From assembly GCA_012934845.2 (NCBI GenBank), contig WNNJ02002905.1, positions 1 through 64,000 of the forward strand: a stretch of 64,000 nt of DNA, read 5' to 3'. The stretch comes from Pomphorhynchus laevis. Lineage: Eukaryota > Acanthocephala > Palaeacanthocephala > Echinorhynchida > Pomphorhynchidae. The notes beneath the pieces were generated by a model that was not told the origin of the DNA, searched no databases, and saw only the letters and a program-made list of their open reading frames with translations. Below, in pieces: positions 1 to 64,000 of the stretch; position 1 is the stretch's first letter; each line of letters begins with the position of its first letter. Position numbers and translations under genes: made by a program.

Positions 1-250
1 TAATTATAATTTTTTTTAATAATGAACAATTTATTAAAAATAAACATATTAACTTAGGTTCCCGCAAATGGGCCTCAAATTGAAATTTACGATCCCAGAC
101 TGGGCAATATAATACAAAAAAGTTTCTCAATGTGAAACAGTAGTTAACTCTGCCATCCGAATAGTCGCAGAGATCGTTCTTTGTGCGCTAAAGCATAATC
201 GCCTTCGTATGTCAGAAATGCAGTTTGCGTACGATTGTTTGCTTTTGATG
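1..250 (-). mobile_element. LINE family X, 3' end fragment
   Basis: A non-coding 3' end of a non-LTR element, read on the - strand. It shares a motif with 59050-59290: on the + strand both read TTAGGTTCCCG, A-rich bases, then GGGCCT. This gives a small stem-loop (here CCC GCAAAT GGG at 61-72) next to an AT-rich tail. No coding part is attached. The family is inferred from the second copy and the hairpin-plus-tail layout seen for other LINEs here. Confidence 0.5.
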
Positions 251-375
251 AATAATAAATAAATAATAAATAATAATTATAATAATAAATAATTATAATA
301 AATAATAAATAAATAATTATAATAAATATATAGATTTATTAATATAAATCTATAAATCTATAAAATATAGATTTA
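245..375. repeat. AAT-rich low-complexity tract
   Basis: Runs of AATAAAT and AATAAT followed by short inverted ATAGATTTAT blocks. This resembles the microsatellite tails on LINE 3' ends elsewhere in the window. Confidence 0.6.
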
Positions 376-389
376 TAAGTAACGTTAAA

Positions 390-1575
390 TTGGATAATGG
401 CACCTTTCTAGAGAGTGAAAACTATGACTTAGACAATTCTGTTGCTTGTTAGATCAATACTGCGGAAACTAGTTAAGATAAAATCGGATCAGATTACTGA
501 ACAACCATAGCTGATTCTAATGTCATGCATTATCAAAAAAAACTTCAGTGCTATATCGAAGCATTCACTTCTAAACGATGATAGATAAGTTGATAAATTC
601 ATGAGAAGTTGATACTCATTTCTAATCGCTTTGACCCTGAGAAGCCTATAATGATTACAATCGATGGATACCTCCATGGTTTGACTCTGAATTAAAAACG
701 CTGATACGTAACCGGAATATCCTTTACAGAATATACCGATCTGTCCCAACATATCGTTCTAAGTATAATGCTTGTCGAAAACAGTATGCTAAGCTTCGAG
801 CTAAGAAGAAACTTCTCTACGAGTCCAAAATAACTGACTTAATCCGCCCAGCCCTGAAAGTATTTTGATCGTATATCCATAGAAGTAAACGTCTGCTTAT
901 ATCGACGATAAAGTTCGGGGATGAAATTATCGACTCTAGCGCAAATATCGCAGACGTTTTTTCTGATGCACTTCGTCTGGAAAATGACTATTGTCACAAT
1001 TTAGGAGACACCATTGCTCGTATTAACGCCACGTTTTCATACACGCATGACACCATCTTCGATATGTGATGAGTTAACCAGAATTTCGATTCATTCGTCT
1101 TCAGCGCAAGATAACATTCACCCTTTGCTAGTTCATACTTTGCGTCACCTTCTGGCTCATTCATAGGCAAAAAGTTTTTTTCAACTGTCATTTTTCAACT
1201 GCTTTTTCTAGACTGGAAATGCGCTGCTGTTAATTCAGTATTTAAGAGGGTGACATTCACTTTCCTGAAATCTCCAGACCCGTAAGCTTAAGTGAGCAAA
1301 GTATTTGTTCGCATTATTTGTAAATACATTGTTTCACAAAAAGTTTGGCGTGCTTGTCCAATCTTTTTTGTTCAAGAGAAGTGGGTGTTTTTAAGAGTAC
1401 GGATGTGGATTGTATCGTCCTATATTTAAGCAAGGCTTTTGATCGTATACGTCATTGACATCTTTTAGAAGTAATCAGGAATTATGACAACAATCCAACT
1501 GCAGTGAATTAGATTAAAGAGTTATTGTCGCATCGATCATTTTGTGTCCGCGTGGGATCGATATTGTCTTTGGCA
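390..1575 (+). pseudogene. Degenerate LINE endonuclease-RT linker and RT (B/C-like)
   Basis: Broken + strand reading frames carry the LINE signature PPWFDSEL near 665, the stretch before the RT domain at 730-970, DWKCAAV near 1212 (RT motif region 0/1) and LSKAFDR near 1430 (RT motif A region). Stops and frameshifts interrupt each piece, and a short part around 1000-1200 does not align. It is related to the B and C LINEs of this window and cannot encode a working enzyme. It joins directly to an A-type fragment at about 1576. Confidence 0.65.
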
Positions 1576-2050
1576 ACTATATTGTCCGCGTTGGATCGAA
1601 TATTACCTTTCGTTAGAGATAAAGTACGCTCATCTACCTTGATTCTCACCAACCTCCGTCAAATTCGTAGATTGATCGATTTCCTTTCTTGTATGGCTCT
1701 CATATCTTCTCTCCTTTTTCTAGATTTGATAATTGTCTTAGTCTATTTTCCAACTCACCTAAATCCACTCTTTTTCAACTACAACGCATCGTTAACGCAG
1801 CCGTCCTAATTCTCCTCCGTCTTCGTAGTTTTGATCATACATCCTACCATCTTGCTTCTCTCGATTTGCATACCCTTTATACTCGTGTTCAAATTCGTCT
1901 TCTCATTGCTTTTACCGCCTTGTAACTTTTCATACCCCTTCATTTCTCAACCTTCCTTTTCTTGATAATTCTCGTCCTGTTTACCGTTCCTTGCGTTCAT
2001 GTAATTCCCTTCTTTTACATGTCCCGAACTACTCTACCTCCTTTGGACTT
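1576..2050 (+). pseudogene. LINE A C-terminal RT fragment
   Basis: The peptide FVRDKVRSSTLIL and the following thumb/C-terminal region match the end of ORF2 of the full element at 59290-63640. Frames are broken after about 1760. Both ends are truncated: it starts in the RT thumb and ends before the 3' stem-loop. Confidence 0.75.
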
Positions 2051-3655
2051 TTTATATTGTTCAACTTAAAAATTTCTTGATTTTAAGTACACCCGTCACC
2101 TCGCGTCTATTGAAAAATCACTCCACCTTTCAGTCCTTGCTCTTTTGAATTGCTCACTTGTCGTTCTTCTAGCCCGATCACTCTGGATCACGCCATTGTA
2201 CACCGTCCTGGTTCATCAGCTCCTACCTCCTTAATTTTAACGATCTTGCTGACCTCCTTTAGCATTGTTCTTTGTCCTCAATCCCTTCACTCGTTCTAGG
2301 CGGATTCAAAATCCGCCTAGACCGCCCCTCTTCCACTGATTCCATCCGGTTCATCAATATTCTATCCAACTACAATTACAAACTTATCTCCACTGCCCTT
2401 ACATATATCCTCGGCGGGTCACTCGACATAATCGCTGTCCCCGATCGTTTGGCTGCCTACACCTCATTATCCATCTCCGATCATAGTCTATCAGATCACT
2501 TTCTCGTCACCCTTGATCTCACTCCCAAACATACCCCCTTCACATACCTACCGTCCTACGTCGCCTTTATAGAAATCTTGACCTCCCACTTCTCTGCTTC
2601 GCCTTACACAAATTCTCTCTATATTTTCCCACAATAGCATATTCCTCTCCTCCCATCCATATTTTCTGCGGGGTCCAACAAGGTTCAGTCCTAGGACCCC
2701 TGCTTTTCTCTCTTCTACTTGGCGATATTTCTCCGTTTATCAAACCTTAATCCTTTAGCGACATGCAATACGCCAATGACATCCTCATCTATGATCATGC
2801 ACCCGCACATCGCATACACGATATCGGCATTTCTGCCTCCAACTGTCTTCTATCTACAAACGTCTATCCCATATTCGTCTCGTTCTAAACCAGACAAGTC
2901 CAAAATAATGTGTATCCTCCACTGTATCTTTTGCCTCATCAATCATCCCTATAGTCCACAATCGCACTTTCTTAGGATTCAATTTGGATTATAACCTTTC
3001 CCTTAAACACTTCGTTCGTGACAAGGCCTGCTCGTCTAACCTAATTCTCCATGACATTCGCTGTATCCGTCCCCTTATCGACTTCCGTTCCTGTATGTAT
3101 ATTCTTTCATCGCTTTTTTTTCCTAAAATCGATTACTGCCTCAGCCTTTTCACAAATTCTTCAAAATCCATTATCCTACCCTACAACGGACCATCAACTC
3201 AGCCGTTCGGGTGCTCTTACATCTCCGTAGCTTTGACCACACATTTACATATCTTGTCCAACTCTCCTAGCCCACCATCCGCATACAACTCCGACTTCTT
3301 CTCGTAAGTTTTGGTCTCATCGCTGTCGGCTCCCCATTGTTCATCAACCTCTATTTCTTAGACGACACTTGCCCCATATCTCTTCACTGCGTTCCCGTAA
3401 TTCCTTCTTACTCTACGTTCCCAATTACTGTAACAACTACGGTCTCCGATCCTTCTTCGTCGCCACCCCACTCGCTTGGAATTGGAATTGCTCGTCACTA
3501 CCTCTCGACGTACTCCGCGCTTCTACTTTATTGCATTCAAATTCCGCATCCGTACCCACCTTCTCGACTCATGATTTAGATTTTTGTTCTTTTTTGTGGT
3601 CATGTTTGCGTGCACCGGCACGCATTTGCCACGTAAATGTTTTTATTATTAGTAT
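2051..3655 (+). pseudogene. LINE A2, internally deleted (endonuclease then RT end)
   Basis: The first part (about 2100-2640) encodes an APE-type endonuclease remnant with LGGFKIRLDRP (normally GDFNIRLDRP) and LSDHFLVTL. At about 2640 it jumps to RT motif sequence (VLGPLLFSLLLGD, then MQYANDILIY, where YADD is changed to YAND). It then runs through the thumb region to the A-type 3' stem-loop GTGCACCGGCAC near 3612. The missing block covers the fingers of the RT. Multiple stops are present. It meets LINE B tail to tail at 3655-3665. Confidence 0.75.
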
Positions 3656-3659
3656 TACA

Positions 3660-4985
3660 AGTTATAGCCAAATGGCTGTTTCAACTGATCACATAGGAAA
3701 TAAAAAAGAAAAGAAAAGAAGAAAAAAAAGTTAATAGCGGTTACATAATATTGTATACATTCGGAATGCCATGATCGTTAATCCACTGACGAAGTTGAAC
3801 TTTAAATTGAGATAAGTCCTTGGTACATGCTATTTCTCCTGGCAACGTGTTCCAGGCGTTTAATGCTCGATGTGAGAGCCTAGCCAAACTCACTACTTTA
3901 CCATGGGGAAACTTAAATAGTTTCAACGGGTGGCCACGATGCGTCTGAGAACAAACTTTAACATAGCACGAGGGAAAACCATCTATCCCATTTACCATTC
4001 GCCATAATGCAACAAGGTCTAGGTAATATAGCCTCTGACCCAAAGATGGTATCTTTAGAAATTCAAGCCGTTCACGATATGAATATGATCCATCCATACA
4101 CATTCGAGAACCTCTACGAAGGATTGACTCTAGTCTATTGAACTCTTTCTTAGTGTATGGAAAAACTGCTTGCACGCAGTACTCTATATGCGGGCGAACA
4201 AGAGCGCAGTAAAGCCGTTTGAAGACGTATGGATTAATACGATTAAATGCATTTTTGACGCAGTACATAGCTCGCAAAGCCTTGCTATGGGCAAACTCTG
4301 TATTTGATCGGGATTTCAATGTCCTATGCACCATGACACCCAGATCCCTATACTCCATGACGACATTAAGAATTGAAGTTCCGAGGCGAAAACGACGGTC
4401 ATCGCAACGCCTTCCTAATTTCATGTGGCCGCATTTGTCAACATTGATCTTCATACCAGTAGCCTCACTCCATTGATATATTTCATTAAGGTCTTCCTGC
4501 AGGGAAATGCCAAGCGGATCAATATCATCTACAGACCATATTTTGAGGTCGTCAGCAAAAGCAAGACAGGGACTCTGAATCCGCAGCAACAAATCGTTAA
4601 GGAACACAATAAACAGCAGAGGTCCTAGTACGGTACCTTGCGGAACACCACAGTAAACGCGTCTGGAAGTGGAAAGATGGGTGCCAACTCTCACCCTAAA
4701 GAAACGATGACGTAGGAAATCTTGAATCCAATTACATAACATTACAGGAATGCCGTAGTTAAATAGTAATGCTACCAAGCTCTCATGCGGCACCCGATCG
4801 AATGCTCTTGAAAAGTCAATGAATACCACATTAATTGATTGGCCGCGACTGACCGCCTCAACCCACATTTCGCGTGAAGTCAATAAGTTTGTTAAGCAGG
4901 AACGACCAGGGAGGAAACCGTGCTGAGAAGACGACATTATTCCGAGTTCCCTCAAGTGATGCCTGATCCGGGTGGCGATCAGGCA
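3660..4985 (-). mobile_element. LINE B, 5'-truncated, RT reading frame intact
   Basis: A single open frame at 4955-3741 (404 aa) covers the RT palm to the C-terminus of a CR1/Jockey-like LINE. It reads QHGFLPGRSCLTNLL, then FIDFSRAFDRVPH (motif A), GVPQGTVLGPLLF (motif B), FADDLKIW (motif C, catalytic FADD) and a C-terminal SHRALNAWNTLPGE block. The 3' UTR ends in the stem-loop AGCC ATTT GGCT and an (AAT)-like tail at about 3640-3680 (- strand). Endonuclease and RT fingers are missing by 5' truncation near 4985. The intact frame suggests a fairly young insertion. The closest relative here is B2 at 38640. Confidence 0.9.
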
Positions 4986-5012
4986 TCACTTGAGTGATGC
5001 CTGATCGCTTAT
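4952..5012. repeat. Zig-zag foldback at the 5' junction of LINE B
   Basis: CTCAAGTGATGCCTGATC belongs to the element (it encodes IRHHLRE on the - strand). After an 8-base spacer comes its exact inverted copy GATCAGGCATCACTTGAG, then a third, direct copy TGATGCCTGATCG. The forward-reverse-forward order points to repeated template switching at the cDNA end. Confidence 0.9.
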
Positions 5013-5800
5013 CATTTTAATAGTAATAATTTTTAAAATTCAAATTTTTTATTAAATTATGCTTGATGAACTTTAATAATATTTTAGTATATACTTCAAC
5101 ACACTATTATCGAACGTTTGGATAAAAACATGTTATCGTGTCAAAATTTCGCGAAAAAATATTTTTTAAAATAAAAAATAAAAAATTATTGTTGGTGAAA
5201 AATATAAGTTGTGAAGGCAATATAAGTTGGTGGCAAGTTATGCAAATTTTGAAACAATTCTAAATGCCTATGTGCTCCAGCTGCCAAAATTCGAATTTTT
5301 AGCTCGAAAATGTATTTTTTAAATATTTTTCCTAAATTTTGAATAACTCTGTACAGAAGTGTCCTAGATTAAAAAAAACTTAATGGAAGCTAACTGTTGT
5401 AATTTTACATTTAATTTCCATCATTGTGTAGTCCATGTGGTTAATTCTAAAGTATATCCAAAAATAATCAGTGTTCCGACGTTTTTATAGGTGAAAGGCA
5501 CCATTTATTCTCGCCGTCATTCCACTCTCAAATTCGCCGTATCTTTCTCAGATATTTTCACATTCGTCGTATCTTTCTCAAATTCGATCAATACTTTACT
5601 TACTTAAATATATTTCTGTATTATAAATACATTAAATTGCATTTCGATGAAAACTATACACTCGACAACAGCCATGTTTTTCGTTGTATTAAAGATACAC
5701 TACTTTTATTAAAAGTACAGAGAAACGTGTATCTATACGTCCATAATGATACGATAACAGCGGTGTAACTAAAGATAAAGTAGTTGAAGATTTATTAGTA
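5013..5800 (+). other. Unassigned DNA upstream of the NOX-like gene
   Basis: No element or gene recognised. It contains a direct repeat of ATTCGYCGTATCTTTCTCA at about 5532 and 5563, and a TATAAATA at about 5622. The NOX-like frame stays open upstream of its ATG back to a stop near 5747, so an additional 5' exon or an upstream start cannot be excluded. A promoter here is only a guess. Confidence 0.4.
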
Positions 5801-6411
5801 ATGGCCAAACTGATGATATCAGTTACCAATTGTTGGCTACTGATTAAAAGACATACGATTGAACGACTAAAAGTGTCAGGCGGTTCCACATCCAGTCGCG
5901 TGCTACTCTACACAATAATATCAATGTGTGTTCAATTATTGATCTCTTTAGCATTTGTAGTTACATTTTGCAACGATAGATTCCCTCATACTTACTACTA
6001 CGGTCGCCTGATGTACGGATCAATTTCGTTTTGTTTAAGTAGAGCATTTGTCCATCTAGTTCTAATCAATGTGGTTTGTTTTATACTCATCGATAGTAAT
6101 TGTTTTCGATTGCTATGGTACATGCTTACTCCACCTTTGACAGGAGGTAATACATATTATTTACAGAAAAGTATAAATCAGCACATTCTCCTGTATGCTA
6201 TGCTAACTTTAATTCTGAAGAGACGATCCGCAATATCAATAAAGCATATCAGCATTTTACCTGGAATAAGATTCACTTTAATTTCATTGCTAAAATCTGA
6301 TATAAAGTTCACGCTCTGCCCAACCTATCTTCGAGATATAGATAGTGTTACACTTACGTGCTTACTTACAGTAAGTGCTCTTAAGAACTCGATGACAAAC
6401 CAGATAAACAG
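5801..6411 (+). CDS. NOX: NADPH oxidase (gp91phox)-like protein, exon 1: transmembrane half
   Basis: This exon encodes residues 1-203 plus two bases of codon 204 of a predicted 541-aa protein. It aligns with the membrane half of NOX2. TM1 is at about residues 33-56, followed by FPHTYYYGRL where NOX2 has PPKFFYTRKL, and a second hydrophobic helix at about 83-97 (FVHLVLINVVCFIL where NOX2 has AACLNFNCMLILL). INQHILLYA matches the TM3 region around heme ligand His101. His128 is kept, but the partner His115 position is Arg142. The start is the first ATG of the open frame (5801). The end is set by the donor AACAG|GTTAGA at 6411/6412, which joins exon 2 in phase and keeps the loop before TM5 at the family length. 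Whether it is still membrane-inserted is inferred. Loss of heme ligands argues against electron transfer. Confidence 0.78.
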
Positions 6412-6473
6412 GTTAGAATCGTTTGCAATTAAAAATTTTATAATAAAATTTTATAAATTAATTTTGTTAAAAA

Positions 6474-6955
6474 AGATTTATTTTTACGTGGCAAATGCGT
6501 GCCGGTGCACGCAAACATGACCACAAAAAAGAACAAAAATCTAAATCTTAGATTTTTGTTCTAAGGTGGGTACGGAGGCGGTATTTGAATGTAATAAAGG
6601 AGGGAGGGGCGGACGTCGAGTGGGAGCTGATTCCAGGTGACTGGAGCGGCGACGAGGAAGGATCGAAGACCGTAGTTGTTGAGTAATTGGGAACGTAGAG
6701 TAAGAGGAAATGACGGGAACACAGTGATAGATAGGTGGGGCGAGTGTCGCCTAAGAAAAAAAAGTTGATGAACGATGGGGAGCCGACAGCGATGATATAA
6801 AAAGTTACGAGAAGGCTTAGTTGTATGCGAATGAGGATGGTGAGCCAGAACAGTTTGATAAGATGTGTGGGTGAAGTGATAGAGACGTAGGAGCACTCTA
6901 ACGGCTGAGTTGATTATGCATTGTCGAAGTAGGATGATGGATTTCAGGATTATGG
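6474..6955 (-). pseudogene. LINE A2 3' fragment
   Basis: - strand A2 thumb/C-terminal peptide (for example RRHSPHLS and WNQLPLDVR) plus the A-type 3' stem-loop around 6497-6514. Inside the 3' UTR a 15-base stretch is followed by its inverted copy (6531-6562, AGAACAAAAATCTAA and reverse complement). The 5' end breaks off in short direct repeats (GGATTATGGATTTTA type) at 6930-6990. The insertion lies about 60 bp inside the NOX intron. Confidence 0.8.
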
Positions 6956-6989
6956 ATTTTAGGATTATAGATTTTATGGATTCTATGGA

Positions 6990-7110
6990 TTTGCTTGCAT
7001 GATTTTAGAAGAAACAAATCATCGGCATGTATTTGATACCACTGCTATAATGCGCTAACAAGTATGCGTCAAATCAGAGATTTGATGCCTACTGAAATAG
7101 CTATTTCAGT
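6990..7110. repeat. Diverged P2-type terminal repeat
   Basis: GGCATGTATTTGATACC followed by CTGCTATAATG resembles the terminal repeat at 16600-16690 (GCATGTATTTGGTCC, CTGCTATGTTGG). It is only partly aligned. A short inverted repeat AAATCAGAGATTTGAT follows. Confidence 0.35.
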
Positions 7111-7344
7111 ATGAAAACCTATTTTTTTTTCTGAAATAGCATCTTCACAAGATATCGCATAATCACAATTTCAATTCATTCTAATTCTAAATTGTAATTT
7201 TCCAGTTCATAAAAATTCATAAAAAATCTTGACTTTTAAAATATCTGAATTATAGATCAATTAACTGAGGCTACATATTTTAAAAATGTAGCCTTTGAAT
7301 TTAATATATATAACATTTAAAATTATTATATATTTGTAGTATCA

Positions 7345-7745
7345 TGTTATGGATGCTTACTTATCTATTGAATATTTGCTAGATCACACAGTAAATTTCG
7401 CATTGAAAACCAGTTGCAGAATCCGTCTATTATGACCCATTTCTATACACCCTGACTATTAACGGCACCATTGCCACATCCGTGTTCGTTTCGCCCGCTT
7501 TCTGACACATATTGGTAGCCCCTGGCTCATAAGAAGACTGACTACCAACTAAGCTCCTTCCCGGGGCTACCAACATGTGACATAAAGCAGGCGAAACGAA
7601 AACGGCAGTGGCAATGGTGCCGTTAGTAGTCAACGTGTATGAGATTGGAAGTCATGTAGGAAGGATTTTGAAGCTGGTTTTCAACGCCAAAGTAACTTTG
7701 TGTGACCTAGCAACTATTCAATATATATTTTCATATCCATGTAAG
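7345..7745. mobile_element. Long foldback element with GAAACG in each arm
   Basis: Two imperfect inverted arms, about 7345-7524 and 7560-7740, surround a 35-base spacer. Examples: left GGCACCATTGCCAC pairs with right GTGGCAATGGTGCC, and left ATTGGTAGCCCC pairs with right GGGGCTACCAAC. Each arm reads GGCGAAACGAA or its complement near its inner third. No ORF explains it. The open frames seen here are symmetric by-products of the palindrome. It could be a MITE-like or PLE-derived non-autonomous element. Confidence 0.75.
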
Positions 7746-8389
7746 AATCGTCTAACGGGGTTTCTTGAAAACTTTTCCATATATTTGTAAAACTATTAGA
7801 ACCGGTAAAAAAGGATGTTTTTTAATTTAAAAAGGAAATTTATTTATCTTTCAGTGATAATATACACAATGTATGCAACTTTGATCAGGGCTCGTGATGC
7901 TGTCTATTGATCTTATTTGTTTGGTGCAAGAAATCGTTTTGAAAAATATTTATTTCACAAAATACTATGTAATGATTGGCTTTTAATCTAGAAATATTTT
8001 TTGGAGAAATCAAATAATTAAAAATAAATAATTTCACTCATATAAACAAATATTGCTTAAAATTTTCAGGTTTCGACAAGATTATTATTAAGAATATAAT
8101 TTCAAAAAACCAGATTGTTCTAAAGAGTACCAACGGTTTTTATTTTAATTCAAATATTTTAGCAAAATAGTAATTTAATTTCAAATTTACGACACATTTT
8201 CATTTTATAGCATGTGAATATTTTTACATTTTTTAATTCTACACATTGTAAATTGATCGTATACATATATTTATATTTAATTTAATATGAATATAAAATC
8301 ATATGTGCATTTTATATATTTAAAAATATTGAAACATTATCAGGAAGAAATTAAGCACATTTTTAAAAACTTGGTATAACCTTTGATCC
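7746..8389. other. AT-rich intronic sequence, nothing recognised
   Basis: No coding signature, repeat or element was found on either strand. Confidence 0.5.
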
Positions 8390-8835
8390 ATCCACCTAAA
8401 TGGGAAAGAGAGGGCAAAGTCTTTAAGATGCTAGACGTTATCCTATCGAAGCGCTGCCTATCGAAGCGTCAAACATCTTCTCAAAGACTTCGCCCCTTTA
8501 CCCCTTAAGGGGAAATATTTAAACACTATCGATCTCTCTTCCCCGTGAGAAGCTGGATTAATTGTTTATTTTGGCACTACTAAAATATACACTTTATCGA
8601 AGAGCTGAAAATTGAAGGGTCAAGCATATTTTCAAAGACTTTGCCCTCTTTCCCTTAAGGATATATTTAAACACTATCAATTCCCCCTCCTCACGGAAAG
8701 GGGGTTTAAGGGGATATTTTAGCAGTTCAAAAATAAACCCTTAATCAATCTTCCTATAGGGAAAGTGGATCGATAGTGTTAAATATTTCCTCCTAAGGGG
8801 AAAAGGAGGCGAAGTTTTTGAGAATATGAACCTGA
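8390..8835. repeat. Compound foldback of four related modules
   Basis: A module containing CAAAGACTTYGCCC, a pyrimidine-rich run, CCTTAAGG and TTTAAACACTATC occurs in + orientation at about 8478-8555 and 8625-8695. It occurs in - orientation at about 8400-8435 and 8760-8828. The alternating layout is that of a composite foldback or MITE cluster. No ORF is present. Confidence 0.65.
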
Positions 8836-9287
8836 CATATTGTATCGTTTACAAATGCCTTGACAACCTTACCTAAGTTCACAACCATTATTCTTCATCA
8901 TAAGCATTCTCCACATTCACACCTCAGATCAACTTTTGACATCAACTTTCCGCAAAAATTTATTTATTTGCTTTCACTCTTCACTCCAACTCTTACTGTA
9001 CAATATCCATATTTTATTTCCACTCACGTTTTCCAACTATTTTTAACTAAAAGATCATTTAATTATTAATTATTAATTAATAAAATTAGTTAAAACTAGT
9101 TAAAACTTTCTTGATAATAAACTACTTACAATAATAATATATTAAATATATTATTTAATATATGTTTATACTTAAACACACAATCTAATATTCATACAAG
9201 AGCTTAAACACTAAAACTACTTACACTGACCACAGAATATTAACATACACGACACACAAAGCGACACAAGACTTCAGGCAAATAACT
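8836..9287. other. AT-rich sequence before LINE D
   Basis: Short ATTAATTA and AAATATAT blocks. No coding or repeat identity was recognised. The last part may be the 5' UTR of LINE D. Confidence 0.4.
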
Positions 9288-9632
9288 ATGCCTCAAAGTA
9301 TTCCCTCTTCGACACAAAAATGTTGTACGTGCAATGGTGGGGCTGCCAAATGCAGATGTTGCCGATGTGCGAGAGCAAATAAACCATGCCTCAATTGCTC
9401 AGCTCCAAACTGCCAGCGCAAAACTCTATCTGATCAGGTATCTGGCAAACATAGCAACAACGGGGGCATACTAGTAATGGAACCTCAACTCTCTAACATA
9501 CGATCTGCACAAGATCCAGTAGCCATAACAGAGATAAACGTGTGCTATGTAGAAACTGGCGACCTCCCTGCTCATATAATGGATAACACAAATCCATGGA
9601 ACAATATCGATGTATACTTCAAAATAAACTAG
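9288..9632 (+). CDS. Cys-rich zinc-binding N-terminal part of LINE D (inferred)
   Basis: A 114-aa frame starting MPQSIPSS contains a dense Cys cluster at residues 12-45: CCTCNGG, KCRCCRCAR, PCLNCSAPNCQ. The spacing suggests a zinc-binding module. I recall similar Cys-rich modules upstream of the RT in invertebrate LINEs that carry a restriction-like endonuclease, and such an RT (LINE D) resumes at 10862 after the LINE C insertion. On that basis I infer this is the N-terminal part of LINE D. After residue 50 the sequence is not recognisable. It could instead be an unrelated small Cys-rich gene. Confidence 0.5.
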   Translation: MPQSIPSSTQKCCTCNGGAAKCRCCRCARANKPCLNCSAPNCQRKTLSDQVSGKHSNNGGILVMEPQLSNIRSAQDPVAITEINVCYVETGDLPAHIMDNTNPWNNIDVYFKIN

Positions 9633-9659
9633 AGAAATAAAATATACTATAAAATAAAA

Positions 9660-10800
9660 TAAACTATACTCCTCCTAAATAAACTAGAGAAAAGTGGCAT
9701 TCCATTCTTGCTTGTTAGATGGATTGAATCGTTTTTAAGCAATCGTAGTTATTGTGTGCATGTAGATAATTTTTACTCTTCTTCGCGGCCATGTAATATA
9801 GGGGTGCCTCAAGGTTCAGTATTGGGTCCATTGTTATTTAGTGTCTACATCAACGATATCCCGGAATTTATTGATTCTCAGATGCTTTTATATGCAGACG
9901 ATTTGAAAATCTGGCGGGCAATTCGTTCACCCAATGATATAGTCAAACTGCAACGGGATATCGATGAAGTCGAAAATTGGGCTCTGCTCAATAGGTTGAT
10001 TGTAAATATATCAAAATGCAAACATTTACGTGTTCGTGGCGGAAATGCTCAATCTTTAGTTAATTATAGCTTTCAAAGCAGTGATATAGAACGAGTGAAC
10101 AAATATAAGGACTTGGGAGTGTGGATAAACAGTGATTTGAGTACTGTCACACATACTGAACATGCTTGTTCAAATGCGTTGGGGATAATCGGTCAACTTC
10201 GACGCACTTTCATTGCACTTAATCAATTTGCCCTACGTCCGCTAATCTTTGCTCATGTGTTGAGCCGTCTTCTATATGCTGCACCGTGTGTGTATCCCCA
10301 AAATTCAAAAGAACATATTAGTTCAGAGAGGGTACTTCATAGAGCTACCAAGCTAGCACCGCAACTGAAATTTTTGTCGTACCCTGATCGATTAAAAGCA
10401 CTTAGACTTGAGACTGTCACTTGGACCCGCCGGTACATCGATATGAGTATGGTCTGGCAAATTCTTAATGATTTGGATCATCCACTTCGAGATTGTCTTC
10501 ATTTGCGCTCATCCAATATCCTCCGAGGCCATGGTTTAACCCTGCGACGTGAAAGGATAAGAAAATCACGAGCTGTCCAATTTGATCGGCGAGTTGTATC
10601 TCTGTGGAATAGGCTTGGAGAGTCAACAGTGTGCAGTAGCAATATCAACGAATTCAAAAAGAAATTACGGATGGAGAATGCCATGGGGAAAGCTGCTTTT
10701 CCGTATTTGTGATACTTTTATTATATTTTCTTTTTTTCTGCAGTGAACCAGCCAATTAAGCCATGCTTTTATGTGCTGTTGAAACATTAATAATAATAAT
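9660..10800 (+). mobile_element. LINE C, 5'-truncated, nested in LINE D
   Basis: The open frame 9708-10712 (334 aa) contains RT motif B (GVPQGSVLGPLLF), motif C (YADDLKIW) and the C-terminal RGHGLTLRRER and WNRLGES blocks. Motif A and everything upstream are lost by 5' truncation near 9689. The 3' UTR ends in (AAT)n at about 10785-10800. A 15-base block, AATAAACTAGAGAAA, occurs at 9626 and again at 9674 next to the 5' junction, so it may be a target-site or junction duplication. RT frame intact. Confidence 0.85.
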
Positions 10801-10861
10801 AAGAGTGTATATGCATGGTGCGAAATAGCTTTAAACTACCCAAGTGTAATGCTAGTTGAAA

Positions 10862-11045
10862 ATTTGTGCAAGTCTTGGCGAATCTTTATAGGGAAGCTGC
10901 ACAAACGGAAGATGATGAAAACAATGCATTAAAGCTTGCAACAATATTCAGTCAAACAATGCGCCAGGGAATTGATATCAGGAAAACAAGTGCCCTTCGT
11001 AAGACGCTAGAAAGACGAATTTCGATGTGGGAACGCCAATCTCCA
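10862..11045 (+). pseudogene. LINE D, second fragment
   Basis: Encodes LANLYREAAQTEDDENN, then ALKLATIFSQTMRQG and ALRKTLERRISMWERQ. This resembles the region before the RT in LINEs with a C-terminal restriction-like endonuclease. It is cut by the A2 insertion at 11046 and resumes in the RT at about 11826. Confidence 0.6.
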
Positions 11046-11830
11046 TCTCGTTCTAAACGCCGAAATGTCCAAAATAATGTGGATCCTTCCCCGTAAACCA
11101 AGCATATCTCCTCCCATTGTATCTTTTGCCTCATCGATCATCCCTGTAGTCCACAATCTCACTTTCTTAGGCTTCCATTTCGATGATCACCTTTCCCTTA
11201 AACCCTTCGTCCGTGACAAGGTCCGCTCGTCTAACTTAATTCTTCGTGACATCCGCCGTATCCGCCCCCTTATCGACTTCCGTTCTTGTATGTCTCTTCT
11301 TTCATCGCTTCTTTTCCCTGAAATCGATTACTGCCTTAGCCTTTTCGCCAATTCTCCAAAATCCATCATCCTACCCCTACAACGAATAATCAACTCCGCC
11401 GTTCGAGTGCTCTTTCGTCTCCGTCGCTTCGACCACACATCCACATATTTTGCCCAACTCTCCTGGCCCACCATCCACATCCGCATCAAACTTCGCCTTC
11501 TTCTCGTTACCTTTCGTCTCATCGCTGTCGACTCCCCATCGTTCATCAACCTTCCTTTCTTAGACGATACTCGCCCCACCTCGCTATCGCTTCGTTCCTG
11601 TCATACCCTCTTACTCCACGTTCCTAATTACTCCAACAACTACGGTCTCCGATCCTTCCTCGTCGCCGCCTCACTCGCCTGGAATCAACTCCCTCTCGAC
11701 GTCCGCCGCGCCCCTCCTTTATCACATTCAAACACCTCCTCCGTTCACACCTTCTCGACACCTGATTCACAGTCTTGTTTTGTTGTGGTCATGTAAGCGT
11801 GCGCTGGCACGCGTTTGCCACGTTAAAATA
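11046..11830 (+). mobile_element. LINE A2, 5'-truncated, nested in LINE D
   Basis: The open frame 11065-11796 gives the RT thumb and C-terminal part (SKIMWILPRKP, FVRDKVRSS, NLILRDIRRIRPL, AWNQLPLDVR). The A-type 3' stem-loop GCGTGCGCTGGCACGC lies at 11798-11813, followed by the GTTAAAATAAATCT tail. This is the best-preserved A2 3' end in the window. RT catalytic motifs lie upstream of the truncation and are missing. Confidence 0.88.
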
Positions 11831-13775
11831 AATCTCGAAAGTCGCAGGGTGTACACAATTATGCGCGGGACAGAGATGCGGTGCAGAAGCAGACATTCAT
11901 TCAATAACTTCTAATTTTGAGTCGTGTGAAAGGAATTGCGTTTTACAAATTGATGCATCAAACGCTTTTAATAATATTAACAGAAGTTTAGCATTACATA
12001 TTATGGAATACATATGTCCTGCGATGAAAACGGCCTTAACAAACTTCTAAAGAGAAAACCCAATTTTGGTGGTTGAAGAGGAATTCATCGAATCAAGGAA
12101 AGGGTTCATTCAAGGCGACACACTAGCAATGGCAGCCTTTGCTGCATCGTCCATCCCATTGATCCAAGATCTGGAGAAAAAATGTTTAACAGTAACGCAG
12201 AGATTGTATGCAGATGATGCCAACTGTGTTGGCACCGTACCTGAATTACTTGAAACATGGAATAATCTGATTACAACAGGTCCTAACTATGGCTTCTACG
12301 TCAACGAAGCAACATGCAACTTGCTTGTCCATCCGGACAATATGGAATATGCGAAGTTGATATTTCATAATGATATCAATATAACATGTGAGGGGATTAC
12401 CATGCTAGGAGCACCATGTGGCACGAAGGAGTTCACAAAGCGCTTCATCGAATCGAAGGTGGATAAGTTGATTTGGATGATTCAACATTTAGTTAAAATA
12501 GCCGACATCGATCCGCAAATAACACATTTCAGTTACTGCAATGGATTGCAACATAAGTGGCAATATATCACTCGAGTTTGTCAAATAGATTCAATGTTGT
12601 TCCAACCCTTATGGAATAGTATCGCACACGGATTCCTTCCGAAAATAATGGGTCGAAATACAAGTGGTCTTAACGCAAGTGTTTACGCTGCCAACCAAGC
12701 ACGGAGGTTTAGCAGTTAAGAACCCACTAGAATACGACCAAGAATATAGACGCTCAAGAGAGATGTGCAAACCACTATTGGAAGGAATGAACGGCATCGA
12801 ACTATTTGAAAAACAAATGAAAGTCGGGATTGCAATCCGAGAAGAGAAAAAAATATTAAACACCGAGAAGGAATTGAAACTAATGTTGTAATTGAGCGAA
12901 GAACAGAAATCAACAATAAGATATATAAGGGGAAAATGTGCATCACAATGGCTACGAGCGTATCCGTCTTCATCATTAAACCGTAGACTGTGTGCATTGG
13001 AATTCCACGATGTTCTTTGCGTACGATATGGATTACAAGCACAGGGTTGTCCAAAGAAATGTGTATGTGGTAGAGACTATACCACAACTCACGCATTATC
13101 ATGTAAACATGGAGGTACGAATATTCTACGACACGACCATATCAGAAATGTGCTAGCAAAAGAGCTTGAATGATCGTACAGAGAAGTCTCATTAGAACCT
13201 GTATTGCAAGAAGTAAGCGAAACGCACCGATTCGAAATATCGACAACAAGCAGGGATGTAAATGCGCGCTCAGGTATATCGTGTAGAGGTCTCTATGGTG
13301 GATTAATGGTCCGATCCTTTATGGAAATTTGTGTCTACAATCATTTGGCACCATCATATGCTAACCGAAATCCTCTTGAATCACACGCACACCACTCACA
13401 GCGGAAGCATGCCAAATATCAAGAGCGAATACATGATGTGAAGAGAGGGATATTCCTGCCGATGATCTTCTTAACAACTGGAGAAATCGACAGAGAAGCT
13501 TCACAAGTAATCAGCTGGATAGTAGCAAAAAATTCGATGCGAACAGGACGTCAATATTCTTATTGTGTTTCACATGTGTGCACGATATTCAGCATTGCAA
13601 TCGCTCGAACAGTCTCAATGTGCATTCGAGCAACTCGAATTCCTGCGTCTCAATTGTATCGCAACGACGATACAGAAGAAATGGCATAAAATAGAGGATC
13701 AACAATTACTCATAACTGACATTTATATGAATGCCTTATTTGCGGGAAGCAGTGGACTGTAAATTGTGTAAAAAG
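11831..13775 (+). pseudogene. LINE D, RT and restriction-like endonuclease
   Basis: The RT part reads LQIDASNAFNNINR (motif A) near 11945, GFIQGDTLAMAAFA (motif B) near 12105 and RLYADDANCVG (motif C, YADD) near 12205. Later frames carry ALEFHDVLCVRYG, the zinc motif CVCGRDYTTTHALSC (CxC, H, C) near 13057, and the endonuclease region ARSGISCRGLYGG, where family members have an LDI core. IFLPMIFLTTG follows. Frameshifts near 12715 and stops near 12890 and 13172 break the ORF, and the endonuclease aspartate appears changed. It is an RLE-bearing LINE (CRE/R4-like; clade uncertain), with copy D' at 36525-37010. Confidence 0.8.
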
Positions 13776-13859
13776 AAATTATTATAAAAAATATAAAAAA
13801 AAAGATATTTTCCACAAAAAGAGCTTGAACAGCTCGAACATATTGGTTTACAACAGGGA

Positions 13860-16090
13860 AAACAAAAGAAAAATTAAAAAATTAAAACTTAAATAAATAA
13901 CTGAAATGATGTGCAATTCAGGTATGACGACAGCGTATCCTGAGGTAATTTTGCAACCGTCGTTTAAAACTCCCCAGTTTAACATTTATCGTCACAGCAG
14001 GTAGAACATTCCAGATAGGTGCAATTCTATTATGGATTGTTGAAATTCGTTTATTGCAGGCTCGCCTTCTCTTCAACATATAGTTGTGACCACGTAGGCG
14101 ATCGTTGGTTCTTAGCTCAAACGTGTCCTTGCAACAGTGGTCTTGTGTGGTCAAGCACATCCACAAGAACATCATATCATTAAATTTTAGTTAAATTTTC
14201 ACTGGGAGAACGTCAAGACAGCGCAGGCGTTCCTCGTAAGGTAACGAGCGTATGGACCGCACCAAATGTGTCCACCGATGGAGAATGCCTTCGTAAGCAT
14301 CCAGCTCAAGCTAGAACTTAGGATGATCAACGACGGACCCATACAGCATGTGCGGGAGGATTGCGCATTGGTAAGAGGTACGCAATCCCACAGAATCAAG
14401 ATGACCGAACACCCTACGTACTAGACCGAGGAGGTGAACGCACTTGCTTACAACATGATCAACATGAGAGCGGGAACCTAAGTCACTAGTTACAATCACA
14501 CCCAAATCCGACATTTGCGAGACCTTTACAATCCGACAGCCATCAATTCGGTAGCTACTACTGAAGGTCCATTTTGCAATATGTAAGTGGAAACATTTCT
14601 CAGGGTTCACCTTGAGTCCGACAGCATTGCACCATCGAGAAACCATCTCGACATCTTTCTGGAGTATAGTTATATCACTGGGACTATTCAATGAACGCCA
14701 TATTTTGAGGTCGTCAGCGTACAGAATACTCTGTGAATTTATGACAGAAGGGAGTGAGTTGATGTAGACGTTAAAGAGTAGTAGGCTGATTACACACCCC
14801 TGAGGAACCCCTATAAACAAAAGACGCCATTTAGACAAGACACCGCCGATCTTGACTGCGAAGAAACGAGATGTTAGGAGTGAATGCATCCATCTATGGA
14901 TAGGACCTCTGATACCGTAGTGCCAAAGTGCTGAGAGTAGAATGTCATGTTTTACACAGTCGAAGGCTTTAGACAGATCAAAGAAAAGCATATCGAGTCC
15001 AACACCTGATCACATGAAATCGAACCAACTGTGTCTTGATGTTGCAAGATTGGTGATCGTAGATCTGTTCTTCCTAAAGCCATGTTGTACACCACTGAAT
15101 ATATTGAGACTTTCAAGGTGAAAACGGGGAGCTTTATCAATTAGTTTTTCGAGAACTTTACAAGCCACACAAGTGAGACTGATAGGTCGGTAATTATTCA
15201 CAGAAGTACGCTTGTCCTTCTTGAACAGTGGAAGAACCAAACACTTCCAGTCATTAGGAAGTATGCCGTTAGATATCGAGCACTAAAATAATTGAAAAAG
15301 CGATGTACATAAGATATCAGCTGATTCATAAAAAAGTAAGGGAGGCAGTCTGTCAGGACCAGCAGCAAGTGAATTCGGCAGCTGTCTCAGAACTTCCAAC
15401 ACGTCTCGCTTGATAAAATCGAATACGCATGATCTATGATTCGGGAGACCAGAGCACCGGGTATAGTTGAAAGACGAAGGGACCTCGGATGCGATATTTG
15501 AGTAGTGAATACTGAATTCCTCTGCTATGAGCTTCGGGTCATTCAGAATTGTCCCTTGTACGTTGGCTAGACATGGAATTATATTTCTGGGCTTTAGATG
15601 GGACCTGAGATGTTTAAAGAAACGGGATGAGTTGCCCACGCAACAGCGGCAGAGGGAATCAATGAAATGCTTGCGCTTGGATCTTTTTAACGATGTTGCA
15701 AAGTTTCTTGCCTGCTTGTACAGTCAGTAGGAACAATGGCCATTTTTAAATTCTTGGAATTTGTGGTCACGCAACTTTATGCCACTGTTGACCTGACGAT
15801 CAATCCAGGATGGACGAGAGGCAACACTAGAGGATCGTTTAACCGGGCTATGATAGCTAATGGCAGCCTGTAGAGTACACTTGAAAAAATCCCATGCAAA
15901 CTCAATTCCGTGTAGTGAGGGATCTGGCCATACTACTGGGAACATCGACTCTCTCAGTGTAGCATAGTCGGTTTTGTGCATATTTAAGGAGTGACATGAA
16001 GTGCGAGAACGACCCACTAGAGAAGACCGAATAGATAAAAGACGGTTATCGCTGCTTCCGAGAGGAGGAAAGCACTCCTTCAGTGAGCAA
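13860..16090 (-). pseudogene. LINE E, endonuclease end to C-terminus, frames broken
   Basis: In - strand order: the end of the endonuclease with SSDN near 16043 (normally SDH), GRSRTSCHSLN, RPSWIDRQVN, PNSLAAGPDRLPPLLFY (before RT), LFKKDKRTSVNNYRPISLT (RT motif 1), FFDLSKAFDCVKHDI (motif A), GVPQGCVISLLLF (motif B), YADDLKIWRSL (motif C), then NDRLRGHNYMLKRRR near the end. At least four frame changes separate these pieces. The closest relatives here are LINEs C and H. It meets LINE D tail to tail near 13780-13860. Confidence 0.85.
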
Positions 16091-16136
16091 ACCTAGAGTG
16101 AGTAAATTTCTTCGAAATTTACTCACTCTAGGTTTG
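16088..16136. repeat. Perfect foldback at the 5' junction of LINE E
   Basis: Two 23-base arms (16088-16110 and 16114-16136) are exact reverse complements, separated by three bases. The left arm adjoins LINE E sequence and the right arm adjoins AT-rich flank. Confidence 0.92.
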
Positions 16137-16500
16137 ATTATTATTTTATTTTTATTTATCTTCATTTTTAATGTATTTATAGTATAAAATACGTAGATTC
16201 AGTTGACTAATCCGGTTTGTTTAGTTGTGCGATCTTAATGAAGAAATTTATGGGCAGAATTTAAAATTGATAAACTGAGAATAATTTATAGTATTATTGA
16301 ATATAAATATTTTCACTATTGATATTTGTAAGAATGCATGTTGACATACTGCATGGCGACATCATTTGAATATATGAGCTTTAATATGTGTCCTTAGAAT
16401 TTAATATTTATAATATTTAATATTATAATATTAATATATAATTTAATTATTAATAATTTATTAAAAATCCATATACAAGTTCACTTGCTTTCTTCATTTT
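16137..16500. other. AT-rich sequence, nothing recognised
   Basis: Mostly ATTTAATATT-type low complexity. No ORF or repeat was identified. Confidence 0.5.
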
Positions 16501-16710
16501 GATATTATGTTTTCGATAATGATTTTTATTCAATAAGTGAAAAAGTGATAATAAATAACATACATTGTATGTTACAATAGATAATCAAATTGCATCAATA
16601 ATAATACGTCATTAGCATGTATTTGGTCCGCTGCTATGTTGGGTCCAGGAATAAAGGCCGAAACCTGATAGCATAGCAGTTTATCTTGATAATGCGAATA
16701 TCAAGATATT
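16500..16710 (+). repeat. P2 element terminal repeat, left arm
   Basis: Starts with a short piece of P2 RT coding (FYSISEKVI at about 16528), followed by a non-coding block with GCATGTATTTGGTCC, GCTGCTATGTTGGG and GGCCGAAACCTGATAGC. The reverse complement of almost the whole block lies at 17876-18080. A weaker copy is at 17430-17545. Confidence 0.75.
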
Positions 16711-16720
16711 CGCATTATAT
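16688..16720. repeat. Foldback at the 5' junction of an A2 fragment
   Basis: GATAATGCGAATATC is followed by AA and its reverse complement GATATTCGCATTAT. The left copy is native to the P2 flank (also present near 17884), so here the flank is what has been inverted and copied. Confidence 0.85.
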
Positions 16721-16865
16721 CCGCCTCGCTCTCTCCTTTATCACATTCAAATATCTCCTCCGTTCCCACCTTCTCTACACATGATTTAGACTTTTGTTTG
16801 CTTTTTTCTTCGTGGTCATGTCAGCGTGCGCCATCACGCATTTGTCACGTTAAAATAAATCTATT
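16720..16865 (+). mobile_element. LINE A2 3' end fragment (about 140 bp)
   Basis: Matches the last part of A2, from TCCGCCTCGCTC through the GTGGTCATGT box, the stem-loop GCGTGCGCCATCACGC and the GTTAAAATAAATCT tail. Severely 5'-truncated. Confidence 0.85.
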
Positions 16866-17429
16866 TTTAATGCCTTCATTGACATTTCCATCTTAAATGT
16901 CAATTTTAAATTTTAACTTTATAAATATACATTAAATAAAATCTTAAATATAAGATTATAACAATTAGGTTATAGAGTTAATCTATAATTAGATTATATT
17001 GTTAATCTTATTATTAACAATAAGATTATATAACAATTATTTAATTATTTATTATAAATTAAATAATATAATAATATTGAGATATAATATTATTATATTA
17101 TATTTATACTCAGTTAGCTAATCTGATTATTAAAAATAAAATTATTATTGTTTGAAATTTTTGAATTGGCAAACTAGATTACTTTATCACTATAATTTAT
17201 TAAGGTATTAATGTCAATATAAGTTAATATCATCTTAAACTATAAGGTAATATGCGACGGATAATATAATTTGATATTACTCTCCAAGATTTCCAGATTG
17301 ACAAGTTGTACATGCTTGTATTACATATCTAATCATATAAAAACAATCAATATTTATAATTATTTATCCTTATTTTTAATTTATTTATAGTTTAAGATAT
17401 TCAGCAAACTGATCTGATTTATTAATATG
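16866..17429. other. AT-rich sequence, nothing recognised
   Basis: TTAT/ATAA low complexity with short inverted ATTATATTAT blocks. No gene or element identified. Confidence 0.5.
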
Positions 17430-17545
17430 AACTGTTATGTCATCAGGTTTCGGTCCCTATTCCTCGACCCAAAATGGTAGCGGAGATAGATACATTCTAA
17501 TAACGTATTTCCTCATCTGAAATTTGATTATCTGGTTTATCTAAA
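17430..17545 (-). repeat. Diverged P2 terminal repeat
   Basis: CATCAGGTTTCGGTCCC, CTCGACCCAAAATGG and GAAATTTGATTATCTGG follow the order of the repeat at 17884-18000, with many substitutions. Confidence 0.6.
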
Positions 17546-17875
17546 GAAATAAAATGTATGTATATTCCTTGATATATATGGTGTGGATTATTCTCAAGAA
17601 AACAAAACTGTACTTGACTTAAAATAAGTCAAATTAAATAAATCACAATTTAACATTTAACTTAACCTTTGTGTTCACAGCTTCTTGATTAGCTACCCGA
17701 CGTGAACTATCAGACTAAAAGAAACGATCAATTGGACAGTAATGTGCTAATCTCAAACAATGGCATTTAACTTAGCATATATGTAACACTTATATCAAGT
17801 TAAAATAAAAAATTGAAATTTAAAATAAAAGTCAATTATGATGAATTGACTAATAAATGACAGTCCTTGTATCAG
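17546..17875. other. Unassigned AT-rich sequence
   Basis: Nothing recognised on either strand. Confidence 0.5.
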
Positions 17876-18080
17876 AATTCGCATTATCAAGATAAACTGC
17901 TATGCTATCAGATTTCGGCTTTTATTCCTGGACCCAACATAGCAGCGGACCAAATACATGCTAATGACGTATTATTATTGATGCAATTTGATTATCTGGT
18001 GTAACATATGTATGTTATTTTAAATAACATAATGTATGTTATTTATTATCACTTTTTCACTTATTGAATAAAAATTATTA
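17876..18080 (-). repeat. P2 terminal repeat, right arm
   Basis: Near-identical reverse complement of 16526-16706, for example TTCGCATTATCAAGAT, GATTTCGGCTTTTATTCC and ACATGCTAATGACG. It directly follows (in - strand sense) the second P2 RT fragment. Confidence 0.8.
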
Positions 18081-18480
18081 GAGTTAAATACACATATATC
18101 ATCAATGTATCGAAACATATATTTCATATATTTATATAATTTAGATTTATTTTTGAACATTTATTTATTTTTTAATATGAACATATTCATATTATATCGA
18201 GCTTAAACACAAGTTTAGATTTATTGTTGAATTTATGTTAGATAGACGTTATAGCTTATATAAAGTTAGGTAATTTTTCTAATGGATCGTTAATATCTGC
18301 TAAATCTAGATTTGTACAAAGCGTATTAAAATCGTATGTATTTATATTTTAAAAATTTATTCCTTTTGTCTGTTCTAAAAATTCTTTTGTAGAATTAATA
18401 CTGAAATAGTGTTTTATACCAGTATTAATTTCGATTACCTTGCAATATTTTTTAAAGTGTGCTTTAATTATTAAGTATTT
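18040..18480 (-). pseudogene. P2 PLE-like RT, fingers to YIDD (copy 2)
   Basis: - strand pieces INSTKEFLEQTKGINF and NTYDFNTLCTNLDL resemble the RT stretch ending in a YTNI-type motif A. They are followed near 18130 by KYMKYMFRYIDDICVF (motif C, YIDD). The frame ends at FYSISEK. Stops interrupt the middle. It lies head to tail with copy 1. Confidence 0.6.
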
Positions 18481-19060
18481 TCGCTAATGATTTTAAATTT
18501 AATTTTAATATTATTGTGTTGATTTATATATTTTGCTATTTTCTGTTTGATGATATTTTTATAGTAACCTAGTTTAAAATATGTATCTATTAAATTATTT
18601 AAATGATTTTGAAGAAAGCCAATATCATTTCATATTGTTGCGATTTTTAAAATTTCATTATTTGATGTTTTATATTTTATATTATATGGTATGCATGAAT
18701 GCTCATGCAAAAATATGTTTCTTGTAAATTTAAATATGCCATCTTTACGATATAAATTAAAAGTAGTTTAAATTGATGTTAATTTAATGTTCATATTTAG
18801 ATATACACCTTCTTTATCATTAATATTGGTTTTATTAAGAATGAGGCAACATGGATAAATTTGTTCACTAATTAAATAAAAATTGTTTGAGTTAAATACA
18901 CGTATATCATCAATATATCAAAACATATATTTCATATATTTATATTGTTTAGATTTAGTTTTTACACAGTTATGAACAAATTCATATTCTATAAAGCTTA
19001 AAAACAAGTCAGCTATAATTGGGCTAATATTATCTCTTTATCATCAATATTAAAATTAAT
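18481..19060 (-). pseudogene. P2 PLE-like RT, YIDD to C-terminus (copy 1)
   Basis: - strand reading gives F-stop-YIDDIRVFNSNNFY, then EQIYPCCLILNKTN, GVYLNMNI, FNLYRKDGIFKFTRNIF, NDIGFLQNHLNNLIDTY and LGYYKNIIKQKI. The order of an aspartate-rich RT core, a LYRKDG-like block and a helical C-terminal region matches an RT lineage widespread in invertebrates and distinct from the GIY-YIG Penelope at 30658. Three in-frame stops are present. A related fragment is at 29552-29824. Confidence 0.65.
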
Positions 19061-19095
19061 ATAAAAATAAAATCAAACAAGAAATCATCAATATG

Positions 19096-19132
19096 TTTAT
19101 ATATCTGAGATGTACATCTCAGATATATAAAT
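19096..19132. repeat. Perfect short palindrome
   Basis: TATATATCTGAGATG is followed at once by its reverse complement, with no spacer. It lies about 115 bp before NOX exon 2. Confidence 0.8.
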
Positions 19133-19247
19133 ATATAAATATAATATTATAAATATCTTTTAGAATTTTTCTAAATATTTGACAAAAACATTCGAAACAT
19201 TAACTTTTTTATTTATTTTTTATATCTAATATATTTTAAATTCTTAG

Positions 19248-20262
19248 ACCAAACCAGTACAGAAGACATCAATTTTTAAATAGACTGCTCAACATACTGA
19301 TTTACCTATCGTCTGCATTTTTATCGCAAGTCAAGCATTTATCCGGTCAAAATGCACCTGATGAAAACATAATTTGCAAAACTAATTATCAGCTATGGGG
19401 ACTAGAGCAATGTCCGGCACCAAAGATTTTATATTCCAGAGTTAATCCCATTGTTGTTTGGATATTATGTGCTTACTTGGTGGATCAACTTATTGGTTTA
19501 TTTTACAATTACATATGTATGTCTAAAGTCATTCATGTTGAATACTTGCCGGGTAGTCTGGTGAACTTTCAAATCAAAAATTCCAAGCCAAAACCAAACT
19601 ACGGTCAGTACGTTAGCTTAAAATGTTGGAACATTTCCGGTGTGATATGGTATCCCATCTATCCTACACACGTTTCGAATGAAACTCTAAATTTTACGCT
19701 TCATGCAAAAAACAGTTGGACATGTGAGTTTTACAGCTTATGTGTTGAGCCATCAACCATAAAGCTTTCGTGTTCTTTGCCAATTGGGCGTTCTATTCGT
19801 TTAAGTACGTCAATCAAACACTATATTTTTGTTATTCAAGGAGAACTGGGAGCTCTAAAGGCTTCAACACTTATTCAAGCAGAATATGCAAGAATCAAGC
19901 GGATATATTGGATTCATGAGAATATGAAAGATTGCAATGACGGTATAAATAACTGCTATACAAATAAGATACTGCCATCGCTTGAAAAATACGATATTGA
20001 GATATGTATTTATGTTTGCAGTGGATGGGACAGTCATACTGCACGAATGATTACGCTCGAAGCCAATGAAATATATGATCATTTAACGGGTTTGCATAGT
20101 AGGACTCGATACGGTAAACCTGATTTCGACAAAGAACTGAAATCAATAAGCAACGATAGCCAGCTAAAACAGTGTGGGATCATTACAGTAGAAGTTAGAG
20201 CTAATTTTATGATAGATATTTGTAAGGCATGCCGAAAATATAATTTACATATGTTAACTTAA
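19248..20262 (+). CDS. NOX: NADPH oxidase (gp91phox)-like protein, exon 2: FAD/NADPH-binding half
   Basis: Encodes residues 204-541 and ends at TAA (20260-20262). YRRHQF (208-213) aligns with WYTHHLF of NOX2. WGLEQCPAP aligns with WGKIKECPIP, and the next helix with the last TM. Then come the FAD-domain block GQYVSLKC (323-330) and a C-terminal block TGLHSRTRYGKPDFDKEL (484-501), which closely follows NOX ITGLKQKTLYGRPNWDNE. Catalytic signatures are changed. The heme ligand equivalent to His209 is Arg. FAD motif HPFT is YPIY (339-342). The glycine-rich NADPH loop GAGIGVTP is GELGALKA (402-409). The CGP motif near the end is VEV (518-520). Length (541 versus about 570 aa in NOX2) and uninterrupted frame argue against simple decay. 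I infer a non-catalytic oxidase-fold protein. Confidence 0.82.
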
Positions 20263-20333
20263 TTATCTTTAATTACCATACAACCGACCTTTCTGTTATT
20301 TTAAAAAGAGGACAACCTTTCTAACATGTACGA

Positions 20334-20339
20334 AATAAA
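20334..20339 (+). terminator. Poly(A) signal AATAAA of the NOX-like gene
   Basis: The first AATAAA downstream of the stop codon, 72 bases after it. Use is inferred. Confidence 0.5.
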
Positions 20340-20942
20340 ACAAATATTGGGGAATATATTTTATCTTTTACTGGTAATAAAATTTAGCAGCTCCGCCTAT
20401 TATAGTTTTTAATTTCCATACATTTTAGTATCGATGGTAATAAAATTTGGCAGCTCGGCCTATTTCATATATTTTAGTAACAAATTCAATTTTTGCCTTT
20501 TATTAAATTTTTTCTGTTTAACCAGAAATTTATTCATCTAATCTACACATCTTTAAAAAAATTCATATGATTTAAAAAACTGCTCAATTAACCAACTTTT
20601 ATCAGACATTTACATAATCTGCGAAAATTTCATTTCGTCGTAATTCCATTGTACATAAACTCCTAAGAATATGTTAATAATGGGTAATCCTCATGTATTT
20701 AAGACAGAGTGGGCGGTTTGTTTTAATCGCTTACTCGCTATTAAAACAACTCAATCTTATTTAAATTATGTCTTTATATTAGTCAAAATTGTTTTATTTA
20801 GAACGATATTACTATAAAACTATTAGTCTAGTAAAGTCCACAAACTTTATGGATGCTACGCCGGCCATCTTTACTATCCTTAGCGAGCTGTTTTTGGATC
20901 AGCTCTTATGGATTAGTTCAGATCTAGTCCTTTAGCCCTTTG
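20340..20942. other. 3' flank of the NOX-like gene with a short direct repeat
   Basis: GGTAATAAAATTT, then GCAGCTC and GCCTATT, occurs at about 20373 and again at about 20436. Nothing else recognised. Confidence 0.5.
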
Positions 20943-21206
20943 TTAGACGAAAGTAAACGGTTGTTTACAAACACGCACCCATCGCTGACACTTCGTGTTT
21001 GTAGATGAACGTACGCATTGCAAGGGTAACGATAATTCATCAGCGTTAAAGCCGAAACTAGTGTAGAGTGAATGCTCAAATAAAGATTGACACTTCATTA
21101 ATGAACGTTTATATACACCGTTCAAAGTGTAAAATAGGAAAAGATAACCGTCGCGGTAGATGTTATCATCGCAACTGCCAACAAGATTTGAAGATATTAA
21201 GTGCAA
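20943..21206 (-). CDS. Unidentified 87-codon frame
   Basis: A - strand frame with a mixed composition unlike the surrounding AT-rich DNA, four Cys in the second half, and peptides SLYTSFGFNADEL and KCQRWVRVCKQPF. Its start codon is uncertain, and GTATATAAACG inside it could equally be a TATA-like site. No family recognised. It may be a short exon, a remnant or chance. Confidence 0.2.
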   Translation of the reverse strand: MHLISSNLVGSCDDNIYRDGYLFLFYTLNGVYKRSLMKCQSLFEHSLYTSFGFNADELSLPLQCVRSSTNTKCQRWVRVCKQPFTFV

Positions 21207-21675
21207 ATAAAATAAACTTACAAATGTTCAACATGCAAATAAAATGAGATGCTAGCAGTTTTTTTAACTGCAAGGTAACAAACTAAAGTTTGTAAATTTT
21301 ATCAGTACATATAAACATTCAGTTTATATCTAAAAATTTGATTTTTCAGTCATTTAAAATGTGGCTATCCTTCACTTACAAGTTTGCAGCTAATAAATGA
21401 AAATGTTAAAAAATACAATTTGAATAGAATTTTAATATATTGCGTTAACCAAAACCGAAATTGAGGAAAATAGCCAAATATATCAAATGCGTACATTCGA
21501 GTCGAAGCGCACTTGCAACTAACTGTAGTATTGACGAAGACATATAGAGGTTAAAAATAGAAGTCCTCCTTTACATTAGCTCATTCAATACAGAACTCAT
21601 TCGTTTAAATACGAACGGCTTATTTAATACAAATGAATTTTATTTTACCTTTACCTTAAACACCAATCAATTGGA
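21207..21675. other. Unassigned sequence before the minisatellite
   Basis: No gene or repeat identified. Confidence 0.5.
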
Positions 21676-24600
21676 AGGCTCAATGAACAAATGTTGTATT
21701 ATCAAACAACTCAATGATAAATGTTGTATTAGCAAAAGTTGCATTAGCAAAACGCTCAATGAACAAATTTTGCATTAGCAAAAGGTTCAATGAATAAATG
21801 TTGTTATAGCAAAACGCTCAATGAATAATCATTGCATTAGCACAAGACTCAATGAACAAATGTTGTATTAGCAAAACTCTCAATGAACAAATGTTGTATT
21901 GGCAAAAGGCCAAATGAATAATCATTGCATTAGCACAAGACTCAATGAACAAATGTTGTATTAGCAAAACTCTCAATGAACAAATGTTGTATTAGCAAAC
22001 AACTCAATGAATAAACGGTGTATTTGTAAAAGACGCAATGAATAAATGTTGTATTAGCAAAATGCTCAATGTTTAAACTGTTTATTGGTAAAATGCTCAA
22101 TGAATAAATGTTGTATTAGCAAAAGGGTCAATGAATAAATGTAGTATTAGCAAAACGCTCAATGAATAAACGGTGTATTATCAAACATTTCAATGAATGA
22201 ATTTTGTATTAGCAAAAGGCTCATGAATAAATGTTGTTATAGCAAACAAATCAATGAATAAACGTTGCATTAGCAAACAACTCAATGAATAAATTTTGTA
22301 TTTGCAAAAGGCTCAATGAATAAATGTTGTTATAGCAAAACGCTTTATTAATAATCATTGCATTAGCACAAGGCTCAATGAACAAATGTAGTATTAGCAA
22401 AACGCTCAATGAACAAATGTTGTATTAGCAAAACGCTCAATAAATAAACGTTGCATTAGCAAAAGACCAAATGAATAAATGTTGTATTATCAAAGGCTCA
22501 ATGAACAAATGTTGTTATAGCGAAACGCTCAATTTATAAACATTGCATTAGCACAAGGCTCAATGAACAAATGTAGTATTAGCAAAACGCTCAATGAACA
22601 AATGTTGTACTAGCAAAAGGCCAAATGAATAAATGTTGTATTAGCAAAAGGCCAAATGAATAAATGTTGTATTAGCAAAAGGCTCAAAGAATAAATGTTG
22701 TTATAGCAAAACGCTCAATTAATAATCATTGCGTTAGCACAAGGCTCAATGAACAAATGTAGTATTAGCAAAACGCTCAATGAACAAATGTTGTAATAGC
22801 AAAAGGCCAAATGAATAAATGTTGTATTAGCAAAAGGATCAATGAATAAATGTTGTATTAGCAAAAGGCTCAATGAATAAATGTTTTATTAGCAAAAGGC
22901 TCAATGAACACATGTTGTACTAGCAAAACGCTCAATGAATAATCATTGCATTAGCACAAGGCTCAATGAACAAATGTAGTATTAGCAAAACGCTCAATGA
23001 AAAAATGTTGTATTGGCAAAAGGCCAAATGAATAAATGTTGTATTAGCAAAAGGCTCAATGAATAAATGTTGTATTAGCAAAAGGCTCAATGAATAAATG
23101 TTGTTATAGCAAAACGCTCAATTAATAATCATTGCATTAGCACAAGGCTCAATGAACAAATGTAGTATTAGAAAAACGCTCAATAAACAAATGTTGTATT
23201 AGCAAAACGCCCAATAAATAAACGTTGCATTAGCAAAAGGCCGAATGAATAAATGTTGTATTAGCAAAAGGCTCAATGAATAAATGTTTTATTGGCAAAA
23301 GGCTCAATAAATAAATGTTGTTATAGCAAAACGCTCAATTAATAATCATTGCATTAGCACAAGGCTCAATGAACAAATGTAGTATTAGCAAAACGCTCAA
23401 TAAACAAATGTTGTATTAGCAAAACGCCCAATAAATAAACGTTGCATTAGCAAAAGGCCAAATGAATAAATGTTGTATTAGCAAAAGGCTCAATGAATAA
23501 ATGTTTTATTGGCAAAAGGCTCAATGAATAAATGTTGTTATAGCAAAACGCTCAATTAATAATCATTGCATTAGCACAAGGCTCAATGAACAAATGTAGT
23601 ATTAGCAAAACGCTCAATGAATAAATGTTGTATTAGCAAAATGCTCAATGAATAAACGTTGTATTTGCAAAAGGCTCAATGAACAAATGTAGTATTAGCA
23701 AAACGCTCAATGAACAAATGTTGTATTAGCAAAATGCTCAATGAATAAACGTTGTATTTGCAAAAGGCTCAATGAACAAATGTTGTATTAGCAAAAGGCT
23801 CAATGAATAAACGTTGCATTAGCAAAAGGCTCAATGAATAAACGTTGCATTAGCAAAAGGCTAAATGAATAAACGTGGCATTAGCAAAACGCTAAATGAA
23901 TAAATGTAGTATTAGCAAAACGCTCAATGAATAAATGTTGTATTAGCACAAGGCTCAATGAACAAATGTAGTATTAGTAAAACGCTCAATGAATAAACGG
24001 TGTATTATCAAACAACTCAATGAATGAATTTTGTATTAACAAAAGGCTCATGAATAAATGTTGTTATAGCAAACAACTCAATGAATAAACGTTGCATTAG
24101 CAAACAACTCAATGAATGTATTTTGTATTTGCCAAAGGCTCATGAATAAACGGTGTATTTGTAAAAGACTCAATGAATAAATGTTGTATTAGCAAAACGC
24201 TCAATGAATAAACGGTGTATTATCAAACAACTCAATGAATGAATTTTGTATTAGCAAAAGGCTCATAAATAAATGTTGTTATAGCAAACAACTCAATGAA
24301 TAAACGTTGCATTAGCAAACAACTCAATGAATAAACGTTGCATTAGCAAACAACTCAATGAATAAACGTTGCATTAGCAAAAGGATAAATGTATAATCAT
24401 TGCATTAGCAAAAGGCTAGATGAACAAATGTAGTATTAGCAAAACGCTCAATGAACAAATGTTGTATTAGCAAAATGCTCAATGAACAAATGTAGTATTA
24501 GCAAAACGCTCAATGAACAAATGTTGTATTAGCAAAATGCTCAATGAATAAACGTTGTATTTGCAAAAGGCTCAATGAACAAATGTTGTATTAGCAAAAG

Positions 24601-25418
24601 GCTCAATGAATAAACGTTGCATTAGCAAAAGGCTCAATGAATAAACGTTGCATTAGCAAAAGGCTAAATGAATAAACGTGGCATTAGCAAAACGCTAAAT
24701 GAATAAATGTAGTATTAGCAAAACGCTCAATGAATAAATGTTGTATTAGCACAAGGCTCAATGAACAAATGTAGTATTAGTAAAACGCTCAATGAATAAA
24801 CGGTGTATTATCAAACAACTCAATGAATGAATTTTGTATTAACAAAAGGCTCATGAATAAATGTTGTTATAGCAAACAACTCAATGAATAAACGTTGCAT
24901 TAGCAAACAACTCAATGAATGTATTTTGTATTTGCCAAAGGCTCATGAATAAACGGTGTATTTGTAAAAGACTCAATGAATAAATGTTGTATTAGTAAAA
25001 CGCTCAATGAATAAACGGTGTATTATCAAACAACTCAATGAATGAATTTTGTATTAGCAAAAGGCTCATGAATAAATGTTGTTATAGCAAACAACTCAAT
25101 GAATAAACGTTGCATTAGCAAACAACTCAATGAATAAACGTTGCATTAGCAAAAGGATAAATGAATAATCATTGCATTAGCAAAAGGCTAGATGAACAAA
25201 TGTAGTATTAGCAAAGGGCTCAATTAATAAATGTTGTATTAGCAAAATGCTCAATGAACAAATGTTGTATTAGCAAAACGCTCAATCAACAAATGTTGTA
25301 TAAGTAAAAGGCTCAATGAATAATGGTTTTATTAGCAAAAGGCCAAATGAATAAACGTTGCATTAGCAAAACGTTCAATGAACAAGTGTTGTATTAGCAA
25401 AATGCTCAATGAACAAAC
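21676..25418. repeat. 31-bp minisatellite array, about 120 copies, with higher-order periods
   Basis: The monomer is close to GCTCAATGAATAAATGTTG followed by TATTAGCAAAAS, 31 bp with 30-33 bp variants. Variants recur in order. A block marked by ATTAATAATCATTGC repeats at 22347, 22718, 23121, 23338 and 23555 (spacings 371, 403, 217 and 217, close to 12, 13, 7 and 7 monomers). A long block of about 660 bp repeats at an offset of 803 bp (23678 and 24481 onward, close to 26 monomers). No ORF crosses it. It sits between the converging 3' ends of the NOX-like and VAP genes. Confidence 0.95.
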
Positions 25419-25494
25419 ATATTTCTTAATAGAATAAATTTAAACTAGTTGATGATCAATTTTAATAAACAGGAATATATATCGAGACAAATTA

Positions 25495-25500
25495 GATTTA
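25495..25500 (-). terminator. Poly(A) signal AATAAA overlapping the VAP stop codon
   Basis: - strand TATGAATAAATC: the TGA stop at 25502-25504 is immediately followed by AATAAA. Use is inferred. Confidence 0.5.
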
Positions 25501-25501
25501 T

Positions 25502-25807
25502 TCATAGCCAATCAATTTGAAACACATCGTCTTCAATTCTAAACAGAAAGAGAACTTTAATGAAAATGAAGATTTTCGAGGACTTTACCATAATATTTAA
25601 GGCTGCTAAAATCTTATACAGCCCTAGTCCAGCAGTGAAGCTAACTGCTATCATGCAAATAATAAGCAAATAATTCAGATCCGCTCGATTTTCTGCACTC
25701 GACAATTCAGCATATTTATCATTATCCAGCTTATGTATAATAGGGTTTCCAACCGTAACAGACAAGGTATCAACATTTTCTGGTCTTATATTCTTCGTGT
25801 TCCTTTC
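25502..25807 (-). CDS. VAP: VAP exon 6: linker end and tail anchor
   Basis: Follows acceptor ACAAATAG. Encodes residues 231-331, with the hydrophobic helix YLLIICMIAVSFTAGLGLY and a second hydrophobic stretch just before the stop. Identity as the VAP C-terminus rests on phase, strand, position and tail-anchor character. The sequence itself is not conserved. Confidence 0.6.
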   Translation of the reverse strand, partial: ERNTKNIRPENVDTLSVTVGNPIIHKLDNDKYAELSSAENRADLNYLLIICMIAVSFTAGLGLYKILAALNIMVKSSKIFIFIKVLFLFRIEDDVFQIDWL

Positions 25808-28800
25808 CTATTTGTTAAAAACAATAGATTTTAGTGCAAATTTACAAAGCCTAAAATTGCTTATGCTGCAGATAAACGAAATTGGCTGTTTGGACAGTAA
25901 AATATGGGACTAAACCTGATAAGATAGCAGTTCCTAATAATAACCTCTATTTTTTCTAGTCAATTCATAAATTTAAACTTTTAAATTTATTTGTATTAGA
26001 ATAAGGTACACAAAATAGTCGAATTTCATCAGAGGAAATACGTCATTAGCGCATATTTGGCCCGGCTCAATGTTGGGTCGATTAAGAGGGGTAGTAACCT
26101 GATTACATAGCAGTTAGTCCTGATGTTATCTAATCTATATTCTGATACATCGTCTATTATTTATTATTAAAACATATTGACATTTATTTTAAATTTTAAT
26201 AATAAATTATATCGTCATATAAATATAAATTGTATAAACTCCTATTTAGTTATTTATGATATAAAATTTTATAGTTATTTAAAATACAATTTTTACTATA
26301 AAAATTGAATTAAAAATCTTAATCAATCTTATCTTATAATTAATTTTATAATTATAAAATCTAAATTATAGAAAATGTTAAAATAAAATGTTTCTCTTGT
26401 AGATTTATATATAGTACAGACTATTTAAAGTCTGTACTATATGGACTCTATTAACTGATCTGATATGTTGGGTGAGAAATACTGACCAAAACCCCATCTA
26501 ATTTAAATTAGATTAAGAAATCGAATCCGTTTATTAATATATAATCTATTAGTCAATTTACAATTGGTGTGTGTTTTATTAACAAGATACTTTTATTTTG
26601 AACTGATGTTTACCAACAACAATATGGTTTTTAATACACAACAAAGGTTCCTTAATGCAATCTAAATCACATATTGACATTCATATATTTCTGCACATTG
26701 GGGTGTTTGCAGCGAGCAAACGGTATTATTCTGATTAAAATAATAAAACATTAATTTTAACGCATTTATTTAACATTTATGTTAATAATATTTTCAAAAA
26801 ACAATTATCAAAGGAAATACTGGATAAATAATCAGTTTCCAATTATTTATAACTCTATGAGGTAGAAAACACAAAGACGAAGTCAATCTTTAATTTTAAT
26901 AAAAGTTCTACATTGACATTAAAAATACCACATCCATTTCTACATTTACAATAGCGCAAAACGCGTGACCTTACCCGCAATAATTCTATATTCGTAGTTA
27001 TAGGTTGATCATCATCTAATTTATATTGTGATTTAGCGTTGTTTACAGTATCAATATAACCACTCGATTGTGTATCGAACGTATTTTTGTTTTTTGCAAT
27101 AACCGAATGAAATTCGGAAGAAAAATCATCGTTATACGACACAAGCAGGGGTTTGGGAATACCGTTGTTTTGAGATTCATCGTCCTGAATAAAAATTGGA
27201 ATCAATTGTAAATATAACTAACTAGATGTTACAGTTTCGTTCATAGTAGATGAGGCGAATTCATTTTGATTATCCTGAACAGTTGGTAAGGATATGTTTG
27301 AATCACCAGGTGGGCGTCCGTTAGATTCGGCAATAAAATTTTCAAACACACATCGAAGCCTCATACTGGCATATTTCTTGCTGGGATCATTCCACTAAAT
27401 TTTAAGATCATTGACATAAATATTAAACTAAAAAATAAGCATCTTGCAATTACTTTAACATTAAGCGTATTGTTATTATACTAACGTAGCACAAAGACGA
27501 ATACTATTAAAATAGTAAAGATAATTTAGTCATGAAGCCACAAGGCAATCACCACTTTTTAATCCTGGTTTCATCCAGATAGATGAGTTAGAGGTTGGTG
27601 AAACAACCTCTAACTTCGTAATGTACAAAGAAAAAGATTATTTGCAAACGGTTGTTCGAGGAAACCTTTTACTTAAAATTTGTATCCATTTCATCCATCC
27701 AATGGATGAAATGATTTCATCCAGATGGATGAGTTAGAGGTTGGTGAAACAACCTCTAACTTCGTAATGTACAAAGAAAAAGTTTATTTGCAAACGGTTG
27801 CAAAAACAAGACATTTAGTCATTCGTCACCAATGTTTAATTCCGAATTCTATCAATATGCCAGAATTTAATAATATTTATTATTTGATACGCCTATTTGA
27901 GGAAACCTTTTACTTAAAATTTGTATTATATTTTTAAATAAAATTATCATTATGTAAAAATAATAAAAACAAATATTTAAATTTAAAAAATAAATAAATT
28001 ATAAATAATATAAAATAAAAAACAATTATTTAAATAAAAAATACAAGATAAATAAAAATCAAATAAAACAAAAGATCAATAAAGGCAATTATTAAAATAA
28101 AAATCAATTATAAATAATATTTAAATAAAAAATAAATAAAAACAATTATTTTAATATATAAAAATACAAAAAAAAATAAAAAAATAATTGACAAATTATT
28201 TTATAAAAAACCAAATAATTACTTAATAAAAATTAAACAATAGAATAATTAATAAATAAAATTAAATAAATTAAGAAATAAAAAAAATTATTAAAAAAAA
28301 ATAAATAATTTAATTTTTAATATTAATTTATTAGTTAATGATGGTTTTATTAGAATGATATGAAAATTTGTGTATTGCAACGCACAGTGTTCTTTATCAG
28401 CCCAAAACTAACTCAAAAAATAATGTCTTTCTTTCAAGTAAGAAATAAATGAATTCAAATCAACAATATATAAATTTATATTATTTATAATTTAAATAAA
28501 TAATAAATAACTTAGATAAAGAATAATTTAGATTATTTAAAAGATAAATAAATAAAAATCAAGTATATTAAAAATTAATAAAAGTAAATAAAAAATATAA
28601 TTACAATTTATAATTACAAATTCTTTTAAATAAATTTGAATCGTTCAATTATTTAAAAAAATAATTGATTATTTTTTAAATAAAAAGTAAGCATATAATT
28701 ACAATATTTCTACATATAAATAAATTGTTTCTAAAATTTTTTAGACATTTTTATATAATTATATAAATTTCATATAATTTTAAATAACAGGGAACTAATT

Positions 28801-30171
28801 ATAACTATTGAATGAACTGATGAAACAAGGCAGTATCAATTGAAGCTGTAAAGAAAATGAGGCACTCTGAAATGCGATAAAGAATGAGAATTACCAAATT
28901 CAAAAATTCGAAGACATTGTTTGAACTCACTAAAGCTTTCTCGATTACGATATAATTCCGATTTAAAAAAACCAATTACTTAATTTTTAACATCCAAAAT
29001 AATCAAAACGTTCACTGATACTATCACATAGTCAAAAATCTAAATTAGTTCTAGCTATAAGTCATCATTTAAACAAAAAACGTTATTCAGAAGCACGACA
29101 GTAAGATTAGTTCATTAAGATTGGTTTTTACAAAAATAATTCTAAATAGTTATTAGCTCACAAATTGTGAATGATCGTGATCATTGTCGCTTTGAAAAGC
29201 AGCTTGAATCATAAACTTATGCTTTGTCACATCTTCGGTTGATAAGTTAAACGATTGAAGCGAAACTAAATTTTAAATTTGCAGAAGTTACTATTTCAAA
29301 CAAATAAGATACTTTTAAACCAGAAATTGGGAAAAAATCACAACAAACGAATTTTGAACATTTAATAAAACATTTACTTTTAAAGTCATGTAATACTTTA
29401 AAACAATACTTTAATGCAATACTTTAATACTATTTTATGGCGTAAATGTAATAAAAAACAAGAAATTGGGATTGCTAAAAACCGTTTGTTTAAAATCACA
29501 ACGCATTTTGCACATTATTTTAAATAATAAAATATTTACTTTTAAAAAAGTATGAACAACTTATCTAAATTTACAAGAAACATATTTTTGCAGCATTCAT
29601 GCATACAATATAATATAAAATATAATACATTAAATAATGAAATTTTAAGAATTGCAACAATATGTAATGATATTGGCTTTCTTCAAAATCATTTAAATAA
29701 TTTAATAGATACATATTTTAAACTAGGTTACTATAAAAATAACATCAAGCAGAAAATAGTAAAATATATAAATCAACACAATAATATAAAGAATAAATTT
29801 AAACTCTTAAGTGGCAAATTTTAATGGATAATAAATAATATACTTTGTGATAAAATATGAGATGACTAGATATCATCAGAAAAAATACAGCTCGCTGCGA
29901 TGCAAGATTGAAGAATAAGTGACGAAAAATAATAGCATAGCAGATCATCTTTAGTCTCAAAGTATCTTGAGATAAGTTGAGTATCTCAAGAAATATATAT
30001 ATATAATATTCCATATGTAAATAAGCAGCAGAAGAACAATAAAATTTTATTAATAAACAAAATAAAATTTTATTTATCATTTTATTTTATTGTTCTTCTG
30101 CTGCTTATTTACATATGGAATATAATATAATCGATCGTAGCAAACGATCAGCAGTGATGGGTATTCCTATT

Positions 30172-30257
<86 letters not shown>

Positions 30258-30542
30258 TGTTTTTCGAGCCTTAAACACTGTTTAAGCGTGTGTTAAGATG
30301 TCTATAGAAGACACGGTACTGATGAGCTCCGTTAGAGCGAAACGCATATGCCGTTGTTGAAGTTTGTCGTCACACATAGGATGACTGGGCATACGTAGCG
30401 ACTTTGAATAATGCAAGAATAATTCGATTCTATTTCTTAGTCTGATGAGGATATATAGAATGCTGCCTGGTGAAAACATGAGGAAAACATAGTGATATAT
30501 TTATGAGTACACCAGTGAGTGTCCCAGGGCAGGTGTAACAAC

Positions 30543-30601
<59 letters not shown>

Positions 30602-33600
30602 GTGGGTGTTTTTCTCACAGCTGGGGTCCTTTTCAATGAACTCTTTTTTTCAAATAAATATTATCTCACCAATATTTCCAGCAGTTTGTCTTTGAAAAAA
30701 TAAACAACAAAGTTATTTATTGAACGTTTCGGCATTTTGCCTTTATCAACAGCGAAAAAAATGTGCACCAGGAAGGATGTATTTCTTACCAAAAACACAT
30801 AAAAATGAATATCCAGTCAAGGGTAGACCTATTATTAGTACAAATAATTCCCCAACAGAAAAGCTTAGTAAATATATTGACAACCTTATGAAACCACTAC
30901 TAAAAGTCCCATCGACGATACGCAATTCCGGCGATTTTTTAAAAAAGTTACAGCAAATCGATATAAAGTTCGAAATTCAAAATTAATTACAATGGATGTA
31001 ACATCGTTATACACAAACATAGATCACGATGAGGGACTTGAGGCAATAAAACAGTGTATAATGGAGGAAGATTGGCCAATAATGAAACAAAACTTCGTAC
31101 TAGAAAGCTTAGAAATAATATTAAAGAATAACATATTTACATTTAACGACATACTCTACAGACAATTAATAGGGACTGCCATGGGGACACCCGTTGCACC
31201 CACCTATGCTATACTATACATGCATAAGTATGAACAGGAAATGATCAACTCAATGCAAATTAAACCAATACTTTACTGTCGATATATCGATGACATTTTT
31301 ATAATGTTATCTAGAGAGGAATACAATTCGGACATACTACCAAAAAATGTTAATGATCATGGAAGGTTAGAATTTACGATAGAGGATGAAGATATACACT
31401 TTCTTGATGTAAAGATAAAAAGGACTCCCAACTTAGACATAGAAACAACTTTATACCAAAAACCTTCATATAAAGCAATGTATTTGCATGCAAAAAGTGC
31501 ACACCCATCGTGGATAAAAAGAAACATGATAAAAGGGGAAATATGTAGGATATACACTGTGTGTTCAAATTCGAACGATAGAATTCGTTGCCTTAATACA
31601 TTGAGAGTAGACCTGATGCGTAGAGGATATACACATAGAATCATTTACAAACAGATACAAAAAGTCAGAAATCAAATAAATAAAAATAAAAGTAGGATAG
31701 ATATTAACAAAGGAATGATCCAGGTCAAACAAAAGGAAAAATATATTGGAATAGACTATGTCCCTTCCCTATCAAATATAGGACGAAAAATCAAAAACAT
31801 ACAAAAAGTCTCTGTAGCAGCATATGGGGGTACAATTGATAGCCCAAGATTGTTCTATACATGTAAGAATACCATAAAGAAAGCACTGATAAATTCAAGA
31901 ATTAAAAAAACACATAGTCACGATAAAAAATTGTGTTCAGAATGCAAAAAAGTAAGATGTAAGAGCTGTGCTTCTGTAAATATAGGTAGCTATTTTGAAA
32001 GCATTGGAACAGGCTGTATATATAAAATAAAGAATACAGCTAACTGTTGTACTAAGGGAATAATCTATCTCGGAAATTGTACAGAATGTAAAGCCCAATA
32101 CGTCGGAGAAACGGGTAGAGATCTAAGAGCACGATTGACAAATCGTCGGGCAGATATAAAGGCAAAAAGAGGAAACGATGCTATCGTAAAACACTGCGAA
32201 ACCCACGATAATAAGGATACCTTCAAATATACAATAATCGACATAGTTCAGAACGATAAACAATGAAAAATAAACGAAATGGAATGGATTGGACAATTGT
32301 ATACCGACAGAGACACAGGAATTAACGAACAGCACATCTATCACTGGAATGAAATTACTTAAAAAGAAGATGAAATTCTTTCGTAATGCTACGTCATATG
32401 TTTTTTGTATTTTGTTTTTTACAGTTGATTTGAATTTGCGCGTGTGCACATTTTTTTCGCTGTTGATAAAGGCAAAAAGCCGAAACGTTCAATAAATAAC
32501 TTTGTTGTTTATTTTCTCAAAGACAAACTGCTGGAAATATTGGTGAGATAATATATATATATATATATATATATATCTGACTGTGTTAAACTGTGCTCCG
32601 GGAGCTAATAAGCTTCAGTTTCATAATCGTAGATGTTGCCAAAAACCGGAGTTCGATTACAAGTAGAGCAGACTTCCTTATCACTCCTAGACGAGCTGAT
32701 GGTAGCCGGCAGCACTCATCAGTAGGGTGAACTACCATCAGTCGTTTCGGCTGCCTTGTGATATATTAAATAGGCATTTCCGAAACGACTGATGGTAGTT
32801 CACCTACTGATGAGTGCTGCCGGCTACCATCAGCTCGTCTAGGAGTGATAATGAAGTCTACTCTACTTGTAATCGAACTCCGGTTTTTGGCAACATCTAC
32901 GTGTTGTTTTTTTTGGCAACAGCTCGTCTAGGAGTGATAAGGAAGTCTGCTCTACTTGTAATCGAACTCCGGTTTTTGGCAACATCTACGATTATATATA
33001 TAAGATTTTCTAATTGAGGATTTTCTAATTTTTATATTTGTATATATATTTGTATATACTCGAAATACCCACTACCGTGAAAAGAAAAAATTTAAAAGTT
33101 ATACATTTTAAAAAATTTAAAATTCATTTAAAAAATATAATTTTAAATTATTGCTTAAATTAAATGTAACTTTGTTGTAACTTTAAAACTAAAAACCCAA
33201 AACTTTGTATTTAAATGCTATAATCGAATAAGAAAAATGAACACTTAAATTATTAAAAATATTAAAAATATTATCTGAGTGTTTTCTGTCTACTTCTAGA
33301 CAAATATATCGCTCTAAACAATATTGTAGTTTAAATATTAAATATTAATAGAAGAGTGAAGAACAAGGAATAAATAAATTTCTATAAATATAAATTTCTA
33401 TATATAAATTTCTATACTAAAGATGATACATTGTATATTGTTTTCTTATTACATAGTCATTTTTATCAACAAATTTATCTGGTAGATTAAGTTTAATAAT
33501 CTTGAATAATCTTTAATTATCTTCAACAACGAAATTGACAAATGAATAAACAGATAACAGATTTAAAAAGTAAATTAAAATTAAAAAGCAGATTACAGAA

Positions 33601-36600
33601 ATAGAATTTTTTCTATTTTATTACAGAATAAAAATATTTTCTATTCTGTAAAGATATTTTCTATTTTGGTATAATTTATACCAAAATAATTATAATTTAT
33701 AATTTTTATATTTGAAGCATAAATTTAAGGTCATGATTTATTGCGATATTTATCGCAATATATTGACGGTCATAAAGTTGGATTATTTACTCTTTTAATA
33801 GTTTACGACCTATTTGTTAGTTGCTGAATTATTCATCAATTAATAAGCATTCGCCGATACAGAAAATTGTAAAATACTCTGGAGATTAAAATTATACATA
33901 TTTGAAAACTACTGGTGACGTTATATTAACAAGACTTTCAATACTACTTTTTTTTATTAGCACGATCAAGAAAGTATAAACCGGCATGCTTTTTTACAAC
34001 CTTCGTCGGGAAGCTTAACCCGGAATGCGCCTACCACAGACGCCTAGCATCCAATGAAACGTTTTGGCCTTAGTCTACTCATCACTACCGTTGATGAGAC
34101 CACCCTGTAGTGATGAGTAGACTAAGGTCGAAACGCTTTATTAGAGGCTAGGCGTCTGTGGTAGGCGCATTCCGGGCTAAGCTTCCCGACAAAGGTTGTA
34201 AAAAAGCATGCAGGTTTATACTTTCTTGTTCGTTAAAATTAAAAAGTTTAAAGTTATACAAAATTATTAATACATAACTAATTATATTATTTATTAATTC
34301 CTTATTAAATAAAGAATTATCGGAGCTGGATCAAAGAAAAGGGTCAAATTTTATTCGACTAACCTCTGTTAACATCTACATAAAATTACTTCAGTAATTT
34401 TCTGGAAATATAAATAAATACTAATTTAATAATAAACTAATTTATTATTAGTTATTTGTTAATTATAAATTATACTGTTAAATATATAATATGATAATGT
34501 TAAATTATATTTTACATTATTTTTATTATATTAAATTATTACATTATTTAAAATTTAACATTACTCGTAATTTCTTTCGATGAGAATGCGTCAATTATAT
34601 CAGATTTGGGTCGAACACAATATCGTTTGGGTGCGGTTGTCTTGACCTTGAAAACAATTGCATGCGAACTGTTATTTTTTATATTTAATGTAGAAGAAAC
34701 TGTATTTCCATCGTAAGGACCTTCAAATAAAAACAATTAAGTAAAAAGAGAGATAGTACAAGATTTTTAAATTTTCTGAATCAAATAATTCAAACACTAT
34801 GCTTTATATCATTTCATTTTGATAAAATTTGTAATAAAGCAAGATTAGGATTTTTTATAATTTGAATTGGAATAATGCATTCTGGAAATAGAACTTTGTT
34901 TCTTAAAACATTCCCGGATTACAAAACTATCATTTAGAGATCAATCGATTTAAATTTGTTGTATGTAGAAGAATTCCCTCTTACTCCACGTTCCCAATTA
35001 CTCCAACAACTACGGTCTCCGATCCTTCCTCGTCGCCGCCTCACTTGCATGGAGTCAACTCGCTCTCGACGTCCGCCGCGCTCCCTACTTTATCACATTC
35101 AAACACCTCTTACGTTCACACCTTCTCGACACATGATTTACATTTTTGTTTTGTTGTGGTCATGTAAACGTGCGCTGCAAGCATTTGCCACGTTAAATTA
35201 AATCTTTCGTCTGGTACATCAACAAAACGACATTTTGTTGTTTATCATCAACATTTTGTTGGTATATCAAAAAATGTTGATTTAAAATAAATCGACAAAG
35301 AACAATATTATTTTGATATTAAAACCTGGATTCAAGATTATTATTATCACAGCATCCAAAATTTTTCCAAAAAATATGATCAGCGTATGCCAATTTTGTT
35401 AATATACGGAACGTCATACTATATTATCTTACAAAATAGTTTGTGAAATCAAGTATCGTTTATCTCCCGCATTTCACTTGCAATTAGTGCGTCAGTAATT
35501 AAATTAAAGAAACGAAATAAACTATTAAAATTCGATTTAAGAAACACATCAAAGTGCTCACAACATCAATGGTCGTGATCAGAATACTTATCAGAAATGG
35601 TTATAACTGTAGGATAATAAACAACTACGAGGACGTATTCACATACAAGCCTATGTACCCAGTATTTTGATTTCTTATATCAAAATAAATTATTGATTAA
35701 TAAATTATAAATTATTGTTAATTTAAAAATTCCAAATTACATGCAAATTCATTATTTAAATGTCAGTATTAAAAGGGCATAATTTTAGTTTAAAAGAATT
35801 TTTTTGAATTACTTAAAAGATATTTTTAATATTAAAGAAATATGTTCCTATCAGTTTTATATCAAAATGAAGTAAAATTACAAATTAAATAAGTCAGTTT
35901 TAAATTTCAATCAATTCGATCGTGATATCTAATGACGAGTCAGTTTCGACAATTTAGCCTGTCAAGATAAGGATAGAGATAAAGTACAGTCAACGAAATC
36001 CTGATAGGATAACAATTAATAAAATTCGTTGAATTGTAAGGATATTTCATAATTTTATTGAATTGAAAGGCTATACTCGGTATGCCTTTCAATCAGCTCC
36101 CTCATTTATTACAGAGGGATCTGAATTTTGAAATCAGCTCCATCTCGAAGTTCGCGGCAATCCCCCATTTATCACATTCAAATACCCCCTACGTTTCCAC
36201 CTTCTCGACATATGAATTAGATTTTTTGTTGTGGTCATGTAAGCGTGCGCCGGCACGCATTTGCCACGTTAAATAAATCTTCTTTTTCTTTTTTAAACAA
36301 AATAACAAAATAATTACAAAAATTATTGATATTTAAAGGCTAAATTGATTAGTTATTAATAATTAATTACTAAATCTATATATTCATCAGTAAAATTGAT
36401 TACAAAATCCTGCTTACTCGCTCTTGTAAATTTTTTTAAATAGAATTATTAATCTCTATACAATAAATAGTTACCGCAAATGTGCCTGCAATTCACGAAA
36501 CTATATTTTATGTTTAGATGTAATAAAATTTTTGAAAATTCATTCTCTTCTTCTTAATCTTGCTGCACGGAGGCATGCGGACACATTGCGTGCAATGCCA

Positions 36601-37700
36601 AAGCCAATATCGCTTTTAATTTTGACGGTTATATCGAAGTATGCCCTGGTTGACGGATTGGGTGTTTTGGTAACAATTAGTTTTATAAGCGTCTTAGCTT
36701 TCTTTACCGAGTCCTCAGGATGTCGAGAAAATCAGTGGCGAGAACGAAGCACGTTCAACCGCACCTACTCGTTCGGCATATTTGTTCGTTTTGCGACTCT
36801 CATTGTATTTAAAAACCGATTCTGGTTCACGAGAGATGCTCGATTGAGCATTTACAGAGAAAGCATTGATATCAAAGAACGTCTGCTCAAATCGATTACC
36901 GTAAAGTCCAGAACAAACGATATCAAGTAGTGCATTCTGATCACGTGTGGTTGTAGTTCGTTCAAAATCCATGTCGTCAAGGACGGCGATTAATTGTAGT
37001 TCGCATTCTACAATTAATTGCATGCGAACTGTTATTTTTTATATTTAATGTAGAAGAAACTGTATTTCCATCGTAAGGACCTTCAAATAAAAACGCGGAA
37101 AATGCGTGCAACTGCACGCTTACAAGTCCACTAACCAAAAAGCACAGCCAAATTCATACAGATAAATTTCTTAAATTGTTTAAATGAGACAAGATTTGGC
37201 TTTCGAAACATAAGACCGGATTTTGCGTTTGAAACACGGCATTGAGGTTGATTGGCGTAATAAGCAAAATATTTATTAGAAAAATATTATAATACTTTAA
37301 TAATATTTCTAACATGGGCGTGTTACTTATAATTAATATAGTAATGAATTCAAGTTATTGCTTTTAATTCGCACTAGAAGAGACTAATCAGCTCTTCGAA
37401 ATAAAACAATTAACTCCTCAATAATATAACAAATTGCACAATTAATATTGTTATTCAAGTTTACGTTATAGTTATTTTCTTCGATAAAGAACCTAACAAG
37501 TTATATATCTTGACTATTGCTTGGTAATCAAAGAAGCGGATGATAAAAACTGCCTAAAACGATATAATGGTGCATTCAGCGTTGAGATAATACGTTCAGC
37601 TTGTGAACAAAAAATATGGACAAAAACGGAATAAGTTGGTACCTGTAAATCGTATATCTGGGGGATCGACTTCAATATACGGCAAATCTTCTTGATGCAT
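25502..37700 (-). CDS. VAP: VAP (VAMP-associated protein), MSP-domain ER tether, six exons
   Basis: Exons: 37700-37643, 34720-34565, 29265-29162, 27394-27233, 27184-26975 and 25807-25502 (996 nt, 331 aa plus stop), with phases matching at every junction. The MSP domain covers about residues 6-125: IEVDPPDIRF, FKVKTTAPKRYCVRP (46-57 core) and HKFMIQ (87-92). Lys88 and Met90 correspond to the human VAPA pair needed to bind FFAT motifs, and Pro57 to the VAPB position mutated in ALS8. MRLRCVFE (117-124) is the family block after the domain. A variable linker follows, then one C-terminal helix (about 276-300) as expected for tail anchoring in the ER membrane. VAPs tether the ER to other membranes by binding FFAT proteins. 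The exon 4 donor (GTAACA) is the weakest junction. The linker is longer than usual. Confidence 0.85.
25870..26120. repeat. Two diverged P2 terminal-repeat pieces
   Basis: GGACTAAACCTGATAAGATAGCAG near 25904 and GAAATACGTCATTAGCGC through AACCTGATTACATAGCAG at 26035-26108 both resemble the block at 16600-16690. They lie in the last VAP intron. Confidence 0.55.
26121..26854. other. AT-rich VAP intron sequence with a short palindrome
   Basis: TATAGTACAGACT at about 26409 is followed after six bases by its reverse complement. Otherwise nothing recognised. Confidence 0.55.
26975..27184 (-). CDS. VAP: VAP exon 5: acidic/polar linker
   Basis: 70 codons (DDESQNNGIPK... to ITTNIELLR) between acceptor TTTATTCAG and the good donor CGG|GTAAGG, phase 0 at both ends. 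A low-complexity Asp/Asn/Ser linker where other VAPs have a variable region and coiled coil. Confidence 0.65.
27233..27394 (-). CDS. VAP: VAP exon 4: MRLRCVFE block
   Basis: 54 codons from WNDPSKKYASMRLRCVFENF. The human VAP counterpart is SKLRCVFELP just after the MSP domain. Acceptor AAAATTTAG is clear. The donor is ACT|GTAACA if exon 5 is joined in frame; a nearby GTTAGT at 27222 would be out of frame with exon 5. Confidence 0.8.
27570..27960 (+). repeat. Direct duplication of an unidentified coding-like unit
   Basis: A unit beginning CATCCAGATRGATGAGTTAG occurs at 27574-27690 and 27718-27940. The first copy lacks about 100 internal bases. The longer copy keeps a frame (MDELEVGETTSNF, YKEKVYLQTV, LIRLFEETFYLKF). 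Each copy contains the short inverted repeat GAGGTTG GTGAAA CAACCTC. Product unknown. It lies in a VAP intron. Confidence 0.5.
27961..28780. repeat. Very AT-rich low-complexity DNA
   Basis: Almost only A and T, dominated by AATAAATAAAA-type runs. No feature recognised. Confidence 0.75.
29162..29265 (-). CDS. VAP: VAP exon 3: FFAT-contacting strand of the MSP domain
   Basis: Encodes (I)SLQSFNLSTEDVTKHKFMIQ and QAAFQSDNDHDHSQF. The human pattern is [22 protein letters not shown]. Acceptor AAATTTAG at 29266-29267, donor TTT|GTGAGC. It enters in phase 1 and leaves in phase 0, matching exons 2 and 4. Confidence 0.88.
29552..29960 (+). pseudogene. P2 PLE-like RT C-terminal fragment with terminal repeat
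   Basis: The 90-aa frame with FTRNIFLQHSCIQYNIKY, ATICNDIGFLQNHLNN and KLGYYKNNIKQKI is a close copy of the - strand peptide at 18490-18720. After the stop (29824), GATAAAAT and ATAGCATAGCAGATCATC at about 29930 match the P2 terminal repeat. It lies in the VAP intron between exons 2 and 3. Confidence 0.7.
30009..30120. repeat. Foldback with 36-bp arms
   Basis: TTCCATATGTAAATAAGCAG and the next bases (30009-30045) are mirrored at 30083-30120 around an AT-rich loop. Confidence 0.85.
30172..30257. repeat. (TA)n microsatellite
   Basis: Uninterrupted TA dinucleotides. It flanks the hammerhead-like segment. Confidence 0.98.
30286..30345 (+). ncRNA. Hammerhead ribozyme-like core (type III layout), possibly inactive
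   Basis: CTGATGA (30319-30325), stem II GCTC/GAGC around the loop CGTTA, then GAAAC (30339-30343) is the canonical hammerhead core. GCGT at 30286-30289 can pair with ACGC at 30342-30345 as stem III. TGTC/GACA near 30299 and 30309, plus weak pairs, give a stem I. The base after stem III would be G (30290), whereas the cleavage site normally is A, C or T. It may therefore be dead, or the fold assigned here may be wrong. It lies between two (TA)n tracts next to a PLE, and hammerheads are known in PLEs. Confidence 0.5.
30543..30598. repeat. (TA)n microsatellite
   Basis: TA dinucleotide run just upstream of the Penelope element. Confidence 0.97.
30658..32554 (+). mobile_element. Penelope-like element with RT and GIY-YIG endonuclease, inverted termini
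   Basis: The two ends (30658-30768 and 32444-32554) are inverted copies of each other. Coding starts within the RT fingers: YFLPKTHK, GRPIIS, then after a one-base frameshift near 30970, TMDVTSLYTNI (motif A), GTAMGTPVAPTYA (motif B) and CRYIDDIF (motif C). Next are a Lys-rich linker, the CCHH-type zinc segment CSECKKVRCKSC, and the GIY-YIG domain GIIYLGN...QYVGETGRDLRARL. One in-frame TGA at 32264 precedes EMEWIGQLY; the frame would end at 32360. The N-terminal RT region is missing. PLEs copy into TA-rich DNA and, uniquely, carry hammerhead motifs. The terminal CTGTTGA, GGC/GCC stem, GAAAC is hammerhead-like. Insertion lies in a (TA)n tract within the VAP intron. Confidence 0.93.
32623..32995. 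mobile_element. Large palindromic element with a duplicated outer arm
   Basis: Left arm 32623-32748, right arm 32781-32902, plus a second copy of the outer right arm at 32920-32995. Shared blocks include CCGGAGTTCGATTACAAG, CTGATGGTAGCCGGCAGC and CGAAACGACTGATGG. Each arm contains its own small inverted repeat CTGATGGTAG/CTACCATCAG. No ORF. The GAAACG box and position next to the PLE suggest a PLE-related non-autonomous element. Confidence 0.8.
32996..33961. other. AT-rich VAP intron sequence
   Basis: Short tandem pieces (for example AAATTTCTATATATA, TTCTATTTT) only. No gene or element recognised. Confidence 0.55.
33962..34235. mobile_element. Palindromic element with hammerhead-like arms
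   Basis: Arms 33962-34087 and 34108-34235. Shared blocks are AAGAAAGTATAAACC, GGGAAGCTTAACCCGG and GGCGTCTGTGGTAGGCGC. Each arm reads outward TGATGAGTAGACTAAGG, then YCRAAACG, which resembles a hammerhead core with G in place of the first C. No ORF. Confidence 0.8.
34236..34547. other. AT-rich VAP intron sequence
   Basis: Nothing recognised. Confidence 0.5.
34565..34720 (-). CDS. VAP: VAP exon 2: core of the MSP domain
   Basis: Encodes (G)PYDGNTVSSTLNIKN, FKVKTTAPKRYCVRPKSD and IIDAFSSKEIT. The human counterpart is GPFTDVVTTNLKLGN and FKVKTTAPRRYCVRPNSG. Acceptor TTTATTTGAAG, donor ACGA|GTAATG. Enters and leaves in phase 1. Its first 65 coding bases and acceptor are duplicated at 37016-37094. 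Confidence 0.92.
34965..35205 (+). mobile_element. LINE A2 3' fragment
   Basis: Starts in the A2 C-terminal region (CTCCACGTTCCCAATTACTCC) and runs to the GTGGTCATGT box, a degraded stem-loop GCGTGCGCTGCAAGC and the GTTAAATTAAATCT tail. Severely 5'-truncated. Confidence 0.85.
35206..36084. other. AT-rich VAP intron sequence
   Basis: No ORF, element or clear repeat recognised. Near 35230 there are short inverted AACATTTTGTTG blocks. Confidence 0.5.
36067..36290 (+). mobile_element. LINE A2 3' fragment with 5' foldback
   Basis: A2 C-terminus to 3' end: CAGCTCCCTC, TTTATCACATTCAAATAC, GTGGTCATGT, stem-loop GCGTGCGCCGGCACGC and tail GTTAAATAAATCT. At the 5' junction TTGAAAGGC is mirrored by GCCTTTCAA about 12 bases later (36068-36098). 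Confidence 0.85.
36525..37012 (-). pseudogene. LINE D', C-terminal endonuclease fragment
   Basis: - strand peptide includes FERTTTTRDQNALLDIVCSG, LYGNRFEQTFFDINAFSVN, ERASFSPLIFSTS and, after a frame change, ARNVSACLRAARL. The LDI...FFDI core is the restriction-like endonuclease region. Compare 13250-13560 of LINE D. It ends 5' in a small foldback (TAATTGTAG/CTACAATTA at about 36990-37018). Confidence 0.75.
37016..37094 (-). repeat. Identical 79-bp duplicate of the VAP exon 2 start
   Basis: Bases 37016-37094 are identical to 34656-34734. The copy contains the exon 2 acceptor TTTGAAG and 65 coding bases, but no donor. It lies in the intron between exons 1 and 2, flanked by the D' fragment and an A3 tail. 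Confidence 0.93.
37095..37265 (-). mobile_element. LINE A3 3' end fragment
   Basis: Begins with the A3 stem-loop GCGTGCAACTGCACGC and CTTACAAGTCCACTAA, and ends at GGTTGATTGGCGTA, almost the same truncation point as the A3 fragment at 52901-53050. Confidence 0.8.
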
Positions 37701-37709
37701 TTCGACAAT
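37643..37709 (-). CDS. VAP: VAP exon 1: start of the MSP domain
   Basis: ATG at 37700, MHQEDLPYIEVDPPDIRFT, donor ACAG|GTACCA. The polypyrimidine acceptor TTTTTCATTTTGCAG ends nine bases upstream of the ATG, so either a 5' UTR intron or a trans-spliced leader precedes it. Confidence 0.82.
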
Positions 37710-37710
37710 C

Positions 37711-38484
37711 TGCAAAATGAAAAACAAATGCATATTATCGAAAGATTTTAATGCAGATTAAACAAAATGGAAAATGATCAGAATTCAGATTTTGCCATCT
37801 CCTTTCGTACGACTAATTTTATTTGATTGCTGTCTTTTAAACCGTTACTTGAATCAACTTTGTCCAATCATCACAAATTATCTTATATTTAAAGTGAAAT
37901 GTTCTTTCAAATTAAAAATTTGTTATTTCGCGTGTTTGAGTAGATATCATATTATAATTTTTTAATCTTAATTATCTGTACAGATTAAATTTATAAATTT
38001 AATCGGAGAGTCAAATATTTATTTTTTAAATTAGTCAAATTTTTGATAGCCGAATAATTTCATCATCAGGACAAAAACGTACAATAAAATGGTTGGACAT
38101 ATGAACATCTTTCTCTTTCTTGGTTTAATAGTAAAAAGAAAAATAAAACCAAGCATTATAAACACCTGGATTTATTATAATTCTTTGACAATATTGGGAT
38201 TTTCAGTAGTTTATCTGATGAGAGGGACAAATCGACTCTTATTCTCTTTATTCTTTTTATTTCTTGTGAAGCAACTTGTAAAGAGCATCGGCTCAATTTA
38301 TTGTCAACTAATAATAATATTAAGCATTTCGCTATCAAAAATTTAAAAATTTTTAATAAAAAATATCTTTAGTTGTATCAATAATTAAGAAAGGAGGCAA
38401 TATTTAGTCAAATACTGCCTTTTCCTGTTCTCATATTTTGCGTAACTGAAGGTATTAGTAAAATACGTACGTTCTTATTCGGCT
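37711..38484. other. Sequence upstream of VAP with an unidentified hydrophobic frame
   Basis: A + strand frame at 38089-38346 (85 codons) is hydrophobic (IFLFLGLIV, LLFSLFFLFLV, LIIILSISL). In AT-rich DNA such frames arise by chance, and no family is recognised. Nothing else assigned. Confidence 0.35.
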
Positions 38485-38620
38485 TTTGACCGAGAATAAT
38501 CATATTACGAGATTTTTAATTTTGTAGAAAACATTTAAAAATTAAAACCAAAAACGTGAAGTTCATATTACGACTAAAATAGTCAAACACCTCATCAATA
38601 TTCAATTGTTCATAACTTCC
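38485..38620 (+). repeat. Left flank shared with 47190-47330
   Basis: GACCGAGAATAATC, CATATTACGAC and CCTCATCAATA occur in the same order at 47190-47290. The repeat is interrupted here by LINE B2 and continues for about 18 bases after it (ATAAAAAGTATATCAAGT at about 41569). Confidence 0.65.
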
Positions 38621-38700
38621 GAGAACTGAGCCAGGAGACTCCGAACATTTGAATAACCAACATTTTTGTCGGTTATTCAAATGTTCGTAGTCTCCTGGCT
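38618..38700. repeat. 45-bp foldback at the 5' junction of LINE B2
   Basis: The first 45 bases of the element (coding GYSNVRSLLAQFSEL) are preceded by their inverted copy, with one mismatch and a loop of about 12 bases (38618-38662 and 38655-38700, approximate). Confidence 0.92.
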
Positions 38701-41565
38701 CAGTTCTCGGAACTTAAATTCATAGTTGTTTCGAAACGTTTTGATGTATTTTGTATAACCGAAACATGGCTACATTCTGACATTTCGGATGACTGTGTTG
38801 CCATCCCTAACTATTTTCTAATACGTTCGGATCGCTCATGTGGTAAACGTGGAGGTGGGGTAGCCGCCTATGTGCGAAATAGTCTCCTGGTATCGAATAT
38901 CTCGGCTTTTCGCGACGATATTGGTTATTCCTTTGAAGGTCTTGCTTTTACACTGGGAAATGGTCAACAATCCCGATTCTGCGTCCTTTACCGTTCTCCG
39001 TCCTATGAATTAAGATACGACTCTCTTAAATCACATTTGCTGAGTTTATCTTCGTATCCTCTGATTTTGCTCCTGGGAGACTTCAATATCCCCCAAATAG
39101 ACTGGAAAAATAGTCATTCACGACCAATTCACGGAATTGGGAAAGTACTGAGTGACTTTCTGTTACTCGAGATGCTACTAGTTCAACATATTAAAGAACC
39201 TACTTGTGTGACAGGGACGCCTTCTATACTCGATTTGGTCTTTACTAAGTGTTTGGGTGACGTTTCAGGTGTTCGTTATGACGCACCAATTGGCAATAGC
39301 GATCACTGTGTACTCTCTATGCGGCTGTCGCTGTTCAACAGAGCCTCACAAAACTCTAATTTTAAAAAACGTTGTTGGGTAGGTGTTGATGCTAATCAAC
39401 TAGCTGCAAGCTTCCCAAAAAATATCTGTGATAGTCTTCGTATCCACTTCGGTTTGGAGGTTCCTGTAGTCTTTGATCTGCTCCATGATGAATTGATGCG
39501 AATTTCTGATATCTTTGCTCCGCTACGTGCCTGCAAGTTCAAGCATGGACATCCTCCTTGGTTCGACAGAGAGCTTCTTGATGCTATAAGATCCCGCAAC
39601 AAATTGTGGCGCGAATTTAGGCGTTCTTCTGCTTCAAAACGTGCCTACATCGACTCTCAGACTTATGCAATCGGCTAAAATTTCAGAAACGCTATTCGTA
39701 CGAAGATAGTATCGCCAGGGATGCATCTTTGAATCCTAGGAGGTTTTGGTCTTATGTAAGAAACAACAGAACACTTGTCGCCACAATTAGCTCAATCCAA
39801 ACGCCAACTGAAACTTTGACCGATCCGTCTCTAATCGCCCAACATTTAGCTGATGGCTTCTTGGTACAGGCTTTGACCTCTAACAAACTGCATGACTTTA
39901 GTTGGAAGTATGTTCCGGTTGCTCATCGGTGTTGTGTTCGTCCACTCAGAGTGGATGAGGTGTTGAACGAGGTTATGAAGCTCGATTCGTTTACATCTCC
40001 GGGACCAGACAATATCGCCCCCTTCCTCGTCAAATCCCTAGCGAACGAACTGAGCAATGATTTAACTATGTTTTTCAGATACAGCTTAGACACATCTTGG
40101 ATTCCTGACAGTTGGAAGTGTGCAATTGTGGTGCCTATTCCCAAAAAGCATCCTGCTAGCTTTTGCGCGGACTTTCGGCCCATTAGCTTAACTAGCGTAT
40201 TCTGCAAACTTTTAGAAAGAATCATTGCTAGTAGAATCAGGGATCATTTGGATCGTAATCACATATTGGTTGAATCTCAACATGGTTTCAGGATCGGACG
40301 TTCATGCCTTACTAACCTACTAACTGCGCGTGAAAAATGGGCTGATGCTCTGGGGGCTGGGTTTCAGGTTCATACAGTATTCCTTGATTTTTCGAAAGCT
40401 TTTGATAGGGTACCACACGACGGCATAGTGTCTTTACTGTATCACTATGGACTTCATTCATATATTTGTGAGTGGGTCAGGGAATTTCTATCGAATAGGT
40501 CTTTCCGAGTTTGTGTGGGGGGCGTGTTTTCTTATTCGGTAAATATTAATTCTGGCGTACCGCAGGGATCAGTTCTTGGCCCACTGCTCTTTATAATCTT
40601 CATTAATGATCTGCTACTCCGCTTATCATGCTCTCATCTAGCGTTTGCAGACGATCTAAATATTTGGTCGATCATTAGAAGTCCTGCTGATCGAGTATCG
40701 TTACAAAATGATCTAAACTCCCTGATCAAGTGGTGCGATTCTACCGGACTACGGTTGAATGTTGATAAATGTGTCCTCATGCAACTAGGTCGCCCTATTG
40801 AAACTCTAAGGTACTTTATTGGAGATATGGTCTTAAAGGAAGTGTCTCATCATAAGGATTTAGGGATTATTGTTCATAGATCCTTGAAAACAAAGTTGAA
40901 CATCGACTTCTTTCTAGGTAAAGCTACCAGGGCGTTATATTGTATTAAAAATGCATTCCTCAGGTTAAGCTGTCACATGTTCAAGAGGTTATTCATCTCC
41001 ATCGTCAGGCCACACTTGGAGTACTGCATTCAGGCTTGTTTCCCTGTCACTAAGCAAGAACTATTAGACCTGGAGTCTATTCTTAGGCGCGGATCGAGGC
41101 TCTGTATTGGCTTAAGTGGTATTGACTATTATGTACATCTAAGTCGTATTGGGATGTTGTCGGTACGTGAGAGGTTCATATCCTTGGAAATGCTATGTAT
41201 ATGGCATATGTCGAATGATGTGGTAGGTTATCCCACCGATGTAATCACTAGGCGGGTAGATCAGTTGCGGGGACATAGCAGAGTCTTGTATAAATTTAGA
41301 TTTGGCAGATTACCAAAAGTGTATAGACTCTCAAGAAGAGGAATTAACATGTGGAATTCGTTGCCTGAGGAAGTCGTTGCAGCCCCCAGTTTGAGAACGT
41401 TTAAATCACGATGCTACAAATGGATACATGAACAATGCCGCCATTCAACACTACAACTGGAATACCCTAATTAGCTACGTTGACTGACCATTTGCTTTTG
41501 TTTTATTTTTTTTGGACTCTGCCTGAATAGCCTTTTGGCTTTGGTATGTATTGGAATAATAATAA
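38645..41565 (+). mobile_element. LINE B2, endonuclease and RT nearly complete
   Basis: The APE endonuclease frame (about 38650-39678) shows YSNVRSLL, FCITETWLHSD (catalytic Glu), LGDFNIPQIDW and NSDHCVLSM. After one frameshift near 39665 comes the RT frame 39729-41474: NPRRFWSYVRNN, KLDSFTSPGPDNIAPFL, DFRPISLTSVFCKLLERII, FLDFSKAFDRVPHD (motif A), SGVPQGSVLGPLLF (motif B), FADDLNIW (motif C) and the C-terminal RGHSRVLYKF and MWNSLPEE blocks. ORF1 and the endonuclease start are missing. The 3' end has the stem-loop AGCC TTTT GGCT (about 41530) and an (AAT)n tail. It is a CR1/Jockey-like LINE. A single frameshift implies recent mobility. Confidence 0.93.
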
Positions 41566-41690
41566 TATAAAAAGTATATCAAGTGTAAATTGTAATATAA
41601 GATTTAATAATTTTTATTAAATTACAATAAAAAAATTGATCATAATTATGCAAAAAAACAAATCATATAAAGATGTGAAATATTATTATT
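41566..41690. other. AT-rich sequence between LINEs
   Basis: Contains the right remnant of the shared flank and the (TTA)n tail of LINE G. Nothing else. Confidence 0.5.
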
Positions 41691-42658
41691 ATTTATTACA
41701 AGACTTTGACACATAAAAGAGTCATTTTGTCTGATCACAATATTAAGAAAAGAAAAAAAGTAGTTCAGCAATAATAAATTGTCACATATAGTTATATATT
41801 TCATGCAAAGAATCTTCTCTTTTTATCCACATGCTCAGCGTATTCTGGAAAGATTTGTACTGTGCCATAGACACGATCGAATTCGGCAATCGGTTCCATA
41901 GGTTTACCGCTCTGTGAGATAATCGCAAGTATCTATGACATTTCCCGTGTGATTGCACAACAACTGATAAAGAGTGTCCTCTGTGGCTCGGGCGATCATT
42001 TAGAATAACGGATTCCGATGGATAACCAGGAAAGACATGGATCATTCGCCATAACTGTAATAAATCATTGTACATATATCTCTTGTAAACTGAAGTAATA
42101 TTTAGTTGGCTTAGTCTATCACAGTAGGCGATGTTCCGAAGACCAGAACATAGCTTGGAAAATCGGCGAAGAATCTTTTCTAATTGGTATATTTCACCAC
42201 GCGTAGAAGGAAAAGTCGCCGGCAAAGCATAATCAATAGTTGGTCTGATCAACGCCTTATATAATAGTGAGCATTGAGACGGTGGAAGCGAACTAAAGGT
42301 ATTTTTGATCATGTAAATAATTTTTCTCGACGTGTTGCATATATTTTCAGTATCGAGGTCGGTTTTAAACGAATTCTGAACAATTATCCCAAGATCTTTT
42401 GTATACGAATTTGTGGGAATAATCTCACCGCAATCAGAATAATCATTTTGTAAATCACTACGACCAAATCTGAGGTGGACACATTTAGTAATGTTAATCA
42501 TGATTCCGGTCAGTTCCCTCCACCTATTAACCATATTTATGTCATCTTGTAAGTGTTGCATATCGGCATAGCATGTAATGACATTCCATATTTTAAGATC
42601 ATCCGCGAATGCTAATTTTTTACATTTTAGAGAGCGTAGCAAACTATTCAGAAATATC
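41691..42658 (-). mobile_element. LINE G, 3' half (split by the gypsy element)
   Basis: The frame 42642-41782 begins LRSLKCKKLAFADDLKIW (motif C) and runs to the C-terminus (SHRGHSLSVVVQ, LWNRLPNS, EIYNYM). The 3' UTR includes GTCATTTTGTCTGATC and a (TTA)n tail at 41691-41710. The upstream half continues at 46535. Confidence 0.9.
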
Positions 42659-42777
42659 TAGACCTATCTTTGTAAAGAATTTCAACCTTATTAGTAAAAA
42701 CGATAAAATGTAGTGATATTTATGTTATGTTTTCAGATGTTCGCATAAAGCCTTTTGTTGTTGTTCGCCTCGGTTCA
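42659..42777 (+). repeat. 5' LTR, internally deleted
   Basis: The first 44 bases match 46015-46062 and the last 67 match 46464-46534. The middle (about 46063-46460) is missing. Confidence 0.8.
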
Positions 42778-42796
42778 ATTTATGCGAACATTGTGA

Positions 42797-45124
42797 ATGG
42801 ACAAGCTACTCAAACCAGCGATCCTAGATGCTTTAACCGATGGGATTGATTCGGCAATAGTTTGGCGTCATTGGCTACAAATATTCAATGTGTTTGTACG
42901 AGTTCTTGAAGATGTCACAAACCAACAAAAGCTTGACCTTCTGATCAACCACATCTCTCCAATCCTTTATGGTATCATCGAAGGAGTCGATGATTATGAT
43001 ATCGCGATCGATACGTCAAGTAGAAGTTTTATAAAGGACAGGGTAGATGTATATGCATGACATCAGCTGCATAATTTGAAGCAAGCCGAAAACCAGACAA
43101 TCGACCAGTTCATTCAAACGACAGAATCCGTTGCCCGTCAAATCAAGTTCAAAGATGTAACTTCACGAGAACATCGAGATTCTTTGTTGTTGGATACTTT
43201 TGTGGCTGGAATTATTTCCACATCGATCAGAGAACGTCTACTTGAAACCGTCGATCTTAACAAAGAGAGTGCTTATCGGATCGCTCGATCAATCGAGTTG
43301 GCACAGGCTGAAGCATCGGAATTCCGGTTATCTTCACGGGATATCACTCAATCTGAAAATATGGAATCTATGATTAACTATGCTAATCCACCGCAGTTGA
43401 CAAATTTACCCAGAGATGATTCGGAAACACAACAAGAATGTTCCGCAATCAAAAGTCAAGAGCGATGCTACTTTTGCGGTCGAAACCGCCACGTGCGGAG
43501 TAACTGTCCTGCTCGCAACGCTACATGTCATACGTGCAGCAAGAAAGGACACTTTTCTAACATGTGCCGTTCAAGAAATTCTGGTACGTCTGCGTCTTTA
43601 TATTCAATAAGCACAACAAACGCGTCATCATCAAACTTAATCCAGCCCACTATAAGTTTGAATAATATCTCAGTAAGCGGGATGATCGATTCTGGAAGTT
43701 CATTTAATATTGTCAGGTGTGATGTCGCTACAAAGTGCAAGCTTGTGAGAAAATCCACAAATTTAAAAGTTTCTCTCGCTGCATCTGAATTTTCCTGTGA
43801 GTTAAGACATTGTACATTCGCCGATGTTGTTTTAAACAATCGTTTCTATCGAAATGTAAAATTCTTCATTCTCCCCACCCTAGTAACAGATGTGATCCTC
43901 GGTGTACCCTTTCTTCGTCAACACTCGACGGTGACCATAGAATTCAACGGAGTAGAACGTCCTTTGGTCGTTGTTGCAGGTGTTGGGGAAATGAGAGTTG
44001 AAGCCCCGTTTCTATTTCAATTCCTAGACAAAGCGGTAAAACCTGTTGCAATTCCATCTCGTCGAAGAACTCCAGAAGATAACTGTTTTATCGCAGCCGA
44101 GGTAAAACGTCTATTAGATTCCAGTATCATCGAGAATAGCACGTCTCCGTGGCGTGCACAAGTTGTCCTGGTTAAAAATCCTGGTCGCGAAGTGCGAATG
44201 GTAATAGATTACAGTTTGACGGTGAATCGATTCACTCATCTTGACGGCTTCCCTCTTCCCAGGATTGACGAATTTATTGATAAGCTATCTTCATTCAAAA
44301 GTTTCAGTCGATTAGACCTAAAGAATGCATATCATCAGGTTCCCATTCAGGAGAATGAGAGGCATTACACTGCATTTGAAGCTAATGGTCGTTTGTACCA
44401 ATTTAAACGCCTACCGTTCGGATCGACAAATTCAGTGGCGGCTTTCCAACGTATCATCGCTAAGTTAATCGAGGAAGAGGATCTTGAATCTACGTACGCT
44501 TATTTGGATGATGTTATTATCGGCGGTGAAACAAAGGAACTTCACCAAAGGAATCTTGATCGCTTCTTAGAAGTTGCTAAGAAATATAATATCACTTTAA
44601 ATACGTCAAAATGTATTTTCGGAGTCTCTAAGGTATGTTTTCTTGGCTACCAGATAGATAACGGTTGCATTTCACCTGACCCTGATCGTGTCAAACCCTT
44701 ATTGGAAATGCCTGAGCCAAAATCATTAGTCGAACTTAAACGTATTATAGGAATGTTCGTACACTATTCTCGATGGATAAAGAATTTTTCAAATGTCGTT
44801 CGACCTTTAGCACAAACTGTATCTTTTCCGCTGTCTCTTCATGCAAAAGAATCATTTGCAAGTCTGAAACACAGCCTTGCATCAACTACATTGTCTAAAG
44901 TAGATTTCTCAGTCCCATTCGTGGTCGAGACAGACGCATCTGCCTTTGCGATCGGTGCTACTTTGTCTCAAAATTTTAAACCAGTCGCATTCTTCTCACG
45001 TACTCTGGATAAGAACGCAATGAAATATGCAGCTGTTGAGAAAGAGGCACTAGCCATAGTAGAATCTATAAGATACTGGCGTCACTATTTATCCTGTAGA
45101 CATTTCACCGTTCTGACGGATTAA
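42797..45124 (+). pseudogene. Gypsy gag, protease, RT and RNase H
   Basis: Starts MDKLLKPAILDAL. One in-frame TGA at about 43058 separates the first 87 codons from the rest. Two zinc knuckles, CYFCGRNRHVRSNC and CHTCSKKGHFSNMC, end gag (about 43465-43570). Protease active site DSGSS is near 43688. RT shows YLDDVIIG (catalytic YLDD) near 44503, and RNase H shows ETDASAFAIG near 44929. An in-frame TAA at 45122 interrupts RNase H. Both stops look like single substitutions. Frame otherwise clean. Confidence 0.88.
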
Positions 45125-45130
45125 CAATCC

Positions 45131-46471
45131 GTGGCGTTTTTGTTCTCAAATAAACATTACAGTAAGATCAAAAATGACAAAATCAATCGTTGGAGAATAG
45201 AATTGTCCGAATATCAGTTCGACGTGTCATATCGATGCGGCAAAGAAAATCAGGTAGCTGACGCTATGTCTCGAATTGCTTTAGGATCAGTCACGAGTGA
45301 TTTAAAAGAACTCGAACGGATGCATGATCATTTGTGTCACCCTGGGGTAACAAGGATGTGGCACTATGTACGTCATCGAAATTTTCCTTATTCTATTGAA
45401 GATGTTAGAAAAGTCATCAAAGGTTGTCCTAGCTGCAACGAATTGAAACCTCACTTTTATAAACCCCCTCGAAGTACCTTGATTAAAGCCAGTAAACCAT
45501 GGGAGCGTTTGTCCTTAGATTTTAAAGGTCCGCTGCCCAGCTCGAGTAAGAAAAGATATATTTTATCTATAGTAGATGAATATAGCCGATTTCCCTTTGG
45601 GTTTCCCTGTGCTGACACAAGTTCTCGATCAGTAATTCAGTGTCTTGAGTCGTTGTTCGCATTATTTGGCACGCCTGAGAATATCCATACCGATCGGGGT
45701 ACTTCTTTCACGTCAGTAGAGTTCCGTAAATATTTATTGACATTGGGAATCACGCTATCATATTCCACTCCCTACCATCCTACCTCAAATGGCCAGATTG
45801 AGCGCTATAACGGGTTGATATGGAACGCGATACGGTTGTATCATCATAATAATAAGATTCCAATCGAACGGTGGGAAACAACACTTCCAAAGGCACTTCA
45901 TTCGATCAGATCTCTTTTATGCACTTCGACTAATGAAACGCCTCATGAACGTATATTCAAATTAAATCGTAGATCAGCTAAGGGAGTCAGCTTACCTGAG
46001 TCGTTAATCAATCCTGGACCTATCTTTGTAAAGAATTTCAACCGTATTAGTAAAAACGATCCACTTGTAGATCGCGCAGAGCTTATTCATGCCAACGAGA
46101 ACTACGCTCTAGTTCGATACCCTAATGGAAAAGAGACTCACATTTCAACTCAATATCTAGCTCCCAAACTCTGTAATCAAAATGTATTCGAAGAATCCAA
46201 CATATCTCAAAATTGTCAGATGGACGATTTACCCCCTGCAATGTTTACTCCGGATATCCACAATTTACAAACAGAGGTGGATTCAAATAACAGTGCTACA
46301 AGCTCAGCGTCGCATATACCTAATGAGAATTATGATCTGAATAAAGTTCACGATTGTCAAGAGCAACAAGTATATCTACAGCAGATCCCGTCAATGGAAT
46401 TTCGACGATCGACACGTATGCGTCGATCACCGAACTATTTGTCTGATTATATCGTTGGGAGAATGTACTGA
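45131..46471 (+). pseudogene. Gypsy end of RNase H and integrase
   Basis: Continues in the same frame after the stop: GKENQVADAMSRI ends RNase H. Integrase has the zinc-binding H...H and CPSC residues (about 45330-45435), and the catalytic triad in SLDFKG, HTDRGTS and GQIERYN (D, D, E). The C-terminal 150 codons run into the 3' LTR and end at TGA 46469, so the LTR is partly coding. Confidence 0.88.
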
Positions 46472-46534
46472 TATTTATATGTTATGTTTTCAGATGTTCG
46501 CATAAAGCCTTTTGTTGTTGTTCGCCTCGGTTCA
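46015..46534 (+). repeat. 3' LTR (520 bp), overlapping the integrase frame
   Basis: Begins TGGACC and ends GGTTCA, with TG...CA termini. Its boundaries come from matching both ends to the shortened 5' LTR. Confidence 0.75.
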
Positions 46535-47117
46535 ATGACGAATAATAATGGACCCAACACCGATCCCTGAGGAACACACATTGATAAATTTGACGGTCTA
46601 GATAGACAATTTCCAACTCGAACTATGAAAGAACGATCAGATAGGAAAGCGTGAATCCATCGAATAATAGGAATTTCAATTCCGTAATCTGCAAGAGCCT
46701 CAATCAACATATTGTGGGGAACCCTATCAAAGGCCCGACTCAAGTCGAAATACACGACATTAACTGCATTACCCTGCGCAACTGCATCAACCCATGCTTC
46801 GCGTGCACATAAAAGATTAGACATGCAAGAACGTCCAGGACGAAAACCATGTTGCGAATTATCTAACAAATTCGATGATTCAAGATAGGATAGTAATCGC
46901 CAATACAATATGCGCTCTAACATCTTACATACGACACTTGTAAGGCTTATTGCTCTATAATTTTCAGGATTGTGACGATCTCCTTTTTTGTGGACTGGCA
47001 CTACAGTGGCGATTTTCCAATCTAATGGTAGAATTGACTTAGCTAGTGATAGTTGAAACAAATAAGCTAACGGTGAAGCAATAAATGTTGATAATATCTT
47101 TAGTATCTGGGGATGTA
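46535..47117 (-). mobile_element. LINE G, upstream half (split by the gypsy element)
   Basis: - strand frame: PLDWKIATVVPVHKKGDR, YRAISLTSVVCKMLER, YFDLSRAFDRVPHN (motif A) and CVPQGSVLGPLLFVI (motif B), broken at the gypsy insertion. 5'-truncated at about 47117, where ATGGGGATG-type foldback (TGGGGATG/CATCCCCA, 47107-47128) occurs. Confidence 0.9.
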
Positions 47118-47144
47118 ATCCATCCCCATATAAATATATAAATA

Positions 47145-47890
47145 TATAGATCTGATATAAATATATCAGATCAGATAAAAATATGACCGAGAATAATCTT
47201 ATTTTGATATTTTTAATTTGTTAAAAAATAAAAATAAAAATGTGTAGTGCATATTACGACCTGAAACGTTAAATACCTCATCAATAGACAATTATTTGTA
47301 ATATATAAAAAGTATATCAAGTAAAAGTTATTAAAAAAATTTATGATGAAAATTATTTTTTGAAGTAAACACTTTTTTCTCAAATTTTTCAATTGACCTA
47401 AAGATTTTTTTAAATTATTTGAATCAGCGAAGTCGGATATACCCACTATCAAAATGTTATATCAATTTAACTCCCAGGTAAAGAGAAATAAATTGTTCAT
47501 ATAGGGATCACCTGTTCACTTTTCGTTTTCACCAAAGAAATAACAAAACTATATTATTTTGATAAAATGTTTTAACTTAAAGTCTTCAATGTCGTCTAGA
47601 GGTTTTCAAAAAATACGATAAAAATTATTTTCTGAGATGTCTATATTTTTTATCGAATTTTTCTATTATGGACACATTGATTTTTTATATTATTTCAATA
47701 ATCCAAATCAAATATACCAACTATTAAAATTTTAACTCAAATAAACTGTCAAGTAAAGAGAAATGTAATGTTTTACTTGAGAAGATATGTTCAATTAAGG
47801 TTTTCACCATAGTCATTAAAAAATCATTTCGATGAAATGTTTTAACTTAAAATAAGTCTTTAATGTCGTTCAAGAGTTTTTTCTTCCTTC
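47145..47890. repeat. Unclassified repeat region with a tandem dimer
   Basis: 47149-47172 is a short palindrome (GATCTGATAT/ATATCAGATC). 47190-47330 matches the flanks of LINE B2. 47335-47610 and 47615-47885 are two diverged direct copies sharing AAGTAAAGAGAAAT, ATGTTTTAACTTAAA and AATGTCGT. No ORF. Confidence 0.6.
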
Positions 47891-48955
47891 TAGCTATCGC
47901 CACATTTCACTCAACTCCATTCTTTCCAAGCTCATGGAGCGTCTTATCTTAATACAGATCAACGTTTATCCCCCTTCATCTAATCTACCCGCCTTTCCAA
48001 TCCGCTTTCTGCTCTAATCACTCCACAGAAATCGCATGCATGAAAGTTTAAAACGACCTACCCATTTATCGTGACAAGACTCCATATAGTGTTATCATCT
48101 CCCCCGACCTCTTATCCGCCTTCGACATCGTCGTCCACTCTATCCTCCTTTCTCGCCTTCGTTATGATTACCGCTTTTCTTTATCCTCCGTAGCATGGTT
48201 TGCCTAATATCTATGCGACCGTTCCTTTCGCGTCTGTTCTAATTCATCATCCTCTCCTCCAATCCCTATTTTCTGCAGGGTCCCACAAGGTTCAGTCATA
48301 GGACCCCTGTTTTTCTCTCTTCTACTAGGCGATCTCTCTCGGCTTATCAAACCTTAATCCTTTAACGTCATGCAATACGCCAATGACATCCTCATCTTTG
48401 CTCATGCACCCGTATATCGCATACACGATATCGGCATTTCTGCCTCGAACTGTCTTTCTTCTATCTACAAACGTATCTCCCATCTTCGTATGGTTCTAAA
48501 CCTAGATCAGTCTAAAATAATGAGGATCCTCCCCCGTCAACCTAATATATCTCGTCCCCTGTATCTTTTGCATAATCAATCATCAACGTACTCCACAATC
48601 TCACTTTCTTAGAATTCCATTCCGATGATCACATTTCCTTTAAACTCTTCGACCGCGACAAAGTCCGCTCATCTTACTTAATTCTCCGTAACACCCGCCC
48701 CCTTATCGACTTCTGTTCCTGTATCGCCCCCTTATCGACTTCTGTTCCTGTATGTCTCTTATTTCATCGTTTCTTTTCCCTAAAATCGATTACTGCCTCA
48801 GCCTTTTCGCCAATTCTAAATAATCCATCATCCTACCCCTACAACGCATCATCAACTCCGACGTTCGAGTGCTCATATGTCTTCGTCGATTCGACCACAC
48901 ATCCACATATCTTGCTCAACACTCCTGGGCAACATTTCCGAAAGGCGGACACAAC
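47891..48955 (+). pseudogene. LINE A2 RT fragment lacking both ends
   Basis: Pieces include LEHLIL-like RT fingers, DLLSAFDIVVHSILL (motif A), GSVIGPLFFSLLLGD (motif B region), MQYANDILIFAHAP (YADD changed to YAND) and thumb sequence. A 29-base piece around CCCCCTTATCGACTTCTG is tandemly duplicated at 48698-48755. It stops before the A2 3' end at about 48950, so the 3' side was deleted or recombined. Confidence 0.75.
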
Positions 48956-49452
48956 TAGGCAAAAAATTATAAAAAACGAAAGACCTTTATTAGACATTTA
49001 AAAAACATCTTTCATTTTTTGCAGCATAGTGTAGGTAAAGTTTGAAAATAAATTAATTAAAAAAAATTAAAATTTGAATATTTTTCAAGTAAGTGTTCGG
49101 AGTAGTTAAAAATTATCACACAATGATTGCACATTATGTATCTACACCACATATAAGTTTTAGCTCGATACGACGTATATTACGCTTCAGAGAAAATGTT
49201 CAATTTTTTGAACTTAAAAATATTTTTTCCTAAAAAATCGATCTGATAACCCATGCTTTTTTTCATCTCACAATATCGACCATCTATCAATTAACATTTA
49301 CACACAAACTTATGAATTGATATATTCAGTATGTTGAAAAATTTTTAATTTTAATTTTTTAAATATAAAAATAATACATGAAAAAATAATACAAGAAAAA
49401 AAAATAATAAAATCACGATAATAAAAATAATAAAATCAAAATCATAAAAAAT
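48956..49452. other. Unassigned AT-rich sequence
   Basis: Ends in AATAATAAAATCA-type low complexity at the 5' junction of LINE G. No feature recognised. Confidence 0.5.
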
Positions 49453-50208
49453 CAGTTGCGCAGGGTAATGCAGTTGATGTCGTGTATTTCGACTTAAGTC
49501 GGGCCTTTGATAGGGTTCCCCACAATATGTTGATTGAGGCTCTTGCAGATTACGGAATTGAAATTCCTATTATTCGATGGATTCACGCTTTCCTATCTAA
49601 TCGTTCTTTCAGAGTTCGAGTTGGAAATTGTCTATCTAGACCGTCAAATTTATCAATGGGTGTTCCTCAGGGATCGGTGTTGGGTCCATTATTATTCGTC
49701 ATATTTCTGAATAGTTTGCTACGCTCTCTAAAATGTAAAAAATTAGAATTCGCGGATGATCTTAAAATATGGAATGTCATTACATGCTATGCCGATATGC
49801 AACACTTACAAGATGACATAAATATGGTTAATAGGTGGAGCGAACTGACCGGAATCATGATTAACATTACTAAATGTGTCCACCTCAGATTTGGTCGTAG
49901 TGATTTACCAAATGATTATTCTGTTTGCGGTAAGATTATTCCCACAAATTCGTATACAAAAGATCTTGGGATAATTGTTCAGAATTCGTTTAAAACCGAC
50001 CTCGATACTGAAAATATATGCAACACGTCGAGAAAAATTATTTACATGATCAAAAATACCTTTAGTTCGCTTCCACCGTCTCAATGCTCACTATTATATA
50101 AGGCGTTGATCAGACCAACTATTGATTATGCTTCGCCGGCGACTTTTCCTTCTACGCGTGGTGAAATATCCCAATTAGAAAAAATTCTTCGCCGATTTTC
50201 CAAGCTAT
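49453..50208 (+). mobile_element. LINE G second copy, upstream part
   Basis: The frame 49482-50210 carries YFDLSRAFDRVPHN (motif A), MGVPQGSVLGPLLF (motif B) and FADDLKIWNV (motif C), then EKILRRFSKL. Nearly identical to the - strand copy at 41691-47117. It is interrupted after CCAAGCTAT by LINE F and A3, and resumes at 53069. Confidence 0.92.
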
Positions 50209-52900
50209 AATAATAATAATGGAGAGAAAATTTATTGCCATCGCGCCTCTCGGCTTCGACAAAATATAAAAGAAAGAAAATATAGTTACAATAAATCAAA
50301 AACATTCAATTTAAACGGATGCTGATGTTAGACGTTGTACCATTACATTGCATCTTCTCTTCGTCATATACTATGCCCCTAATGCTTCTGCACTTTTCCT
50401 CTTAAAAGGCCTCAGATAGATCGTGCACTTTACTTCATACGATCAATATCTTGCAAACTCAAATGCTGCAAATATGGACATTCGAAAATATGAAGCAAGG
50501 ACCAGCAAGCGCACAAACAAAATTTGCACGAACAGCACGACGATCGCGAATGTAAAGGAATGTGTATACGACAAATCTTATCGTGGTACCCATGAGTAGA
50601 GAAACGCCAAACCAATGGCCGCTTACAATTGTGTGAATTTTTCCAATGTTGTTGACAGACAACTGGCGTTAAAAAGTGTTCCGGATCAATCCCCGATATT
50701 TTCTTGTTAAATATTTCTAGATTTGCAGTATAATTAACAGTTTCGACCATATTAAGAAGACTGCGCAGATATACGGATAAAGGTGGGACGGCTGCCAAGG
50801 TATAAACTAGTGTAGATGATGTCTTTGGTGAAACTCCCACTATGCGCTTTAAGAATCTTGCCTGACATCTGTCGAGCTGCATGAAATTACCGGAAGTCAA
50901 ATCATTCCACACAACGGAAAGACCATAACTAATCATGGGCAACAACATGACTCTGAAATACCTCATTGCACCCTCGAAAGAGAGACTCCCCAGATTATGG
51001 ATCAAACTCGTTGCCGTAATTATTTTTGTCGCCTTGCGTTCCAAGTGGTCAGCAAAACTCCAACGCGAAGTGAGGGACATTCCTAGATAAGTATACGAAC
51101 GCGAAAATTCCAGCGGCTCGCCATGAAATGTGAGCTGATCATGCTTGCATCGTGGACCACCCTTACGAAACTTGACGACTTTGGTTTTTTCGATGTTAAC
51201 CTTCATTTTGTTAGATATACAATAATGATATAACGCATCTAAGGCTCTTTGAGAAGAGGATATAGTATCCGACACTATAGCAAGATCATCTGCATACATC
51301 ACTGACCATACCCTATTCGAATTTCGACATAGGCAGTTTGGGAGGTCCATAACGAAGAAGGCAAAAAGTAGGGGGCTAAGAGGATCTCCTTGCAATACAC
51401 CACGGTTTACGCAGAAGGATTGTGAGAACAGAATCCCGTCAAATATTCTAAGTGTACTTGGTTGAAGGATGCTGCTTATAAGCTGAAGAAAGCGGCCATA
51501 TACTTTAGCGCCATGTTCAACCTTTCTCAATAATAAGTTTCGATCTATGGAATCAAAAGCCTTCTCAAAGTCCACAAAGATCGTGTAGAGTGATTTATGC
51601 GCTTCAAACTTTTCTATTACACGTGCTCGTAAAACTCTCAGAGCATCACTCGTACTTCTACCTTGTCGAAATCCATATTGCTCAAATGGAAGTAAATGTT
51701 GCCGATATCTAATTAGTCGTATACAAACGATCTGCGTCAAGAGTTTATATGAATGATTCAGGAGCGATATACCACGATAGGAATCAGGAAGATCTCTATT
51801 ACCCTTACCTTTATAAAGAACCTTCACCATTCCCTCTCTCCATTTCTGAGGTAGCGGATCTCCACATAGAAACGAGTTAAACATATGTAACCAATAATTG
51901 CTAAGAAGTGAGAGAGATGATTTTAGATGTTCTACACATACGTCATCGGGACCAGCGGCTTTTTTGTTTGCCATGCGTAACAGTGCTGATTCAACTTCTT
52001 CGCTAGTAATCAAAGAGTTAATTGGATCTGAGTCTACCAACGTAATCGGGATATTTCTAGTCGAACTTTGAATGTTATTTAGGACGACGATGGTATCATC
52101 ATGTAATACTTTTTTAAAATGAACGAGCCATTGATCTAAAGGAATTCTAGATCCGTCATCTTTTCGTTTTGGTTTTATTTTCCATGGGTACAGTTCCGCA
52201 CTATCTAAACGATCAGCTTCCATAGCAATTAATGTTGCCCTTTTATACTCACGCATGTGTGTGTTATACAAGCGTCTCGATTGAGTATAACTATCCGATA
52301 CGTGCAATTCATAACGACGTCTTCTGCTTTCAGATATAAGACGAGATTGAAGTCTACGAAGCCAAGTCGGGATATGCATAATTTTCTTAAGATGAGGCAT
52401 TATGTTTCGTACTTTCTTATGTGAACATGCGCTTAGAATCGCCTTCGAGATACAACTAAGACTATCATCATATTTCCGTCCTTTGAGAAATTGAAAAGCC
52501 ACTTCAATCTGAGAAACATTCAGCTTTTGAATCTGTAATACCCTACTGTGCTTAGAAGTTTTCGGTTGTTCTGGATGTTTATATGAATTTAAGAAACGGA
52601 GCTTTACGGGTTTATGCTTACGTGTAAGAGTCCATGAGTAAGATAATTCTAATTTCATGCGTATAACTGAGACATTGGTGAAAACTATATCAATACAAGA
52701 TTTTCCGTTTGGAGCCTCGTATGACCATTTTTCTGATGGTACGTGCAGTTTAATGTTCATTGACTCAAAAAATACACACAGTAGACGAAGTTTCTCGGGG
52801 ATAGGCAGTTCAAAACGTGCATTAAAATCACCTGCAATTACAACAGTTTTAGAACAAACTGACTCGCTTAAAAAAGAAGACAATTCGTCAATAATGTCTA
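50209..52900 (-). mobile_element. LINE F with an intact 817-aa frame, nested in LINE G
   Basis: The single frame 52883-50430 holds the end of an APE endonuclease (VVIAGDFNARF, SCIDIVFTN), NKKAAGPDDVCVEHLK, YRGISLLNHSYKLL (RT), FVDFEKAFDSID (motif A), RGVLQGDPLSPLLF (motif B), VMYADDLAIV (motif C) and a C-terminal CCSCKFC...H...C zinc motif. This pattern suggests the I/R1/Ingi group (tentative). The endonuclease start and ORF1 are lost by 5' truncation at about 52890. The 3' end has GTCGAAGCCGAGAGGC and an (ATT)n tail at 50209-50220. No frame damage, so a young insertion. Confidence 0.93.
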
Positions 52901-53068
52901 TAATAATAATAATAATACAAATTTATTTAATGTGGCAAATGCGTACAAGCTGTACGCTTACAAGTCCACAAACAAAAATGAGAAAGTCAAGCAGTTAAAT
53001 TGTTCAGATGGGATCGGATTTGTCGTTTGAAGCACTGCAGGGAAGTTGATTGGCGTATCAACGTTATT
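52901..53068 (-). mobile_element. LINE A3 3' end fragment with a 5' foldback
   Basis: (AAT)n tail, stem-loop GCGTACAAGCTGTACGC and CTTACAAGTCCACAAAC. It ends in GTTGATTGGCGTATCAAC, where GTTGAT is mirrored by ATCAAC, followed by a second TTGGCGTATC. Confidence 0.85.
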
Positions 53069-53545
53069 GGCGTATCTATGTTCTGGTCTTCGGAACATCG
53101 CCTACTGTGATAGACTAAGCCAACTAAATATTACTTCAGTTTACAAGAGATATGTGTACAATGATTTATTACAGTTATGGCGAATGATCCATGTCTTTCC
53201 TGGTTATCCATCGGAATCCGTTATTCTAAATGATCGCCCGAGCCACAGAGGACACTCTTTATCAGTTGTTGTGCAATCAGACGGGAAATGTCATAGATAC
53301 TTGCGATTATCTCACAGAGCGGTAAACCTATGGAACCGATTGCCGAATTCGATCGTGTCTATGGCACAGTACAAATCTTTCCAGAATGCGCTGAGCATGT
53401 GGATAAAAAGAGAAGATTCTTTGCAGGAAATATATAACTATATGTGACAATTTATTATTGCTGAACTACTTTTTTTCTTTTTATTCTTTCTTTTTTTGCT
53501 TTTCTTAATATTGTGATCAGACAAAATGACTCTTTATGTGTCAAA
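53069..53545 (+). mobile_element. LINE G second copy, 3' part
   Basis: Resumes at TATGTTCTGG: CSGLRNIAYCDRLSQLN, SHRGHSLSVVVQ, LWNRLPNS and EIYNYM. The 3' UTR matches 41691-41780 and ends at TGTGTCAAAG without the tail. Confidence 0.9.
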
Positions 53546-53699
53546 GTTAACAATTTTAAAAATTTTAAACGCAAGTTTTATTTCTTCAATAATGAGAAAA
53601 CTGAAATTATAATGCGTTTGAACGATTTTCAGATGGTTTGGAATATTCACGCATTGATCAGCGGACAGCTACGTGATGACAACGCATGTGTTGAATAAT
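53546..53699 (+). other. Unassigned, possibly coding remnant
   Basis: A frame with MRLNDFQMVWNIHALIS and GQLRDDNACVE runs up to the A element tail. Source unknown. Confidence 0.25.
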
Positions 53700-54945
53700 A
53701 AATAATAATACAAAAATTTATTTAACGTGGCAAATGCGTGCAAAATGCACGCTTACATGACCACTAACAAACAAAAAAAATCAAAAGTCACAGATAAATA
53801 GTTAATTTTTGAAATGAAATTGGATTTGGCGTTTGAAGCACGGCATAGATGTTGATTGGCGGATATGAATAGGCAGTTGATTCCACAAGAGAGGAGCAGC
53901 CACAACGAAAGAGCGGAAGCCAAAAGAGGTAGAGTAGATTGGGACATGTAAAAGAAGGGAATTACGGGAACGCAGAGCACAATACACAGTACGAGAATTG
54001 TCGAGAAAAGGAAGGTTGAGAAATGAAGGGGTATGAGAAGTTATAAGGCGAAAAGCAATGATAAGAAGACGAATTTGAACACGACAATAAATGGTAGGCC
54101 AATCAAGAGAAACAAGATAGTGGGATGTATGATCAAAACGACGAAGACGGAGGAGAACTCGGACGGCAGCGTTGATGATGCGTTGTAAAGGAAGAAGAGT
54201 GGATTTAGGTGAGTTGGAAAATAGACTAAGACAGTAATCAAGTCTTGAGAAAAGAAGAGAAGATATGAGAGTCATACAAGAAGGGAAATCAATCAATCTA
54301 CGAACTTGACGGCGATTGCGGAGAATCAAGGTAGATGAGCGTACTTTATCACTAACGAAAGGTTTAAGTGAAAGTCGGTTGTCGAAATGAAAGCCTAGGA
54401 AAACAAGATTATCAACGATAGGAAGAATTGTAGAATTTAGTGATACGGAAGGAGGTTCTACGCCGAAGCTTCGAGGTAGGATCCACATAATTTTAGATTT
54501 ATCAGGATTCAGAGAAAGGCGAAGGGAAGAAAGATGATTGGAAATTGAGACAAGACAGCTGGAAACAGAAACACTAAGATCATGAATACGATAAGCAGGT
54601 GCGTGAGCATAGATGAGAATGTCATCAGCATATTGCATAACATGGAAGTTAAATGTATGAGAAATCGAAGACAAGTCACCGAGAAGAAGAGAGAAAAGCA
54701 TAGGGCCTAATACGGAGCCTTGTGGAACACCGGTCGGAATGGATGAAGGATGGGAGAGAGAAGAGTTAGAATAGACGCGAAATGTACGGTTTGATAGATA
54801 TGAAGAAAACCATGATACAGTGGATAAAGAGAAGCCATAATCATGACGAAGGCGATGTAGAAGAATCGAGTGATCGACGATGTCAAAAGCAGACGATAGA
54901 TCAAGAGAAACTATGACACTACATAATTTATGACGAATCTAATCT
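53700..54945 (-). pseudogene. LINE A RT palm to 3' end, 5'-truncated
   Basis: Frames 54904-54707 and 54701-53802 give DLSSAFDIVDHSILL (motif A region), a frame change near motif B, GSVLGPMLFSLLLGD, MQYADDILIYAHAP (motif C, YADD) and the thumb. The stem-loop GCGTGCATTTTGCACGC and (AAT)n tail lie at 53700-53755. Very similar to the full element at 59290-63640. Confidence 0.88.
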
Positions 54946-54954
54946 CTGTGTAAG

Positions 54955-56810
54955 AAATTTTCGAATTGTACGGTGGCGACTGACAGTGCGGTGGCAACCT
55001 TTGCTGCGGACATAGATTGTTGCCCAGATGGGTTTCGCCCAGGTGATCTTGCCAACTTTAGTGATATTCATTCTACCTCTCAGATTTCCTATGATAGCAA
55101 CATACATTTTGGTTACTCAAATATCCGCGGTCTTGTGACGCAATATACTGAGCTAAAATATGTTGCCTTGAAAAATGAGTATGGTGTCTTCTGCATTTGT
55201 GAATCTTTGTTGCATCCCGATATATCCGACGACGTTTGTTCGGATGTCCAACTACTATTTGCTACGTTCGGATCGTCAATCTGATAGACGAGGAGGTGGT
55301 GAAGTCGCGTACATTCACAGTAGCATCAGTGTGTCTGACATACTTACTTTTTAGGATTCCATTAAGTCTTCATCTGACGGCCTTTCTTTCTGGATTGTTC
55401 GTGGTAGGGTCAAAATTTATGTCTGTATATATTGTATCGTTCCCCTTAAGCCTTCTTGGATTTGAACTTACTGAGGCCATATCTATGTCGTCTATGCTCC
55501 TCTACTCGATTTTTACTGGTCGGTGACTTCAAGTCCCCCAACATTGATTGGGAAGGTCAGAGTTTGCTGTCATGCCTTTGACTTGAAAAGGAACTCGGTA
55601 GTTTCCTTCTCTTCGACTTGATCTTGGTCAAGCATGTTTATCATCCAATAAAAAGTCTGTGTCGGACTCACAACACAGATTTATGCCGGACCGTTCTTGT
55701 TTAACCAAATTAATAACAGCTCGTGAAAGATGGATGGACGCCTTGAGTTCTGGATATGTTATCGACGCTGTCTTTTTGTTCTTAGGCCTTTAACCATGTC
55801 CCTCGTGACGATATCGCCTAATTGCTTGCTCACTATAGTTTCCATTTTCAGACCATTAGGTGGATTAAGAATTTCTTATCTTAGCGGTCATTCCAAGTAA
55901 AAGTTGGTGATGTTATTTCAAAGAGCTCTAGGGTAATTTCTGGTGTACGTCAAGGATATGTTATTAGTCCTCTTCTTTTTGTCGTGTTTCGCAAAGACCT
56001 GCTCCTGTGTTAAAATAACCCTGTTTTAGCATATGCTGATGATTTAAAAATCTGGACTGTTGATCGTACTTCTACCGATTATCAGTCACTTCAGGACGAC
56101 ATTGATGCCTTACTGAATGATGTGAAGTCACTGGACTCATGTTAAACATTGAAAAATACGATTGAATAGTGAGCACGCAAGGATAAAAGCAACTAGGGAA
56201 TTATAATTTATCAAAAATACATTTCTCAGACTGTCACCTCCAATGCTTGGTATCTTATTTTTTTCACTAGTCCGCCCTCATCTGGAATACTGCATCCCTG
56301 CATGCTTTCCTACCACTAAGCGAGAATTGCTCGACTATAAGTCGATACTGAAGATAGGTTCAAGAATACGCTTCTGGGCTGGAACGTCCTACCGAATGCG
56401 GCTGCGTGCGCTAGGAATAATCTCGATTCGTGACAGATTTGTCTTACTAAACTTGTCCTGCCTTTAGACCATTGTTAACAAACTTGATGACTTCCCCGCT
56501 AAAATCCTTGGATTGAGAAGTAGGACATTACGCGGTCACTCGAAATCGCTGTATAAGAGGCACCATTCTCAATTGCCTGCCAACTTTCGACTGTCACATC
56601 GCGCGCTCAACTTGTGGAATGTGTTGCCTGAGGAAGTCGTCGCTACTTCTTTGATGAAGCACTTCAAGCGACTGTGCCTAGCGTGGATAGGCAATCGACA
56701 CTCGCACTTCAATGGATATCTTGAATCCTGCTGATCTTGATGCTGACAATTTACTGAATTTATTTGTATTTTTTTCTCAGCTAACGCCTTGTATTTAATA
56801 ATAATCAAAA
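54955..56810 (+). pseudogene. LINE B3, heavily decayed
   Basis: The endonuclease start is kept (HFGYSNIRGLVTQYTELK, FCICESLLHPDISDD). Later fragments are DRSCLTKLITARERW, VRQGYVISPLLFVV (motif B), YADDLKIW (motif C), RPHLEYCIPACFPTTKREL and RGHSKSLYKR...LWNVLPEEVV. Many stops and frameshifts. It retains 5' sequence missing from B and B2 (about 54955-55100, ending before YSNIR), perhaps the end of ORF1. An (AAT)n tail at about 56800 abuts LINE H. Confidence 0.82.
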
Positions 56811-56817
56811 AGTTTTA

Positions 56818-57435
56818 AAATATTACTTTTTATTATTATTATTATTTCGACAAACAGACGAGCAAAGCTCACAGTTGCACTGTTAAAAAAAGAAAAAAAA
56901 GTAAAGAAAAAAAAAGACTCACAAACAAAAGTCAAAAAAGTTCATGTTTGAATGCTGAAACCGATCTTGAGTTGACAATTTCTTCACTTAATCGGTTCCA
57001 CTTACCTACGATTTGGTGTCCAAATTGTACAGTTTTAGAGCGTATAACTCGGCGATGGGCTAAAGTAAAATTGTGTCCACGCAAAGCCCGACTTTTCCGA
57101 ACAGTCATCAATTCTCTTAAGACGTGATTTCCCTTGTGTAAAGCTTCCCATGTTGAACACATATCTCGCCGAAACCGAAGGTCGCTTATAGAAACCATAC
57201 CAAGTTTTTTAGCCTTTCATTATAAGGTAAGGCTTTAACTGAATTTACGAGCTTTGTTGCCCGGCGCAGCACATTTTCAATTCTACTTTTCTCGTATACT
57301 GTTCTTGGGAACGAACATTGTGATGCATAGGTAAGATGACTGATCACAAATGCGTTGGCGAGTGCTCTAAATGAAACTGGACTCAACACACTAAAAGTTC
57401 TACGAATCATCCCATGAAACATCCCTGAAATCGTT
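56818..57435 (-). pseudogene. LINE H (C-like), C-terminal fragment
   Basis: - strand peptides RTFSVLSPVSFRALANAF, SQCSFPRTVYEKSRIENV and RALRGHNFTLAHRR...WNRLSEEIV. One frame change. The 3' end has GAGCTTTGCTC and (AAT)n at 56818-56845. The 5' junction is a direct repeat GAAATCGTTCT (57430 and 57443). Confidence 0.82.
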
Positions 57436-57449
57436 CTACTGAAATCGTT

Positions 57450-58104
57450 CTTATTTTAATTTGCGAAATATTGTCAAATTTTCGAACTATAGAAATACAG
57501 TTGAAAGCTATCAATTGGAAGACGCTTTAAATAGTAGAGCACTTACTCCAAAACGTAAGCAACTCAACTTTTAAAATGATGTTTCTAGTCGATTCTATAG
57601 AATCGAGTGATCGATTCTAAACTTTTCTCAGTATCAAAACCTTGTTGTAGTTGTCCTCACTTCTTCATAATGTTTCAATTATTATTTCAACTCATATAAC
57701 ATTTCAACTCGTTTGCATACTTGGAGACATCTGGTGATACCATGTTTAAAGCCAAAATTATCTTCACTTGAAGTTTAATGGATGCATTATTGATAAGTTC
57801 TGATAAAAGCCCAATTTCTGGACTTTATGCCAAATAATTTGTCCCAGATGAGAATAACAACGGTTATAATAGAATTTGTAAAACATTTTGATTGACTTAT
57901 AACTGACCAGTTCAAAATCAAGGATTATAGATTTTGAACTAAATAAAATACTACCATTTTGTTACCATTTTGAAACCGATGTAATACAGGAAGTTATAAT
58001 TCTTCAATATAATTACAATCTCCTCAGTGATACCAAGTATCTTCATTTACAAACTGCCTACTGCTTGCAATCGAACAACTGATTGAACTGTCTACTAATT
58101 ACAA
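57450..58104. other. Unassigned sequence
   Basis: Mixed-composition DNA without a recognisable frame. Short local repeats around TCATTTCAACTC (57690) and ATAGATTTTGAAC (57925) only. Confidence 0.45.
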
Positions 58105-58230
58105 TAGAACAATAATAATTTATTTAAAGTGACAAATGCATACCATCTGAACGCTTACAATTTTAACAAATTGTATGACTCGCTGTTTTTTAGTTAGTGG
58201 ACTTGTAAGCGTGCAGCTGGCACGTTTAAA
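58105..58230. repeat. Two A-type LINE 3' ends facing each other
   Basis: A - strand tail (AATAATAATTTATTTAAAG, then GACAAATGCATACC) at 58105-58165 is followed by a + strand end (TTAGTGGACTTGTAAGCGTG, CAGCTGGCACG) at 58188-58222. Both are very short. Confidence 0.65.
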
Positions 58231-58389
58231 ATCGCGTTTCGAAAAGAAAGCTTCTTTACTTTGGAAAAGAAAGCTTTATTCCTACATGATATTAAGAAAA
58301 GTGTTAATTGTTCAAGTCAATTATAATTTGTATAAAGCGTCCTAAAATCTAAGATAATTCACACTAAAAGATAATTCACATAATTGCGA

Positions 58390-58895
58390 AATGGTCAAAA
58401 ATAACATTACAATCAAACAAGTGAAGTATAATAATGTTGTCAACAGTATTTTGGAGTTTATTGAAAGACAAGTAGCATGTGATACAGTTGGTTGTGACTG
58501 TGGGCACATATTACGGTTCCCAAATCAATGGACTTGAGCTCGAAAGGTATGTCATTTTACTGCGGATTTAGTTCATGTTTCCATCGTAAATATCGATGTA
58601 ATGTGTCTACTAACACTGATGAAATACTATTTAAACAAATAAAACAATCATCATCTGATAAATTTATGGTGTCTTGTGAAGACAATTTTTAACCATCGAC
58701 AGCCAACCAAGATGCTATCTTGAACACGGTTCTATCGGACTTAGATGAAGACAATTGCATCAAATCTATAGAGATTTTGGATCAAGAACATTTATTATAT
58801 AACCCTACACGAATTTTGAGAGGCAGTACAAATTTGAGAAAAATAAGGACAATGCAAATCATTCGGAGTCAAATAACATTTCACATCTAGATAAT
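58390..58895 (+). pseudogene. Unidentified coding-like remnant
   Basis: Frame from ATG 58391: NNVVNSILEFIERQV, ACDTVGCDCGHILRFPNQ, stop. Further frames read SSSDKFMVSCEDNF-stop and DAILNTVLSDLDEDN, KSIEILDQEHLLYNPTRIL. Codon-like composition and a Cys cluster suggest a decayed gene or ORF. No family recognised. Confidence 0.35.
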
Positions 58896-59049
58896 AATTT
58901 TTTTAAATAGCAAAATTTATTTTTACGAACAAAAATTACATAAAATTTGTAAAACATATTTGTTTAATACTATTATCAACATTTTAGTCTTCACGGATGA
59001 CTGATAATAATAAATTATTATTTTATTTTTTATTTATTTTAAAAGAAAA

Positions 59050-59290
59050 GTTAATTTACAGAAATTAGGTTCCCGTAAACGGGCCTATAAATGAGATTTA
59101 TTGTCAGGAAATATATGATGTCTTCTGCTTGATCGCAGCATTCGCAGACATAGTGAAGAAGCACGTGCAATCGAGAAGCTAATCTTGCGTTTAAGGTGAA
59201 CCAATACATCACTATACTTTTCTGATTTTAACCTCGATGATATCGAGGCAATATCCTTAACGCTTAAACCTGAAAAATTTTTAATTTCTT
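59050..59290 (-). mobile_element. LINE family X, 3' end fragment
   Basis: Stem-loop CCCG TAAA CGGG at 59072-59083 beside an AT-rich tail, then non-coding sequence with GCAGCATTCGCAGACATAG, comparable to GCAGAGATCG near 165. Second copy of the element at 1-250. Confidence 0.5.
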
Positions 59291-59364
59291 ATTAACATAC
59301 AATTATTCCTGTCAGTTACGCTCACTACGCTCGCGGATTGAGCTCAATCTATCGATAAAAGGTC

Positions 59365-60690
59365 ATGCCTAAAAAAGCGCGATCTCAGATCCCGGTTCCT
59401 GATCAAGAATCTTCCACATCAGAATGCAATGATGGTTATACCAGCTTTGAAGTTGGATGCGATTCCAAAGATTGCGATGTATGGACACTTGTTCGTGTTA
59501 AAATATCCGACCACTCGGTGTATAAACGTAAACATTTCACTTGCGGTTTTTGTACATCAGTACGACTACTACAGTTATCCTGCTCATCTACTCCTGTATC
59601 ACACACGACCACTCAAACCAATGCTGTTTTAGATGTTTCCCTCGCATCAACACCTGACTTCGCATCATATAATCCCATTATTAAACCTACTCTCTCACAC
59701 ACTCCTCGTTCAACTACGTACCAAACTTCCATTAATCTTTCTCATTCTAACAATGCTAACGGTAAAGCTTTTCATCTCGTACCTCCTCTTTCCTATTCCT
59801 CCCCCAATCTAAATAAATCTCAAACTTCTTTATTCTCCTCACGTACTCCTTACTCGACCTCCCCTGTATCACCTCTCAATAATTTACACCCTTCCATCAA
59901 AATCATTTCCAGTAACATTTCCGATCAACTGATTCAACACTCCATTCCTGTCACTCATGCCCCAACCTATTTTAATTCTCCTTACTCTACCTCCCACGTA
60001 ACACTTCCAAATAATTTACATCCTTCATTTAAAATCATATCCAGTCACATCTCTGATCAACCGATTCAACACCCCGCTCCTGTCACACTTGCTCCAACCA
60101 ATATTAATTCTTTATCAAGCACCCCTGTCATTTCCACTTCTATCTGCTCATCTACCTCGACTCCTACCAGCTCTGTCCGTCCACCACTTCCACGAAATCG
60201 TTTTCCTTCGCGCGATCGCTGTATAATCATATCAAACTTAAAGCTTTCCGAATCTGCTTCTCCACAATCTCGCCTCGATGATGATGTATCTGCTTTCAGG
60301 TCTATCCTAGCAACCATTCTTCCTGATGATAACCCATCACTCTTCAATAATATCGCTCCTGTATCCTTTATTCGTTTAAACAAATCCACTAAATCAAATC
60401 ATCTCAGTCCTCCACTCTTAAAAATCGTTTTCCGACATAGTTCACATGCCTCTTCGGTACTCTCCCAACGTTTTAAACTTCTTACCACTTCATCTACTTG
60501 CCGTATCTTTCCTGACCGCTCCCCTTCTGATATTGCCCAGCTCAATTTAGCTCGCATTGAAAAACATCGACGTGAAACAAACGGCGAGTCATCCTTATCT
60601 ATACGTAAAATCAACGGAAATTTTCACGTTCTTCACACAAGGCCAAAAATTCGATGGCGTCCCATCTCTCCCCCTTGTCTTCTTCGCTAG
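59365..60690 (+). CDS. LINE A ORF1: zinc-finger and RRM-like nucleic-acid-binding protein
   Basis: 441 aa, intact. The N-terminus has a Cys cluster (CDSKDCDVW...FTCGFC, residues 31-67) of PHD/zinc-ribbon type. The middle is Ser/Thr/Pro-rich with two direct repeats of about 44 residues (YSTSPVSPLNNLHPSIKII and YSTSHVTLPNNLHPSFKII, starting near 170 and 212). The C-terminal region from RCIIISNL (about 287) to VLSQRFKLL (about 380) has the layout of the RRM-like domain of LINE ORF1 proteins. By family analogy it coats the element RNA. ATG 59365 is the first in frame. It overlaps ORF2 by 37 nt in another frame. Confidence 0.8.
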   Translation: MPKKARSQIPVPDQESSTSECNDGYTSFEVGCDSKDCDVWTLVRVKISDHSVYKRKHFTCGFCTSVRLLQLSCSSTPVSHTTTQTNAVLDVSLASTPDFASYNPIIKPTLSHTPRSTTYQTSINLSHSNNANGKAFHLVPPLSYSSPNLNKSQTSLFSSRTPYSTSPVSPLNNLHPSIKIISSNISDQLIQHSIPVTHAPTYFNSPYSTSHVTLPNNLHPSFKIISSHISDQPIQHPAPVTLAPTNINSLSSTPVISTSICSSTSTPTSSVRPPLPRNRFPSRDRCIIISNLKLSESASPQSRLDDDVSAFRSILATILPDDNPSLFNNIAPVSFIRLNKSTKSNHLSPPLLKIVFRHSSHASSVLSQRFKLLTTSSTCRIFPDRSPSDIAQLNLARIEKHRRETNGESSLSIRKINGNFHVLHTRPKIRWRPISPPCLLR

Positions 60691-63516
60691 TCGATCTCGC
60701 TCCTAAGCATACTTTTCGTCTTAGTCTATTCAATACTCGCTCCATTCTTCATAAAGCTGATATGCTCCTTGATATCTTCGATCAATTATCTATCGATATT
60801 CTCTGCATTACCGAATCCTGGCACTCTGACTCCGACGATCTTGCTATTCGTCGTCTATGTCGCTCTGGTTGTTCTCTAGTTGAATCAGCTCGTCAAATTA
60901 CATCTCATACATCTACTGCGTCTAACCATGGCGGTATTGTTGCCATTGCTCGTCACCCAATGTCTTTACGTAAAATCAACGTTAACATCCGTTACACTTC
61001 GTTCGAATTACTCATATGCAGATTATCAACGCCTTTCCCTCTGGAACTTGTGATTGTATACCGTCCAGGTTCAGTTGCCCCATCACGTATCTTCTTTAAC
61101 GACCTTGCAGATCTAATGTCTCACTGTTCATTGTCTTATACTCCTTCTTTTGTTCTCGGTGACTTTAACATTCGTCTTGATCGCCCGTCTGACTCTGACT
61201 CTATCACTTTAACTAATATTTTTTCTGATTTTAACTATAAATTACTTTCAACAAGCCCAACTCATATTCTCGGCGGTGCTCTCGACATCATTGCTGTTCC
61301 TAACTGCTTCAATGACTATACCTCCTTGTCAATTACTGATCCTGGTTTGTCCGATCATTTCCTTGTCACTCTTACTCTTACTCGTCCTCATCCTCCTTCT
61401 CCGCCTTTACCTTTATCTACACCAAGTCGACCATGGAAGCTTCTCGATATCCCTGTTCTCTGCACAGCCTTACTCAATTCTTCACTCTTTTCACTTCTTC
61501 TTCACTATCTCTCTCCCGATGATCTCTGCATTCTGTTTGATTCTGAACTTACGTCGATCCTCAATAACCTTCTGCCTAGTCGACTTCGACGTTCCCAGCG
61601 CTTGCGCCATGCTCCCTGGTTCGATTCTGACTGTAGTCTTTCTAAGCGTCGACTCCGTCACTCTTTTCGTATGTATAAACGCTTTCTTAAACGTTCACCC
61701 AACTCACTCCCTCCAAATCTTCGTGATTCCTACTTTTCTCAACGCCGTTCACATCTCATTCTTATACGTACTAAACGTACTCTCTTTTGGCGAAATCAAC
61801 TCGAGTCATCTTCCAACACTAAATCTCATTGGAAAATCTTAAACTCAATTCTTTCACGATCATCTACCCCTTGTAATATAAATCCTGATGAATTTTCTTC
61901 TAATCTACAAACTAAGCTATCTAATTTACTTTTCCTACTAACCATAGCCCCCTTGTACCCACTCTTATCTTTAAATACTTCCCTCCCAGAACTATTCCAC
62001 CTTCTTCCCGTTTCGTCTGATGAAGTTTCTTCGGTTCTGCTGTCATTACCTAATAAAACCTCTCCTTCTGACCCAATTCCCACTCACTTGCTTAAAAATA
62101 TCTGCTCCGTTATCTTACCCTTCCTAACCACATTGTTCAACTCGTCCATCCGTAGCCGTACATTTCCTTCCATCTGGAAATGCGCCACTGTTCGTCCTCT
62201 CATCAAAAAGCAATCTCTCGACTCCTCACTACCATCTTCGTACCGTCCTATTTCACTTCTCCCAACTCTCCCTAAACTCCTTGAACGTCTCGTTCTTAAG
62301 CAAGTTAATACATATCTCTATTCCTCTAACTTATTTCCTCCCTTCCAAGCCGCTTTTCGCTCTAATTACTCTACCGAAATTGCATGTCTTAAAGTTTATA
62401 ACGACTTACTCATATCGCGCGATCATAAATTATGTAGTCTCATAGTTTCTCTTGATCTATCGTCTGCTTTTGACATCGTCGATCACTCGATTCTTCTACA
62501 TCGCCTTCGTCATGATTATGGCTTCTCTTTACCCACTGTATCATGGTTTTCTTCATATCTATCAAACCGTACATTTCGCGTCTACTATAACTCTTCTCTC
62601 CCATACTTCGTCCATCCCGTCCGGTGTTTCACAAGGCTCCGTATTAGGCCCTTTGCTTTTCTCTCTTCTTCTTGGTGATTTGTCTTCGATTTCTCATAAA
62701 TTTAACTTCCATGTTATGCAATATGCTGATGACATTCTCATCTATGCTCATGCGCCTGTTTATCGTGTTCACGATCTTAGTGTTTCTGCTGTCAACTGTC
62801 TTGCCTCAATTTTCAATCATCTTTCTTCCCTTAGTCTTTCACTGAATCCTAATGAATCAAAAATAATGTGGATCCTTCCTCGACGCTTCGGCGTAGAACC
62901 TCCCTCCGTATCATTAAATTCTACAATTCTCCATATCGTTGACAATCTCGTTTTTCTGCGCTTTGATTTCGACAACCGACTTTCACTTAAACCTTTCGTC
63001 AGAGATAAAGTACGCTCATTTACCTTGATTCTCCGCAATCTCTGTCAAATTCGTAGATTGATCGATTTTCCTTCATGTATGACTATCATATCTTCTCTCA
63101 TGTTCTCAAGACTTGATTACTGTCTTAGTCTATTTTCCAACTCACCTAAATCCACTCTTCTTCCTTTACAACGCATCATCAACGCTGCCGTCCGAGTTCT
63201 CCTCCGTCTTCGTCGTTTTGATCATACATCCCACTATCTTGTTTCTCTTGATTGGCCTACCATTTATTGTCGTGTTCAAATTCGTCTTCTTATCATTGCT
63301 TTTCGCCTTATAACTTCTCATACCCCTTCATTTCTCAACCTTCCTTTTCTCGACAATTCTCGTACTGTGTACTATGCTCTGCATTCCCGTAATTCCCTTC
63401 TTTTACATTTCCCAAACTACTATACCTATTTTGGCTTCCGCTCCTTCGTTGTTGCTGCTCCTCTATCATTTAATCATCTGCCCATTCATATCCACCAATC
63501 ACCATCAATGCCGTGA
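60654..63516 (+). pseudogene. LINE A ORF2: APE endonuclease and reverse transcriptase, one frameshift
   Basis: ATG 60654 lies inside the end of ORF1. Endonuclease residues are seen in LFNTRSIL, CITESWH, LGDFNIRLD and LSDHFLVTL (about residues 21-240). RT has PTHLLKNICSVILPFL, YRPISLLPTLPKLLERLV, SLDLSSAFDIVDH (motif A), then a frameshift near 62610, SGVSQGSVLGPLLF (motif B) and MQYADDILIYAHAP (motif C). The thumb follows to SMP-stop (63514), where the copy at 53802 reads on through FKRQIQFHFK. The product nicks target DNA and reverse-transcribes the element RNA; this copy is probably inactive. Confidence 0.88.
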
Positions 63517-63640
63517 TTCAATGCCAAATCCGATTCCATTTCAACAATTAACTAATTATCTGTGACTTTTGCTGTTCTTTTTTGTTTGTTAGTGGTCATG
63601 TAAGCGTGCATTTTGCACGCATTTGCCGCGTTAATAATAC

Positions 63641-63915
63641 AAATTTATTTAATGTGGCAAATGCGTACAAGCTGTACGCTTACAAGTCCACAAACAAAAA
63701 TGAGAAAGTCAAGCAGATAAATTGTTAAAATGGGATCGGATTTGTCGTTTGAAGCACTGCAGGGAAGTTGATTGGCGTATATGAATGGGCAGATGATTCC
63801 ACGATAGAGGAGCAGCCACCAGGAAGGAGCGGAGTCCAAAGGAGGTAGAGTAGTTTGGGACATGTAAAAGAAGGGAATTACAGCAGCGCAAGGAACAGTA
63901 AACAGGACGATAACA
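63641..63915 (-). mobile_element. LINE A3 3' fragment, tail to tail with LINE A
   Basis: The tail AATACAAATTTATTTAATG directly abuts the LINE A end. It carries stem-loop GCGTACAAGCTGTACGC and C-terminal peptides NSLLLHVPNYS and WNHLPIHIRQS. 5'-truncated at about 63912. Confidence 0.87.
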
Positions 63916-64000
63916 CCAGATGCTTTCTCTAGCATATGTGGAGATGCAGCATCACAACAGGTAGAAATTGGTTCTCCAGTTTTAACGATAACAGCACATG
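63916..64000. other. Unidentified sequence at the window edge, open in both directions
   Basis: The + strand reads PDAFSSICGDAASQQVEIG and the - strand reads CAVIVKTGEPISTCCDAAS without stops. Non-repetitive and less AT-rich than its surroundings, so it may be part of a host exon continuing outside the window. Confidence 0.25.

What the first reader, a model, noticed from the sequence alone, without database searches (positions are those of the whole stretch)
5801..20262. A pseudo-NADPH oxidase: fold and frame kept, catalytic residues lost
Two exons in matching phase give a 541-aa gp91phox-like protein. The loop between conserved segments aligns with NOX2 without gaps across the splice. Yet His115 and His209 equivalents are Arg, no His sits at the His222 position, HPFT is YPIY, the NADPH glycine loop is GELGALKA, and the C-terminal CGP is VEV. 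Decay would also have broken the frame, which it has not. This suggests selection for a non-enzymatic role such as scaffold, receptor or regulator. It may belong to an undescribed group of inactive oxidases.
Basis: partly seen in the sequence, partly recalled or inferred. Interest (0 to 1): 0.88.

Follow-up and report, generated by a model that had tools for sequence, protein, structure and literature searches.

The report
Dead NADPH oxidase in thorny-headed worm
A parasitic thorny-headed worm carries one intact gene descended from superoxide-making enzymes in which most of the parts needed for the chemistry have been lost, so it may do some other, non-enzymatic job.

Summary
The window is from Pomphorhynchus laevis (Acanthocephala). 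Exon 2 is a clear NOX2 relative (PDB E 1.4e-13). Exon 1 is only weakly supported as homologous (12 of 1000 shuffles reach its score). The lost residues check out: 3 of 20 chosen haem, FAD and NADPH positions match human NOX2. The substitutions include H209R and H338Y, and H101Y in one register, all known disease mutations of NOX2. No exon supplying the missing ligands was found in the intron. The frame is intact: in a simulation, free drift long enough to lose these residues leaves about 31 stops, and none is present. Human NOX2 finds no other NOX in the draft genome. Searches for the ferric reductase domain and p22phox find nothing convincing. Best reading: a relic of a NOX2-like oxidase, enzymatically dead and kept for some time as a protein, perhaps as a membrane scaffold. 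Transcription, dN/dS, fold and orthologues could not be tested, so recent pseudogenisation and a lone-species oddity remain open. It is a plausible pseudoenzyme and a new variant of a known family, not yet a described group.

The parts
5801..6411 (+). Exon 1: N-terminus and putative TM1-TM4 of the pseudo-NOX (residues 1-203 plus 2 bases)
   Evidence: frame and junction; same start and junction in GJ496_006256; one match in the genome; weak similarity to NOX2 36-120
6412..19247 (+). Intron of 12.8 kb holding reverse-transcriptase-like ORFs (identified by eye); no alternative NOX exon found
19248..20262 (+).
6194..6196 (+).
19282..19284 (+). Codon R216, aligned with haem ligand His209
19321..19323 (+). 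Codon L229, aligned with haem ligand His222
19651..19662 (+). YPIY in place of the FAD motif HPFT
19837..19851 (+). QGELG in place of the NADPH loop GAGIG
20188..20196 (+). VEV in place of the NADPH motif CGP
20832..20935 (+). Alternative third exon used in the deposited model (donor after 20221); window 20200-21000 has no second match in the genome
20334..20339 (+). AATAAA 72 bases after the exon 2 stop, a possible poly(A) signal for the two-exon model; the region is AT-rich and has further copies at 20376 and 20439

Best explanation
This is the only NOX-family gene detected in the draft genome of Pomphorhynchus laevis, a descendant of a NOX2-like (gp91phox-like) oxidase that can no longer pass electrons from NADPH through FAD and two haems. 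Shown: open frame, exon 2 homology, loss of most cofactor residues, no rescue exon and no second NOX found. Inferred: after the oxidase function was lost the protein was kept by selection as a six-helix membrane protein. Its extracellular loop E retains both cysteines, and its cytosolic domain keeps the outline of the NOX dehydrogenase. It would serve as a docking or scaffolding protein without making superoxide. The partner is unknown; p22phox is not an obvious one, as no p22phox gene was found and Arg80 of the B-loop is not kept in either alignment.
For: Same junction in the deposited protein. NOX2 similarity E 1.4e-13 by exon 2, against 0.0068 for NOX5 and 0.051 for DUOX1, and over NOX2 211-534 by tblastn. 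3 of 20 cofactor positions kept, against 121 of 463 other aligned positions (Fisher p 0.43, so the cofactor sites have lost their usual privilege rather than being singled out). For scale, human NOX2 matches the DUOX1, NOX5 and bacterial relatives in the PDB at E 1e-55 or better, this protein far more weakly. Drift simulation: about 31 stops expected at 0.75 substitutions per site, none seen; the other two frames of the same strand carry 26 and 10 stops (exon 1) and 22 and 30 (exon 2). PMC1940245 (section 9 read): the four His are in all but two of 101 NOX/DUOX sequences, and H209R, H338Y and H101Y are chronic granulomatous disease mutations; here the aligned residues are R216, Y339 and, in one register, Y132. 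Loop E Cys244/Cys257 are kept as C247/C259. No other NOX: human NOX2 at E up to 10 hits only this exon; PF01794 best hit E 4.6; PF05038 none; the three PF08030 hits carry FAD_binding_6 and NAD_binding_1, as cytochrome b5 reductases do.
Against: No transcript, protein, orthologue or structure seen. H209R and H338Y lower or abolish NOX2 protein in patients, which speaks against a stably folded product. Hydropathy of TM4 and TM5 is weak (maxima 1.04 and 1.2 by Kyte-Doolittle). Codon usage of the two exons does not differ from non-coding DNA (31% and 41% of null stretches score as high). Exon 1 homology is marginal. Two C-termini are proposed and I see no resemblance of either to that of NOX2. The genome is a draft in which only 61% of conserved animal genes were recognised, so absence of other NOX genes is not proven.
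Confidence: 0.57

Rival explanations
1. A young pseudogene: the gene lost its oxidase function, evolved fast under weak constraint, and has recently stopped being used; the frame is still open only because too little time has passed.
For: Destabilising substitutions, weak TM4 and TM5 hydropathy, no codon-usage signal, a truncated second copy of exon 2 on contig C1218, and a genome paper that reports heavy gene loss (PMC7310846, section 18 read).
Against: Free drift of only 0.05 substitutions per site already leaves 4.4 stops on average, with 5 of 300 simulated genes stop-free. Under drift the cofactor losses need far more change than that, so most of them should have happened while the frame was being kept.
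Confidence: 0.25
2. A strongly diverged but still redox-active protein, for instance with one relocated haem between H128 (TM3) and H211 (TM5), each about one helical turn from the canonical inner-haem positions, fed by another reductase.
For: H128 lies 4 residues before Y132, and H211 lies 5 residues before R216; that His101 and His209 hold the inner haem is recalled. Short bacterial proteins related to YedZ and STEAP are described as binding one haem (PMC3591440, passages seen).
Against: Charged residues K140-R142 fall inside TM3; the FAD and NADPH motifs are lost, so it is unlikely to use NADPH itself; the TM3 register is uncertain.
Confidence: 0.07
3. Gene-model or assembly artefact: exon 1 belongs to another gene, or sequencing error created the substitutions.
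For: Exon 1 similarity is weak; the deposited gene model may be ab initio; the C1218 copy shows that the assembly is complicated here.
Against: Exon 2 alone carries most of the losses in one 340-codon frame. C1218 repeats its first half with no substitution in 545 aligned bases, although read correction could force that. Sequencing error would be expected to break frames rather than replace motif after motif.
Confidence: 0.11

Closest known systems
NOX2 / gp91phox (cytochrome b-245 heavy chain)
   Same: Size, no EF-hand match, loop E with paired cysteines and the W-G...C-P segment, GQY and W-P of the FAD domain, TGL...T.YG.P segment of the NADPH domain
   Different: At most one of four haem His; HPFT, GAGIG, DGP and CGP lost; loop between TM3 and TM4 shortened; C-terminus unlike NOX2. 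NOX1, NOX3 and NOX4 are not among the PDB hits, so which of NOX1-4 is nearest was not tested
NOX5 and DUOX
   Same: Share the NOX core
   Different: Much weaker match (NOX5 E 0.0068, DUOX1 E 0.051); no EF-hand or peroxidase match in the model
DUOX isologs with Leu at His115 (X. tropicalis Duox2, dog Duox1; PMC1940245 section 9)
   Same: Reported NOX-family proteins with a lost haem ligand, possibly inactive; the authors also name mis-sequencing as a possible cause of exceptions
   Different: One haem ligand lost there, with the paper still crediting them with FAD and NADPH sites; here most sites are lost
STEAP / YedZ (ferric reductase domain proteins)
   Same: Superfamily relatives in which a canonical haem His is replaced by Arg (PMC3591440 abstract)
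   Different: They work as reductases; this protein matches NOX2, and Pfam PF01794 does not recognise it
Pseudoenzymes in general (iRhoms, pseudokinases; recalled, not looked up)
   Same: Frame kept, catalytic residues lost
   Different: No function shown here

Membership tests
NOX family (by descent) | Significant sequence similarity to NOX proteins | tested here: met
   Exon 2: NOX2 E 1.4e-13 in the PDB set; 0 of 300 shuffles
NOX family (by descent) | Pfam PF01794, PF08022 and PF08030 above cut-off | tested here: not met
   Only PF08030 appears, below cut-off: 16.4 of 22.2 bits for exon 2, 15.6 for the joined model
Functional NADPH oxidase | Four haem-ligating His (101, 115, 209, 222) | tested here: not met
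Functional NADPH oxidase | FAD motif HPFT and Arg356 | tested here: not met
   YPIY and Lys; W361-T362 are kept
Functional NADPH oxidase | NADPH motifs GAGIG..P and CGP | tested here: not met
   QGELG..K and VEV
NOX1-4 group | Six TM helices, no EF hands | tested here: inconclusive
   TM1, TM2 and TM6 clear, TM3 fair, TM4 and TM5 weak by hydropathy; no EF-hand match in the model
NOX1-4 group | p22phox partner | tested here: inconclusive
   No PF05038 match, but p22phox is small and multi-exon (recalled), so sensitivity is limited
Pseudoenzyme | Expressed, selected and inactive | not testable with these tools
   No RNA-seq, orthologues or assay
Pseudoenzyme | Frame kept beyond free drift | tested here: met
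   (simulation of base substitutions only, no indels)

The most novel reading that the evidence does not exclude
Acanthocephalans have lost superoxide-producing NOX enzymes, yet keep the NOX2 body as a cofactor-free membrane scaffold or receptor: an undescribed clade of pseudo-NOX proteins.
Probability: 0.3. Interest if true: 0.68.

Novelty: new variant of a known kind. Interest (0 to 1): 0.47.

Why it matters
If confirmed, it would be a NOX-family protein kept after loss of most of the electron path, in an animal with no other detected NOX. That would make it possible to ask what NOX proteins do apart from making superoxide. It would also add an animal apparently without a working NOX to the record. 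My literature searches for an inactive NOX or for NADPH oxidase in acanthocephalans (listings seen, open-licence papers only) showed no description of either. Term searches in three acanthocephalan or syndermatan papers found no NADPH oxidase, and the listing gives no occurrence of the phrase in the genome paper PMC7310846.

Tried and rejected
Orthologue searches: the search for homologous proteins with the 541-aa model, with P0001 240-530 and with a P0001+NOX2 profile returned only P0001 itself (1 of 4317, 1 of 406 and 1 of 4396 candidates). That the NOX2-containing profile found no NOX at all means this database or its word filter does not reach them, so nothing follows about orthologues. 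Two scans of bacterial and archaeal genomes, with human NOX2 and with a NOX2-based alignment, and one of viral contigs with P0001 gave no relatives.

Considered as a second NOX and rejected: nine PF08022 matches, two over the cut-off. On their matching strand all nine share one repeated peptide around SHP(F/L)SI, so they are copies of a repeat; 4 of 9 carry stops inside the match. One search had read the six minus-strand copies on the wrong strand; one search corrects it. Three PF08030 matches carry FAD_binding_6 and NAD_binding_1 above cut-off, as cytochrome b5 reductases do.

Codon-usage test: no signal, on a training set of only three ORFs. A first version scored exon 2 in a wrong frame and is replaced. 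DuoxA (PF10204) did not complete, so DUOX absence rests.

The 20 cofactor positions (4 haem His, HPFT, Arg356, Asp388-Gly389-Pro390, Gly408/410/412, Pro415, Arg446, Cys537-Gly538-Pro539) are my choice from recall of NOX2. They were fixed, before the count, but after I had read the finding and seen the alignment, so they are not blind. The count depends on one BLOSUM62 alignment.
Full report
What the window is. It lies in contig C1804 of a 249-Mb genome. The protein search points to Pomphorhynchus laevis, a thorny-headed worm of fish, because 98% of the 541-aa model is covered at 100% identity by the deposited hypothetical protein GJ496_006256 (P0001, 562 aa). The genome paper is PMC7310846 (abstract, sections 8, 12 and 18 and some passages seen). 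The parts I read do not say how the deposited gene models were made, so the annotation is not independent proof of transcription.

The observation. Exons 5801-6411 and 19248-20262 join in phase (611 + 1015 bases) with GT and AG borders and give 541 codons and a stop. The deposited protein uses the same junction, but leaves exon 2 after 20221 at a GTAAGG donor and ends with a third exon starting at 20832, so it differs from residue 529 on. Window 20200-21000 has no second match in the genome. AATAAA at 20334 would suit the two-exon form. Which end is real is open.

Is it a NOX? Exon 2 is. Against PDB sequences it finds NOX2 at E 1.4e-13, a bacterial 'putative ferric reductase' (recalled as the dehydrogenase part of the pneumococcal NOX) at 7.7e-6, NOX5 at 0.0068 and DUOX1 at 0.051. 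In tblastn the match runs over NOX2 211-534 in one frame, and none of 300 full or 300 local shuffles reaches its score. Exon 1 is weak: no PDB match up to E 10 and no Pfam match up to E 1. Its local similarity to NOX2 36-120 is reached by 12 of 1000 full and 25 of 1000 local shuffles, and its end-to-end score by 247 and 211 of 1000. Its place, order and phase make it the likely N-terminal half, with NOX2 Arg54 kept as R81.

What is lost. In a BLOSUM62 alignment, His101, 115, 209 and 222 face Y132, a gap, R216 and L229. HPFT is YPIY, Arg356 is K358, the DGP of the pyrophosphate loop is I-G-R, GAGIG is QGELG, the following Pro is K408, and CGP is VEV. Of 20 positions, 3 match NOX2 (Pro339, Gly389, Gly412); of 463 other aligned positions, 121 do. 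The difference is not significant (p 0.43): the cofactor sites are not lost more than the rest, they have merely lost the near-total conservation they have in other NOX proteins, where the four His are present in all but two of 101 sequences (PMC1940245 section 9). [quoted passage not shown] This gene has Arg, Tyr and, in one register, Tyr at the aligned places. This cuts both ways: it confirms loss of function and warns that the fold may be unstable.

What is kept. Loop E cysteines 244 and 257 (C247, C259) with the W-G and C-P around them, GQY and W-P of the FAD domain, W361-T362, and the segment TGL...T.YG.P. Gly322 is kept as G323, while Arg80 faces L109 in one alignment and T114 in the other. 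In PMC1940245 mutation of either residue stopped NOX2 from binding p22phox.

Could an alternative exon restore the ligands? tblastn of NOX2 against the whole window up to E 20 gives nothing usable between the exons. One stretch at 10205-10330 resembles NOX2 61-102 at E 0.12, but holds stops.

Decay or retention? I simulated free drift of a NOX2-length gene at the base composition of the intron, substitutions only. To lose most of the 20 positions about 0.75 to 1 substitution per site is needed, which brings 31 to 33 stops in 541 codons; 0 of 300 genes stayed open. At 0.05 substitutions per site 5 of 300 stayed open. The observed frame has none, while the other forward frames have 26 and 10 stops (exon 1) and 22 and 30 (exon 2). 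So the frame was kept while most of the residues changed. This does not show that it is kept now, and codon usage gives no support (31% and 41% of null stretches score as high).

Is it alone? Human NOX2 against the whole genome at E up to 10 hits only this exon 2, in two stretches. That stretches at 28 and 33% identity were found is a positive control: a normal NOX should have been seen if assembled. PF01794 gives one match at E 4.6, PF05038 none, PF08022 nine matches that are copies of one repeat, and PF08030 three cytochrome b5 reductase-like genes. The DuoxA search did not complete. The paper reports 61% of conserved animal genes recognised in the draft genome and 77% with the transcriptome added, so absence is likely, not proven.

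Second copy. Contig C1218 carries the first half of exon 2 and intron flank: 545 aligned bases without a substitution and with two gaps in the stretch before the splice acceptor, and 9 substitutions in 704 bases of flank. It lacks window 17424-19155 and ends in rearranged pieces. Whether it is a duplicate, a haplotype or a misassembly is open.

Reading. The best-supported account is a NOX2-like oxidase that lost its chemistry while its frame was kept, in an animal in which no other NOX was found. I commit to a non-enzymatic membrane scaffold as the likeliest role (inferred), with a young pseudogene as the main rival. The listings of my searches showed no inactive NOX of this kind and no report on NOX in acanthocephalans; the library holds open-licence papers only.

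Noticed in passing
21734-25417: Array of about 119 copies of a 31-base tandem repeat, 81% matches, starting 1.5 kb downstream of the exon 2 stop.
   Followed up: no
43061-46471: LTR-type retroelement ORFs: aspartyl protease, reverse transcriptase and RNase H, then integrase in a second frame.
   Followed up: no
30881-32263, 60609-62675: Reverse transcriptase ORFs, the second with an endonuclease domain, as in non-LTR elements.
   Followed up: no
25505-25807 and 26858-27217, strand -: Two open stretches without Pfam matches; the first has a possible TM segment by eye.
   Followed up: partly
G000:C1218:63611-64179: Truncated near-identical copy of the first half of exon 2, followed by rearranged pieces and lacking a 1.7-kb stretch of the intron.
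   Followed up: partly
G000:C2122:139013-160855: Two cytochrome b5 reductase-like genes about 19 kb apart, both with FAD_binding_6 and NAD_binding_1.
   Followed up: partly
L013-L021: Nine copies of a repeat whose translation around SHPFSI matches the FAD_binding_8 profile, two of them over its cut-off; a likely false positive in annotation.
   Followed up: partly
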